42,420 nucleotides of DNA from Microcaldota archaeon (GCA_028866905.1 JAGWHI010000006.1:1-42420); one strand, 5' to 3'. Shown: positions 1 through 42,420, numbered from the stretch's first letter. The notes: generated by a model from the letters alone, not told the origin. Numbers and translations are program-made.

Positions 1-466
1 CCACGAAGTACTCTTTGAAGGTGTTCGTCGTCTCGAGCTTCTTGGTGCGCCCTGTCTTCGTTGCCGATATGAAGTCCTTCTCCGTGAGCTCCCTTATGTA
101 ATCGTACGTGGAGCTGCCGAACGCCTTCACGACGGAGTTCTGCATTATCGGCTCGTTCTTGCTTATGTACGCGAGTATGCGGAGCGCGCCCTTCGATATG
201 TCCGGCTGGCCAGCGAAGTCCGATACCTTCGATGAGTAGGGCTCCCTGACCCCCATCATGTACTTCTCACCTGCCTTGAACACTATGATCGCGCTGTCCT
301 TGGCCGTGTACTCCTCGACAAGCTGGTCAAGTATCTTCCTCAGGTAGCCTGGCGATAGTATCCCGAGCGCCTTGCCCAGCTCGTCCACTGACATAGCCTT
401 GCCTGATGCGAAGAGCGCGGCCTCGACAAGCTTCCTGTGGTACGTCCTCTGGTCGTCGTCAGCCAT
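1..466 (-). CDS. scpB: Segregation and condensation protein B (ScpB), 3'-truncated by window edge
   Basis: I translated this from the minus strand: it starts at the ATG at 466 (MADDDQRTYHRKLVEAALFA) and is still open at base 1, giving 155 residues. The N-terminal part matches the ScpB winged-helix pattern (EAALFASGKAMSVDELGKAL), with a second winged helix later (SKNEPIMQNSVVKAFGSSTYDYIRELTEKDFI). ScpB forms a complex with ScpA and an SMC ATPase that compacts and segregates chromosomes. Its start overlaps the end of scpA by 8 bases, so the two are almost certainly co-translated. No SMC gene is visible. The C-terminus lies outside the window. Confidence 0.9.
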   Translation of the reverse strand, partial: MADDDQRTYHRKLVEAALFASGKAMSVDELGKALGILSPGYLRKILDQLVEEYTAKDSAIIVFKAGEKYMMGVREPYSSKVSDFAGQPDISKGALRILAYISKNEPIMQNSVVKAFGSSTYDYIRELTEKDFISATKTGRTKKLETTNTFKEYFV

Positions 467-1196
467 GCTCCATCACCTTTATGAATATCTCCCCGAAGAA
501 CTCCTCCTGCCAGATGCTTATGCGCCTCTTGTGGTTCAGGAAGAGCAGCGGCACGAACAGGTCGAGCATGACGTTGTCAGGGGAGTAGTGCCTTGAGGAT
601 ATGTGGGCGAAAGTGGTCAGCCCCTCCGTGTCGAGGTTGGACCTTATGTGGTCCATAGCCGACTCTATCTTCTCGTCTATCCCCTTCTCGTCGATAGTTA
701 TGTTGAGCGGCGGTAGCTCCCTCTGGTAGACCTCCTCGCGCCTCTTCTCTATCTTTATCGCCTCGTCGAGCGCGTGCATCAGCTCGTCAAGCGTTATCCT
801 GCGCCTGGGCTGCAGCCTCGCCCTTGGGGTGAGCGGATCCACGCTCGGCCTTATCCTCTCGACGTGGCCCGCGGACTCCTCCATCTGCTGCGCCTCGTCT
901 ATTATGTCGAAGACGCTGAACGCCTCGCTCTTGAACCTGAGCATTATCGAAGCGGCAAGGATTATGTTTGCGGGCACCCGGAGGTCGAGCACGCGCATGC
1001 GCTTTATGACCTTTATGTACTCCTCGACAAGCCTGGATATGTCTATGTCCCAGGGGTCGATCCTGTGGTCGTCTATGAGCCTGCCGAGTATGTCGCGCCA
1101 CGTAGCGTTCTGCACGAGCTCCTCGAGCTTCAGCTCGTTGGCGTACCTGCTGAGCTCGTCTACGGTCTCGGTCTCCTCAATCGCACCTGCCGCCAT
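459..1196 (-). CDS. scpA: Segregation and condensation protein A (ScpA, kleisin)
   Basis: 245 residues, usual for archaeal/bacterial ScpA. ScpA is the kleisin that bridges the SMC heads and binds ScpB. The family pattern is clear: LIDDHRIDPWDIDISRLVEEYI (about residues 39-60) is the diagnostic N-terminal SMC-binding segment, followed by ILAASIMLRFKSEAF, and a C-terminal winged helix (about 165-240) ending in FLNHKRRISIWQEEFFGEIFI. It precedes scpB with an 8-base overlap. A near-palindromic TATA box at 1233-1242 lies 41 bp upstream and also faces the Doc gene on the other strand. Confidence 0.93.
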   Translation of the reverse strand: MAAGAIEETETVDELSRYANELKLEELVQNATWRDILGRLIDDHRIDPWDIDISRLVEEYIKVIKRMRVLDLRVPANIILAASIMLRFKSEAFSVFDIIDEAQQMEESAGHVERIRPSVDPLTPRARLQPRRRITLDELMHALDEAIKIEKRREEVYQRELPPLNITIDEKGIDEKIESAMDHIRSNLDTEGLTTFAHISSRHYSPDNVMLDLFVPLLFLNHKRRISIWQEEFFGEIFIKVMEHG

Positions 1197-1232
1197 CGGA
1201 ACACTGGTCGCTATTAGTTTGTCGAGGGAAAT

Positions 1233-1242
1233 CTATATAAGG
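1233..1242. promoter_or_regulatory. TATA box between divergent scpA and doc
   Basis: The sequence CTATATAAGG is centred 34 bp before the Doc start (1271, +) and about 41 bp before the scpA start (1196, -). The core is nearly symmetric, so one box could serve both directions. The purine-rich GGGAAA just 5' of it on the plus strand looks like a BRE and favours Doc transcription. Confidence 0.5.
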
Positions 1243-1270
1243 GTAGCGTTGCCAGAGAGAGTAGTTTGTA

Positions 1271-1639
1271 ATGACAATTTACCTAACAAAGGAGCAGATA
1301 ATAAGAATAAATAAGGAGGTAGGGGCAGACGGGACGTTAGTAAACGAAGGGAATCTTGAATTCATAGTGTCGAAAGTCCAGTCGCTTAAGGCGGACATTA
1401 ATCATAAAGCCGCTATCTATCTCTATGAAATAATAAACATGCATCCATTTCTAGATGGAAACAAACGGACAGGCTTTATAAGTGCAGTGCTATTTCTTGA
1501 ACTTAATGGACTGAAGTTAGCAATTAGGCCGTCTGAGAAGGATACTTTAGAAAGGTTTATATATGAAATCTCACAGAATAAATTAGGTATAGAAAAACTA
1601 ACGAAGTTTATAAAAAAAAGTGTTCAAAATGAAGGATAA
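1271..1639 (+). CDS. doc: Doc-type Fic domain protein (putative toxin)
   Basis: 122 residues, the size of a stand-alone Doc toxin. The Fic/Doc active-site motif HPFLDGNKRTG begins at H58 (consensus HPFxDGNKR); the Lys at the position where AMPylating Fic enzymes have Gly is typical of Doc kinases, which phosphorylate EF-Tu-type factors. The N-terminus (TIYLTKEQIIRINKEV) matches the usual Doc start. The gene is clearly more AT-rich than its neighbours (codons such as AAA, ATA, TTA, AAT), which suggests lateral acquisition. No Phd gene precedes it, which is unusual; instead a 38-codon ORF overlaps its 3' end. A TATA box 34 bp upstream fits a leaderless or nearly leaderless transcript. Confidence 0.88.
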   Translation: MTIYLTKEQIIRINKEVGADGTLVNEGNLEFIVSKVQSLKADINHKAAIYLYEIINMHPFLDGNKRTGFISAVLFLELNGLKLAIRPSEKDTLERFIYEISQNKLGIEKLTKFIKKSVQNEG

Positions 1640-1745
1640 CTTTGAATTAATACTACACCGAGAACTCGCCCGTTGGCGATGGCTAATCGATAGGCTAGCC
1701 GATGAGAAGCTTGCACAACGGTTAAGAGCTGAAGCCAAATCCTAA
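1629..1745 (+). CDS. 38-residue ORF overlapping doc 3' end (possible minimal antitoxin)
   Basis: The ATG at 1629 lies inside doc in another frame, overlapping it by 11 bases, and the frame runs to TAA at 1743-1745. The predicted peptide is a single amphipathic helix (core WLIDRLADEKLAQRLRAEAK). That core resembles the C-terminal toxin-neutralising helix of Phd/YefM antitoxins (L-x-D-x-x-LA-x-x pattern), but no DNA-binding N-terminal domain is present. Overlap with doc would couple translation. Seen: the ORF and its helix pattern. Inferred: any antitoxin role. It could also be a chance ORF. Confidence 0.4.
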   Translation: MKDNFELILHRELARWRWLIDRLADEKLAQRLRAEAKS

Positions 1746-1821
1746 TCCTCAGGTGCATTAAGCGGAATTGGTGTTCAAGCAAGCCATTTATATCTGGGAA
1801 TAACAAGTAAGTCCGGAGCAT

Positions 1822-2070
1822 ATGCCAAGCAACAGGACACTGGTCAATATCAGGAAGGGGGTCGGCATGGCCAACCTGGCGCTCGGGACTGCGGTTGTGG
1901 CGCTGGACGCGCTACTGCGCCAAGACATTTCGCACGTCCTGAGGGACCAGTCCCAGAGCCTGTACGTCACCTTTGCCATGGGCGGCGGTGGCGCAGCACT
2001 GGCGGTTTCCGGTGCGCTCCAGTACTTCGGGAAGTTTATGAGGAGGACGGGTTCCGAGAGCCAAAGCTAA
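1822..2070 (+). CDS. Small hypothetical membrane protein
   Basis: 82 residues. I do not recognise the family. Two hydrophobic stretches are visible, about residues 15-33 (GMANLALGTAVVALDALL) and 48-66 (YVTFAMGGGGAALAVSGALQ), joined by a polar loop, with basic residues at both termini; this suggests a two-pass hairpin with both ends in the cytoplasm. A TATA box (catttatatct, about 1785-1795) lies about 30 bp before the ATG, so the transcript is probably leaderless. GC-rich codon use matches the chromosome rather than the AT-rich doc module just upstream. An inverted repeat (2081-2104) follows the stop codon. Confidence 0.6.
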   Translation: MPSNRTLVNIRKGVGMANLALGTAVVALDALLRQDISHVLRDQSQSLYVTFAMGGGGAALAVSGALQYFGKFMRRTGSESQS

Positions 2071-2134
2071 ACCCTGAGTAAGGTAGATATAGTTTTCCCT
2101 ACCTAATACTATTGCTACTTATAACGGTGACCAG

Positions 2135-3133
2135 ATGGTTAGCAGGATGGGACTCGAAACAAGGATGTACATAACGCTCGCATTAGTGTTCGCGATAGGA
2201 TTCGCGATAATATACGCAATACTTACCTACTTGGGGGCAGGGTTCTTCCCGATCCTTATCTTTGTTGCACTATTCTTCCTTGCTCAGTGGTACATATCCC
2301 CAGACATAATGAAGATTGCTGCCAGGCTGCAGTACCTGAAGCCGAACGAGCATCCGGACCTACAGAGGATGGTCAAGGAGCTCGCGCAGCAGGCCGGCGT
2401 GCCTATGCCGAAGGTCGCAATATCCCCGTCGAAGGAGCCTAACGCCTACGTTTTCGGAAGGACAAGGAACAGCGCGACTCTTGTAGTGCACCAGGGGCTT
2501 CTCCCCATGCTCAACACCAACGAGCTGAGGGCGGTGCTCGCCCACGAGATAGGCCACCTCAGGCACAACGACGTAGCGGTCATGGCGATAGTGTCGTTCA
2601 TACCGATGCTTGCGTACATGATAGCGCAGAACCTGATGTTCTCCAGCATGTTCGGCGGCATGGGCGGCAACAGGAACAACGTCGGCTACCTTATACTGAT
2701 AGGATTCCTGGCATTCGTTGTGTACATGATAACGCAGCTGCTCATGCTCTCGCTGTCGCGGGCAAGGGAGTCGTTCGCAGACGAGTACTCGGCCGACGCC
2801 ACGAAGTCGCCGAGGGACCTTGCGTCATCGCTGGTGAAGATAACGCTGCAGAACGCAACCGCTCCGGTTTCATCGCAATCGCAGAGCCCGGAGTCGACAG
2901 TCGCGAGATCGTACTACATAGTTGACGTGTTCGGTTCGGCAAAGGACATAGAGGAGATAAACGAGCACAGGGCTCAGCTCCAGAACCTTCTGCCCAACCT
3001 CGACGTAAGCCAGCTGGTGAACGAGGCGAAGAGGAAAGGATCGTCTCCTGCTGGCGCGATGCTCGGGCTCTTCTCCACGCACCCGCCCACATACAGGAGG
3101 CTGCTCGACCTGGTGGAGCTAAGCAAGAAGTAG
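2135..3133 (+). CDS. htpX: Zinc metalloprotease HtpX
   Basis: 332 residues, slightly longer than typical HtpX. This M48 family membrane protease degrades misfolded or damaged membrane proteins. Two N-terminal transmembrane segments (about 12-32 and 34-50) precede the zinc motif HEIGH at 137-141 (AHEIGHLRHND), two more hydrophobic segments (about 150-165 and 180-205), and the third-ligand region SRARESFADEYSAD. The C-terminus carries the usual STHPPTYRRL. The ATG at 2135 sits near a weak TATA-like element (cttataac, about 2117). A Met at codon 5 is an alternative start. The gene converges on trm5 with one base between the stop codons. Confidence 0.93.
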   Translation: MVSRMGLETRMYITLALVFAIGFAIIYAILTYLGAGFFPILIFVALFFLAQWYISPDIMKIAARLQYLKPNEHPDLQRMVKELAQQAGVPMPKVAISPSKEPNAYVFGRTRNSATLVVHQGLLPMLNTNELRAVLAHEIGHLRHNDVAVMAIVSFIPMLAYMIAQNLMFSSMFGGMGGNRNNVGYLILIGFLAFVVYMITQLLMLSLSRARESFADEYSADATKSPRDLASSLVKITLQNATAPVSSQSQSPESTVARSYYIVDVFGSAKDIEEINEHRAQLQNLLPNLDVSQLVNEAKRKGSSPAGAMLGLFSTHPPTYRRLLDLVELSKK

Positions 3134-3134
3134 C

Positions 3135-4052
3135 CTATTTGCTGATCGAATAGTCGATTACCATCTCCTGCTCCCTTGCGGAGTAGGGCCTTGCCACCCT
3201 TGAGAAGATCTTCTTTACCCTGTAGCCGTTCTTTTCGGCGTGCGCACTTATCGCCCTCCAGATGGAGTCGCCGCCGTGCTCTATCATGCCGAGCGCGTAG
3301 ATGTGAACCGTGCATTTCCTCTTCGCTATCCTGAGAACGTCGTCAAGGAACTGCAGGCTGCTCATGGGCAGCGGCATGATTATCCGGTCTGCGCTGTTTT
3401 TAAGTGCCGGGTTCTTGGATGCCTTTGACACATCGCCATGGATGCATGTGACGTTAGGCACTTTGTTGAGTTTTATGTTATCCGCGAAGGCCTTGCATGC
3501 ATACTCGTTCAGCTCTATGCCTGTCACCCTTGCGTCTTTGTGCGCCTTGGCTATCTCGATCGCGAATGGCCCCACTCCCGCGAACATGACGACAACCGAT
3601 TCCTTTGGCCTGACCATCGCCATCAGCCTCGACCGCTCGAAAGACCACCGGGGAGAGAAGTATGTCTTCCTTATGTCGAACACGAACGTGCACCCGTTCT
3701 CCCTGTAGCTCGCTATGAAGCTCCTCTTGCCAGCCACGTACCTGTACTTCCTCGTCCTGAAGACGCCCTCGACCGGGCCGGCCTTTGCCACTACGGTATC
3801 TACGTTCTTGTTGTACTTCAGTATCACGCCGGCTATCTCCTTTGACCTCTTTTTCAGCCTGTCGGTGAAATCTATGATCGCTATGTTGCCCAGGAGGTCG
3901 AAGCCCTTCGAGAGCTCGCCCAGCTCCTCCTTTGTCAGGATGAGCCGCATCTCGTCCATGTAGCTCCTCTTCGCCGCCTGCTTCTCGCCGGGATTCCTGT
4001 GCCTGTCTAGCCAGTACCGGCGCGGCTTTTCCTTGTCCGCCATCGCAATCAT
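3135..4052 (-). CDS. trm5: tRNA (guanine37-N1)-methyltransferase Trm5 family
   Basis: 305 residues from the ATG at 4052; an ATG at 4043 (MADKEKPRRY) is also plausible. Trm5 transfers methyl from SAM to N1 of G37 in tRNA and prevents frameshifting. The RNA-binding D2 region (GNIAIIDF, then TYFSPRWSFERSRL) is followed by the Rossmann-type SAM domain: motif I VVVMFAGVGPFAIEIAK, the acidic loop TGIELNEYA, the VTCIHGDV segment and motif IV IIMPLPMSSLQFLDDVL. A full N-terminal D1 domain appears absent, so this is a short form. The related wyosine enzyme Tyw2 is the main alternative. TATA-like elements at 4055-4066 and 4072-4083 serve this gene and the divergent spt5. Confidence 0.85.
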   Translation of the reverse strand: MIAMADKEKPRRYWLDRHRNPGEKQAAKRSYMDEMRLILTKEELGELSKGFDLLGNIAIIDFTDRLKKRSKEIAGVILKYNKNVDTVVAKAGPVEGVFRTRKYRYVAGKRSFIASYRENGCTFVFDIRKTYFSPRWSFERSRLMAMVRPKESVVVMFAGVGPFAIEIAKAHKDARVTGIELNEYACKAFADNIKLNKVPNVTCIHGDVSKASKNPALKNSADRIIMPLPMSSLQFLDDVLRIAKRKCTVHIYALGMIEHGGDSIWRAISAHAEKNGYRVKKIFSRVARPYSAREQEMVIDYSISK

Positions 4053-4054
4053 AA

Positions 4055-4083
4055 CCTTTATATAAACGCGGATTTAATATACT
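4055..4083. promoter_or_regulatory. Divergent TATA elements between trm5 and spt5
   Basis: Two AT-rich boxes, cctttatataaa (4055-4066) and atttaatatact (4072-4083), lie in the short gap between divergent starts. The second is about 25 bp from the trm5 ATG at 4052 on the minus strand and about 43 bp from the spt5 GTG at 4121. Which box serves which gene cannot be decided by reading. Confidence 0.45.
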
Positions 4084-4120
4084 GGTGTAAAACCCACCCT
4101 TATTGTGGAGTGTGATTGAT

Positions 4121-4570
4121 GTGTATTTTGTCGTCAAAGTGACATCAGGCCAGGAGAGGATCGCCGCTACGATGCTGCAGAGCCGCGCCTCCAAGGTGAG
4201 CCTTCCCATCTACTCGATAATGGTTGTCGAGGGCATGCGCGGATACATAATAGTCGAGGCGGAGGACGAGGTCGCTGCGCGCGCGTTCGTGACAAAGGAG
4301 CGCAACATACGCGGCATACTCCCGAAGCCGCTGAGCAGCGAGGAGGTTAACAAGCTGCTCGAGGTGAAGACCTACGCCCAGGAGATAGAGAAGGGCGACA
4401 CCGTCGAGTTCAGCTCAGGGCCCTTCAAGGGCTACAAGGCGAAGGTGCTCAAGGTTGACGACAGCAAGGACGAGATAACGGTCGAGCTTATGGACGTGGT
4501 GGTGCCGATACCTATAACCACGAAGACCAGCACGGCTAAGGTGCTCCAGAAGGCGCCGAAGAACTCATGA
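4121..4570 (+). CDS. spt5: Transcription elongation factor Spt5 (archaeal NusG)
   Basis: I place the start at GTG 4121, giving 149 residues, because archaeal Spt5 proteins begin about nine residues before the conserved GQE and a GGAG at 4107-4110 lies 10 bases upstream; GTG 4112 and TTG 4103 are in-frame alternatives. Spt5 binds the RNA polymerase clamp with Spt4 and increases processivity. The NGN domain spans about residues 1-85 (YFVVKVTSGQERIAATML, MRGYIIVEAED, IRGILPKPLS), and a single KOW domain follows (GDTVEFSSGPFKGYKAKVLK). As in many archaea, the next gene is rpl11, 13 bases downstream. Confidence 0.92.
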   Translation: MYFVVKVTSGQERIAATMLQSRASKVSLPIYSIMVVEGMRGYIIVEAEDEVAARAFVTKERNIRGILPKPLSSEEVNKLLEVKTYAQEIEKGDTVEFSSGPFKGYKAKVLKVDDSKDEITVELMDVVVPIPITTKTSTAKVLQKAPKNS

Positions 4571-4583
4571 CGCTTGTGATACT

Positions 4584-5051
4584 ATGGCAGACGTAACCGT
4601 ATCAGGATTGATCGAGGGCGGCAAGGCCTCGGGAGGCCCGCCTTTCGGACCAGCGCTCGGGCCCCTGGGAGTCAACATAAACCAGATAATAGGCGAGATC
4701 AACGAGAAGACCAAGGCGTTCGCAGGCATAAAGGTGCCGGTAAAGGTGATAATCAACCCTGACACGAAGGAGTTCAAGGTCGAGATCGGAGCGCCGACAA
4801 CCAGCGCCATAATACTCAAGGAGCTCGGCATATCGTCGGGGGCGAAGACCAAGGACGAGACAGTCGGCAACCTCACCATCGACCAGGTCAGGAAGATCGC
4901 GCAGTCCAAGGAGGCCACGATCTACGGCAACAACCTTGCCGACCGTATGAAGCAGGTGCTGGGCACGTGCAAGAGCATGGGAGTCACGTGCGAAGGCCAG
5001 AGCCCGATGGAGATAATAAGGAAGATAGATTCCGGAGAGATTAAGGCATAG
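4584..5051 (+). CDS. rpl11: 50S ribosomal protein uL11
   Basis: 155 residues, standard archaeal length. uL11 forms the GTPase-associated stalk base on 23S rRNA and contacts the P0/P1 stalk. The N-terminal domain has the signature GGPPFGPALGPLGVNINQ (about 13-31) and FKVEIGAPTTSAIIL; the C-terminal rRNA-binding domain ends VLGTCKSMGVTCEGQSPMEI. It follows spt5 by 13 bases, a conserved archaeal pair. The usual rpl1-rpl10-rpl12 genes do not follow; a DNA glycosylase does instead. Confidence 0.97.
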   Translation: MADVTVSGLIEGGKASGGPPFGPALGPLGVNINQIIGEINEKTKAFAGIKVPVKVIINPDTKEFKVEIGAPTTSAIILKELGISSGAKTKDETVGNLTIDQVRKIAQSKEATIYGNNLADRMKQVLGTCKSMGVTCEGQSPMEIIRKIDSGEIKA

Positions 5052-5065
5052 CACTACGTGCTCGT

Positions 5066-5719
5066 ATGCGAACCAACCTCTACGACCTTTACGCAAGGCT
5101 AAGGGAGCGCTTCGGATACCTTGACTGGTGGCCTGGCGACACCGCGGACGAGATAGTGATAGGGGCTGTGCTGACGCAGCAGACAGCGTGGACCAACGTG
5201 GAGAAGGCGATAGCGAACCTGAAGAGGGAGAGGCTTCTCAGCATAGCCGCGATATCCAGGGCAAAAGTGCAGAGGCTGGAGCGGTGCGTGAGGCCGAGCG
5301 GATACTACAGGCAGAAGGCGAGGCGGCTGAAGGGGATATCCGCTAGGATAATGGACGAGTACGGCTCGCTGGATGGGCTCCTTTCGCTGCCAGGGACAGA
5401 GCTGAGGAAAACGCTCCTCGGCTTCCACGGGATCGGCAAGGAGACCGCGGACTCCATCGTGCTCTACGCAGCGAACAAGATGGCGTTCGTCGTAGACGCT
5501 TACACGATAAGGGCGATGTCGCGCATATACGGGATGGACAGCGGCACCAAGTACGACGACATGCAGAGGTACTTCACGGACAGGCTCAGGCCCAGCATAA
5601 GGCTCTACAAGGACATGCACGCGCAGTTCGTGGAGCTGGGGAAGAACTACTGCAGGACAAGACCGCTCTGCGCGGACTGCCCTGCGAACAGGATTTGCGC
5701 GTACAGCAGGAACATGTGA
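5066..5719 (+). CDS. Endonuclease III-related DNA glycosylase (HhH-GPD)
   Basis: 217 residues. Base-excision repair glycosylase of the HhH-GPD superfamily. Visible motifs are AVLTQQTAWTNVEKA (about residues 34-48), the helix-hairpin-helix GFHGIGKETADSI, the catalytic Asp in FVVDAYTIRAM, and a C-terminal iron-sulfur loop with four Cys (C-x5-C-x2-C-x5-C, ending PANRICAYS). The Lys used by bifunctional Nth (GxGxKTA) is Glu here (GIGKETA), so it is probably a monofunctional glycosylase like MagIII/COG2231 proteins rather than a true lyase. The substrate cannot be read from sequence. It starts 14 bases after rpl11 and ends 4 bases before the next gene. Confidence 0.88.
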   Translation: MRTNLYDLYARLRERFGYLDWWPGDTADEIVIGAVLTQQTAWTNVEKAIANLKRERLLSIAAISRAKVQRLERCVRPSGYYRQKARRLKGISARIMDEYGSLDGLLSLPGTELRKTLLGFHGIGKETADSIVLYAANKMAFVVDAYTIRAMSRIYGMDSGTKYDDMQRYFTDRLRPSIRLYKDMHAQFVELGKNYCRTRPLCADCPANRICAYSRNM

Positions 5720-5723
5720 TCGA

Positions 5724-6668
5724 ATGGCCGAGGACAGGGAGAGCATAGTAAGGAGGCTTGCGTTCAAGCTGATCAGCAAGAAGATCGCTGGCTCCACCGC
5801 CAACTCCATGCTGGAGAAGGTCAGGGAGCTCAACGCGCAGGGCCTCCACTCCACGATAACGTTCATAAACGAGGGCGTCGACGACACGACCAAGGCGAGG
5901 TACAACCTGAACGCCTACGCCCAGACCATAAGGCAGATATACAGGCTGCACCTCAACGCCGGGATATCCATAAGGCTGTCCCAGCTCGGCTACTCGCTGG
6001 GCGAGGACACGCTCAACAAGAGCATGGAGGGCATTTTCAGGAGCGCCCAGGGGACCAAGATACCCATATGGATAGAGACCGAGAGCTCCATAGGCACCGA
6101 GCGCCAGCTCCGCCTGTACAGGAGGTACAAGCCCCTGTACCAGAACCTCGGCATAGAGATACCCATACTTCAGGTGCACGACCTGGTGATGATACGCGAG
6201 CACATAAGGCCTAACGACATGGTCAAGCTGACGACCCACATATACAACGCGAACCCGGTCGTCGAGAGGCCGGCGAACGCCGCAGGGAGGAAGCCAAAGC
6301 AGAAGCGCGGCCAGAAGAACGGGTACGACGACCACAGGCACGACACCTTCCACCTGTACGTGTCGTACATAAGCGCGCTGCTCGTGAGCAAGGCGAAGGT
6401 CGTCATACAGGAATCCGATGACCGCGTGATATCGAGGATTGCGCGGTTCAACAGGGACTACAAAAGGCATTTAATATTTGAGATGCCATTAGGCTACAGC
6501 GAGCGGCGTCTCAAGCGCCTGGTGAAGCAGGGGATAACGCCGAACACGTATGTCCCGTACGGCAAGGATTGGGTTCCGTACGCGCTCAGCAGGCTCGAGC
6601 CCGGCAGGATAAGGGACATAGCGGTTTCAGTACTGGACGGCCAGCACAAGAATGATCTCAATGGCTAA
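5724..6668 (+). CDS. Proline dehydrogenase-like protein (degenerate PRODH)
   Basis: 314 residues, close to monofunctional bacterial PRODH. The pattern is recognisable in order: ISIRLSQLGYSLGED, IPIWIETESS, LRLYRRYKPLYQN, ILQVHDLVMIREHI, MVKLTTHIYN, and the C-terminal FEMPLGYSERRLKRLV and TYVPYGKDWVPYALSRL. PRODH is an FAD-dependent TIM-barrel enzyme oxidising proline to pyrroline-5-carboxylate. Key family positions have drifted: the usual VRLVKGAY is VKLTTHIY, the ATH motif is VIQES, and the terminal Arg pair before Leu is SR. A basic insert (RKPKQKRGQKNG) interrupts the barrel. The enzyme may have changed substrate or lost activity. It overlaps the following epimerase gene. Confidence 0.7.
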   Translation: MAEDRESIVRRLAFKLISKKIAGSTANSMLEKVRELNAQGLHSTITFINEGVDDTTKARYNLNAYAQTIRQIYRLHLNAGISIRLSQLGYSLGEDTLNKSMEGIFRSAQGTKIPIWIETESSIGTERQLRLYRRYKPLYQNLGIEIPILQVHDLVMIREHIRPNDMVKLTTHIYNANPVVERPANAAGRKPKQKRGQKNGYDDHRHDTFHLYVSYISALLVSKAKVVIQESDDRVISRIARFNRDYKRHLIFEMPLGYSERRLKRLVKQGITPNTYVPYGKDWVPYALSRLEPGRIRDIAVSVLDGQHKNDLNG

Positions 6669-7683
6669 GAACAAATCTGTCTGCCTCGTCACCGGCGCGA
6701 CAAGCGGCATAGGCGCTCTTCTTGTCAGGAGGCTTATTGCCCAGGGCAACGAGGTGCGCATCATACTAAAGGAGGGCCTTTCGGTAGGCGACGAGATAAG
6801 GAAGCTGCCAGCCGGGGTCATACCATTCGTGGCGGACCTCAGGCTGCACATAAAGGGCCAGGACCGTGAGCTTGAGACCGCATGCAAGGGCGCGGACACG
6901 ATATTCCACATAGCCGGAGCGGTGTACAGCCACAAATTCACTTTCGACGAGCTCGTCAACATCAACGTCATAGGGACAGAGAACCTCCTGAAGGCGTTCA
7001 TAAACGCCAACGGGCGGGACGCGAAGACGCACCTGATATTCACAAGCAGCGTGTCGGTGTACGGCCACAGGGGGAGGAACGAGACCATAACAGAGGAGTC
7101 GAAGCCCAGGCCGGACAGCCCGTACGCCGAGAGCAAGCTGATGGCGGAGCACCTGGTGGAGTCGTTCCACGAGGCGCACCCGAACATATCGTACACCATA
7201 GTGCGCATGGGCACTCTGTACGGCAGGTACTACGAGAAGCCTTCCTTCTTCAAGGCTTTCAGGCTCATCAAGGAGCAGAAGATGATATTCGTCGGCTCGG
7301 AGAACAACCACCTGACGCTGCTGCACGAGGACGACGCGGTCGACGCGATGCTGCTGGCAGCGCAGGGCAAGGACGGCCTCAACAAGATATACAACGTGAC
7401 CGACGGCATAAACCACACCGAGAAGTCGCTTTTCGAGATAGTTGCGCACGAGCTCAAGGTGCCGTCGCCGAAGAGGCGCGTCAGCGTGCTGCTGGCGAAG
7501 CTGGGCGCCCGAACGCAGAACATCACCTCCGACGAGTTCGACTTCCTGGCGAGCGACAGGGTGATCAGCATAGACAGGATAAAATCGGACCTCGGCTTCT
7601 CGCCGAAGAGGCGCATAGAGACGGACGGGATTGAGATGTTAAACGACTTCAAAAAGGAATTCTATGAAACCGGGAAAAGTTGA
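6661..7683 (+). CDS. NAD(P)-dependent epimerase/dehydratase (extended SDR)
   Basis: 340 residues from ATG 6661 (MAKNKSVCLVTGATSG); an ATG at 6652 adds three codons. Extended short-chain dehydrogenase/reductase with a Rossmann N-domain: TGATSGIG nucleotide-binding loop (about 11-18), DTIFHIAGAV, NVIGTENLLKAF, the catalytic Ser in FTSSVSVYG and YAESK as the catalytic Tyr-x3-Lys, then GTLYGRYYEK in the substrate domain. Members act on nucleotide sugars, sterol-like or other hydroxylated substrates; the exact one is not readable. It overlaps the upstream gene by 8 bases and the downstream GGGP synthase by 20, so it is in an operon. Confidence 0.87.
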   Translation: MAKNKSVCLVTGATSGIGALLVRRLIAQGNEVRIILKEGLSVGDEIRKLPAGVIPFVADLRLHIKGQDRELETACKGADTIFHIAGAVYSHKFTFDELVNINVIGTENLLKAFINANGRDAKTHLIFTSSVSVYGHRGRNETITEESKPRPDSPYAESKLMAEHLVESFHEAHPNISYTIVRMGTLYGRYYEKPSFFKAFRLIKEQKMIFVGSENNHLTLLHEDDAVDAMLLAAQGKDGLNKIYNVTDGINHTEKSLFEIVAHELKVPSPKRRVSVLLAKLGARTQNITSDEFDFLASDRVISIDRIKSDLGFSPKRRIETDGIEMLNDFKKEFYETGKS

Positions 7684-8452
7684 ATTGTACATACACGAGG
7701 TACTGGAAAGCAAGGGATCCATGCTGTTCAGCCTTATAGACCCATTGGACTACGATTCATTGGACGTAGCCGTGAAGACGGCGAAGGCGACTTCCGACGG
7801 GGGTGCGGACATAGTGCTCATAGGCGGAAGCACAGGCGCGCAGGGGGAGATACTGGACGAGGCGTCCAAGCGCATAAAGGAGGCGATAGACGTTCCTCTG
7901 ATACTCTTCCCGGGCAACATAGGCACGATAACAAGGCATACCGACGCGATATACTTCATGTCGCTGATGAACGCGAGGAACCCGTACTGGATGACGCAGG
8001 CGCAGGCGCTGTCTGCTCCGATAGTGCAGGCGTACAGCGTGGAGCCGCTGCCGATAGGGTACATAGTGGTATATCCGGGCGGGACCGCAGGATGGATAGG
8101 CGACGCCAACTTCGTTCCAAGGGAGAAGCCGAAGATAGCGGCGTCGCTTGCGCTCGCGGGCGAGTACCTGGGCAACAGGTTCATACTCACGGACACGGGA
8201 TCCAACCCGAAGCTGCAGAACTCCGGGCCCATACCGAAGGAGATGATAGCGGCGGTCAAGAAGTCGATATCCATACCGTACATAGTGGGTGGCGGGATAA
8301 CCGACACCGCGGACCTCAGGGCGGCGTACGCGGCTGGAGCGGACATAGTCCAGATAGGCACGGCGTTCGAGACCCCGGCGATGGCGGGCAAGAGGGCCCA
8401 GGCGTTCTCCAGGATAGCGAGGGAGGAGGGGGCGAAGAAGCTCAAGGGCTGA
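7664..8452 (+). CDS. Geranylgeranylglyceryl phosphate synthase
   Basis: 262 residues, typical of archaeal GGGPS. It joins sn-glycerol-1-phosphate to geranylgeranyl diphosphate, making the first ether bond of archaeal membrane lipids. The TIM-barrel pattern is clear: LIDPLDYDS, ADIVLIGGSTGAQG, PLILFPGNIGTI, DAIYFMSLMNARNPYW, YIVVYPGGTAGWIGDA, and the phosphate-binding IVGGGITDTADLRAAYAAGAD and VQIGTAFE. It starts inside the epimerase gene (20-base overlap) and is followed by an NFACT-like gene after two bases. This gene is strong evidence that the organism is archaeal. Confidence 0.95.
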   Translation: MKPGKVELYIHEVLESKGSMLFSLIDPLDYDSLDVAVKTAKATSDGGADIVLIGGSTGAQGEILDEASKRIKEAIDVPLILFPGNIGTITRHTDAIYFMSLMNARNPYWMTQAQALSAPIVQAYSVEPLPIGYIVVYPGGTAGWIGDANFVPREKPKIAASLALAGEYLGNRFILTDTGSNPKLQNSGPIPKEMIAAVKKSISIPYIVGGGITDTADLRAAYAAGADIVQIGTAFETPAMAGKRAQAFSRIAREEGAKKLKG

Positions 8453-8454
8453 AG

Positions 8455-9564
8455 ATGCGCGAGATATCCAAGCTCGAGATCGACCTTCTGGCGGCCGAGC
8501 TCAGGAGCCAGCTCATCTCTATGTACGTGGACCGCTTCTACGAGATAGAGAGGGGCAGGTTCAGGATAAGGTTCAGCGCGAAGGGAAGGAAGGCAGACCT
8601 ACTCTGCGTCCTGGGCGAGACGCTGAACATAACCGCATATGTTGAGAGCGCGGAATCCCCGACCGGGTTCGCATCGGCTATGCGGAAGCGCATAGAGGGG
8701 TGCTCCGTAGAGGACATATACACCTACGGCAACGACAGGATAGCGGTGATAGGCCTGAAGAAGGGGGCGGAGCGCCAGTCCATCATAGTGGAGATGTTCG
8801 GGAAGGGCAACCTCATCCTGGTGGACGACTCCATGCAGATAAAGCTGGCCTACACCACCGCATCGTACGGAAAGCGCGAGGTGAGACAGGGGCAGAGGTA
8901 CGAGGCGCCACAGACCGAGGCGGAGAAGGTATCTGCGGAATCGCTGGCGATGGCGCTGGAGCGCGCTAAGGCGCAGGGCGCAGAGGCTAGGCTGATGTCC
9001 TCGATAACAAAGCACATCAACATAGGCACGGTCTACATAGAGAACGCGATCGTTGGGGCGGGCCTGGACCCGAAGGCGAAGCTTGCAGGCCTGACTGCGG
9101 AAACGATAGAATCCGCGGCGAAGGCTGTGGTTTCGCTCGCCAGGATGGAGATGAATCCGGAGCCGACGATCTACAGGGACCAATCGGGAAAGGTGGTGGA
9201 CTATTCGGTGCTTCCGATCGGAAAATATGCCGATCTGAAAGCAGAGAGATGCGAAAGCCTCAGCCAGATGCTCGACCGGTTCTATCACGAGCTGCCTGGC
9301 GAGGAGGAGGCCAGCGAATCGGTCAAGGAGCTCGAGAAGAGCATAGAGAAGCAGAGGGCGATACTCGCCCAGATAGACCAGAGGATATCGGACAACAAGG
9401 CGGTAGGGGACGCAATATACGGAAGGATGTGGGAGATAAACGGGCTGATCGATGACCTGAAGGCGAACAGGAATGCGACAGTGGAGGCGGTGCAGCCCAG
9501 GCACAAAGGGATAAAGATACTCAAGATAGACCTTAAGAGCAAGACCGTGCGTGTTGATATATGA
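8455..9564 (+). CDS. NFACT-N/Rqc2-like protein lacking the C-terminal NFACT-R domain
   Basis: 369 residues from ATG 8455; the same frame is open further upstream but only as a shadow of GGGPS. The N-terminus matches the FbpA/NFACT-N fold of Rqc2/RqcH proteins (ISKLEIDLLAAELRSQL, DRFYEIERGRFRIRF, SIIVEMFGKGNLILVDD, KREVRQGQRYEAP), then HhH-like helices and a short coiled coil (about 285-345: SVKELEKSIEKQRAILAQ). Rqc2 proteins bind stalled large ribosomal subunits and tRNA to add C-terminal tails. It stops at ILKIDLKSKTVRVDI, where full-length homologues (usually 550-700 residues) go on into NFACT-R, and no separate NFACT-R gene follows. Overlaps tRNase Z by ATGA. Confidence 0.85.
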   Translation: MREISKLEIDLLAAELRSQLISMYVDRFYEIERGRFRIRFSAKGRKADLLCVLGETLNITAYVESAESPTGFASAMRKRIEGCSVEDIYTYGNDRIAVIGLKKGAERQSIIVEMFGKGNLILVDDSMQIKLAYTTASYGKREVRQGQRYEAPQTEAEKVSAESLAMALERAKAQGAEARLMSSITKHINIGTVYIENAIVGAGLDPKAKLAGLTAETIESAAKAVVSLARMEMNPEPTIYRDQSGKVVDYSVLPIGKYADLKAERCESLSQMLDRFYHELPGEEEASESVKELEKSIEKQRAILAQIDQRISDNKAVGDAIYGRMWEINGLIDDLKANRNATVEAVQPRHKGIKILKIDLKSKTVRVDI

Positions 9565-10451
9565 CGAGCGTAATATTCCTGGGGACTGCGGGCGCCGCGC
9601 CTACGAAGGAGAGGGGACTGCCGAGCGTGGCTATAGAGCGCAACGGGAAGGTCTACCTTTTCGACTGCGGCGAGGGCACGCAGAGGCAGCTGATGGCGTT
9701 CTCTGTCAACATATCAAGGATAGCCGCAGTGTTCCTGTCGCACGCGCACGGCGACCATGTGATAGGGATAGCAGGCCTCATAAGGACGTTGGCGCTCAAC
9801 AGGAGGACAGACCCCCTCACGATATACGTGCCAAAGGGTGAGGAAAAGAAGATACACCCGCTGATCGGATTTGACGAGGCGATATTGAGCTACAAGATAG
9901 AGGTAAGGGGGATAGGCAGCGGGATAGTGTACAAGGGCGACGGAATAGAGATACGCGCCTTCGCATTGAGACACTCGGTAAAGGCGCTGGGCTACATATT
10001 CGATGAGCCCGCAAGGCTGCACTTCGACAAGGAGAGGTGCAAGAGGCTGGGCATAAAGGGGGAGATGTTCGCACAGCTAGAGAAGAGCGGGCACATAGCC
10101 GTCAACGGGAAGAGGATATCCATAGGGAGCATAACGACAAAGGGCAAGGGGAGGAGGATAGTATACGCTGCGGACACAAGGCCGCAGCAGAACACAGTAA
10201 CAGCCGCGAAAGGGGCAGACATCCTGATCCACGAGGCGACCTACTCTAACGCACTCGTGGCGTTGGCGAAGGAGCGCATGCACTCCACCGCAAAGGAAGC
10301 CGCTGAGATTGCGAAGAAGGCAAAAGTTAATAAGCTTGTAATCTTCCATACAAGTGCGAGGTACAGGGACACCGCTCCTCTCTTGAAGGAGGCTCGCTCG
10401 GTATTCAGGAACGCGGATGTCGCGCACGACGGCATGCGCATGACGCTATAG
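9561..10451 (+). CDS. rnz: tRNase Z (ribonuclease Z)
   Basis: 296 residues, the short form. A metallo-beta-lactamase nuclease that removes tRNA 3' trailers. Visible motifs: VIFLGTAGAAPTKERGLPS at the N-terminus, the zinc motif HAHGDH at 61-66, SGHIAVNGKRISIG, VYAADTRPQQ, DILIHEATY, HSTAKEAAEIAKKA and the final FHTSARYRD. The start overlaps the NFACT-like stop (ATGA). The TAG stop at 10449-10451 directly abuts tRNA-Val, so the enzyme is encoded on the same transcript as one of its own substrates. The tRNA carries no encoded CCA, so its 3' end needs this activity. Confidence 0.96.
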   Translation: MTSVIFLGTAGAAPTKERGLPSVAIERNGKVYLFDCGEGTQRQLMAFSVNISRIAAVFLSHAHGDHVIGIAGLIRTLALNRRTDPLTIYVPKGEEKKIHPLIGFDEAILSYKIEVRGIGSGIVYKGDGIEIRAFALRHSVKALGYIFDEPARLHFDKERCKRLGIKGEMFAQLEKSGHIAVNGKRISIGSITTKGKGRRIVYAADTRPQQNTVTAAKGADILIHEATYSNALVALAKERMHSTAKEAAEIAKKAKVNKLVIFHTSARYRDTAPLLKEARSVFRNADVAHDGMRMTL

Positions 10452-10523
10452 GGGCTCGTGGTCGATTGGTAAGACGTTACCTTGACAAGGTAAAGACACG
10501 GAGTTCGATTCTCCGCGGGCCCA
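10452..10523 (+). tRNA. tRNA-Val(GAC)
   Basis: 72 nt, folded by hand. Acceptor GGGCTCG pairs with CGGGCCC (one G-U); the D arm is GTC-GATTGGTAA-GAC; the anticodon arm is TTACC-TTGACAA-GGTAA, giving anticodon GAC (Val); the T arm is CGGAG-TTCGATT-CTCCG; the discriminator base is A. No intron and no encoded CCA. It begins at the base after the tRNase Z stop codon, so RNase P cleavage of a common transcript would leave an mRNA ending at the stop. A 13/14 copy of its 3' end recurs at 11583-11596, beyond the Fic gene. Confidence 0.95.
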
Positions 10524-10525
10524 CT
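10512..10525 (+). repeat. tRNA-Val 3' end, candidate att site (left)
   Basis: TCCGCGGGCCCACT, the last 12 bases of tRNA-Val plus two flanking bases. It matches 11583-11596 at 13 of 14 positions. The pair encloses only the Fic gene and its control region. tRNA 3' ends are common integration sites for archaeal mobile elements; that this one was used is inferred. Confidence 0.5.
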
Positions 10526-10535
10526 AATCAACGGT

Positions 10536-11444
10536 TCAGGCAGGCTCTATCCTAGTGTATTGCAGTAGCATCTGACCGGCTACGAATACTGCAAAGGGCT
10601 TTTGGTCTCCCCGATCGGCAGCCTCTATCGAATTATAATACTTCTCCTTGTTTGCTACTTCTACTATAACCGGCGGGAACTTGCTTCTAAGAAGCACCAA
10701 GTTCATCAGGAGCCTTGCTGTCCTTCCATTCCCATCGGTGAAAGGGTGTATGTTGACAAAGCGATTGTGCAAGAGCGCAGCAAGCTCCAGCGGATGCAGC
10801 TTGCCCCTCTGCTTATAGAACTCCTTAAAAAGCTCGTCCAGGAGTTCCGGAACGTCTTGTGGGCTTGGAGGCATGTGCTTGGAGCCGCTTATCCTCACAT
10901 CCGTATCCCTGTAACCCCCCTGTATCCTGCATGAGGTGTGCTTTGTGAGTTCGTATTGGAGCTTGCACACGAACTTCTTGTTCAGCCTATTCTTGTAGGA
11001 CTTGATAAAGTTCCATGCGTCTACGGCGTTGAGGGCCTCTATAACATCGTCAGTGCGCACGCCCTCAGGCGCCACCCTATCGCTGAGCACGAGGGCGGTC
11101 TGCCTCAGCGTCAGCTTGTTGCCCTCTATTGCGTTCGTGTTATAGGTGTACCTGACAAGGAAGTCCTTTGGGAGCGCGCCAGATGGGGTCTTATGGAAGA
11201 CTATTATCGAGGCTCTGAGGTCGTCCACCCTCTCTACAAGCTCCTTCGGGAGCCAGATCGGCCTGTACTGTCCCATGCTCCTTTTTTCCAGCTCCACGAA
11301 GTACCTCTGGAGCTGGTCGTGTTTGGGCACCTCCCGGCCTAGGAAAATCCTGAGCCTTCTTGTCTTGGTAGGGGAAACCCTCACATTTTTGGCCAGGTAA
11401 TAGTAGAAATGCCCGCCATGCCTCTGTTTCTCTATAAACGACAT
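10536..11444 (-). CDS. Fic family protein (class II, N-terminal inhibitory motif)
   Basis: 302 residues. Fic enzymes transfer AMP (or related groups) to hydroxyl side chains. The active-site motif HPFTDGNGRTAR begins near residue 232 and matches HxFx(D/E)GNGRxxR fully. The auto-inhibitory motif TNAIEGN (about 102-108) lies N-terminal to the Fic core, which defines class II Fic proteins, in which its Glu blocks ATP binding. The N-terminal 60 residues are basic (KTRRLRIFLGREV) and could bind nucleic acid. The gene converges on tRNA-Val. Its TATA box is centred about 28 bp from the ATG, implying a leaderless mRNA, and is surrounded by an array of TAGTCAT-type repeats. Targets are unknown. Confidence 0.92.
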   Translation of the reverse strand: MSFIEKQRHGGHFYYYLAKNVRVSPTKTRRLRIFLGREVPKHDQLQRYFVELEKRSMGQYRPIWLPKELVERVDDLRASIIVFHKTPSGALPKDFLVRYTYNTNAIEGNKLTLRQTALVLSDRVAPEGVRTDDVIEALNAVDAWNFIKSYKNRLNKKFVCKLQYELTKHTSCRIQGGYRDTDVRISGSKHMPPSPQDVPELLDELFKEFYKQRGKLHPLELAALLHNRFVNIHPFTDGNGRTARLLMNLVLLRSKFPPVIVEVANKEKYYNSIEAADRGDQKPFAVFVAGQMLLQYTRIEPA

Positions 11445-11449
11445 ACTAT

Positions 11450-11526
11450 ATGACTACAATAAATAGATATTTAAATATTGTGGTCATAATGACTACATAT
11501 ACCATAGTCACTTATAATGTAGTCAT
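11450..11526. promoter_or_regulatory. Fic promoter with operator-like repeat array
   Basis: The palindromic TATA box TATTTAAATA lies at 11468-11477. Around it are five copies of an 8-mer in both orientations: ATGACTAC (11450-11457), GTGGTCAT (11480-11487), ATGACTAC (11489-11496), ATAGTCAC (11504-11511) and GTAGTCAT (11519-11526). The second and third form an imperfect palindrome centred at 11488. Copies sit between TATA and the start and just upstream of TATA, the usual place for repressor sites. Confidence 0.65.
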
Positions 11527-11582
11527 AAATAGGTGTTTGCCCGGTTTACTACAGGAATTGAACGCCCATTAAACCACAATGT

Positions 11583-11596
11583 TCCGCAGGCCCACT
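11583..11596 (+). repeat. Near-copy of tRNA-Val 3' end, candidate att site (right)
   Basis: TCCGCAGGCCCACT differs from the tRNA-Val 3' end at 10512-10525 by one base (G to A). No tRNA body precedes it. It lies about 140 bp upstream of the Fic start and may be a remnant of the sequence displaced by integration. Confidence 0.45.
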
Positions 11597-11651
11597 TTTC
11601 ATCTCCGAAATCCATAAATATTTCTGAAAGGTCATAGGCCTGGATGAGCCA

Positions 11652-12161
11652 ATGGTCAAGATAATGACTGAGGAGAGGAAGGGGATAACGGTAAGGTACA
11701 TCGATCCCGTAAATACCTATCAGGGAAGGAGCATCAGGGTCTACCTGCTGCCCAATGTACCGGTAGATGCCGGCGAATTGATTCCAAGGCAGGACTTGGA
11801 CAGGCAGAAAGAGACCGAAATACTTGGGAAGTTCAAGCCCGAGCACAAGGAGACGGTCAAGGACCTCTGGTCGAAGTATGAGGGCGAGAGCCTCAGCGCG
11901 GTCTCTGTGCTGCTCTACGCGGAGGAAAGGGGCAGATTCGACGAATTCGCTGAGAAGCTAAGGAAGGAATACGACAGGAACATAATATACATGCACCCGG
12001 ACATCAGGACCTCGAGGACCGACGTGATGGCGTTCTTCAACGAGCTATACGCTGAGCTTGGCGTGGCGACAGTTGAGGCTGCCGATGAGGCAAGGAAGCT
12101 TGCCGACTTCGGGCCTGGGCTTGTAGTGATGCTGAGGGACGACAAAAGGGCATTTGCCTGA
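11652..12161 (+). CDS. Hypothetical protein
   Basis: 169 residues; I do not recognise a family. It looks soluble and mixed alpha/beta: an N-terminal strand region (GITVRYIDPV, SIRVYLLPNVPV), a charged helical middle (LDRQKETEILGKFKPEHKE), SAVSVLLYAEE, a long helix (GRFDEFAEKLRKEYDRN), then RTDVMAFFNELYAELG and a closing strand (GPGLVVMLRDDKRAF). No signal peptide and no Cys. A TATA box (ATAAATATTT, 11614-11623) lies about 33 bp before the ATG at 11652; an ATG four codons in is the alternative. It follows the right att-like repeat and so may mark the return to the chromosomal backbone. Confidence 0.65.
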   Translation: MVKIMTEERKGITVRYIDPVNTYQGRSIRVYLLPNVPVDAGELIPRQDLDRQKETEILGKFKPEHKETVKDLWSKYEGESLSAVSVLLYAEERGRFDEFAEKLRKEYDRNIIYMHPDIRTSRTDVMAFFNELYAELGVATVEAADEARKLADFGPGLVVMLRDDKRAFA

Positions 12162-12231
12162 TAATCCTCTACGCGCATCCGCAATCCAGCCCTACCTCAG
12201 GTTTAAATTCCTATCTGTTTTATTATTATCC

Positions 12232-13056
12232 ATGCGGGGGAGCAGGCCCACAATCGTAGTGGTTGTTGCGCTTTTGATAGTGTTGATTGCGATAGCGGCA
12301 TCCTTCATAATCTCCATACCCTCGGCAGTGACAGCCAACACAACCACGATTCTCCAGCAGCACGGCGCAGCCATGGCCGGCATACTGATTCCGCTCTACT
12401 CGGCACCCGACAGCCCGATATGGTTCGAGGTCAGCAAGGTGAAGAGCGACTACAAGTCCGTCCCGGTAATAGCGATAATAGACCCGAACAACGGGCCTGG
12501 CGCATCACAGAACTCGACCTACACTTTCGGGGTCGAGCTGCTGAAGGCCACAGGCACGCGGGTGGCCGGCTACATAGACACGGACTACGGCGCGGTGCCC
12601 TTCTCCAACGTTACAAGGCAGATAAACGAATACAAGGACTGGTACAGCAGCAACAACATCTTCCTCGACCGCATGGCCAGCGCTCCGGGCATGGAATCCT
12701 ACTACTCGAACATAACCAAGTATGTCGACTCGCTGGGCATGAACCTCACCATTGGCAATGCCGGCACCAACGTATCCAGCAGCTACATGGGCACTGTAGA
12801 CAACATAGTCGTGTACGAGGGCAGCGGACTGCCCAGCCTCTCTTACCTGATGGGCATAAGCCGCAACTACTCGGGCCAGGGCATATCCTTCATATCCTAC
12901 GGGGTACCGGACCTGAACGTGAGCTATGTGATGGACGCTAGCAAGTACGCCAGCTTCATGTACATAACCAACTTCACTGCGCCGGGCCAGTACTCCAACA
13001 TACCGCCATACTTCACATCCTTTGCGGCTGCGCTGGCGAGCACCACGAGCGGCTAG
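12232..13056 (+). CDS. Spherulin-4-like secreted/membrane-anchored protein (GH135-related)
   Basis: 274 residues from ATG 12232, chosen because the TATA-like gtttaaattc (12201-12210) lies about 27 bp upstream; the frame is open further upstream to 12154. One N-terminal transmembrane segment (about 8-30, IVVVVALLIVLIAIAASFII) anchors an extracellular domain. Spherulation-4 signatures are visible: IPLYSAPDSPIWFEV, PVIAIIDPNNGPGASQN, RVAGYIDTDYG, LTIGNAGTNV, YMGTVDNIVVYEG. Fungal Sph3 (GH135) cleaves galactosaminogalactan. The usual acidic pair in the FxDE motif is D146-R147 here (IFLDRM), so activity is doubtful. Many N-x-S/T sequons suggest glycosylation. Confidence 0.82.
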   Translation: MRGSRPTIVVVVALLIVLIAIAASFIISIPSAVTANTTTILQQHGAAMAGILIPLYSAPDSPIWFEVSKVKSDYKSVPVIAIIDPNNGPGASQNSTYTFGVELLKATGTRVAGYIDTDYGAVPFSNVTRQINEYKDWYSSNNIFLDRMASAPGMESYYSNITKYVDSLGMNLTIGNAGTNVSSSYMGTVDNIVVYEGSGLPSLSYLMGISRNYSGQGISFISYGVPDLNVSYVMDASKYASFMYITNFTAPGQYSNIPPYFTSFAAALASTTSG

Positions 13057-13119
13057 GCTTGCTCCGGAAGCCGTTTGGTCAAAGTATAAAAAGGAGTGAT
13101 TGCAAGCATAGATGGGCTT

Positions 13120-13728
13120 ATGGAACTCATAACTTCACTGGCGATGCTCGGCGCTAATGGCAACGGGATAAACAATGCGACCTTCGTTGCGGTCAACAGC
13201 ATAGCCGGGCCTGCGCTTAACGCGCTGATGCACTACCTGGCGGAGAGCTTCTACATAGTGCTGCCAGTAATCGCGCTATACATGATCGCAAGGAGGGACA
13301 GGAGCGTGTACTCGTTCGTAGTCGCAGCGATAATACTGTTCGCAGTAGGATATTCCCTCAAGGCGGTGTTCCACCAGCCAAGGCCATGCGCTCTACCGCA
13401 GTACTCTTGGATAAACGCCTACCCGTCGTGCGAATCAGGATACTCGTTTCCCAGCGACCATGCCGTGACGCTGACTGGCCTTATATTCTTCGTGTGGAGG
13501 AGGAAGAACGTAAGATGGCTGTATGTGATATGGCTGGCGCTCGTAATGTTCAGTAGGTTCTATCTAGGTCAGCATTACCTGACTGATGTAGTGGCGGGAA
13601 TGGCGATAAGCCTTGCCATCGGATACATCATACACCGCCTTAGCGGAAGGATATTCGAGGTCGCTGCGCTGCTGAAGCTTGACTGGATAACCGAGCGCGG
13701 GCATGCGCACCACAAACACAAAACTTAA
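13120..13728 (+). CDS. PAP2-family membrane phosphatase
   Basis: 202 residues from ATG 13120; GTG 13096 is an in-frame alternative but would lie too close to the TATA box (gtataaaa, 13084-13091). The three acid-phosphatase motifs are present: KAVFHQPRPCALP (KxxxxxxRP), SFPSDHAVTLTG (PSxH with Asp) and SRFYLGQHYLTDVVAG (SRxxxxxHxxxD). About five or six transmembrane segments surround them. Relatives dephosphorylate polyprenyl diphosphates (recycling the lipid carrier for protein glycosylation) or phosphatidate. The many glycosylation sequons in neighbouring surface proteins make polyprenyl diphosphate a reasonable guess. Confidence 0.9.
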   Translation: MELITSLAMLGANGNGINNATFVAVNSIAGPALNALMHYLAESFYIVLPVIALYMIARRDRSVYSFVVAAIILFAVGYSLKAVFHQPRPCALPQYSWINAYPSCESGYSFPSDHAVTLTGLIFFVWRRKNVRWLYVIWLALVMFSRFYLGQHYLTDVVAGMAISLAIGYIIHRLSGRIFEVAALLKLDWITERGHAHHKHKT

Positions 13729-13753
13729 TAGGATAATCTTACAAAGTATAACC

Positions 13754-14221
13754 ATGGAGGAGGAACAGGACCCTTTCGAGGGCGCTGAAAAGATCGAGCA
13801 CCAGACAGTGGAAACGCTTGTCAAGGCCATGCTTAACACGTCTTACGGCCTTCTGATGCACTCGTTCGACACCATGATGTCGGACAAGGTGGTGGGCGAA
13901 GACTTCAAGAAGGGCATAATATCCTACATATACACCACCGGCTTCCTGAGCTTCTGCGGTCGCGAGATTAACAAGGAGAATGTGATGAAGATGCTCAGGC
14001 TCGTCGACGTGGAGCCTGACGAGAAGATGATAGACGACCTGCTGCATTTCGGTGTCAAGAGCACCCTGGTCTACGGATACGTATACTACTACCTCATAGC
14101 GAACGGCGTGCACCCGACAGAGGAGAGGATGTCCAGCGTCATCGAGGCGCTTGGTCTCAAGCCCGACCCTGAGAGGATAAGATACGTGCTTCAGTTCGTG
14201 TCGATCAGCCCGATACAATAG
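13754..14221 (+). CDS. Protein with two tandem ribosomal-P1-like repeats
   Basis: 155 residues from ATG 13754 (a TATA-like cttaata lies about 27 bp upstream; the frame is open further upstream inside the PAP2 gene). After an acidic, helical N-terminal 60 residues come two segments that each resemble the N-terminal dimerisation domain of archaeal P1/L12: YIYTTGFLSFCGREINKENV... (about 67-107) and YVYYYLIANGVHPTEERMSS... (about 113-152). Both show the YxY, EI/HP-xEE-x-M and GLxPDxxRI spacing of P1. The Ala/Glu-rich hinge and GLGALF tail that bind elongation factors are absent. It could bind uL10/P0 or dimerise, but this rests on pattern matching by eye. Confidence 0.55.
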   Translation: MEEEQDPFEGAEKIEHQTVETLVKAMLNTSYGLLMHSFDTMMSDKVVGEDFKKGIISYIYTTGFLSFCGREINKENVMKMLRLVDVEPDEKMIDDLLHFGVKSTLVYGYVYYYLIANGVHPTEERMSSVIEALGLKPDPERIRYVLQFVSISPIQ

Positions 14222-14261
14222 CTGCGGTTAAAAGCTTTTGCTGAGAATCGGATCTGATAGG

Positions 14262-15128
14262 ATGGCGAAGCCCGACTGGTTGGCGATAACTCCTCATTCT
14301 ACAAAGAAGTATGACAGCGTCAAGCAGACCATAAGCTCCCTTGGCCTTCACACGATCTGCGTGGAGGGGCACTGCCCTAACATAAACGAGTGCTGGGATT
14401 CCGGCACTGCGACCTTCATGGTCCTGGGCGACAGGTGCACAAGGGGGTGCAGGTTCTGCGCGGTCACAAAGAGCGCGATAGGCCGGGCACCGGATCCAGA
14501 GGAGCCGAAGAACCTCGCAATGGCGATAAAGGAGTGGAATCTCGATTACGCGGTTGTGACTTCGGTATGCAGGGACGACCTGCCGGACCAGGGGTCCGGG
14601 CATTTCGCAAGGTGCATAAACGAAGTCAGGTCGCAGTCGCCGAACACCGTAATCGAGGTGCTGATTCCAGATTTCAAAAACGATTATGCCTGCCTCAAGA
14701 GGGTTGTGGACGCAAAGCCCGACGTGGTGGGCCACAACCTGGAGACTGTTGAGAGGCTCAGCGCCTATGCAAGGGATAGGAGGGCGGACTACAGGCAGTC
14801 TATAGCTGTGCTTAAGACGGTAAAGGAGATAGACGGAACAAGATACACCAAGTCAGCGCTGATGCTGGGTGCGGGCGAGACCGAGGAGGAGGTCCTGAGC
14901 ACTTTCGGGGACCTTCGGGATGCTGACGTAGACTTTCTCGCGATCGGCCAATATCTAAGGCCGACACCGCACCATATGGAAGTCAAGGAGTACGTGCACC
15001 CAGACAGGTTCAGCTACCTGAAGGGGAAGGCGCTGGAGATGGGGTTCCTTTACGTTGCAGCGGGGCCTTTCGTGAGGAGTTCCTACAAGGCTGGCGAGTT
15101 CTTCGTCAGGTCAATGGTCCAGAAGTAG
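14262..15128 (+). CDS. lipA: Lipoyl synthase (LipA)
   Basis: 288 residues from ATG 14262 (TTG 14238 is less likely). Radical SAM enzyme that inserts two sulfurs into protein-bound octanoyl groups. The auxiliary cluster Cys are C33, C38 and C44 (CVEGHCPNINEC); the radical SAM Cys are C59, C63 and C66 (CTRGCRFC); the serine ligand lies in RSSY at 272-275. Other family segments: NLDYAVVTSVCRDDLPDQGSGHF, DVVGHNLETVERL, GAGETEEEV and GQYLRPTPHHMEV. It converges on lplA with no intervening base, and lplB follows on the minus strand, so this is a complete lipoylation cluster. No lipoylated E2 or GcvH gene is in the window. Confidence 0.96.
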   Translation: MAKPDWLAITPHSTKKYDSVKQTISSLGLHTICVEGHCPNINECWDSGTATFMVLGDRCTRGCRFCAVTKSAIGRAPDPEEPKNLAMAIKEWNLDYAVVTSVCRDDLPDQGSGHFARCINEVRSQSPNTVIEVLIPDFKNDYACLKRVVDAKPDVVGHNLETVERLSAYARDRRADYRQSIAVLKTVKEIDGTRYTKSALMLGAGETEEEVLSTFGDLRDADVDFLAIGQYLRPTPHHMEVKEYVHPDRFSYLKGKALEMGFLYVAAGPFVRSSYKAGEFFVRSMVQK

Positions 15129-15875
15129 CTACCTGCTGAAGTTCCACGGCTTTGTACAGTATATTGTAGAGGCCAGATGAGCGGCACTCCTGTTTTCCCC
15201 CTCTGATAAGCGCCCTACATTGTAATCCTTCCCCTCAGTAAAGCCCTTCATTAGCGCCTTGTACAGGTCGTCCTGCGATGCATCGGTAAAATTCCTGACT
15301 TTTGTCACCCTTTCCTCAACGCTCTTTATCATCTTGTCCGATATCTTCTCCTTGCTTATCTTCAGCACGGAGAACATCGTCCTGACGTCAAGGTCGTAGA
15401 GCACTGTGCCGTGCTGCAGCAGCACTCCGTCGCGCCTTGTCTGGGCGTTGCCGGATATCTTCTTTCCGCTGGCTACTATGTCGTTTATCGGGGCGAACTC
15501 GGCGTTTATTCCGAGTCCGGACAGCCCGTCAATCACCCAGCCGCATATCATGGCGTAGCTATCGCGTATGCCCGTCGGGAAGGCGTCGAGCGGGCCGATT
15601 ACGCTGTAGGTTATTTCCCCCTTGCTGTCGTGGTATACCGCTCCGCCGCCGGTCCTCCTCCTGACCGCATCGACACCAAGCCTTTGGCATTCCTCGATGT
15701 TCACCTCGTCGTCCATGCTCTGGAAGCAGCCTATCGATACCGCGCTGGGCAGCCACTTGTAGAACCTTATCGTTGGCAACGCCGTTCCGGACGACACAGC
15801 ATCAGACACGGCGTGGTCTATCGCCATGTTGGTGTATGCGTCGTGCGTCTCAAGCTCGATTACTCTCCATTCCAT
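15129..15875 (-). CDS. lplA: Lipoate-protein ligase A, catalytic subunit
   Basis: 248 residues, the size of the catalytic half of a bipartite archaeal ligase. It activates lipoate with ATP and transfers it to a Lys on E2 or GcvH. Signatures: FYKWLPSAVSIGCFQS, RRRTGGGAVYHD (lipoate-binding loop), YSVIGP, the catalytic Lys in SGKKISGNAQTRR and LQHGTVLYDLDV. The C-terminal accessory domain of single-chain LplA is missing and is supplied by the next gene upstream on this strand, as in Thermoplasma acidophilum LplA/LplB. The two genes overlap by 26 bases. Confidence 0.93.
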   Translation of the reverse strand: MEWRVIELETHDAYTNMAIDHAVSDAVSSGTALPTIRFYKWLPSAVSIGCFQSMDDEVNIEECQRLGVDAVRRRTGGGAVYHDSKGEITYSVIGPLDAFPTGIRDSYAMICGWVIDGLSGLGINAEFAPINDIVASGKKISGNAQTRRDGVLLQHGTVLYDLDVRTMFSVLKISKEKISDKMIKSVEERVTKVRNFTDASQDDLYKALMKGFTEGKDYNVGRLSEGENRSAAHLASTIYCTKPWNFSR

Positions 15876-16155
15876 TCTTCATCGCCTGCTTCACAGAATT
15901 TGCTATAGCCTCTGGAGTTATCCCTATCGCCTCTATGCGCTCCCTGTCCATGACTGCACCCACGACCCTTGCTATCTCCTCCTCGTTGGCATCGTAGCTT
16001 ATCCCTACGAGCGAATCCTCTATATCTTTGAGCGACTCCTCTGGGTGTAGGAAGAAATCGCCGAGTATCTGGGCGCCCTCGATCCTGCTGCCGTACCTGA
16101 GCTTCACTATCAGAAGCTTGCCTCCGGGCACCTTCTGCCTTGCAGTTCCCTCCAA
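15850..16155 (-). CDS. lplB: Lipoate-protein ligase accessory subunit LplB
   Basis: 101 residues. It matches the separate C-terminal domain of lipoate ligase: KVPGGKLLIVKL, RIEGAQILGDFFLHPEESLKDIEDSLVG (family pattern GDFFxxPE), then helices EEEIARVVGAVM and ITPEAIANSVKQA. In Thermoplasma this subunit is needed for lipoate adenylation. It lies upstream of lplA with a 26-base overlap, so the subunits are made from one transcript. The 3' end of RNase P RNA lies about 10 bases upstream of its start, so readthrough from that gene may help transcribe it. Confidence 0.9.
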   Translation of the reverse strand: MEGTARQKVPGGKLLIVKLRYGSRIEGAQILGDFFLHPEESLKDIEDSLVGISYDANEEEIARVVGAVMDRERIEAIGITPEAIANSVKQAMKNGMESNRA

Positions 16156-16164
16156 TCAATCACA

Positions 16165-16400
16165 AGTAGTGGCAGGCCGTAGCCCTCCTTCTGTTTTATG
16201 CAGCATTCGACTGAGCGGCCGTAAGGCCTTGCATACTCACTGCGCACGCACCGGCGCGTTTCATCCGTCACGATGCGCTCGTCGTGTCATCGCTTTGTGC
16301 ATCGCTCCGGTATCGTTTCTGTTCCGGATTAGGCCTTGGGCCATGTGCGCTCTGTATGGGAGGAGCTTCCTCCTTTCGGTAAGCTGCTCACCTGCCACCG
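16165..16400 (-). ncRNA. rnpB: RNase P RNA (compact archaeal form)
   Basis: Ends are approximate. Read on the minus strand, the P1 helix pairs GTGGCAGG (16391-16398) with CCTGCCAC (16169-16176). The universal P4 helix pairs AGC-U-CCUCC (16359-16367) with GGAGGGCU (16181-16188), leaving the conserved bulged U. Just 5' of the 3' P4 strand is the conserved ACAGAA (16189-16194), preceded by GAATGCTGCATAAA, resembling the CR IV region. GGAGGAAGCUCC matches CR I. Size is about 235 nt, well below the 300-plus of most archaeal type A RNAs, so peripheral helices are reduced. A TATA box at 16421-16430 fits a start near 16399. Confidence 0.87.
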
Positions 16401-16420
16401 ATATAGTTTGGCATGGAAAG

Positions 16421-16430
16421 GTATAAAATC
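16421..16430 (-). promoter_or_regulatory. TATA box of RNase P RNA gene
   Basis: On the minus strand it reads GATTTTATAC, centred about 26 bp before the predicted RNA 5' end near 16399. It starts 4 bp beyond the stop codon of the upstream ADP-ribosyltransferase-like gene on the same strand. Confidence 0.65.
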
Positions 16431-16434
16431 AGCA

Positions 16435-17052
16435 TCAGAGGTCGTGTTCCTCGAGTATCTTGACATTCTTCGGGTCGAATATCAGGTAGGTCTCGTGCGT
16501 GCCTATGCCCTCGCTTGGATTTGATGGAGAATACTGCCCCTCGCCGCCCTCTTTTCCTATCAATCCGTCGTATCCGATCCCCTTGAGGAACGCCGTGAAG
16601 ACTTCGCCGCGGTGATAGTACCTGATTGCAAGCCTTAGGTCCCTGCCGCCATTTATGTCGTCTAAAATCCCGAGCAGCGCGTGTTGCATTTCGGGGCTTA
16701 GGCTGCCCCATCCCGCGGAATCGATTTTACCCCATACGTATTCGCGGAGAGGCTCCGAAAGGCTCTTTGGTATGCCATCCCGTATGTCCAGAAGCACCAG
16801 GTCTGTTATCTCGCATTTGTAGACTACCTTGTCCGGCCCCTCCTCGCCAAGACCTTGCCTGTGCCGTGCATATCCCTCCGCCTGCTTAGCATTTGGTGTC
16901 AGGTACACGCCTATGCCCAGAGTCGAACTCCCCGCTGCCTTGAACTCTGTTACCCCCTTTGCAGTGGATCCGTGATAGAGGGTCATTCGATTTACGTGGA
17001 CGCTCTTTCTCTCTATCTCCTTGTCCCTGGCCGCAATCTGGAGCGTAGACAT
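16435..17052 (-). CDS. ADP-ribosyltransferase-like protein (ART fold)
   Basis: 205 residues. The N-terminal half has the ART pattern LYHGSTAKG (H27-G28-S29), then LGIGVYLTPNAKQAEGYA (Y50), and the C-terminal half has YDGLIGKEG followed by HETYLIFDPKNVKIL (E187), giving an H-Y-E triad and the closing FDPxxVK typical of phage- and toxin-associated ARTs. Such enzymes move ADP-ribose from NAD to protein or nucleic acid. The target is unknown. A TATA box (gatataaata, about 17081-17090) lies about 30 bp upstream, suggesting a leaderless transcript. The gene lies directly upstream of RNase P RNA on the same strand. No immunity gene or hydrolase is adjacent. Confidence 0.72.
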   Translation of the reverse strand: MSTLQIAARDKEIERKSVHVNRMTLYHGSTAKGVTEFKAAGSSTLGIGVYLTPNAKQAEGYARHRQGLGEEGPDKVVYKCEITDLVLLDIRDGIPKSLSEPLREYVWGKIDSAGWGSLSPEMQHALLGILDDINGGRDLRLAIRYYHRGEVFTAFLKGIGYDGLIGKEGGEGQYSPSNPSEGIGTHETYLIFDPKNVKILEEHDL

Positions 17053-17091
17053 AAGCCCACGAGTAATTAGCGCAGTTCGAGATATAAATAG

Positions 17092-18744
17092 CTAGTTGGC
17101 CAGGCCGTGCCTTTTCACCTTCTCGATGTCCACGCCCCGTTTCCTGCATATGACCTCGATGAGCTTGAGCATGAGCCAGCTGCCGGAGTAGATTATGCCC
17201 GCAGTCCCGAGCTTTACCACCGGGTTGCCCCTGCTCTCCCTCTTGGCGTTCCTCATCGCGATCTTCGCCAGATGCCTGTAGCTGGCGTAGTAGACCGCGA
17301 GCTGCGTCTCGTCAAGCATGTTGGCTGAGAAGCCCTTGCTCTTAATGAGCCCGAGCGGCACGTTCTGCATCGGAGTTATCGTGAACTCGAACGGCCTGCC
17401 GTCCACAGAGGAGTTGCTCATGTGGTTTATCAGCGCCACTGTCTCCCAGTTGTCGTCAGGCGTTTCATCGCGCTGTCCGCACTGGACGGTGAAGGCTGGC
17501 CTCCAGTAGTTCCTGTTCATCACCTCGGTGCCCTTCCAGACTATGTCGTGCCATGTGCCGTCAGGGCCTATGTGCAGCGGGAGCGTCTTGTTCGGCATGT
17601 GGATCTTCGCCAGCCGGTCGCTGCCGGTCTCCACACCGACCTGCACACCTATCCAATTGCCAGGCCCGGCATGCATTATGCCGGATAGCCGCTTCATCAT
17701 CTCCGGATATCCCGCAGGTATGGATATCCTCCCGTGCGTGGGGTTCGTTCTCGTGACGCCCTTGATCGCCATCACCCCTGTGAACAGCTCGGCCAGCGCA
17801 TCATGGTTGGGCTCGAACCTGGCGTTCTCGTGCCTGTAGGCGAATATCTCGTCGGTGTGCAGCCACGCGCTGTCGCTTCCCCCCTGGGCTATGTTGACCT
17901 CTATCTCCTTTGCAATCTTCTCGACAGAGTAGTACCTCAGGGGCCGCAGCGTGACCTCGCAGAAGTCGCAGCCAATGCCGCAGCCCCTCATAGTCTCGAC
18001 AAGGCCCATCACCGAAGGCCTTACTATCTCCGGTATCTCCTCCAATGGTGCGGATGTCCTGCCGGACGGCCTCCTTGTCACGAACCTGGGATCCTGGACG
18101 AAGCTCCTGTGGAAGCTGTCGTCTATCGTCACGTATCCGGTTGCGAACAGGTTGGTGTCGAGGTTCCCCAGGGGCAGCTGCTCGAACAGCTCGCACACCA
18201 CGTCATCTGCCTCGCCCTGGAAGGCGTAGTCTATGCCCTCTGCCTGCAGCTCCTCCGGGTGTGTGGTGAATTCCCAGACGCCAGGGCCTCCGACGACTAT
18301 CTTCGCCTTCTTGCCCCTCCTCGCTGCGTTAAGCCTTGCAATCAGGCGCTCCCACTCCACCCTTACCAGCGGCTTATCGTGCGAGTTGAACAGTATGTTG
18401 TACGACATGGTCAGAGGGCCCAGCCCGAGCGGGTCCATCGTCGACACCGCGATTATCTCGGTGTCGTCCTTTATGAAGCCCTCTATGAAGTCCTCGTGCG
18501 GGACCGCTACGCTCTCCCTGGGATTTCTCTTAAGAAGCGCAGCCTCGAGCTTCCTGATCGAATAAGGAGCATGGCTGGCCTCCCTGTTCGGCAGGGGCGG
18601 AGGATACGGCCCCTTCAAGAATTTGTACACAGACCAGGGCACAGAACCTCCAGGCGCGCAGGGCAGGAACTGCAGCAGCGGGAAATTCCTGTAGTCGCAG
18701 GCCAGCGTTGCATCTGAAACCAGCACGTACTTCGCCATCTCCAC
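17092..18744 (-). CDS. Radical SAM protein with B12-binding-like N-domain
   Basis: 550 residues from ATG 18744 (ATG 18738 is equally plausible). The cluster motif RGCGIGCDFCEV (C-x3-C-x2-C) lies near residues 251-260. The N-terminal half has the Rossmann-like features of cobalamin-binding radical SAM proteins (IIAVSTMDPLGLGPLT, AKIVVGGPGVWEF, IDYAFQGEADDVVCELFEQL), but I do not see a clear DxHxxG cobalamin-ligand motif. The barrel includes LHTDEIFAY, THGRISI and GVQVGVETGSDRLA. The C-terminal 150 residues are helical and basic. The reaction is unknown; methylthiolation, C-methylation or ring chemistry are all possible. It is monocistronic, divergent from the BofA-like gene. Confidence 0.82.
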   Translation of the reverse strand: MEMAKYVLVSDATLACDYRNFPLLQFLPCAPGGSVPWSVYKFLKGPYPPPLPNREASHAPYSIRKLEAALLKRNPRESVAVPHEDFIEGFIKDDTEIIAVSTMDPLGLGPLTMSYNILFNSHDKPLVRVEWERLIARLNAARRGKKAKIVVGGPGVWEFTTHPEELQAEGIDYAFQGEADDVVCELFEQLPLGNLDTNLFATGYVTIDDSFHRSFVQDPRFVTRRPSGRTSAPLEEIPEIVRPSVMGLVETMRGCGIGCDFCEVTLRPLRYYSVEKIAKEIEVNIAQGGSDSAWLHTDEIFAYRHENARFEPNHDALAELFTGVMAIKGVTRTNPTHGRISIPAGYPEMMKRLSGIMHAGPGNWIGVQVGVETGSDRLAKIHMPNKTLPLHIGPDGTWHDIVWKGTEVMNRNYWRPAFTVQCGQRDETPDDNWETVALINHMSNSSVDGRPFEFTITPMQNVPLGLIKSKGFSANMLDETQLAVYYASYRHLAKIAMRNAKRESRGNPVVKLGTAGIIYSGSWLMLKLIEVICRKRGVDIEKVKRHGLAN

Positions 18745-18846
18745 ATCTGCGGGTTCCTAGCGGTGGGATGCCGTTGCAATGTCCTAAATCTATATCTGCT
18801 GAAACGATTTTAAGCGTTTTCCTCCAAATGGGTAAAGGTAATAAAT

Positions 18847-19137
18847 ATGTCACTGCTTCCGATAAGCTTCGGCAACACCCTGATCGGCGAGATAATTGTG
18901 CTCGCGATAATAGCGGTGATCATCTACATAATATTCAAGATGGGGAAGTCGCTGGTGAAGCTGATAGTCGGCCTCATAGCCAACAGCGTGCTAGGGCTTT
19001 TCTCGATCCTGCTGCTCGACTACCTTCTCGGGCTCAGCATCCCGGTCACCTATTCCACGATGATACCGACCGCGATATTCGGGCTGCCTGCGGTGGGGAC
19101 GCTCGTCATACTAAGGTTCTTCGGCATCCAGTTCTGA
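18847..19137 (+). CDS. BofA-family small membrane protein
   Basis: 96 residues with three hydrophobic segments (about 13-30, 34-58 and 72-90). The arrangement MGKSLVKLIVGLIANSVLGLFSILLLDYLL, then IPVTYSTMIPTAIFGLPAVGTLVIL, matches the BofA family. In Bacillus BofA restrains the SpoIVFB site-2 protease; archaea do not sporulate and the role of archaeal members is unknown. TATA-like gattttaa lies about 35 bp before the ATG. It is convergent with the histone gene, whose stop is immediately adjacent. Confidence 0.75.
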   Translation: MSLLPISFGNTLIGEIIVLAIIAVIIYIIFKMGKSLVKLIVGLIANSVLGLFSILLLDYLLGLSIPVTYSTMIPTAIFGLPAVGTLVILRFFGIQF

Positions 19138-19341
19138 TCAATACGCAGCCAACTTTATGTCGGAAGCCTCTACGGTCTTCCTCTTGGCGTGCTTCGATAG
19201 GACCACCGCCTTCTTAGCTATCGCGAACGCGGTCCTGTTGATGTGCCTCTGGAACTCCATGCGCGCCTCGCTGCTCACCCTCCTAGCCCCTGCCTCCCTG
19301 AGCATGCGCTTTATGGCCGATTCCGATATGTACATGGACAT
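19138..19341 (-). CDS. Archaeal histone
   Basis: 67 residues from ATG 19341, chosen because TTTTTAAAGA (about 19363-19373) lies about 27 bp upstream, and archaeal histones begin a few residues before the first helix; ATG 19335 is nearly as good, and an upstream in-frame ATG at 19383 would put the promoter inside the gene. The minimal histone fold is intact: SAIKRMLREAGARRVSSEA, the long central helix (EFQRHINRTAFAIAKKAVVLSKHA), and the DNA-binding KRKTVEASDIKLA. It wraps and compacts DNA as dimers or longer polymers. No tail extensions. Confidence 0.94.
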   Translation of the reverse strand: MSMYISESAIKRMLREAGARRVSSEARMEFQRHINRTAFAIAKKAVVLSKHAKRKTVEASDIKLAAY

Positions 19342-19466
19342 CACAGGAGTACTTCCCAAACAATCTTTAAAAATACCTAGCAATTTGCGGAACTGCGGTA
19401 GCCCGGGAGCCCCAGCAAATTATTTATATCTCACAAGCCAGATTAAATTCTAGTTCTGGAGTTTAG

Positions 19467-20351
19467 ATGGCATTGAAAAGCGCTGATGCTGGAGTGCAGA
19501 CAATCGTAGGGAGGAACTACGCCAGCCTCTTCGTCCACATAAAGCAGGAGGTGGACAGGGTCCACGCGGTCTTCCCCAACCAGGGAGACACCGCGGACTT
19601 CCTTAGGGTGCTCAACCCGAACGGCTCGCCAGGCGGGCTTTTCACTGCGGGCCACATACTCAGCAACAAGACGGTCTCGCATCCGGTGTCGTTCGGGAGG
19701 GGCGCGGTGGTGACCTCGGGAAAGGTGGTGATAGGCGAGAGGGCCGGGCTTATAGACACCAAGGTGCACTCGAAATGCAAGGACCCTAAGCTCAGGCCTT
19801 CGATAGAGTTCTCGCATGTCATAGTCAGGGGGTCTGACGACACATTCAAGATAGTGGGATCAGGGGACATAAAGTCGCTTAGGAGGTACCTTATTGATGG
19901 CATCGTTGTCAAAGCGCAGGACTCCGACGTGCCGTCTGGAAGGGTAATCGAGATAAACAATGTCAATGCCATACAGAAGATCCCGCTCGAGGAACAGGAG
20001 GGGCTTGACGCGATAGTCGTCAGGATGGTGATAAACAGCAGGACCGGCGAGCTCAGCAGGCCAAGGGTAATGGTCAAATGGAGGAACGAGGCCGAGAACC
20101 ACGGCTTCGGGTGGATAGACCGCGACCTTGTGGCGATCCGCGGCAGCAGGCACAACCTGACGCTCGGCACGAACTGCGTGATAACCGGGCCCACTGTACT
20201 GGACCTGACTGATGGCCCGCTCACAGTGCTGGGAAAGCAGGGCGTCAGGATATCCTCTGGCGTCATGATAAAGCCAGACAGGATAGGCCTAGGGGTAGGG
20301 GAGGGCAACGGCAGGATAAACAGCGTGACCTACTACAGCAGGCAGGGCTAG
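19467..20351 (+). CDS. Hypothetical beta-rich protein
   Basis: 294 residues; I do not recognise it. There is no signal peptide or membrane segment. Composition and periodicity suggest mostly short beta strands: VSFGRGAVVTSGKVVIGERAG, SHVIVRGSDDTFKIVGSGD, GRVIEINNVNAIQKI, PRVMVKWRNE, NLTLGTNCVITGPTVLDLT and GVRISSGVMIKPDRIGLGVG. This looks like a beta-barrel or layered sandwich with Gly-rich turns. One clear Cys pair candidate (SKC... and TNC). An AT-rich TATA-like stretch (19418-19432) lies about 40 bp upstream. Its stop overlaps that of hel308 by 4 bases, convergent. Confidence 0.72.
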   Translation: MALKSADAGVQTIVGRNYASLFVHIKQEVDRVHAVFPNQGDTADFLRVLNPNGSPGGLFTAGHILSNKTVSHPVSFGRGAVVTSGKVVIGERAGLIDTKVHSKCKDPKLRPSIEFSHVIVRGSDDTFKIVGSGDIKSLRRYLIDGIVVKAQDSDVPSGRVIEINNVNAIQKIPLEEQEGLDAIVVRMVINSRTGELSRPRVMVKWRNEAENHGFGWIDRDLVAIRGSRHNLTLGTNCVITGPTVLDLTDGPLTVLGKQGVRISSGVMIKPDRIGLGVGEGNGRINSVTYYSRQG

Positions 20352-22492
20352 GCCGATATGGAACCTAGCACGCGCTCGGCGATCTCCTTGCCGAGCACCG
20401 CCCTCACCTTGTCCTTGTTGTTCCTCATGTCGGAAACACTGCGTATGCCATTGGCGTACAGCATGCGCGCCCTCACGCGTCCGATCTGTTCGACGCGCAC
20501 AAGGTCCAGCAGCTCGTCCTTTATCCCGTAGCGCAGCCTGACACGTATGTCGATAAGCCTGTGGGTCTGCGCCTTTATCAGCTTAGCAAGCTCTATCGCA
20601 GAATATATCATCCAGTCAGCTGTGGTGAGCTTGGTGTACAGCCCGCCTGGCGTCGTGGAATACCTCTTTATCAGGTCGCGCTCCCTTATCTCCTCCATCC
20701 AGTCGTTCAGCATCAGCGCAGTCGCGAAGGCGCGCTCGGGCTCGTACGTGCCGTACACGCCGCGCTCGAACTCCTTCAGTATCAGGCTGTTCGCGTGGTT
20801 GTAGAAATACTGCGACACTGCCCGCTCAGCCTCCTCGGTCGGCTTCACGTGCGGCGCCATCTCGAGCGTGTTGGATATCATGTAGAGCATCCCGATGTCA
20901 TCAAGCCGCTCCTGCATAGAATCGAGCATCCACTTCGCTGAGAGGGGGTCTATGTAGAGCTCGCTCACCCTCTTCCCTATCCTTGTGGGCTTGAACACGC
21001 CCTCGCGGACATCCCCGCCGCCTATGTGCTCGACGAATCCCCACTCGAATAGCTCGCCGAGTATGCCGTCGACGAGCCTGCCTATGTAGCCCATGTTACG
21101 GTACTGGTGGCCGTAGAAGCTTTTCGACAGAAAGTCCACTATCGCGTTCCTGTCGCTGAGGAACCCCTCGGCAATGAAAGCTAGTATGTGCGTTCGCAGT
21201 ACGGGCGCTATGCCGAGCTGCGAGTCTATGTCGTCGGCCCCGGCCTCGATGTACTCCTTGAAGAGGCGCTTCACCTCGGCCTCGGACGACGCCAGCAGGA
21301 AAGCGCGGCCCTCCTTGTCGTACTTCGGGCGGCCGGCCCTTCCGAAGAGCTGCATCACCTCGTTTACGCCGATCGAGCTGCTGTAGCCGTCGCCGTACCT
21401 GCTAGTGTTCCTGACAAGCACGGTGTGCGCAGGCATGTTGACGCCCAGCCCAAGCGTGGTTGTGGAGCACACGACCTTTACCAGGTTGTTCCTGAATGCG
21501 TCCTCTATTGCGGACCTCTGCTGGTTCAGGAGGCCGGCATGGTGGAATGCAACGCCGCTCTTCGCCAGTCCCGACAGCTTTACGCACTGCTCCGTTGGCA
21601 CCTCAAGGACGTTGCCGAGGAACTTCGACACGTTTGATAGGCCAAGCCTATCGGTGTCGCTTATGGACGAATCGATATGCTTCGCAATCCTCGTCGCTCC
21701 AGCCTCTGCATTCTTCCTTGTCGAGTAGAATATCAATATCTGCTTGCCCTTCAGCAGAGTGTCCTCGACTATCCGAATCTCGTCCAGCTGGCTCTCTCCG
21801 TCAAGGACGAACCTGGCGTGCTTCCCGTCGGACCCCTCCACGAACGCCACGCCGTTGTGCACAGCGCCCTTCACCAGCTTAACCGGCCGGAAGTCGCTGA
21901 CAACAAGGCCGGCCTTGAGCCATTGGGCTATCTCCCTGGAGTTCCCGATAGTCGCGCTTAGCGCTATTATCTGCGCCCCGCAGGTCTCCTTCAGCTTGGT
22001 TATCAGCAGCTCTAGGGTGGGTCCCCTTGACTGCTCCCCCAGCATGTGCACCTCGTCCACTATTATGCAGCCGATCGCCTGGAGCCAGTTTATCCCGTGC
22101 CTGAGCAGGCTGTCGAACTTCTCGGTTGAAACGAATATCATGTCGTAGTCTGAGAGCCACTTGTCGTCCGAGTCGAGGTCTCCGATTGATATCGCGCTCT
22201 TTATGAAAGGGTATGCCGACCTGAACTCGTTGAACTTCTCGGACACGAGCGCGCGCATTGGAGCTATGTATATCGCCTTGCGCCTCTCCGCAAGTATGGA
22301 CCTGACGGCAGCCATCTCGGCTATGAGGGTCTTGCCGCTGGCAGTCGGAGCGGATATCACAAGGTTCTTCCCCTCAAGGAGGCCGTCCCCCACGGCCAGC
22401 GACTGCGGGGGCGTGAGCTCGCTTATCCCCCTTGCGGCGAGCGATTCCAGTATCTCGAAGGGCAACCTTCCCTTTAGCGAGGAGACGTCCAT
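20348..22492 (-). CDS. hel308: Hel308-type ATP-dependent DNA helicase
   Basis: 714 residues, typical. Superfamily 2 Ski2-like 3'-5' helicase that unwinds lagging strands at stalled forks. Motif I is SAPTASGKT (Walker A, residues 47-55), motif II DEVH, motif III SATIGNSREIA, motif IV IFYSTRKNAEAGA, motif V CSTTTLGLGVNMPAHTV and motif VI QLFGRAGRPKYD. The ratchet domain and a C-terminal HhH (VEQIGRVRARMLYANGI) follow. DEVH in place of DExH/DEIH of some Hel308 is ordinary. It ends 4 bases into the convergent hypothetical gene and is divergent from the LamG-pilin operon. Confidence 0.94.
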   Translation of the reverse strand: MDVSSLKGRLPFEILESLAARGISELTPPQSLAVGDGLLEGKNLVISAPTASGKTLIAEMAAVRSILAERRKAIYIAPMRALVSEKFNEFRSAYPFIKSAISIGDLDSDDKWLSDYDMIFVSTEKFDSLLRHGINWLQAIGCIIVDEVHMLGEQSRGPTLELLITKLKETCGAQIIALSATIGNSREIAQWLKAGLVVSDFRPVKLVKGAVHNGVAFVEGSDGKHARFVLDGESQLDEIRIVEDTLLKGKQILIFYSTRKNAEAGATRIAKHIDSSISDTDRLGLSNVSKFLGNVLEVPTEQCVKLSGLAKSGVAFHHAGLLNQQRSAIEDAFRNNLVKVVCSTTTLGLGVNMPAHTVLVRNTSRYGDGYSSSIGVNEVMQLFGRAGRPKYDKEGRAFLLASSEAEVKRLFKEYIEAGADDIDSQLGIAPVLRTHILAFIAEGFLSDRNAIVDFLSKSFYGHQYRNMGYIGRLVDGILGELFEWGFVEHIGGGDVREGVFKPTRIGKRVSELYIDPLSAKWMLDSMQERLDDIGMLYMISNTLEMAPHVKPTEEAERAVSQYFYNHANSLILKEFERGVYGTYEPERAFATALMLNDWMEEIRERDLIKRYSTTPGGLYTKLTTADWMIYSAIELAKLIKAQTHRLIDIRVRLRYGIKDELLDLVRVEQIGRVRARMLYANGIRSVSDMRNNKDKVRAVLGKEIAERVLGSISA

Positions 22493-22552
22493 CGCATTGT
22501 TTGGGCAGCCAACGTATTTTCGCCTTTAGGTGCGCTTCTCTCTCGCTAATTC

Positions 22553-22566
22553 GAATATATTTATTA
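22553..22566 (+). promoter_or_regulatory. Promoter of the LamG-pilin operon
   Basis: The AT-rich TATA box AATATATTTATTAG lies about 36 bp before the ATG at 22595. A second AT-rich run (GTTTAAATG) touches the start codon. No Shine-Dalgarno sequence is apparent, so a short-leader transcript is likely. Confidence 0.5.
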
Positions 22567-22594
22567 GTTGCTGTCCCAATAACAGCAGGTTTAA

Positions 22595-25402
22595 ATGGTT
22601 GGTAGCAAGCCCAGCGGTCGCAAGGGACAGATCGCCCTTGAATTCATGATCGTATACTCGTTCATCATAATGGTCTTCATAGTGCTCTTCGCGCTCGTGG
22701 TCTCGCAGAGGGGCACTACGCTGAACATACAGGAGCAGGCGAGCCTCCAGCTCGTTGCCCAGAACATAGCTACGGCCATAACCACGGCCGCCACGGCTGG
22801 GAATGGATACTCCGGATCCGTACCTATCGCGGGCAGCATATCGGGGATCCCCTACAACCTTACGATATCGACATCCGGGGTGGTAGTCACGTCGATGAAG
22901 ATAGGGCGCCAGATAGTAACCGAGCACGCGTTCAGCGGCATTGGCAACCTGACAATAAGCGGAACCCCTGTGCTAAGCGCGAACGGGATAACCCTATACC
23001 TTGTCCCGGTTTACACCGGAAGCATAACCGTCGCAAACTCTAAGGGGCAGGTGTTCGTGAACCAGCCGGCCGCGTCGGCGCTCCCGCTTCCCGAAAGCCT
23101 TGCCGTAACGCAGACCGGCAGCGTAAAGGGTGCGGTGTTCTCTTCTGCGCAGAACAGCATGATAACTGCACAGACAGCCAACGTCCCAATAGCTACTGGC
23201 GGCGAGTCCATAACGGGATGGTTCTACCTTAATGCGTTTCCGCCTGGGTCGTCTTCAGTATTCCCGCTTTTCTCCCAGACGGGGGGCGGAGGGATAGGCG
23301 TCCTGGTCGCTACCACCCAGTCGACGCCTCCGCACGAGTTGGTATTAAACATTACAGCGGTCGGATCTAACACAAAAGCTTATATCCCGACTAACGTTAT
23401 AGCGAAGAACTGGTATATGTTCCTCGTGACATATGTCCCGTCTAGCACCACAACATTCTGCATCTACTCAAACCCAACACCGACATGCACTAACATGTTG
23501 GCTATATCTGGGCCATCGACGGTAAACGCAATACAGATAGGCTCGATGATTTACTCGGGATCGCAGCAGTCGTTCAACGGCACGATACTCAATATCCAGA
23601 TGTACAACTCGACGCTTACTTCCAACCAGGCCAACCAGATATACGCCCAGGGTATTGGAGCGCAGCCGCTCCCAAATAGCGGTCTGGTCGGATGGTGGCC
23701 GCTCAATGGCAACGCCAACGACTACTCAGGCAAGGGCTCCAACGGATACTCGGCAAACGTAGTATACCAGAGCCTGTACCAGCTCCAGGCCCATGTTGCA
23801 GCTGGTACGGGAAGCAACGCCTACGGCGCGCTAGTCGGTGTCGTGGCCGGCAGGGGCCAGATAGGGCAGACCGGGAGATCCTCCGCGCAGTACGCAGGAC
23901 AGACAGGCAACCAATCTTTCATAATAGCTTCCAACTACAGCCTCGGGATTACCAACGCCACGATCAACGTATTCAACGGCAACCTATCCACTGTCGGCAA
24001 CGTGGTCGGGTGGTGGCCACTTGATGAAGGCTATGGGTCTAACACCTTCGACCTCAGCACCTTATACCACAACGGCTACTTCAGGAACGCGAGCTGGAGC
24101 GTTGCGAACAACCAGACAAACTTCGCCGCGGCAGCGCTGCCTGGCGATCCCACAGGCCAGACGTTCAACGCGATATACGACGGATACATAACGGTCAACA
24201 ACACCGATTCGCTTAACAACATCCCCAGGAACGGCAGCTTCACCGCTGTCGCCTGGGTATACTATACAGGGGCGCCATCTACGTTCCACTGCCAGGGCGT
24301 AATAGGCGACGAGGGGGGCTTCTCGCCGCTCGGCGCAGGCTTCCAGCTCGTCGGGTACGGCGGCAGCGCGAACAACTGCCAGGCGCTCTATGTCAACAAC
24401 ACTTCTGTACCGTGGCCCAGCGGCATGAGCTCCAACTCGTTCCCTGCTAACAGATGGGAGATGGTGACCGCGCAGTACAACGGGAACACAGGATTGGCAA
24501 ACATCTACCTCAACAACGCGATATACTCCACCAATTCGCTGCCTGCAGGGCTGTCGGTGGTCCAGAAGCGCCAGATATACATAGGCAGCGACGCCTGGAC
24601 TGGTTCAGGGCTTGACGGCTTCAACGGAATGATCACCAACGTGCAGCTCTACAGCGGGTTCCTCAGCCCGCAGCAGATAAACCAGATATACCAGGGAGGC
24701 ATAGGCGCGCCGCCGGTCAGCAACGCCGGGCTTGTCGGATGGTGGCAGCTCAACGGAAACGCCAACGACTCGTCTGTGCTCAAGAACTTCGGGGTCGCCA
24801 AGTACAATGTGGTATACACGAACTCGCAATACATAGTCAACGCCACGGGCTCAAGGCAGCTGGCTTTCTTCAACGGGACGACATCCAAGAGCTCCGTGTA
24901 TGCGGGCAACGTGCCGCAGATAGGCCCTTCAACGAACTGGACCGTCTCCTTCTGGATGTACCCGACGAACACCATGAAGTTCAGGAACGTGCTCGACATG
25001 AACTTCGTGCCTTCTGGCAACAACGCGGGCCCCAGGTTCGAGGAGTTCGGCAGCGCGCTGAACCTTACGGTTGGGACCAGCCAGGCCACGTTCAACATAT
25101 TCACCTACTCTAACTCGATAAAGCCCAATACGTGGTACCACGTGGTGGCGGTAAGGCAGGCCGGCAGCGCTGTCGGCTACCTGAACGGGGCGCAGGTGTT
25201 CAACAGGTCGAACTCGCTATGGCCGAGCTATTTCAGCAACGTCACGATAGGCAGGGGAGGCCAGAACGCGCTGACTAACTGGTTCTCGGGCTACATAACC
25301 AACGTGCAGGTGTACAGCAATTCGCTGACCGCGACGCAGGTCTACCAGCTCTACCAGCAGGGGCTTCCGCTCTACCAGAGGCTGAACGTATCACAGGGAT
25401 GA
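22595..25402 (+). CDS. Giant pilin-like protein with three LamG domains
   Basis: 935 residues. The N-terminus is an archaellin/pilin (class III) signal: basic leader, then R9-K10-G11 | Q12-IALEF with the +5 Glu and a hydrophobic helix (about 18-40), so prepilin peptidase should cut after G11 and the helix should pack into a filament core. Three concanavalin/LamG-like modules follow (about 200-370, 470-715 and 755-930). Each ends in NGTILNIQMYN/NVQLYS, then QxNQIYxxGIG, and usually a GWWPLNGNANDYSG linker. The surface region is rich in N-x-S/T sequons. LamG domains usually bind sugars or proteins, so an adhesive fibre subunit is inferred. It overlaps the next gene by ATGA. Confidence 0.83.
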   Translation: MVGSKPSGRKGQIALEFMIVYSFIIMVFIVLFALVVSQRGTTLNIQEQASLQLVAQNIATAITTAATAGNGYSGSVPIAGSISGIPYNLTISTSGVVVTSMKIGRQIVTEHAFSGIGNLTISGTPVLSANGITLYLVPVYTGSITVANSKGQVFVNQPAASALPLPESLAVTQTGSVKGAVFSSAQNSMITAQTANVPIATGGESITGWFYLNAFPPGSSSVFPLFSQTGGGGIGVLVATTQSTPPHELVLNITAVGSNTKAYIPTNVIAKNWYMFLVTYVPSSTTTFCIYSNPTPTCTNMLAISGPSTVNAIQIGSMIYSGSQQSFNGTILNIQMYNSTLTSNQANQIYAQGIGAQPLPNSGLVGWWPLNGNANDYSGKGSNGYSANVVYQSLYQLQAHVAAGTGSNAYGALVGVVAGRGQIGQTGRSSAQYAGQTGNQSFIIASNYSLGITNATINVFNGNLSTVGNVVGWWPLDEGYGSNTFDLSTLYHNGYFRNASWSVANNQTNFAAAALPGDPTGQTFNAIYDGYITVNNTDSLNNIPRNGSFTAVAWVYYTGAPSTFHCQGVIGDEGGFSPLGAGFQLVGYGGSANNCQALYVNNTSVPWPSGMSSNSFPANRWEMVTAQYNGNTGLANIYLNNAIYSTNSLPAGLSVVQKRQIYIGSDAWTGSGLDGFNGMITNVQLYSGFLSPQQINQIYQGGIGAPPVSNAGLVGWWQLNGNANDSSVLKNFGVAKYNVVYTNSQYIVNATGSRQLAFFNGTTSKSSVYAGNVPQIGPSTNWTVSFWMYPTNTMKFRNVLDMNFVPSGNNAGPRFEEFGSALNLTVGTSQATFNIFTYSNSIKPNTWYHVVAVRQAGSAVGYLNGAQVFNRSNSLWPSYFSNVTIGRGGQNALTNWFSGYITNVQVYSNSLTATQVYQLYQQGLPLYQRLNVSQG

Positions 25403-25941
25403 CAATGATGAGACTGCAATTCTGGAGCTTCGACATCATCTTCGCCGTGGTCATATTCAGCGTTGCGATAACCATACTTGCGTTCGCATGGTTCAACCTG
25501 AGCGGGCAGCTCGCGATAGTCAACGGCGGGGGCACGATAATACTCCAGATACAGGCGCAGGACGCGAAGCAGTCGGTGATGTCGCCGGGATATCCGGCCG
25601 CATGGCAGACCACCATAAACACCACCAACACGCTGACATGGGCAGGGGTCGTGGCCGGGATAACTACAGCCCCGAGCAACACCACCATATCCCCAGCAAA
25701 GCTGGCGGCTCTGGAGTCGCTGTCGAAATACAACTATCTGGCTTCGAAGCAGGTCGTGGGGGTATCGTACGACTATTACATAACGATAAGAGGCGGCCAG
25801 TTCAACATAAGCATAGGGGAGAACCCGAACCTCAACAAGGCGCTGACGACCGAGGTGAGGACCGCGAGCGGCTTCCTCAACGGGGTGCCTGTGACGGTCA
25901 AGGTGATGGTGTGGACCGGCACGTCGCTTGGAACGAGCTGA
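25399..25941 (+). CDS. Pilin-like minor subunit
   Basis: 180 residues. The N-terminal LQFWSFDIIFAVVIFSVAITILAFAW combines a short polar head, an Asp in the place of the pilin +5 acid, and one hydrophobic helix (about 10-30), a pattern common in archaeal pilin-like proteins. The rest looks like a small beta domain (DYYITIRGGQFNISIG, VPVTVKVMVW) with several N-x-T sequons. There is no LamG module, so this could be the filament's minor or tip pilin. It overlaps the upstream gene by 4 bases and is followed by the next after one base. Confidence 0.68.
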   Translation: MTMMRLQFWSFDIIFAVVIFSVAITILAFAWFNLSGQLAIVNGGGTIILQIQAQDAKQSVMSPGYPAAWQTTINTTNTLTWAGVVAGITTAPSNTTISPAKLAALESLSKYNYLASKQVVGVSYDYYITIRGGQFNISIGENPNLNKALTTEVRTASGFLNGVPVTVKVMVWTGTSLGTS

Positions 25942-25942
25942 T

Positions 25943-28147
25943 ATGATGGGCAACATGAAGGGATTCATATTCACTGTCGATGCGATCTTCTCGCTCGTGA
26001 TAGCCGGGGCAGCGGTTGCGATACTGCTATACCTGGTGCCTTATTCGCAATCGATATACCAGGCCCCTGCCGCCGAGGCCACAAGCCTGCTGCTCAACAT
26101 ACTGCAGAGCAACCTGCAGCAGGAGTACTATTCGGTCAACTACGCCACCTACGCGATAGACGCGTGGAACGGCAGGCAGTACCAGTGGCAGCAGTTCGGG
26201 CGCAGCCAATCCCTGTCATCGTCTGCGCCGATAGGGCCGAAGTCGCTCATGCTATCGTACACTTACAATGGGCCTGGCGCAACGTCTGCCCCAGTGGCAG
26301 GCTCAGGAGTGGTGGCGTTCGCCTCTGGCGCCTACCTGTACGCGCTCAACGCCACTACAGGGAAGCCTGTATACAACTACCCGGCAAGCTGCAAGTGCAC
26401 CTCTGCGGGCCAGCCGATAATATACGGCAGGGAGATAATCTACAGCAACTGGACCGCCTCGACAAACTACATAACAGCGCTCGACATATCCAACGGGTCA
26501 AGGGTAGTATGGAAGACCCTGACAAGCGCCGGCACAGGCCTAAGCGGGCCGTTGACCATGGCAGGCGGATACGTAGTCGCGCCTGGCTACTCCACATTCT
26601 ACCTGCTGAACCCTTACAACGGCACCATGGTGTCGAACGCGGTGATACCTGGATCCCTCTGGCCGATAACGCAGGTCGCGTATTCGAACGGCGAATATTT
26701 CATAGCGAGCACAAAGCTCGGCTCGCCGAATAAGCTCTTCGCCTACGGCCTTGCTGGCGGATCGCTGGCCCAGCTGTGGAGCAACACCCTTACATCCTCA
26801 GGCACCACTGGGCCGACGGTGTCGGGCAACATCGTTGCCGTGGGAAGCGGCAACACGCTCTACGCGTTCGGCCTGAACGGGACGCAGCTCTGGACGGCGG
26901 TCACCTCGAACCAGATAAAGGGGGTCGCCAGCGGATCCGGAGAGGTATTCGCCGAGACAGCCAACTCTATATACGGCTTCACCAACTCGGGGGTGCCGAT
27001 ATTCACCTACATCACCAGCGGGAACATATACAACGCCACGCCATCGATAGGAGGGGGTACGCTCTACACCCTGATAAACGGGTACTCGTACCAGGCGTTC
27101 AACATAACCGGCCAGAAGAGGCTGTGGATGTTCAACCTGTCGTACGTCCCGTCTTCGTGCAACTACCAGTGCTTCAACAACATAGCGCTGGCGTACGGCG
27201 ACGCGTACGTGACGAACGGGAACTACCTGTACGCATTCGGAGCGTGCCCTGCAGACCCTAACGCCAGCATAGCCGCGGACCTGGCGAGCCTTTACCTAAA
27301 CAAGGGCGGCGGCTGCGCCGACATGATACTCAACGCGACATACCAGTCGAGCAGGGCCGCGATGTTCGTGAACAGCACGTACGCCCCGGACCTGAAGATG
27401 ACCAACTTCAACGGCTACAATTCCAATGTCAACGCGTCGGAGCTGCCGGGGATGAACCAGCTCAACAACATAACAGTTGCCGCATGGGTCAAACTGACAT
27501 CCAATACAAGCGCCCTTGGAGAGGGCATACTCGCAGGGAACTCGTACGTCCTGAGGGTTGACAGGCAGTCGGAAGGCAGCAAGCTCTCCTGGTTCGTCTA
27601 TGTCAACAGCGCGATAGAGCCAAGGCTCAGCACCACAAAGCCGCTCAGGCTGAACACCTGGTATTTCGTCGCAGCGACTTACAACCAGAAGACCGGGGCT
27701 ATGGCAATATACGTGAACGGGACGCTCAACAACTCTGAGACGCGCGCGGGCACGCCGACACTCGGCTACATGCCAAACAACATAAGGATAGGGCTCGGCG
27801 ACGGCGGTAACTACTGGAACGGGACGATTGCGGACGTGCAGATATACAACACGTCGCTCTCAGCGCTGCAGATACAGCAGCTGTACGAGGGGGGCATAAC
27901 GGGCGCGCCTTTGCAGACGACTAAGCTTCGCGCGTGGTGGCCGCTTCTAGGCGACACCAACGACTACAGCGGTAACAACGACCCAGGGATCACTGCAGTT
28001 CCTGCAAACGTGCCTTTCGGCAGGCAGCAATACCTGCCGCTATCGCTGCAGAATTCCTATCAGGTGGGCAAGGGCTCGATCCCGCTTAACATCTATGTAA
28101 ACGGGACCTACAAGTTCTACAACGTTAGCGTGGTCACATGGAGATGA
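25943..28147 (+). CDS. Pilin-like protein with PQQ-like propeller and LamG domain
   Basis: 734 residues from ATG 25943 (ATG 25946 and 25955 are alternatives). The N-terminus MKGFIFTVDAIFSLVIAG is pilin-like: Lys-Gly, then a hydrophobic helix with an early Asp. Residues about 100-440 contain repeated blades typical of PQQ/WD-like propellers (VVAFASGAYLYALNATTGKPVYNY, GYVVAPGYSTFYLLNPYNGTMV, IVAVGSGNTLYAFGLNGTQLWT). A LamG module follows (about 488-655, ending VQIYNTSLSALQIQQLYEGGI), then a LRAWWPLLGDTNDYSG linker and a short tail. Putative Cys pairs (CKC; CNYQC) may form disulfides. The next gene overlaps its end by 10 bases. Confidence 0.78.
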   Translation: MMGNMKGFIFTVDAIFSLVIAGAAVAILLYLVPYSQSIYQAPAAEATSLLLNILQSNLQQEYYSVNYATYAIDAWNGRQYQWQQFGRSQSLSSSAPIGPKSLMLSYTYNGPGATSAPVAGSGVVAFASGAYLYALNATTGKPVYNYPASCKCTSAGQPIIYGREIIYSNWTASTNYITALDISNGSRVVWKTLTSAGTGLSGPLTMAGGYVVAPGYSTFYLLNPYNGTMVSNAVIPGSLWPITQVAYSNGEYFIASTKLGSPNKLFAYGLAGGSLAQLWSNTLTSSGTTGPTVSGNIVAVGSGNTLYAFGLNGTQLWTAVTSNQIKGVASGSGEVFAETANSIYGFTNSGVPIFTYITSGNIYNATPSIGGGTLYTLINGYSYQAFNITGQKRLWMFNLSYVPSSCNYQCFNNIALAYGDAYVTNGNYLYAFGACPADPNASIAADLASLYLNKGGGCADMILNATYQSSRAAMFVNSTYAPDLKMTNFNGYNSNVNASELPGMNQLNNITVAAWVKLTSNTSALGEGILAGNSYVLRVDRQSEGSKLSWFVYVNSAIEPRLSTTKPLRLNTWYFVAATYNQKTGAMAIYVNGTLNNSETRAGTPTLGYMPNNIRIGLGDGGNYWNGTIADVQIYNTSLSALQIQQLYEGGITGAPLQTTKLRAWWPLLGDTNDYSGNNDPGITAVPANVPFGRQQYLPLSLQNSYQVGKGSIPLNIYVNGTYKFYNVSVVTWR

Positions 28148-31100
28148 GGAAAAGGAACATGAAGGGGATACTTCTTACGCTGCTGACCGTAGTGCTTTTC
28201 GTGCTCATGGTTACTGAGCTGATAGCCTACGTGGTCGCGAACATCAACTACGGGAACCTGGTATCCCAATCCGTTTTCTCCGGAAGCGCGTCGGCGCAGG
28301 CGGAGTCGCTGTCCGCATCGATATCGTCTACCATGCACAGCGCCGTATCCTCTGCGCTATACGCCCTGACGGTATACGAGTCGAATGCCATGATGCGCAA
28401 CGCGAACTTCATAAACAGCAGCACCTACGCGCTCTCGTCGCTGATGCTGCAGGGCAACGTGTTCGGCACCAACATGTCGTCATACATAGGAGGGGGCAAC
28501 CTTGGCCTTCTCGTCACGGGGCAGAACGAGATCGGCACCTTCGCGCCATCCGTAGTGGAGAAGAGCGCGCTGGCTCACGGGATAAACCTCACGGTGTACA
28601 ACGGAACGCTTAGCATTTACCAGACGTCGCCATTCTCGGTCAACGCGACATTCAGCGGCGTGATAGCGGTGAACGCATCAGCGCAGCTGACAGCCACGCT
28701 GCCGATATCTTCGAGCGGATACGCTGCGCTCAACGGGACAACGGACCTCTCGAGCATACAGGCGGGATATCCTACCACGATAAAGACCCAGAACACCTAT
28801 CCATCCGCATCACTGGTTGGCGGCACTTTCGCGAACTATGGAAGCACAGGCCCGTATATGTTCGCCTACGGCCCTGCGATAGTGATAGGCGGGAGCCCCT
28901 CATGCTCCAACATACCGGCAGCATACCAGAACGCGAACTACATACTCGTTGCGAAGAGCTCGCTGAACATACCGGCCAGCTTGTGCGGCATGGCGGGCCT
29001 TGTCACTAACACGCCCAACTCGATAACCCCGCTAGCGCCTTACCTGGTGTACAACGCGCCTTCGGTATTCAATTCCATACAGAACGGGACTTCGCTGCTG
29101 CTCAGCGGCCCCTCGCTCGCGCTCTACAACGTATCCGGGATATCCGCTGCGATACAGAACGGCTACTATTACCCGTCGCCGTACACGCCATCGTACCTGC
29201 AGAGGATTCAGGGCACGACGTCGCAGGGATCGCCTTACGGGATGTTCTCCTTCGCCCCGCTCAACAGGCCGGTCGCGAAGTTCAACGGCGCGAACAGCGT
29301 AGTGATAATGAATGACCAGGCCATACTGGACTGGCCTACCAACTCGCTCACCATAGGCGCCTGGGTGTACTGGCCGCAGTCGGCGGTAAAGGAGATGTTG
29401 GTCAAGAACAACGCAGGGAACACTGGCCCGGGCTCCTACGAGCTCTTCCAGTCCAACCAGCACGTCGCTTTCAGGCTCTACAAGGGTGGTACGCCATACA
29501 CGCTTTTCAGCGCAAGGAACCTCTCGCTCAACAGCTGGCACCAGGTCTTCGGCGTGTACAACGGCAGCGTGATGAAGATATACATCGATGGAGTGCAGGA
29601 CTCCAACACCATGGCGCTCGCAGGACCCTACACCTCCGCAACAGGCGAGTTCACAATGGGGGCATACGGCAACCTGAATTACCCGTACAACGGGCTCATG
29701 TCCGACGTCCAGATATACTTCGCCAACCTTAGCGGGCAGCAGATAAGCCAGCTCTATCAGGGGGGGCTCAACGGCGCGCCGCTTACCGCGAATATCGTAG
29801 GCTGGTGGCCCCTCGCAGGTAGCACCGCGGATTACTACTCGTCAGTCCCGCTGACGCAGAGCTACGCGATGGCCGACAACATCATATACTCGCCGGCTGT
29901 GGGCTACGTTGCAGATCCGACGTCGCAGCGCCAGCTGGGCCAATCCGCATCGTATGCATCCACGTACATCGGAAACGCTATGGTGACATCGAACGGGGTG
30001 ATACTAGGGCTTACCAACACGCTGACCGTGTCGGTATGGGTGAACCTCAGACCCAATGCCCATGCGCAGGTGACGGCCAGGAACGGCCAGTTCTCGCTGC
30101 AGGATGTCTCTGGAGTATTCCGCGGCTGGATAAACGTAGGCAGCAGCTGGGTCAATGCGAACGTCCCGAGCACGTACGGCCAATGGACCAATTACATACT
30201 ATCTTACAACAGCCTGGCAAGTCAGGCCATAATATACAAGAACGGCGCGCCGTCCAATCCTATAACAGTGACTGGAACGCTGACATGGGGTGACGGCACA
30301 ACGCCGCAGTGCGAGCTACTTTACTTCGGGTCCTACTGCGCAGGCATAGCGAACGTCGTTGGCGGGTCAATATCGAACGTGCAGGTGTACAACAGGTCGG
30401 TGAACGCAATGCAGGCGGTGCAGCTCTACAGCTTGGGAATTAGCGGAGGTCCGCTGCCGAACATGGGCAACGTCGGATGGTGGCCGCTCAACAACAACAC
30501 GCTCGACTACTCACCTAAGCAGAACAACGGGGCTGCGACGAATGCTATATTCACGCCGATACCCAGCGACCCCACACCGGACGTGATCCAGGGCGTGCTC
30601 AACTGCGCCAACATAAACGCCTGCTCCAACCAGTCGGCGCAGCACCTCTACCTAGACACGCTCCCGCTCTCCAACGCCAACGGGGGCTATGCCAACGAGA
30701 CCGCCGCGCTCGGCCTCCAGAGGGCAGGCATACCTGACGCTCTCAACGTGACAGGGATAAACAGCCTTGCCTACTCCAATGTGGGCAGCTACTTCGGCAA
30801 CAACAACCCGATGAGCTTCTCTGCGTGGTACTACGCCACGGCCACATCTGGCGGGCCTATAGTCGGCCTTGCATCGAGCACGTCAAGCAGCGGATGGAAT
30901 TCGCCCGTGCTGAGCGCCTCCGGGCTGAATGTCTATGGATGGGTGTACGCTGGCAGCGGCAGCACCGCCATTTCGCACACGCTCGCCACATCGGGATGGC
31001 ACAACCTCGTCATAACCTACAACCCCGCCAGCGGAGGGACGCAGACATTCTACATAGACGGCTCTCTTATCGGCAGCAACACCGGCTCGTACTCTGGCTC

Positions 31101-31446
31101 CGGCGCGACCGACTATTGGACCACTTACGTTCCTGGAGTGGCGCACTCGAGCGGGGGCGGATACTTCCAGGGCATGATGTCAGACGTGCAGTTCTACAAC
31201 GTGACGCTTGGTGCTGGACAGGTACAGTCGCTATACCTTAATGACAGCATCCCGTCGATAGCCGCTAACCAGGTATTCCGCTGGGGACCCGGCTCGAGCA
31301 CCAGCAACCTGGCGAACCAGACACAGGACTCGGTACAGGGCGACGTCGCGTACTTCGCGACGGGCAACGCTATAGCAGGGGTGAACGCCTGCACTAACTC
31401 GAATGCCGTTACTGGGATATGCGGCGTATCGATAGTGCCGCCTTAG
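28138..31446 (+). CDS. Very large membrane-anchored protein with three LamG domains
   Basis: 1102 residues. A basic head (MRKRNMKG) precedes one hydrophobic helix (about 9-33); the acidic residue comes late (TELIAYV), so it is a weaker pilin signal. Residues about 34-370 are a Ser/Ala/Asn-rich stalk with many sequons. Three LamG modules follow, about 380-548 (SLTIGAWVYWP ... VQIYFANLSGQQISQLYQGG), 607-767 (TLTVSVWVNLRP ... VQVYNRSVNAMQAVQLY) and 867-1035 (PMSFSAWYYATA ... VQFYNVTLGAGQVQSLY), the first two followed by GWWPL linkers. Scattered Cys pairs fit extracellular disulfides. Last gene of the plus-strand operon; it converges on the secretion operon three bases later. Confidence 0.78.
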   Translation: MEMRKRNMKGILLTLLTVVLFVLMVTELIAYVVANINYGNLVSQSVFSGSASAQAESLSASISSTMHSAVSSALYALTVYESNAMMRNANFINSSTYALSSLMLQGNVFGTNMSSYIGGGNLGLLVTGQNEIGTFAPSVVEKSALAHGINLTVYNGTLSIYQTSPFSVNATFSGVIAVNASAQLTATLPISSSGYAALNGTTDLSSIQAGYPTTIKTQNTYPSASLVGGTFANYGSTGPYMFAYGPAIVIGGSPSCSNIPAAYQNANYILVAKSSLNIPASLCGMAGLVTNTPNSITPLAPYLVYNAPSVFNSIQNGTSLLLSGPSLALYNVSGISAAIQNGYYYPSPYTPSYLQRIQGTTSQGSPYGMFSFAPLNRPVAKFNGANSVVIMNDQAILDWPTNSLTIGAWVYWPQSAVKEMLVKNNAGNTGPGSYELFQSNQHVAFRLYKGGTPYTLFSARNLSLNSWHQVFGVYNGSVMKIYIDGVQDSNTMALAGPYTSATGEFTMGAYGNLNYPYNGLMSDVQIYFANLSGQQISQLYQGGLNGAPLTANIVGWWPLAGSTADYYSSVPLTQSYAMADNIIYSPAVGYVADPTSQRQLGQSASYASTYIGNAMVTSNGVILGLTNTLTVSVWVNLRPNAHAQVTARNGQFSLQDVSGVFRGWINVGSSWVNANVPSTYGQWTNYILSYNSLASQAIIYKNGAPSNPITVTGTLTWGDGTTPQCELLYFGSYCAGIANVVGGSISNVQVYNRSVNAMQAVQLYSLGISGGPLPNMGNVGWWPLNNNTLDYSPKQNNGAATNAIFTPIPSDPTPDVIQGVLNCANINACSNQSAQHLYLDTLPLSNANGGYANETAALGLQRAGIPDALNVTGINSLAYSNVGSYFGNNNPMSFSAWYYATATSGGPIVGLASSTSSSGWNSPVLSASGLNVYGWVYAGSGSTAISHTLATSGWHNLVITYNPASGGTQTFYIDGSLIGSNTGSYSGSGATDYWTTYVPGVAHSSGGGYFQGMMSDVQFYNVTLGAGQVQSLYLNDSIPSIAANQVFRWGPGSSTSNLANQTQDSVQGDVAYFATGNAIAGVNACTNSNAVTGICGVSIVPP

Positions 31447-31449
31447 CGA

Positions 31450-31869
31450 CTAGCCCTTGTAAAGGAGGCCGAGTATGCTTCCGATTACGCCAAGGAGAAA
31501 GCCCATCAGGAATCCGCCTCCGTAGATGAAGCTGGCCAGGGAGAAAACTAATGAGAAAATCGACAGTGTCTTCATCCTCTTGCCCCCAAGCTTCAGCATG
31601 GATACGCCGACGCCAATGACACCGAGCCCGAGCACCACGCCTATCCCGAGCAGTATCGATGTGGCAAGGCTTATCTGGTTTAACTGCGGCCTCAGAAAGG
31701 ATATCCCGCCTGAGGCAGTCTGGTTGTGAGTGGCAGACTGTATCCCGTTGAAGATACTATTCGTTATGTTGTTGTAGGCGTACGTTATGTACGCGCTGTT
31801 GATTGCTATCAGGAGCCCTCCAACGATCAGCAATGCGGATATCAGGACAAGCTGCGAGCGCTTGGCCAT
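31450..31869 (-). CDS. Small membrane protein of the secretion operon
   Basis: 139 residues; no family recognised. Four hydrophobic segments are visible: 8-27, 66-92 (ILLGIGVVLGLGVIGVGVSML), 99-118 and 119-137 (MGFLLGVIGSILGLLY). Between the first two lies an extracytoplasmic loop with two N-x-S/T sequons. It is the last gene of the minus-strand pilus operon, 7 bases after the FlaJ/TadC-like gene. A role in anchoring or gating the platform is a guess from position only. Confidence 0.6.
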   Translation of the reverse strand: MAKRSQLVLISALLIVGGLLIAINSAYITYAYNNITNSIFNGIQSATHNQTASGGISFLRPQLNQISLATSILLGIGVVLGLGVIGVGVSMLKLGGKRMKTLSIFSLVFSLASFIYGGGFLMGFLLGVIGSILGLLYKG

Positions 31870-31876
31870 GCGACCA

Positions 31877-32902
31877 CTATATGGAGGCTGCGCCTGTGCT
31901 ACCGCCTATTCCCGACAGCATCAGCGACACTATATCCCCGACGACCACGAATATGACGAGGCCTACGACTATGAATATCGGGAGCCACCTGAGCCCCTTG
32001 ACCGCAGATCCTGACGATATTGCGGACATGATCAGGCTGGCGAACCCTGTTATTATTATGATCGCCACTATGGAGAACGAGCTGTAGGTCTGGGCGAACC
32101 CTGCTGGCGGCGGGTTGGGCTTGAGGAAGGATATGCCCGTTGACGGAAGGCCGGCCCCGCCGTTGGCGGCCTTGATCCCCTGCCATACCGTATCGGTTAT
32201 CGTGATCATCTGGTTGGTCAGCCCGTACAGCAGCGGCGACGCTATAAGGCCGGCGAAGGCTATGAATATGCTGTACATGAAGAGCTGGCCGGCAACCTCC
32301 TTCTGTATGAGCTGCTGGTTCCTGAGGTCCTTGGATATCTGCTCCAGCAGGTCGGCCATGGCGCCCCCGTACCTGACCGCCTCGAGCATCATTCGCACCG
32401 AGTGGTTGAACTGGTACGACCTGTACTTCTTGGTGAGCTGGTGCATCGAACTCTCGAAGGTCTCGCCGCTGAACACGCGCCTGGACATCTCCTTTATGTC
32501 CTCGCTGAAGAACTTGAACTCTGGCCTCGCTGCCAGCAGCATAGCCCTGTCGAGCGCTATGCCGCTCCTGAGGTTTGCCGATGCGATCTGGTAGTACTCA
32601 GGCAGTATGGTCTCGAGCGCGCTCTTCCTCCTCTCGATCTCGTACTCTATGAACATGTAGATGACGCCCACGAGGAGCGCTGCTAGCGCTATGCCCACTA
32701 TTACCGCAAGTATCGGGTTGAGGAAGAACTTCAGCGAGAGGAGCAGCGGCACGACCAGGAGTATCGCCACGACCCCCATCAGCGCGCGCTCCACGAGCGT
32801 CTCTATGTTTACCTTCATTCCTGCGAGGTCGAGCTCGTTGGACAGCCAGAGTATGAACGGCCTTGGAAGATATCTTTCGAAGCTTATTGTTTGGCGCGCC
32901 AT
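31877..32902 (-). CDS. Type II/IV secretion platform protein (FlaJ/TadC-like, T2SSF domain)
   Basis: 341 residues. It has paired membrane segments near 45-90, a cytoplasmic T2SSF helical domain (YYQIASANLRSGIALDRAMLLAAR, EMSRRVFSGETFESSMHQL, MMLEAVRYGGAMADLLEQISKDL), then further membrane segments (about 200-220, 272-295 and 305-330). This inner-membrane platform works with the ATPase to extract pilins from the membrane into the filament. Four bases separate it from the upstream, larger T2SSF protein, so the system has two platform subunits, as in Tad-type machines (TadB/TadC). Confidence 0.88.
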   Translation of the reverse strand: MARQTISFERYLPRPFILWLSNELDLAGMKVNIETLVERALMGVVAILLVVPLLLSLKFFLNPILAVIVGIALAALLVGVIYMFIEYEIERRKSALETILPEYYQIASANLRSGIALDRAMLLAARPEFKFFSEDIKEMSRRVFSGETFESSMHQLTKKYRSYQFNHSVRMMLEAVRYGGAMADLLEQISKDLRNQQLIQKEVAGQLFMYSIFIAFAGLIASPLLYGLTNQMITITDTVWQGIKAANGGAGLPSTGISFLKPNPPPAGFAQTYSSFSIVAIIIITGFASLIMSAISSGSAVKGLRWLPIFIVVGLVIFVVVGDIVSLMLSGIGGSTGAASI

Positions 32903-32906
32903 GGGA

Positions 32907-34889
32907 TCACATCGAGTAAGACGGCCTGGAGTTCTGTATGAGCACCAGGAACATCACCTGAAGGAATATTATGCCTACTACCGCGAACTCCAGCACTGTC
33001 GCGTTCACCTGGAATATGGCTATGAAGGTCGTAAGGATGGTGAGCACCGCTATACCCATGCTCGGGAGTATGACCCCGAAGAGCATGTAGAACATCGCTA
33101 TGGCGTTGAGCTTCTGGCCGTAACGCCTCAGCTCTATTATGCGCTCCTGCGAGAGCTGGTCGATCACGCTCTGCAGCGCAGACACCACGTCGGCGCCCGC
33201 CTTGATGCTGACCGAGGCCTGGAGCATGATCCTCCTGAACGAGTCGCTCTGGGTCTGGGCTATCGTAAGGTCGAGCGCCTCCTCGAGCGGCGTACCGAGC
33301 TGCACCTTCTCCACTATCTTGGCGAACTCCTTGCTTGCCTCGCCGTAGCCGGTGCTGACCGAGGTTATCGCGTTGAAGAGCGGCATGCCGGACCTCAGCG
33401 ATATGATCATGTCCCTTGACGCGAAGAGTATGTCGCGCTCTATGTTCTTTGTCGATACCTTGGTCCTGTGTTCCGGATAGCTGAGGAAGTTGGTGAGCGC
33501 CATCTGGAAGACTGCGAAGGCTATCACGGCCCCGAACACAACGCCCAGCACGGGGTTCTGGCCGGTGTTGACGAACAGCAGTATTATCACGATGCCGATC
33601 ACAGCGGCGAGCATCGCCGATATTATTATCATGCGCTCGACGAAGTCGTACAGGCTGGTTGCTATCTTCTGCTCCTTGAGCACCTGCTCGAGCCCCTTCC
33701 TCTTGTTGCCTATGCCCTCGACATACAGGCGCCACGCGCTGGGCTTGCCGTACGCGCCTGGCCTTGCGGCACCAGGCTGCTGCGGAGCTGCAGGCCTCTG
33801 TTGCTGGGCAGACGGCATCAACGTCGGGGTAGCAGGTCTGGGCTGCTGCACTTGCTGTGGCTGAACAGGCTTTGGAGCCGGCTTCTGGAAGAGGTGGAAT
33901 TCTGGCCTTTGCGGTCTGGCAGCGGCTGCCATCTGCTGGGGCGCAGGCTTCGGCACAGTCACCGGCTTAGGCTGCTGGGGCTTGGCCCCGAACAGGTGGA
34001 ATCCCTCACCCGCAGGCTTCTGAACCGGCGCAGGCTTAGGCTGCGGATACGCTATCGTCATGGGTTTGGGCTGCGCGGGCTTTGCGCCGAACAGATGGAA
34101 GCCTTCGCCATGCGGCTTTGCGGGTACAGGAGCAGGTTTCGGAAGGGGCGCCTGCGCAACTGCAGTAGGCGGCTTTGGCTGCGCCGGCTTGGAACCGAAA
34201 ATGTGAATCCCTTGGCCGGCCTGCTGTACTGGTTTCGCTACGGGAATTGCAGGGGCAGGGACCTGCGGCGCGGGTTTCGGCTGCGCCACCTTGGGCTTGG
34301 GCGCGAAGATCCCGCCCAGGCCCTTGCTGGGCTTTGGCTGTAGCTCTATAGTCTTCCCTTCTATGGTTATCGTGCGCTTCTTCTCGAACAGGTGGATGCC
34401 AGAAGGCTTCGGCTGCTGTGCCGGCTGAGTTGCAGGCATAGATGGCTTAGGCTGCTGCGGCTTTGCGCCGAACAGGTGGAAGCCCTCTCCAGCAGGCTTC
34501 GGTGCTGCGGGCTTCTGCTGGACCGGCTGGGCAGCGACAGCGGGTTTTGGCTGCTGCGCTGGCGGAGCCTTGGGCTTAGGCGAGAAGATCCCGCCAAGGC
34601 CCTTGCCCGGCTTCGGCTGAAGCGTTATAGTCCTGTTGTCGACAGTTATAGTGCGCGTGCTCGGGCCGCCGAACAGGCCAGGCGCTTGCCTCTGCTGCAC
34701 CGGCTTTTCCGGAGGCTTCGGGGGCGCGGGAGCGGCTGGCGGCTGCACCTGCTTCTGTGGCTGCTGGGCTGGCTGCTTGGCGGATGGCTTCCTCGAGAAG
34801 AGGCCGCCTATGCCCTTGGGCTTTGGCTGGAGCTCTATCGTCTTGCCCTCGACGGTTATCGTACGCTTCTTCTTGTCGAACAGCATCAA
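32907..34889 (-). CDS. Secretion platform protein with long repeat-bearing Pro/Gln-rich N-terminal tail
   Basis: 660 residues. Residues about 390-660 are a standard FlaJ/TadB-like protein: paired membrane helices, T2SSF helices (ASRDMIISLRSGMPLFNAI, EFAKIVEKVQLGTPLEEAL, ASVSIKAGADVVSALQSVIDQL) and two C-terminal membrane helices. The first 385 residues are a cytoplasmic, disordered-looking Pro/Gln/Ala/Lys tail with two ordered repeat types. Type A (TITVEGKTIELQPKP plus GLGGIF) occurs at 3-35, 72-106 and 167-200. Type B (GFHLFGAKPQQPKP) occurs at 136, 164, 227, 263, 296 and 330. I know no such tail on a platform protein. Overlaps the upstream gene by 4 bases. Confidence 0.85.
   Translation of the reverse strand: MMLFDKKKRTITVEGKTIELQPKPKGIGGLFSRKPSAKQPAQQPQKQVQPPAAPAPPKPPEKPVQQRQAPGLFGGPSTRTITVDNRTITLQPKPGKGLGGIFSPKPKAPPAQQPKPAVAAQPVQQKPAAPKPAGEGFHLFGAKPQQPKPSMPATQPAQQPKPSGIHLFEKKRTITIEGKTIELQPKPSKGLGGIFAPKPKVAQPKPAPQVPAPAIPVAKPVQQAGQGIHIFGSKPAQPKPPTAVAQAPLPKPAPVPAKPHGEGFHLFGAKPAQPKPMTIAYPQPKPAPVQKPAGEGFHLFGAKPQQPKPVTVPKPAPQQMAAAARPQRPEFHLFQKPAPKPVQPQQVQQPRPATPTLMPSAQQQRPAAPQQPGAARPGAYGKPSAWRLYVEGIGNKRKGLEQVLKEQKIATSLYDFVERMIIISAMLAAVIGIVIILLFVNTGQNPVLGVVFGAVIAFAVFQMALTNFLSYPEHRTKVSTKNIERDILFASRDMIISLRSGMPLFNAITSVSTGYGEASKEFAKIVEKVQLGTPLEEALDLTIAQTQSDSFRRIMLQASVSIKAGADVVSALQSVIDQLSQERIIELRRYGQKLNAIAMFYMLFGVILPSMGIAVLTILTTFIAIFQVNATVLEFAVVGIIFLQVMFLVLIQNSRPSYSM
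33870..34883 (-). repeat. Coding repeats (types A and B) in the platform-protein tail
   Basis: Three copies of a roughly 33-codon unit (about 34785-34883, 34572-34676, 34290-34391) and six copies of a shorter HLFGAKP unit between about 33870 and 34484, all in frame on the minus strand. The copies are similar but not identical, so they are maintained rather than newly duplicated. Confidence 0.75.
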
Positions 34890-35605
34890 TTCACTCTGCT
34901 CCCGAGCATTCCGAGCGCGGTCTGGAGCCTGCTATCCCTAAGCTGCACAAGCGCCGGGTCTGCGCCCTTCGCCTGCGATGGTGCGACCTGGCTGAGCCCG
35001 AGAAGCTCCTCGCGGACTATACTGGCCTGCTCCGTATTAAATATGTTCTCGTTGAGCCCCTCGATTATCCGCTCGAGCTCAGATATCTGGTCCTGCATCG
35101 GCAGGTTCGGGAGCACTAGGCCGCTGGTGTCTATGCGCCTCTCTGTCATGCGCCTGACCGTGTTCGTCACCCTGGGCAGCTGGGTGCCGAGCTGCTTCAC
35201 CTCCCGCGCGAGCGCTGAGCCTAGCTCCTCGCCTATCATGGAGCCTATCCTTGCCGACGCAGTAGCGGTGGCCTCTGCGCCCTTGACCAGCGCGCCGCCC
35301 AGCGCTGCTGCCTCCTTGCCGGTCGCCTTGGCCATCCTCTGGGCCGGCTGGATCATCGCGCGCGCCTCAGCACCAGGCTGCGGCGCGGCCTCAGCCCTCA
35401 TCTCCTCGCGCCTCGGCCTTACTGCCTCCATGCCCTCAAGCAGGCCGGCGAGCTTCGAGTACGGCTCGGGCCTCTCCGGCCCCTCGACTGAGAAGGTCTC
35501 GGTTATGTCTATGTATTCCGCGGACTCGGCCTTCTTGCTGCCCAGCCTGGATATCTGGCCGAGCGCCTCTTCGTAGCCCTCATCCATCTTAACCATCCGA
35601 ATCAA
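34886..35605 (-). CDS. Hypothetical Ala-rich helical protein of the secretion operon
   Basis: 239 residues from ATG 35605; ATG 35596 and 35587 (MDEGYEEALG) are in-frame alternatives. No family recognised. It is soluble: an acidic N-terminal 50 residues, a variable Pro/Ala/Arg linker (70-95), a long Ala-rich helix (about 95-140, KEAAALGGALVKGAEATATASARIG as a core), and a C-terminal helical bundle (QISELERIIEGLNENIFN, then LRDSRLQTALGMLGSRV). It overlaps the ATPase stop by 4 bases and the platform gene start by 4, so it is translationally coupled to both and likely acts with them. Confidence 0.65.
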   Translation of the reverse strand: MIRMVKMDEGYEEALGQISRLGSKKAESAEYIDITETFSVEGPERPEPYSKLAGLLEGMEAVRPRREEMRAEAAPQPGAEARAMIQPAQRMAKATGKEAAALGGALVKGAEATATASARIGSMIGEELGSALAREVKQLGTQLPRVTNTVRRMTERRIDTSGLVLPNLPMQDQISELERIIEGLNENIFNTEQASIVREELLGLSQVAPSQAKGADPALVQLRDSRLQTALGMLGSRVN

Positions 35606-37110
35606 AACATGCCCTTCGAGTACGGGACGTTGTCGTTGACAATCTGGACAACCTTGTCCCTGTGCTTGTAGTAGTTCGCCACCACCAGGCCGGCGTTATC
35701 CACGTCCAGAACGTTGTTCTTGACCATCCAGTCGAGTATCTTCGTCTTCTCTTCGACGTTCTCGAATATCTCCTTCCTTGTCATCCCGCTGTAGAGCGAG
35801 ATTGTGTCCGCCATCCTCGTCATCTCGCCGATCTGCATGAACGCGTCGGTCGCGGAGTTCCACCTGTAGATCGCGTTGGCGTCGCCGCTTCGCACCACCT
35901 CTCCGAACTCCAGCACGCGCCTTATGTTCCTTGTCCTGTGCCTGAAGTTGACCACTATGCCCCCTATCGCGTTCATCATTATCTTCGGCACGTTGATCGG
36001 CGGGTTCGTCATACGGGTTATCACGTCCTGCACGTTATCCGCGTGAAGCGTGCCGTACACCGCGTGGCCGGTGTGTATGGCCTCGAAGAGCGTCTCCGCG
36101 TCCTTCTGCACTCGCACCTCTCCGATCACCACTATGTCGGGTCGCTGCCTGAGCGCGTTGATCATCAGGTTGTAGAGCGACACCTCTCCCTTGCCCTCTG
36201 GGTTGGGCTCCCTGGATAGCATGCTCACCCACTGCACGAAGCCGGGCAGGGTGAGCTCCCTCGTCTCCTCTACGGACACCACCCTCCTGTTTGCTGGGAA
36301 GAATATGCTGCACGAGTTGAGGAAGCTGGTCTTTCCGCTGGCGGTTCCACCTGCTATCAGTATGCTGACCTCGCTCTGTATGCTCAGCCAGACCAGCGCG
36401 GCCATCTGCGGGCTTATCGTGTTGTTCTTAACCATGGCGGGCATCGTCCACGGGTTCTTCGCGAACTTCCTTATCGTGATGGTGTTGCCGACCTGCGACA
36501 CCGGGAACAGGGTGGCGTTGACCCTAGACCCGTCCGGCAGCTCCGCGTCCATGAGCGGCGCCAGGTTGTTGATCTCTCGGCCTATGCGCCTGCCTATGTG
36601 CTCCGACACGTCGTATATCTGTTCCTCGGACGCTGGCTTTATGTTGGTCTTGCACCAGCCGTACATCTTGTGGAAGACCCAGACCGGCTCCTTAGACCCG
36701 TTGACGGCGATCTCCTCAAGCATCTCGTCGGCGAGCGGCACCTCGAGGTCGCCGTAGCCCAGCATCATGTTGATTATGTACGCGGTCAGCAGCACCTTTG
36801 TCTGCTGGCTCGTCCCTGGGAGCACCTTGTCGATAAGTATGTTGCTGGCGTCTATGTACTTCGCGTTGGTCTCCTGGAGGTAGTCCGAGTTCTGCAGCCT
36901 CGACGGGTCTATCGGCACCATGCTGATGAGGTCCGGCCTGAGCGACAGGAGCAGCAGCTTTGTCGCGGTGCTTATGCCGGGGAATGTGACCTGGTACGTA
37001 GGCACGAACTCCGTGCTCTCGTATATCTGTATGTCGACCTGCATCCCGTTTGCGTTGAGCGAGTACTCCGCCAGCGTCCTTTTGCCCTCGTCTCTCTGTT
37101 GGTCCATCAA
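35602..37110 (-). CDS. Type II/IV secretion ATPase (FlaI/TadA/GspE-like)
   Basis: 502 residues. Hexameric ATPase that powers pilin assembly. An N-terminal domain (about 1-170) precedes the RecA-like core: Walker A AGGTASGKTS (about 251-260), Asp box VSVEETRELTLPG, Walker B DIVVIGEVR, and His box GHAVYGTLHADN. Family segments ILIDKVLPGT and INNLAPLMDAELPDGSRVNATL are also present. The C-terminal 90 residues are helical. It is the second gene of the minus-strand operon, 10 bases after the wHTH/coiled-coil gene. No retraction ATPase (PilT-like) is seen. Confidence 0.94.
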   Translation of the reverse strand: MMDQQRDEGKRTLAEYSLNANGMQVDIQIYESTEFVPTYQVTFPGISTATKLLLLSLRPDLISMVPIDPSRLQNSDYLQETNAKYIDASNILIDKVLPGTSQQTKVLLTAYIINMMLGYGDLEVPLADEMLEEIAVNGSKEPVWVFHKMYGWCKTNIKPASEEQIYDVSEHIGRRIGREINNLAPLMDAELPDGSRVNATLFPVSQVGNTITIRKFAKNPWTMPAMVKNNTISPQMAALVWLSIQSEVSILIAGGTASGKTSFLNSCSIFFPANRRVVSVEETRELTLPGFVQWVSMLSREPNPEGKGEVSLYNLMINALRQRPDIVVIGEVRVQKDAETLFEAIHTGHAVYGTLHADNVQDVITRMTNPPINVPKIMMNAIGGIVVNFRHRTRNIRRVLEFGEVVRSGDANAIYRWNSATDAFMQIGEMTRMADTISLYSGMTRKEIFENVEEKTKILDWMVKNNVLDVDNAGLVVANYYKHRDKVVQIVNDNVPYSKGMF

Positions 37111-37120
37111 AATCCTGCCA

Positions 37121-38389
37121 TCACTTTTGGTCGCCGCCTATCCTTTTCGCGACGTTCTCGAGGTCGGACTTCAGCTTCGAGCTGCGGTTCTTGGTGCTCC
37201 TCGCCTTAGCCTCGAGCTCCTCGACGCGCTGCTCCTTCTTCTCGGCAGCCGACACGGCCATCGCCCTTATCAGCTTGGCCTCCTCGGCCGACTTGTCCAC
37301 CTCGGCCTTCAGCGCGGTTATGTCCTTCTGGATCCTCTCTATCTCGGCCTTGGACTCGTTTATCTGATCGTAGAGCTTCGACGCCTCGCCCATGCCCTCC
37401 TTGAACGCGGATATCTGCTCCATCAGCGCCTTGGCCTGCGCTGATATGCGCTCCACGTTGGCGCCTATCTCGTCGTGCGTCTTCTGGTACCGGTTGTTGA
37501 AGTCCGTGCGCGCGCTCTCCAGGCTGACCTTGAAGCCCTGCTTCTCCTTGTCGAACTGGCGTATCTGGTCGTGGAGCGTAGCTGCGCTCTTCATAAGGTC
37601 GCGCATCTCGTTGACCTCGCCGCGTATCTCGCCCGCGTAGCCCTTGAGCTTCTCGGACATCTCCTTCCTCGACGAATCGACCATGCCGTTGAGCTCGGAC
37701 ACGTGCGAGCTTATGTCCTTCTTGAGGGCGTCGATCCTGCGGTCCTTCTCCCTCGAGAGGTTCTCTATCTCCTTTTCCAGCTGGTTGACCTTGTCTATCG
37801 AATCCTTTATTCGCGCGTCCCTGCCGCTGTCCACGCCTGCGGCCTTGCTAGGGTCGAGCGCGTCTATCTTCGCAGTGAGCTCGTTGACGCGCTTGTTGAC
37901 GGTCTCGTAGAGGCCGTCTATCCCGCCCTTGGACTGCTCCGCTGTGGCGATCTGCTTCTGCAGCGCGTCGGTCATGCGGTTGAGCTCCGTCATCTTCACG
38001 CGCATGTCGGGCATGCGCTGCTGGTAGAGCTTGTCCACGCTCTGGGTGCTCGCCTTTACGCGGTCGAGCAGCTCGGACAGTTTCTCAAGCGACAGCGATT
38101 GCGCCGCAAGGTCGGACTCCACTATGTCGAGCTTGGTGGTTGCCTTGCTCACCATGGTCTTCGCCTGCTCCGGGGTGAGCGACGTTGGCTCTATGTACAT
38201 GCGCCCCATCTCGTAGACTACGCGCACCATGTTGCCCTGCTCCAGCACCTTCGCCCATGACTCCACCACCTTGGGATCTGCGCCCAGAGCCGCGGCTGTT
38301 GCGCTCAGCTCCATTCGCCCCTTAGCCTTGACGAGCTCCATCAACGAGTCGATCGTGGTCTTCGTCTCCTCTACCGGTTCGGCCGCCAT
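37121..38389 (-). CDS. N-terminal winged-helix, long coiled-coil protein of the secretion operon
   Basis: 422 residues from ATG 38389, chosen because the TATA box at 38422-38429 puts the RNA start near 38400, after the in-frame ATG at 38410. Residues about 10-65 form a winged helix (SLMELVKAKGRMELSATAAALG, VVESWAKVLEQGNMVRVVY), a module often found with archaeal pilus operons. The rest is almost continuous coiled coil (about 80-400; e.g. IDKVNQLEKEIENLSREKDR). No membrane segment. It may be a cytoplasmic scaffold for the platform and ATPase or a regulator. It is first in the operon, and its promoter carries a perfect inverted repeat. Confidence 0.8.
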   Translation of the reverse strand: MAAEPVEETKTTIDSLMELVKAKGRMELSATAAALGADPKVVESWAKVLEQGNMVRVVYEMGRMYIEPTSLTPEQAKTMVSKATTKLDIVESDLAAQSLSLEKLSELLDRVKASTQSVDKLYQQRMPDMRVKMTELNRMTDALQKQIATAEQSKGGIDGLYETVNKRVNELTAKIDALDPSKAAGVDSGRDARIKDSIDKVNQLEKEIENLSREKDRRIDALKKDISSHVSELNGMVDSSRKEMSEKLKGYAGEIRGEVNEMRDLMKSAATLHDQIRQFDKEKQGFKVSLESARTDFNNRYQKTHDEIGANVERISAQAKALMEQISAFKEGMGEASKLYDQINESKAEIERIQKDITALKAEVDKSAEEAKLIRAMAVSAAEKKEQRVEELEAKARSTKNRSSKLKSDLENVAKRIGGDQK

Positions 38390-38404
38390 GGCACCCACTT
38401 TTAC

Positions 38405-38429
38405 AAACATGTAAATACATGTTTAAATA
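38405..38429 (-). promoter_or_regulatory. Operon promoter with inverted repeat over TATA box
   Basis: The perfect 8-bp inverted repeat AAACATGT-AAAT-ACATGTTT (38405-38424) overlaps the TATA box, which reads TATTTAAA on the minus strand (38422-38429), and runs toward the predicted RNA start. A bound protein would exclude TBP or polymerase. Confidence 0.6.
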
Positions 38430-38512
38430 CCTACCTATTCTTTTTCGGCGTCAAGCCGCGGCACGATAGTCGGTTATTAAAGGCTGGCGGTTGAATCTAT
38501 TCGGGTGCGCGT

Positions 38513-38911
38513 TTGGCCGGACTGACTGAGACAAGGGTGGGCGTACTTCTGGGCAAGCTCCACAGCTCCCTTGTGGAGTTCGTCAGGGGAATGGACAGCA
38601 TAGTTGAGGAGAACCGCAGTATGTCCATGTCCGAGATACACGCGCTGCGCGACGCCGTACACGCCAGGCTGACGGAGGACAGGGACATAGAGGACAAGAA
38701 GAGGCTGCTCAAGCTGCTAGACCTCTTCGCCAAGGACAGGGCGGTGCTCAGTATAATAAAGGAGGATGCGAAGAGCTGGCTCAAGCTGCTCGACACGATA
38801 GAGGAGACGCTCGCCAGGAACGAGAGGGAGCTCACCTCCGATGAGAAGAAGGAGGTACAGGAGATAAGGAGGCTGTCCACGGAGATAAGGCAACTGGTCA
38901 GGAAGGGCTAG
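38513..38911 (+). CDS. Small all-helical hypothetical protein
   Basis: 132 residues from TTG 38513; a TATA box (TTATTAAA, 38475-38482) about 35 bp upstream supports a start here, and no ATG occurs near the beginning; GTG 38537 is the alternative. The protein is soluble, highly charged and helical throughout (LRDAVHARLTEDRDIEDKKRLLKLLDLFAKD, LTSDEKKEVQEIRRLSTEI), probably a three- or four-helix bundle. No family recognised. Its stop overlaps that of the convergent 659-residue protein by 4 bases. Confidence 0.62.
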   Translation: MAGLTETRVGVLLGKLHSSLVEFVRGMDSIVEENRSMSMSEIHALRDAVHARLTEDRDIEDKKRLLKLLDLFAKDRAVLSIIKEDAKSWLKLLDTIEETLARNERELTSDEKKEVQEIRRLSTEIRQLVRKG

Positions 38912-40887
38912 TAGACGCCAGGGTAGTCCTTTCTTAATTGTACGCCGCGCAATGAGGGCCTTGCGCTTTCCTCTTGGCGGCGACTGCGTATCGCATCGTT
39001 GTTTGTCTCTACGAAAGCCAGCGGAGATTCCGGCGGCAAAATCCCAAGAGTGCTGTCCTGCCCGTTACTGCGTTCGACTATGGCGGCACGCAATTTGTCT
39101 ATTATGCCGTTGAGTATCTCCAGATCCTTCTCCTCGACTGGCCTCCTGGCTTTTTTCTGCGAGAAGATGGTCTCTACAGTGTCCTTGCCGACTGATACGT
39201 GCGTTACCACACCCCACAGTGCCATCTTCTCGGTTTTTGACAGGCTGATCTCGTCCTGCAGCAGAGAGGCTATGAGTATCTCCTCAAACATGTGTATGGA
39301 GTTGAGCTGGTCGTAGTCCTTGGCCTTCCTGGCCGCGTCCTTCACCATAATCCTGAGCCTTTCAGGAATGAGTCCTGTTTGCGCCGAAACGCCGAACTTA
39401 TCAGCTACCCTGCCGCGCCACTTGCTATTGCTGCCTGCAAATATGTCGTCGTACCATATGCCGTTTATCTTTTTCCATAGGTGCATGTGCGCGTAATCCA
39501 TGTTCGTCATGCTGGCCGCTTTCTGGGTGGTGACCACGCTTGATGCTATTACAAGTGACTCGTTTATGTGCCTCCTTGCGTGCCTGCCTACCATTCCGCC
39601 GTGGTCGATGTAGTTGTGGAAGTACTCGCTGAGCCTGCCGATAAAGGCCCCGGCGCCCTTGGAACTCGAAAGCCACTCGCTTCCTTTCTGCGTCAGCTGT
39701 GTTCTTGGCACATGGAACTTTGCCTGTATATAATCTGCGACCAGGAAGTCCTTGTAGGCCGGAGGGCTCTGTATGCCGGCATCCCTAAATGCGGTCCTCG
39801 CGGCGTTTAGCTTGACAGCCTTGGCCCGTTCACCGGCCAATGCATCTCTGTAATCGCAGCTTTCTTCGCTTATAACTCTGGACACATCGGTTTTGATCTT
39901 GCTGCCATCGTTAAAGGCCTTCCTCGCCATTGTCAGGCTCATCATTCCGCTATTATAGTTCTTGCTTTCCAGAGCGCCCAACACAGGCATAAGCGATCTC
40001 AACAGGTAGATGTTCGCTGCGGTATCGGCAATCGCGTTTATGAACTCGCGCTGGCTGGGGAGATTATTGGTTATATCGTCAAACAGCTGGGCCTCGAGAT
40101 CCCTGCCGTGCCTGAGCGATTTTATTCCCCGGGATATCGAGTTTTTAAATCTCCATCTAAGCCCATTGCCAGAGTTCTGTTTCTTCAACTCATTTGAAAA
40201 CGCCACTTCATCCTTCACTATCTTGCTGAACGCCTTTACGTAACAGATCAATTGTTTCTCGTTTTCCTTTATCCTGTCCGCTCTTAGTGCCTGCCCGACT
40301 AAGTGGATGATTTCGCCCTTTGCACGGATATAGTCGGTTCCATTGAGCGCCACGCCGACCCTATCCATGACCGCGTTTATGTCCGTGGTTCGCTCGCTAA
40401 GCCTTTTTTGGAAAAGCTCGTCTATGGTATCCACTGCGGTTGGTTTTTGGGCTTCTTCAGGTGTTATTGGGACGAATTCCTTTTCGCCGCCTTTGTTTCT
40501 TTTTATTATGTCAGTCGCTATGCCCCTTTCAGGATCCCATTCCCCTTCCTTCAGAATGCCGACAAGCTCATTTAGCTTTTGAAACGCAAGGGCTGCCTTG
40601 TTCATGTCGGCATGGCCACCTTTCATATGCTCAAGATGCTCTCTGTAATCCGGACCCAATATCTCGGAATCTATCCATTCTGAGAGCTGATATAGGTGGA
40701 AATATGAGGCCTCCAATCTCCTGTCTGCACCGCGTTCCTTGAGAAATAGCCTAGTCTCTGTCCTGTTGGGAGACATGCGCCTTGCGACTGCCTCGTGCGG
40801 GCGGTATTCGACCTTTTTTATCAGGGGTTCATGCGCAAGCAACAGCCTTTTACCGTCATAGACCGTCTTGCTAACGCTCACGCTCAC
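38908..40887 (-). CDS. Large hypothetical helical protein
   Basis: 659 residues; no family recognised. It appears soluble and mainly alpha-helical, without a signal peptide. Visible features are a basic N-terminus (EYRPHEAVARRMSPNRTETRLF), a middle with many Lys/Arg (LRWRFKNSISRGIKSLRHG), a His-rich segment (about 430-480: YFHNYIDHGGMVGRHARRHI and DYAHMHLWKKI), and a basic tail (RSRRQEESARPSLRGVQLRK). HNYIDH/HARRH may bind metal, but the spacing fits no motif I know. A TATA box (TATAAATA, minus strand, 40931-40938) lies about 47 bp upstream. It is divergent from the next large unknown gene. Confidence 0.75.
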   Translation of the reverse strand: MSVSVSKTVYDGKRLLLAHEPLIKKVEYRPHEAVARRMSPNRTETRLFLKERGADRRLEASYFHLYQLSEWIDSEILGPDYREHLEHMKGGHADMNKAALAFQKLNELVGILKEGEWDPERGIATDIIKRNKGGEKEFVPITPEEAQKPTAVDTIDELFQKRLSERTTDINAVMDRVGVALNGTDYIRAKGEIIHLVGQALRADRIKENEKQLICYVKAFSKIVKDEVAFSNELKKQNSGNGLRWRFKNSISRGIKSLRHGRDLEAQLFDDITNNLPSQREFINAIADTAANIYLLRSLMPVLGALESKNYNSGMMSLTMARKAFNDGSKIKTDVSRVISEESCDYRDALAGERAKAVKLNAARTAFRDAGIQSPPAYKDFLVADYIQAKFHVPRTQLTQKGSEWLSSSKGAGAFIGRLSEYFHNYIDHGGMVGRHARRHINESLVIASSVVTTQKAASMTNMDYAHMHLWKKINGIWYDDIFAGSNSKWRGRVADKFGVSAQTGLIPERLRIMVKDAARKAKDYDQLNSIHMFEEILIASLLQDEISLSKTEKMALWGVVTHVSVGKDTVETIFSQKKARRPVEEKDLEILNGIIDKLRAAIVERSNGQDSTLGILPPESPLAFVETNNDAIRSRRQEESARPSLRGVQLRKDYPGVY

Positions 40888-40930
40888 ACTCTCTAACAGC
40901 AGTTCTCCGGATTATTTGATTGCGCGGAGA

Positions 40931-41039
40931 TATTTATATGTTTACTAAATTTTTTGTGGACAAGCGTAATATTTCTGTTGTTTTGGCAACGTTGTAAACA
41001 TTTAAATATAAAGTATGGGATAAATTAATTAGGGGGGAG
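40931..41039. promoter_or_regulatory. Divergent intergenic promoters of the two large unknown genes
   Basis: On the minus strand a TATA box (40931-40938) serves the 659-residue protein. On the plus strand TTTAAATATA (41001-41010) and a strong Shine-Dalgarno GGGGGGAG (41032-41039), three bases before the ATG at 41043, serve the following gene. A clear ribosome-binding site is unusual in this window, where most starts look leaderless. Confidence 0.55.
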
Positions 41040-41042
41040 CGA

Positions 41043-42420
41043 ATGATCCTGGCGCTGCTGAGCGTTGGAGCGATATACGCTATAATACCGTTGATTATAG
41101 TAGTCGCACTTATAGTCGCAGCCGCAGGGCTTGCTAGGGGCACAGACATATTCGCGCTTCTTGGGATAGCATCGCTAATGGGACTGACCTCTGGAATGAC
41201 GGGGGGAAGGGCCAAGGCCGGTCTGAGCAGGGGCTCCAGGTACGGATCCCCAACAGGGCAAGGGGATTTATCGGACTATTTCAGAGATCTCCAGAAAACC
41301 GGTGCACTGATGAAGGGCAAGGACTGGGTTAAAATAAAGCACTACGGTTTGCTTAAGGGCGAACCGGTGATAACTGCTACGCGTACAGGTGAGAGGACAG
41401 CCAGATACAATGAAAAGATGATTGCAGAGATGGAAAGGGCAGCGAAGGCGGGGGTCCCTGCAGCGAAAGAGGCTTTAAAAGCCCTTGAGGAAGTGAAGAA
41501 GGGTAATTTTTCAACCCTGACCCCACCAAGCACTCTTAAATCGGATAAGGGTTTCGTTAGGCTTCAGAGCCAACACGCCGAGAAAGTGGCTAAGGCTAAG
41601 GATTTGCAGCAGGAGCTAGGAATTAGGCCGGCTGTTGCTGCAGTTAAGGGCCCTTTTTATTCTGGTAAGGAGGGGTATAAAATAAGCGGCAGAGGTTTTC
41701 CAGACCCAACGAAAAATTTTGAAGCATTGGAGAGGGGAATGGCTAAGCGCATAGGCACACCGACCAAATTGGGCGATGAAACGTTTTTAGAAGGCACACG
41801 ACCCAGGTCTGCAATATATAGATCGGAAGGCACGCTAAATGTTGGCCCAATGCAGTTTGGGCTTAGATCTGAGGCAGACCTTCTACACATCACGGAGAGG
41901 ATACCTATAATCCGAGATATCTATTATTCCAAGAGGGAGCAGACGGGTAAGGAGTATGCGAAAAAACTTGATGAGATAGGGGATATAGAAGAGACGGCAA
42001 GGTCAAAGATAATAGAGGACTTTGTTCGAAATGCGGGGTCCACTTACGGAGGGCAGGGGACATCTATGCAGGAGGAAGCCGACAGAGCATGGAGAGATTC
42101 GGCAGAGGTAAGGCTTGGGGACGTGCCTGCGATATTCAGGCGCGTATACAACGAGATGGTAGGACGAGACGAACAGGGAAACCAAACACGTAGGTTTGAG
42201 ACCTTGCAGAACATGTTGGAGGAGCAACGGGAGAAAAATTATGGGAGCGGAAGGTATCCAAGTCTGAGCAAGAGTTTACCGAGCCCCGCTTTCCCTAACA
42301 TAGAAACCTACTCGATAGACCATATGAGTGCGCTCAGGGAGATATACAGAGATTACCGCGAGTCGGTGCAGAGGAAGAACGCCGTAAGAACAATGTTCCG
42401 CAACTTCTATGTGAGGGAAT
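41043..42420 (+). CDS. Large hypothetical membrane-anchored protein, 3'-truncated by window edge
   Basis: I translated this from ATG 41043; the frame is open to the window end (459 codons). No family recognised. Two hydrophobic N-terminal segments (about 3-30, IYAIIPLIIVVALIVAAAGLA, and 34-50, IFALLGIASLMGLTSG) form a hairpin; after a Gly/Arg-rich linker the remainder is soluble, charged and Lys/Arg-rich (RAAKAGVPAAKEALKALEEVKKG, ERIPIIRDIYYSKREQTGKEYAKKL, FRRVYNEMVGRDEQGNQTRRFE). It is somewhat more AT-rich than the pilus genes. The divergent arrangement with another unknown large gene suggests a functional pair. The C-terminus is not visible. Confidence 0.75.
   Translation, partial: MILALLSVGAIYAIIPLIIVVALIVAAAGLARGTDIFALLGIASLMGLTSGMTGGRAKAGLSRGSRYGSPTGQGDLSDYFRDLQKTGALMKGKDWVKIKHYGLLKGEPVITATRTGERTARYNEKMIAEMERAAKAGVPAAKEALKALEEVKKGNFSTLTPPSTLKSDKGFVRLQSQHAEKVAKAKDLQQELGIRPAVAAVKGPFYSGKEGYKISGRGFPDPTKNFEALERGMAKRIGTPTKLGDETFLEGTRPRSAIYRSEGTLNVGPMQFGLRSEADLLHITERIPIIRDIYYSKREQTGKEYAKKLDEIGDIEETARSKIIEDFVRNAGSTYGGQGTSMQEEADRAWRDSAEVRLGDVPAIFRRVYNEMVGRDEQGNQTRRFETLQNMLEEQREKNYGSGRYPSLSKSLPSPAFPNIETYSIDHMSALREIYRDYRESVQRKNAVRTMFRNFYVRE

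Follow-up and report, generated by a model that had tools for sequence, protein, structure and literature searches.

Four overlapping genes in the stretch of archaeal DNA analyzed here (the window: 42,420 nucleotides, contig 4 of a draft genome of 886 kb that is 90% complete) raise the question of what a cell would build from pilin-like proteins that carry lectin-type LamG domains and a propeller. The organism, a very small archaeon, is related to the host-dependent Micrarchaeota. Our preferred answer, held with moderate confidence, is that the four proteins (A to D) serve a single archaeal type IV pilus as its minor pilins, forming a complex that starts and caps the filament and carries the modules at its tip.

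Gene content of the locus and its assembly machinery

Genes A to D lie on the plus strand at positions 22595 to 31446, and neighbors overlap or abut. Gene A, a candidate modular minor pilin (22595 to 25402; 935 aa), opens with the class III signal KG/QIALEF (slash, predicted cleavage site; Glu5) and continues from its pilin part into three LamG domains at 23168 to 23629, 24179 to 24682, and 24887 to 25342. Gene B (25399 to 25941; 180 aa) encodes a plain putative minor pilin without a module, beginning RL/QFWSFD (Asp6), and shows the highest conservation of the four. The reading frame of C, likewise a candidate modular minor pilin, opens with a TTG at 25928 and closes at 28147 (739 aa), with the ATG at 25943 as the likely start of the gene (25943 to 28147). 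Its signal, KG/FIFTVD (Asp6), is followed by a propeller at about 26228 to 27247, a second pilin helix region, one LamG domain at 27413 to 27877, and a terminal pilin-like hairpin, YNVSVVTWR. Gene D, the third modular candidate (28138 to 31446; 1,102 aa), shares its first 10 nt with the end of C, as it does in most relatives. It begins KG/ILLTLL, lacks an acidic residue at positions 1 to 12, and continues into a predicted 75-residue helix and three-stranded sheet, a swivelling-type alpha/beta domain at about 28750 to 29175, and LamG domains at 29287 to 29748, 29980 to 30408, and 30793 to 31227.

The seven LamG domains (three in A, one in C, and three in D) and the one PQQ-like propeller that the preliminary description had read in the three large proteins were borne out by Pfam. 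All seven domains matched Laminin_G_3 above the curated cut-off (37 to 93 bits versus 27.6), and the propeller of C matched PQQ_2/BamB (E value, 9e-15). The pilin-like N termini of the four genes were likewise found as quoted and are conserved in relatives, where, in each gene, a conserved basic-residue/cleavage motif precedes a hydrophobic helix. A search of the 886-kb genome with an exact class III pattern returned 8 matches, including gene A, compared with 0 for the reversed control pattern; on these grounds and that of conservation in relatives, chance motifs were rejected. The description had treated the class III signals as established, and this holds for the conserved motif in all four genes. 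However, gene A matched the Pfam class III signal model weakly and below the cut-off (E value, 0.024), and gene B has Leu at position -1 rather than Gly/Ala. A Peptidase_A24 match at G000:C18:35709-36011, also below the cut-off (E value, 1.4e-4), with Asp and GEGD motifs read by eye, suggests that the genome encodes a prepilin-peptidase-like protein. No match of A to D to the N_methyl family (IPR012902) was listed at E values up to 0.1, and an extra domain is present; the four proteins work like bacterial modular pilins, yet are not members by the IPR012902-based definition. Gene A showed a weak DUF7266 match, and the link to haloarchaeal DUF7266/DUF7287, drawn from sub-threshold profile matches, is a lead.

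The matching ATPase and two platform proteins described for the convergent operon were found on the minus strand. Platform protein 2 (31877 to 32902) is TadC/FlaJ-like and platform protein 1 (32907 to 34889) carries its T2SSF domain in the C-terminal part, behind a proline-rich, repetitive N-terminal half, and has a weak ArlJ/FlaJ model match. Both T2SSF matches exceeded the cut-off, and these two were the only T2SSF domains found in the genome. A conserved 239-aa protein (34886 to 35605) regularly lies between platform protein 1 and the assembly ATPase (35602 to 37110), and a coiled-coil protein conserved in the machinery operon follows (37121 to 38410). The small 139-aa membrane protein next to gene D (31450 to 31869, minus strand; weak DUF6114 match) is absent from the corresponding position in relatives' loci and is therefore probably not a core part. 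Neither a MinD nor an EppA gene was recognized in the window locus, and the locus encodes no major pilin. Two other T2SSE proteins are encoded in the genome, on contigs 14 and 19.

The ATPase is of the FlaI/GspE type (T2SSE, 115 bits versus a cut-off of 24.9), and its nearest solved structures are Archaeoglobus fulgidus GspE (2oap) and FlaI (4ii7). An archaellum was rejected, since the FlaI equivalog (264 of 550 bits) and ArlJ (22.9 of 550) matches fell far below the cut-off. The ATPase also matched the bindosome BasE model, at 138 bits (264 for FlaI; both below the cut-off), which bears on whether A to D could instead belong to a bindosome-like assembly, with class III binding proteins gathered at the surface by a pilus-type ATPase for sugar scavenging and no long filament. 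Carbohydrate binding is indeed frequent among LamG/ConA-type domains. We consider such an assembly quite unlikely, however, since BasE is not the best match of the ATPase, no solute-binding fold was found among A to D by Pfam, and two platform proteins combined with a differentiated pilin quartet resemble a filament system.

Conservation and variation across Micrarchaeales

A profile search of genome contigs with the platform protein 2 alignment yielded 80 loci. Nearly all are labeled Candidatus Micrarchaeota, and the complete genome of Ca. Micrarchaeum sp. A_DKE is among their sources; the order name Micrarchaeales is deduced from these records. In 32 relatives' loci and these 80 named loci, the recurrent arrangement is A-B-C-D tail to tail with platform protein 2, platform protein 1, the 239-aa protein, the ATPase, and the coiled-coil protein. 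Because the loci were chosen by the platform protein alone, the 55 of 80 with at least 8.5 kb past it provide a fair test of synteny. The whole D-C-B-A block was present in 38 of the 55; others were partial and 7 had none of it there, although one of these 7 (G006/L076) does carry the block elsewhere on that contig, at a distance of about 45 kb. The layout spans two families of Micrarchaeales, the second of which includes members in which the machinery has B alone, or B together with A, next to it. Of 47 loci, about two thirds have C and D reading frames that overlap by exactly 10 nt, suggesting that their translation is coupled. This order-wide synteny led us to reject an oddity of a single metagenome-assembled genome, and the locus is found in A_DKE, a cultured Ca. 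Micrarchaeum (L102), and very probably in the Mia14 genome (L177).

Across the phylum, gene B was found in 222 and platform protein 2 in 260 of 295 genomes. Genes kept without the machinery would have spoken against the link between the two operons, and that link stood: in two families (f1 and f2; counted by eye), 106 of 114 genomes with B also have platform protein 2, and the 8 exceptions are incomplete drafts.

The N termini of the four proteins are differentiated from one another. Taking the residue that follows the basic residue as -1, and counting about 53 to 63 distinct relatives per gene, Glu5 was present in 44 of 53 A proteins (some exceptions reflecting truncation or a start that the automatic rule placed wrongly), and Asp6 was present in 59 of 62 B and in all 56 C proteins. 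For D, 61 of 63 had no acidic residue at mature positions 1 to 12. The N-terminal pilin parts are also the better-conserved ones, with about 39 to 56% mean pairwise identity overall (C helix, 43%; C tail, 39%; A pilin part, 44%) versus 22 to 27% for the LamG domains that those proteins carry, the pattern to be expected if binding heads diversify on a constant chassis.

The preliminary description had proposed that the four proteins form the body of a fiber whose every subunit shows binding domains along its length. All four indeed have pilin-type N termini, and the locus lacks a small major pilin. A LamG-bearing major pilin is also conceivable, given a separate 294-aa class III and LamG protein on contig 18 and, in genome G008 (very probably Mia14), tandem arrays of such proteins of 286 to 299 aa. 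However, the genes are single-copy and differentiated within a fixed quartet, proteins of 730 to 1,100 residues would be hard to pack on a helical fiber, D is missing the acid on which continued polymerization is believed to depend, and elsewhere the quartet exists with small members. The proposal went unsupported in that form, and we regard it as unlikely; the fixed cassette, the differentiated N termini, the very large heads, and the mostly unadorned quartets elsewhere fit minor pilins of a tip or priming complex better.

Those quartets also bear on the origin of the modules in the proposed minor-pilin set. In other families of the class, the quartet has small members at L182 (133, 178, 134, and 272 aa; next to the same ATPase and platform genes) and L183 (142, 196, 134, and 298 aa), while at L180 A, B, and C are small, D has one LamG domain, and the same machinery is adjacent in the same convergent layout. 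Within the window's own family, genome G024 combines a LamG-bearing A with a C of 168 aa and a D of 277 aa that has no Pfam match. The small, mostly unadorned quartets suggest, from sequence comparison, that an older minor-pilin set either acquired the modules or shed them; the modules look grafted.

The modules themselves vary among relatives. LamG domains were present in 39 of 39 A, 40 of 42 C, and 43 of 46 D proteins, PQQ_2 in 32 of 42 C, and DUF2341 in 5 of 46 D. Among 63 C proteins, 45 have a propeller in the first module slot, 16 have a LamG domain there (including those of A_DKE and the presumed Mia14), and 2 have no module in it; a LamG domain fills the second slot in nearly all. The helix at the N terminus and the strand YNVSVVxW at the C terminus keep their places amid this swapping. 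A profile of the C middle and tail aligned in register with the small C pilins, weakly so in a single comparison (E value, 0.015). It is therefore mainly the module swapping which argues that the modules of C appear inserted between pilin-head segments.

Such exchange can be set against the possibility that the locus is mainly a DNA-uptake or secretion (pseudopilus) machine, its modules being structural or S-layer-docking parts rather than adhesins. Minor-pilin sets prime T2SS and Com pili too, and a profile of A matched the S-layer domain-containing protein 4qvs (E value, 2e-15). However, divergence in the LamG domains exceeds that in the pilin parts, and propellers can take their place, neither of which suits a structural role; in addition, no DNA-uptake gene was identified among the genes annotated at the locus. 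We therefore judge a DNA-uptake or secretion role to be improbable.

Predicted structures and a model of the pilus tip

The AlphaFold2 model of C, built with 42 sequences (pLDDT, 85; pTM, 0.85), comprises a membrane helix at residues 17 to 36, helices at 47 to 84, propeller strands at 109 to 437, helices at 448 to 471, a LamG domain at 500 to 640, and a terminal hairpin at 713 to 738. In a Foldseek search with C, the propeller dominated (tetrathionate hydrolase, BamB, and YxaL, mostly at 15 to 19% identity); propeller matches of such low identity do not show an enzymatic role for C, and that candidate was set aside. The model of D(1-385) (pLDDT, 86) has a single helix at 8 to 82, an antiparallel sheet at 150 to 197, and then an alpha/beta domain, to which the best Foldseek match, the swivelling-domain protein AF_0055 (E value, 2.8e-4), presumably refers. 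The structural check thus returned the expected N-terminal helix in both models, but Foldseek gave no pilin or GspK match for D(1-385), and what links D to GspK is the missing acid together with the gene set.

In the model that we favor, A, B, C, and D would assemble as a heteromeric complex that initiates and caps the pilus, and the convergent operon's ATPase and two platform proteins would extrude them via their N-terminal helices. With no acid to pair with the N terminus of the next subunit, D would occupy the outermost end, as GspK does in the HIJK complex, a placement that we infer mainly from this missing acid and from the HIJK complex, where K has no Glu5 and sits at the tip as a cap. 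All seven LamG domains, together with the propeller, would be displayed at the tip; their ligands could be glycans or glycoproteins on a partner cell, in a biofilm, or on cells of the organism's own kind, and the major pilin would be encoded elsewhere in the genome. Such a tip complex would explain the fixed quartet, the differentiated N termini, the oversized heads, the module exchange, and the linkage to the machinery. Against it stand the lack of a major pilin assignable to the ATPase and the sub-cut-off signal of gene A, and LamG domains are not always lectins.

Comparison with known systems and host contact

The closest characterized case is PilABC of Streptococcus sanguinis, in which PilB and PilC are modular minor pilins of a tip complex (PMC8179133, PMC9934059) and the ConA-like module of PilC binds glycans (PMC9934059). 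Both systems combine class III pilins with binding modules in one operon, include one member without Glu5, and have a proposed tip location, and PF13385 is also among the common modules of bacterial modular pilins (PMC8179133, PMC9934059), on which LamG-type modules have been described (Raynaud et al. 2021). In contrast to PilABC, A to D are archaeal, with archaeal class III signals rather than the bacterial N_methyl motif. Three of the four are modular, with LamG domains distributed 3+1+3 plus a propeller, the set is order-wide, and the modules of C appear to be inserted within the pilin head, whereas those of PilABC are C-terminal. The HIJK set of T2SS and type IV pili is a four-pilin operon in which K lacks Glu5 and caps the tip (PMC9934059); like A to D, it comprises four minor pilins encoded together, one without the N-terminal acid. 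However, A to D have no sequence match to it and no structural match was detected by Foldseek with D(1-385) and C, and the extra domain of D is of the swivelling alpha/beta type, not the GspK alpha domain. PilY1/PilC of bacterial type IV pili also has a propeller displayed by a minor-pilin complex, but PilY1 is not a pilin and its propeller is of another family, whereas here a PQQ/BamB-type propeller is fused within a pilin.

Among archaeal systems, the accessible part of one survey names large DUF2341 proteins of clade 1 type IV pili as predicted tip adhesins (Makarova et al. 2016, PMC4858521). The accessible part of the Mia14 genome paper places MIA14_0170-0177 in clade 1 and reports expanded LamG proteins, some linked to type IV pilus loci (Golyshina et al. 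2017, PMC5498576); its position and number of genes make it very probable that MIA14_0170-0177 corresponds to L177. As far as these portions go, the systems share one ATPase, two TadC-like platform proteins, several minor pilins, and DUF2341, which in our set occurs in D, while the pilin-LamG fusion, the four-member set, and the N-terminal differentiation are not mentioned in them; the window locus further differs from clade 1 in having no recognized MinD or EppA gene. That LamG genes can lie close to pilus loci (Mia14, 2017) and that bacteria have modular pilins was thus already known. In the part of the literature that was searchable, nothing beyond Mia14 and general DPANN remarks connected LamG with archaeal pilins, and no earlier description was found of the archaeal fusion as a conserved four-member set with exchangeable modules. 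The locus extends the modular-pilin idea to archaea, where it covers an entire minor-pilin set and not just a subunit or two. It also suggests that some large "adhesins" predicted in archaeal type IV pilus loci may themselves be pilins.

Binding of a host cell by the tip is plausible, since cultured Micrarchaeota live with Thermoplasmatales hosts (PMC8975820, PMC5498576). More tentatively, an ancient four-pilin priming complex may have become a multi-lectin docking head with exchangeable slots within the pilin head, and serve as the main organelle by which Micrarchaeales recognize and hold their hosts. Pili-like links between Micrarchaeota (ARMAN group) and Thermoplasmatales have been imaged (PMC4110969, PMC8975820), and the molecules of this attachment have been an open question since. 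No report of a filament or of adhesion by A to D proteins was found in the literature, and the filaments at A_DKE host contacts touch the micrarchaeal S-layer without penetrating it (PMC8975820), which calls for caution in equating them with an A-to-D pilus; they may be host structures. The locus provides a testable candidate, and the proteins of A_DKE (L102) and L177 are named and expressible and can be tested against host surface glycans; the A_DKE host displays galactose and mannose (PMC8975820).

Further pilin loci in the genome of the window

The 886-kb draft genome to which the window belongs (G000) carries a second T4P-like locus on contig 14 (286-6495; L167). It encodes an ATPase and two membrane proteins together with several small proteins that are pilin-like but lack LamG (KRAQGSLEY, KAQMSFEF, and MKAIIYSLDAML). 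On contig 19, a third ATPase adjoins several pilins that belong to the SAxExLMTYSWAL type and are large, at 269-523 aa (4854-12000; L168). A gene on contig 18, separate from A-D, encodes a class III pilin of 294 aa that carries a single LamG (position 48649, LamG at 47967-48419; L005 and L193; RAQSAMEYLMTYGWAI). At least eight similar genes of 286-299 aa, several of them almost identical to one another, are arranged in tandem in a relative's genome, G008, which is probably Mia14 (L068, 6305-19280). One possibility is that the 294-aa protein and these tandem relatives are LamG pilins of a major or variable kind.

Variation in gene B and platform protein 1

Gene B too can become large: it reads as a protein of 1453-1464 aa in some members of the second Micrarchaeales family (L131, 13286-17647; L135, 16204-20598), and genomes G176 and G168 show open frames for it of 1459 and 1474 aa, respectively. 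This large form possibly arose by fusion. In some genomes (L112 and L118, from the same isolate; G224) the platform protein and gene B are each present twice, and the pilin neighbours there are simpler.

Platform protein 1 of the window (32907-34889, minus strand) measures 660 aa, whereas its relatives mostly span 310-490 aa; its additional, proline-rich N-terminal half consists of repeats, RTITVEGKTIELQPKP and GEGFHLFGAKP among them.

Domains of D and A

Between the pilin part of D and its first LamG, residues 205-346 (window approximately 28750-29175) form a domain that resembles a swivelling alpha/beta domain (AF_0055, the best Foldseek match for D residues 1-385). Residues 14-101 of A and gene B homologues (L180 and L182) gave weak matches to DUF7266 and DUF7287. 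DUF7266 also matched in the control genomes of Haloferax volcanii and Methanosarcina acetivorans, a hint that the minor-pilin set may extend past Micrarchaeota.
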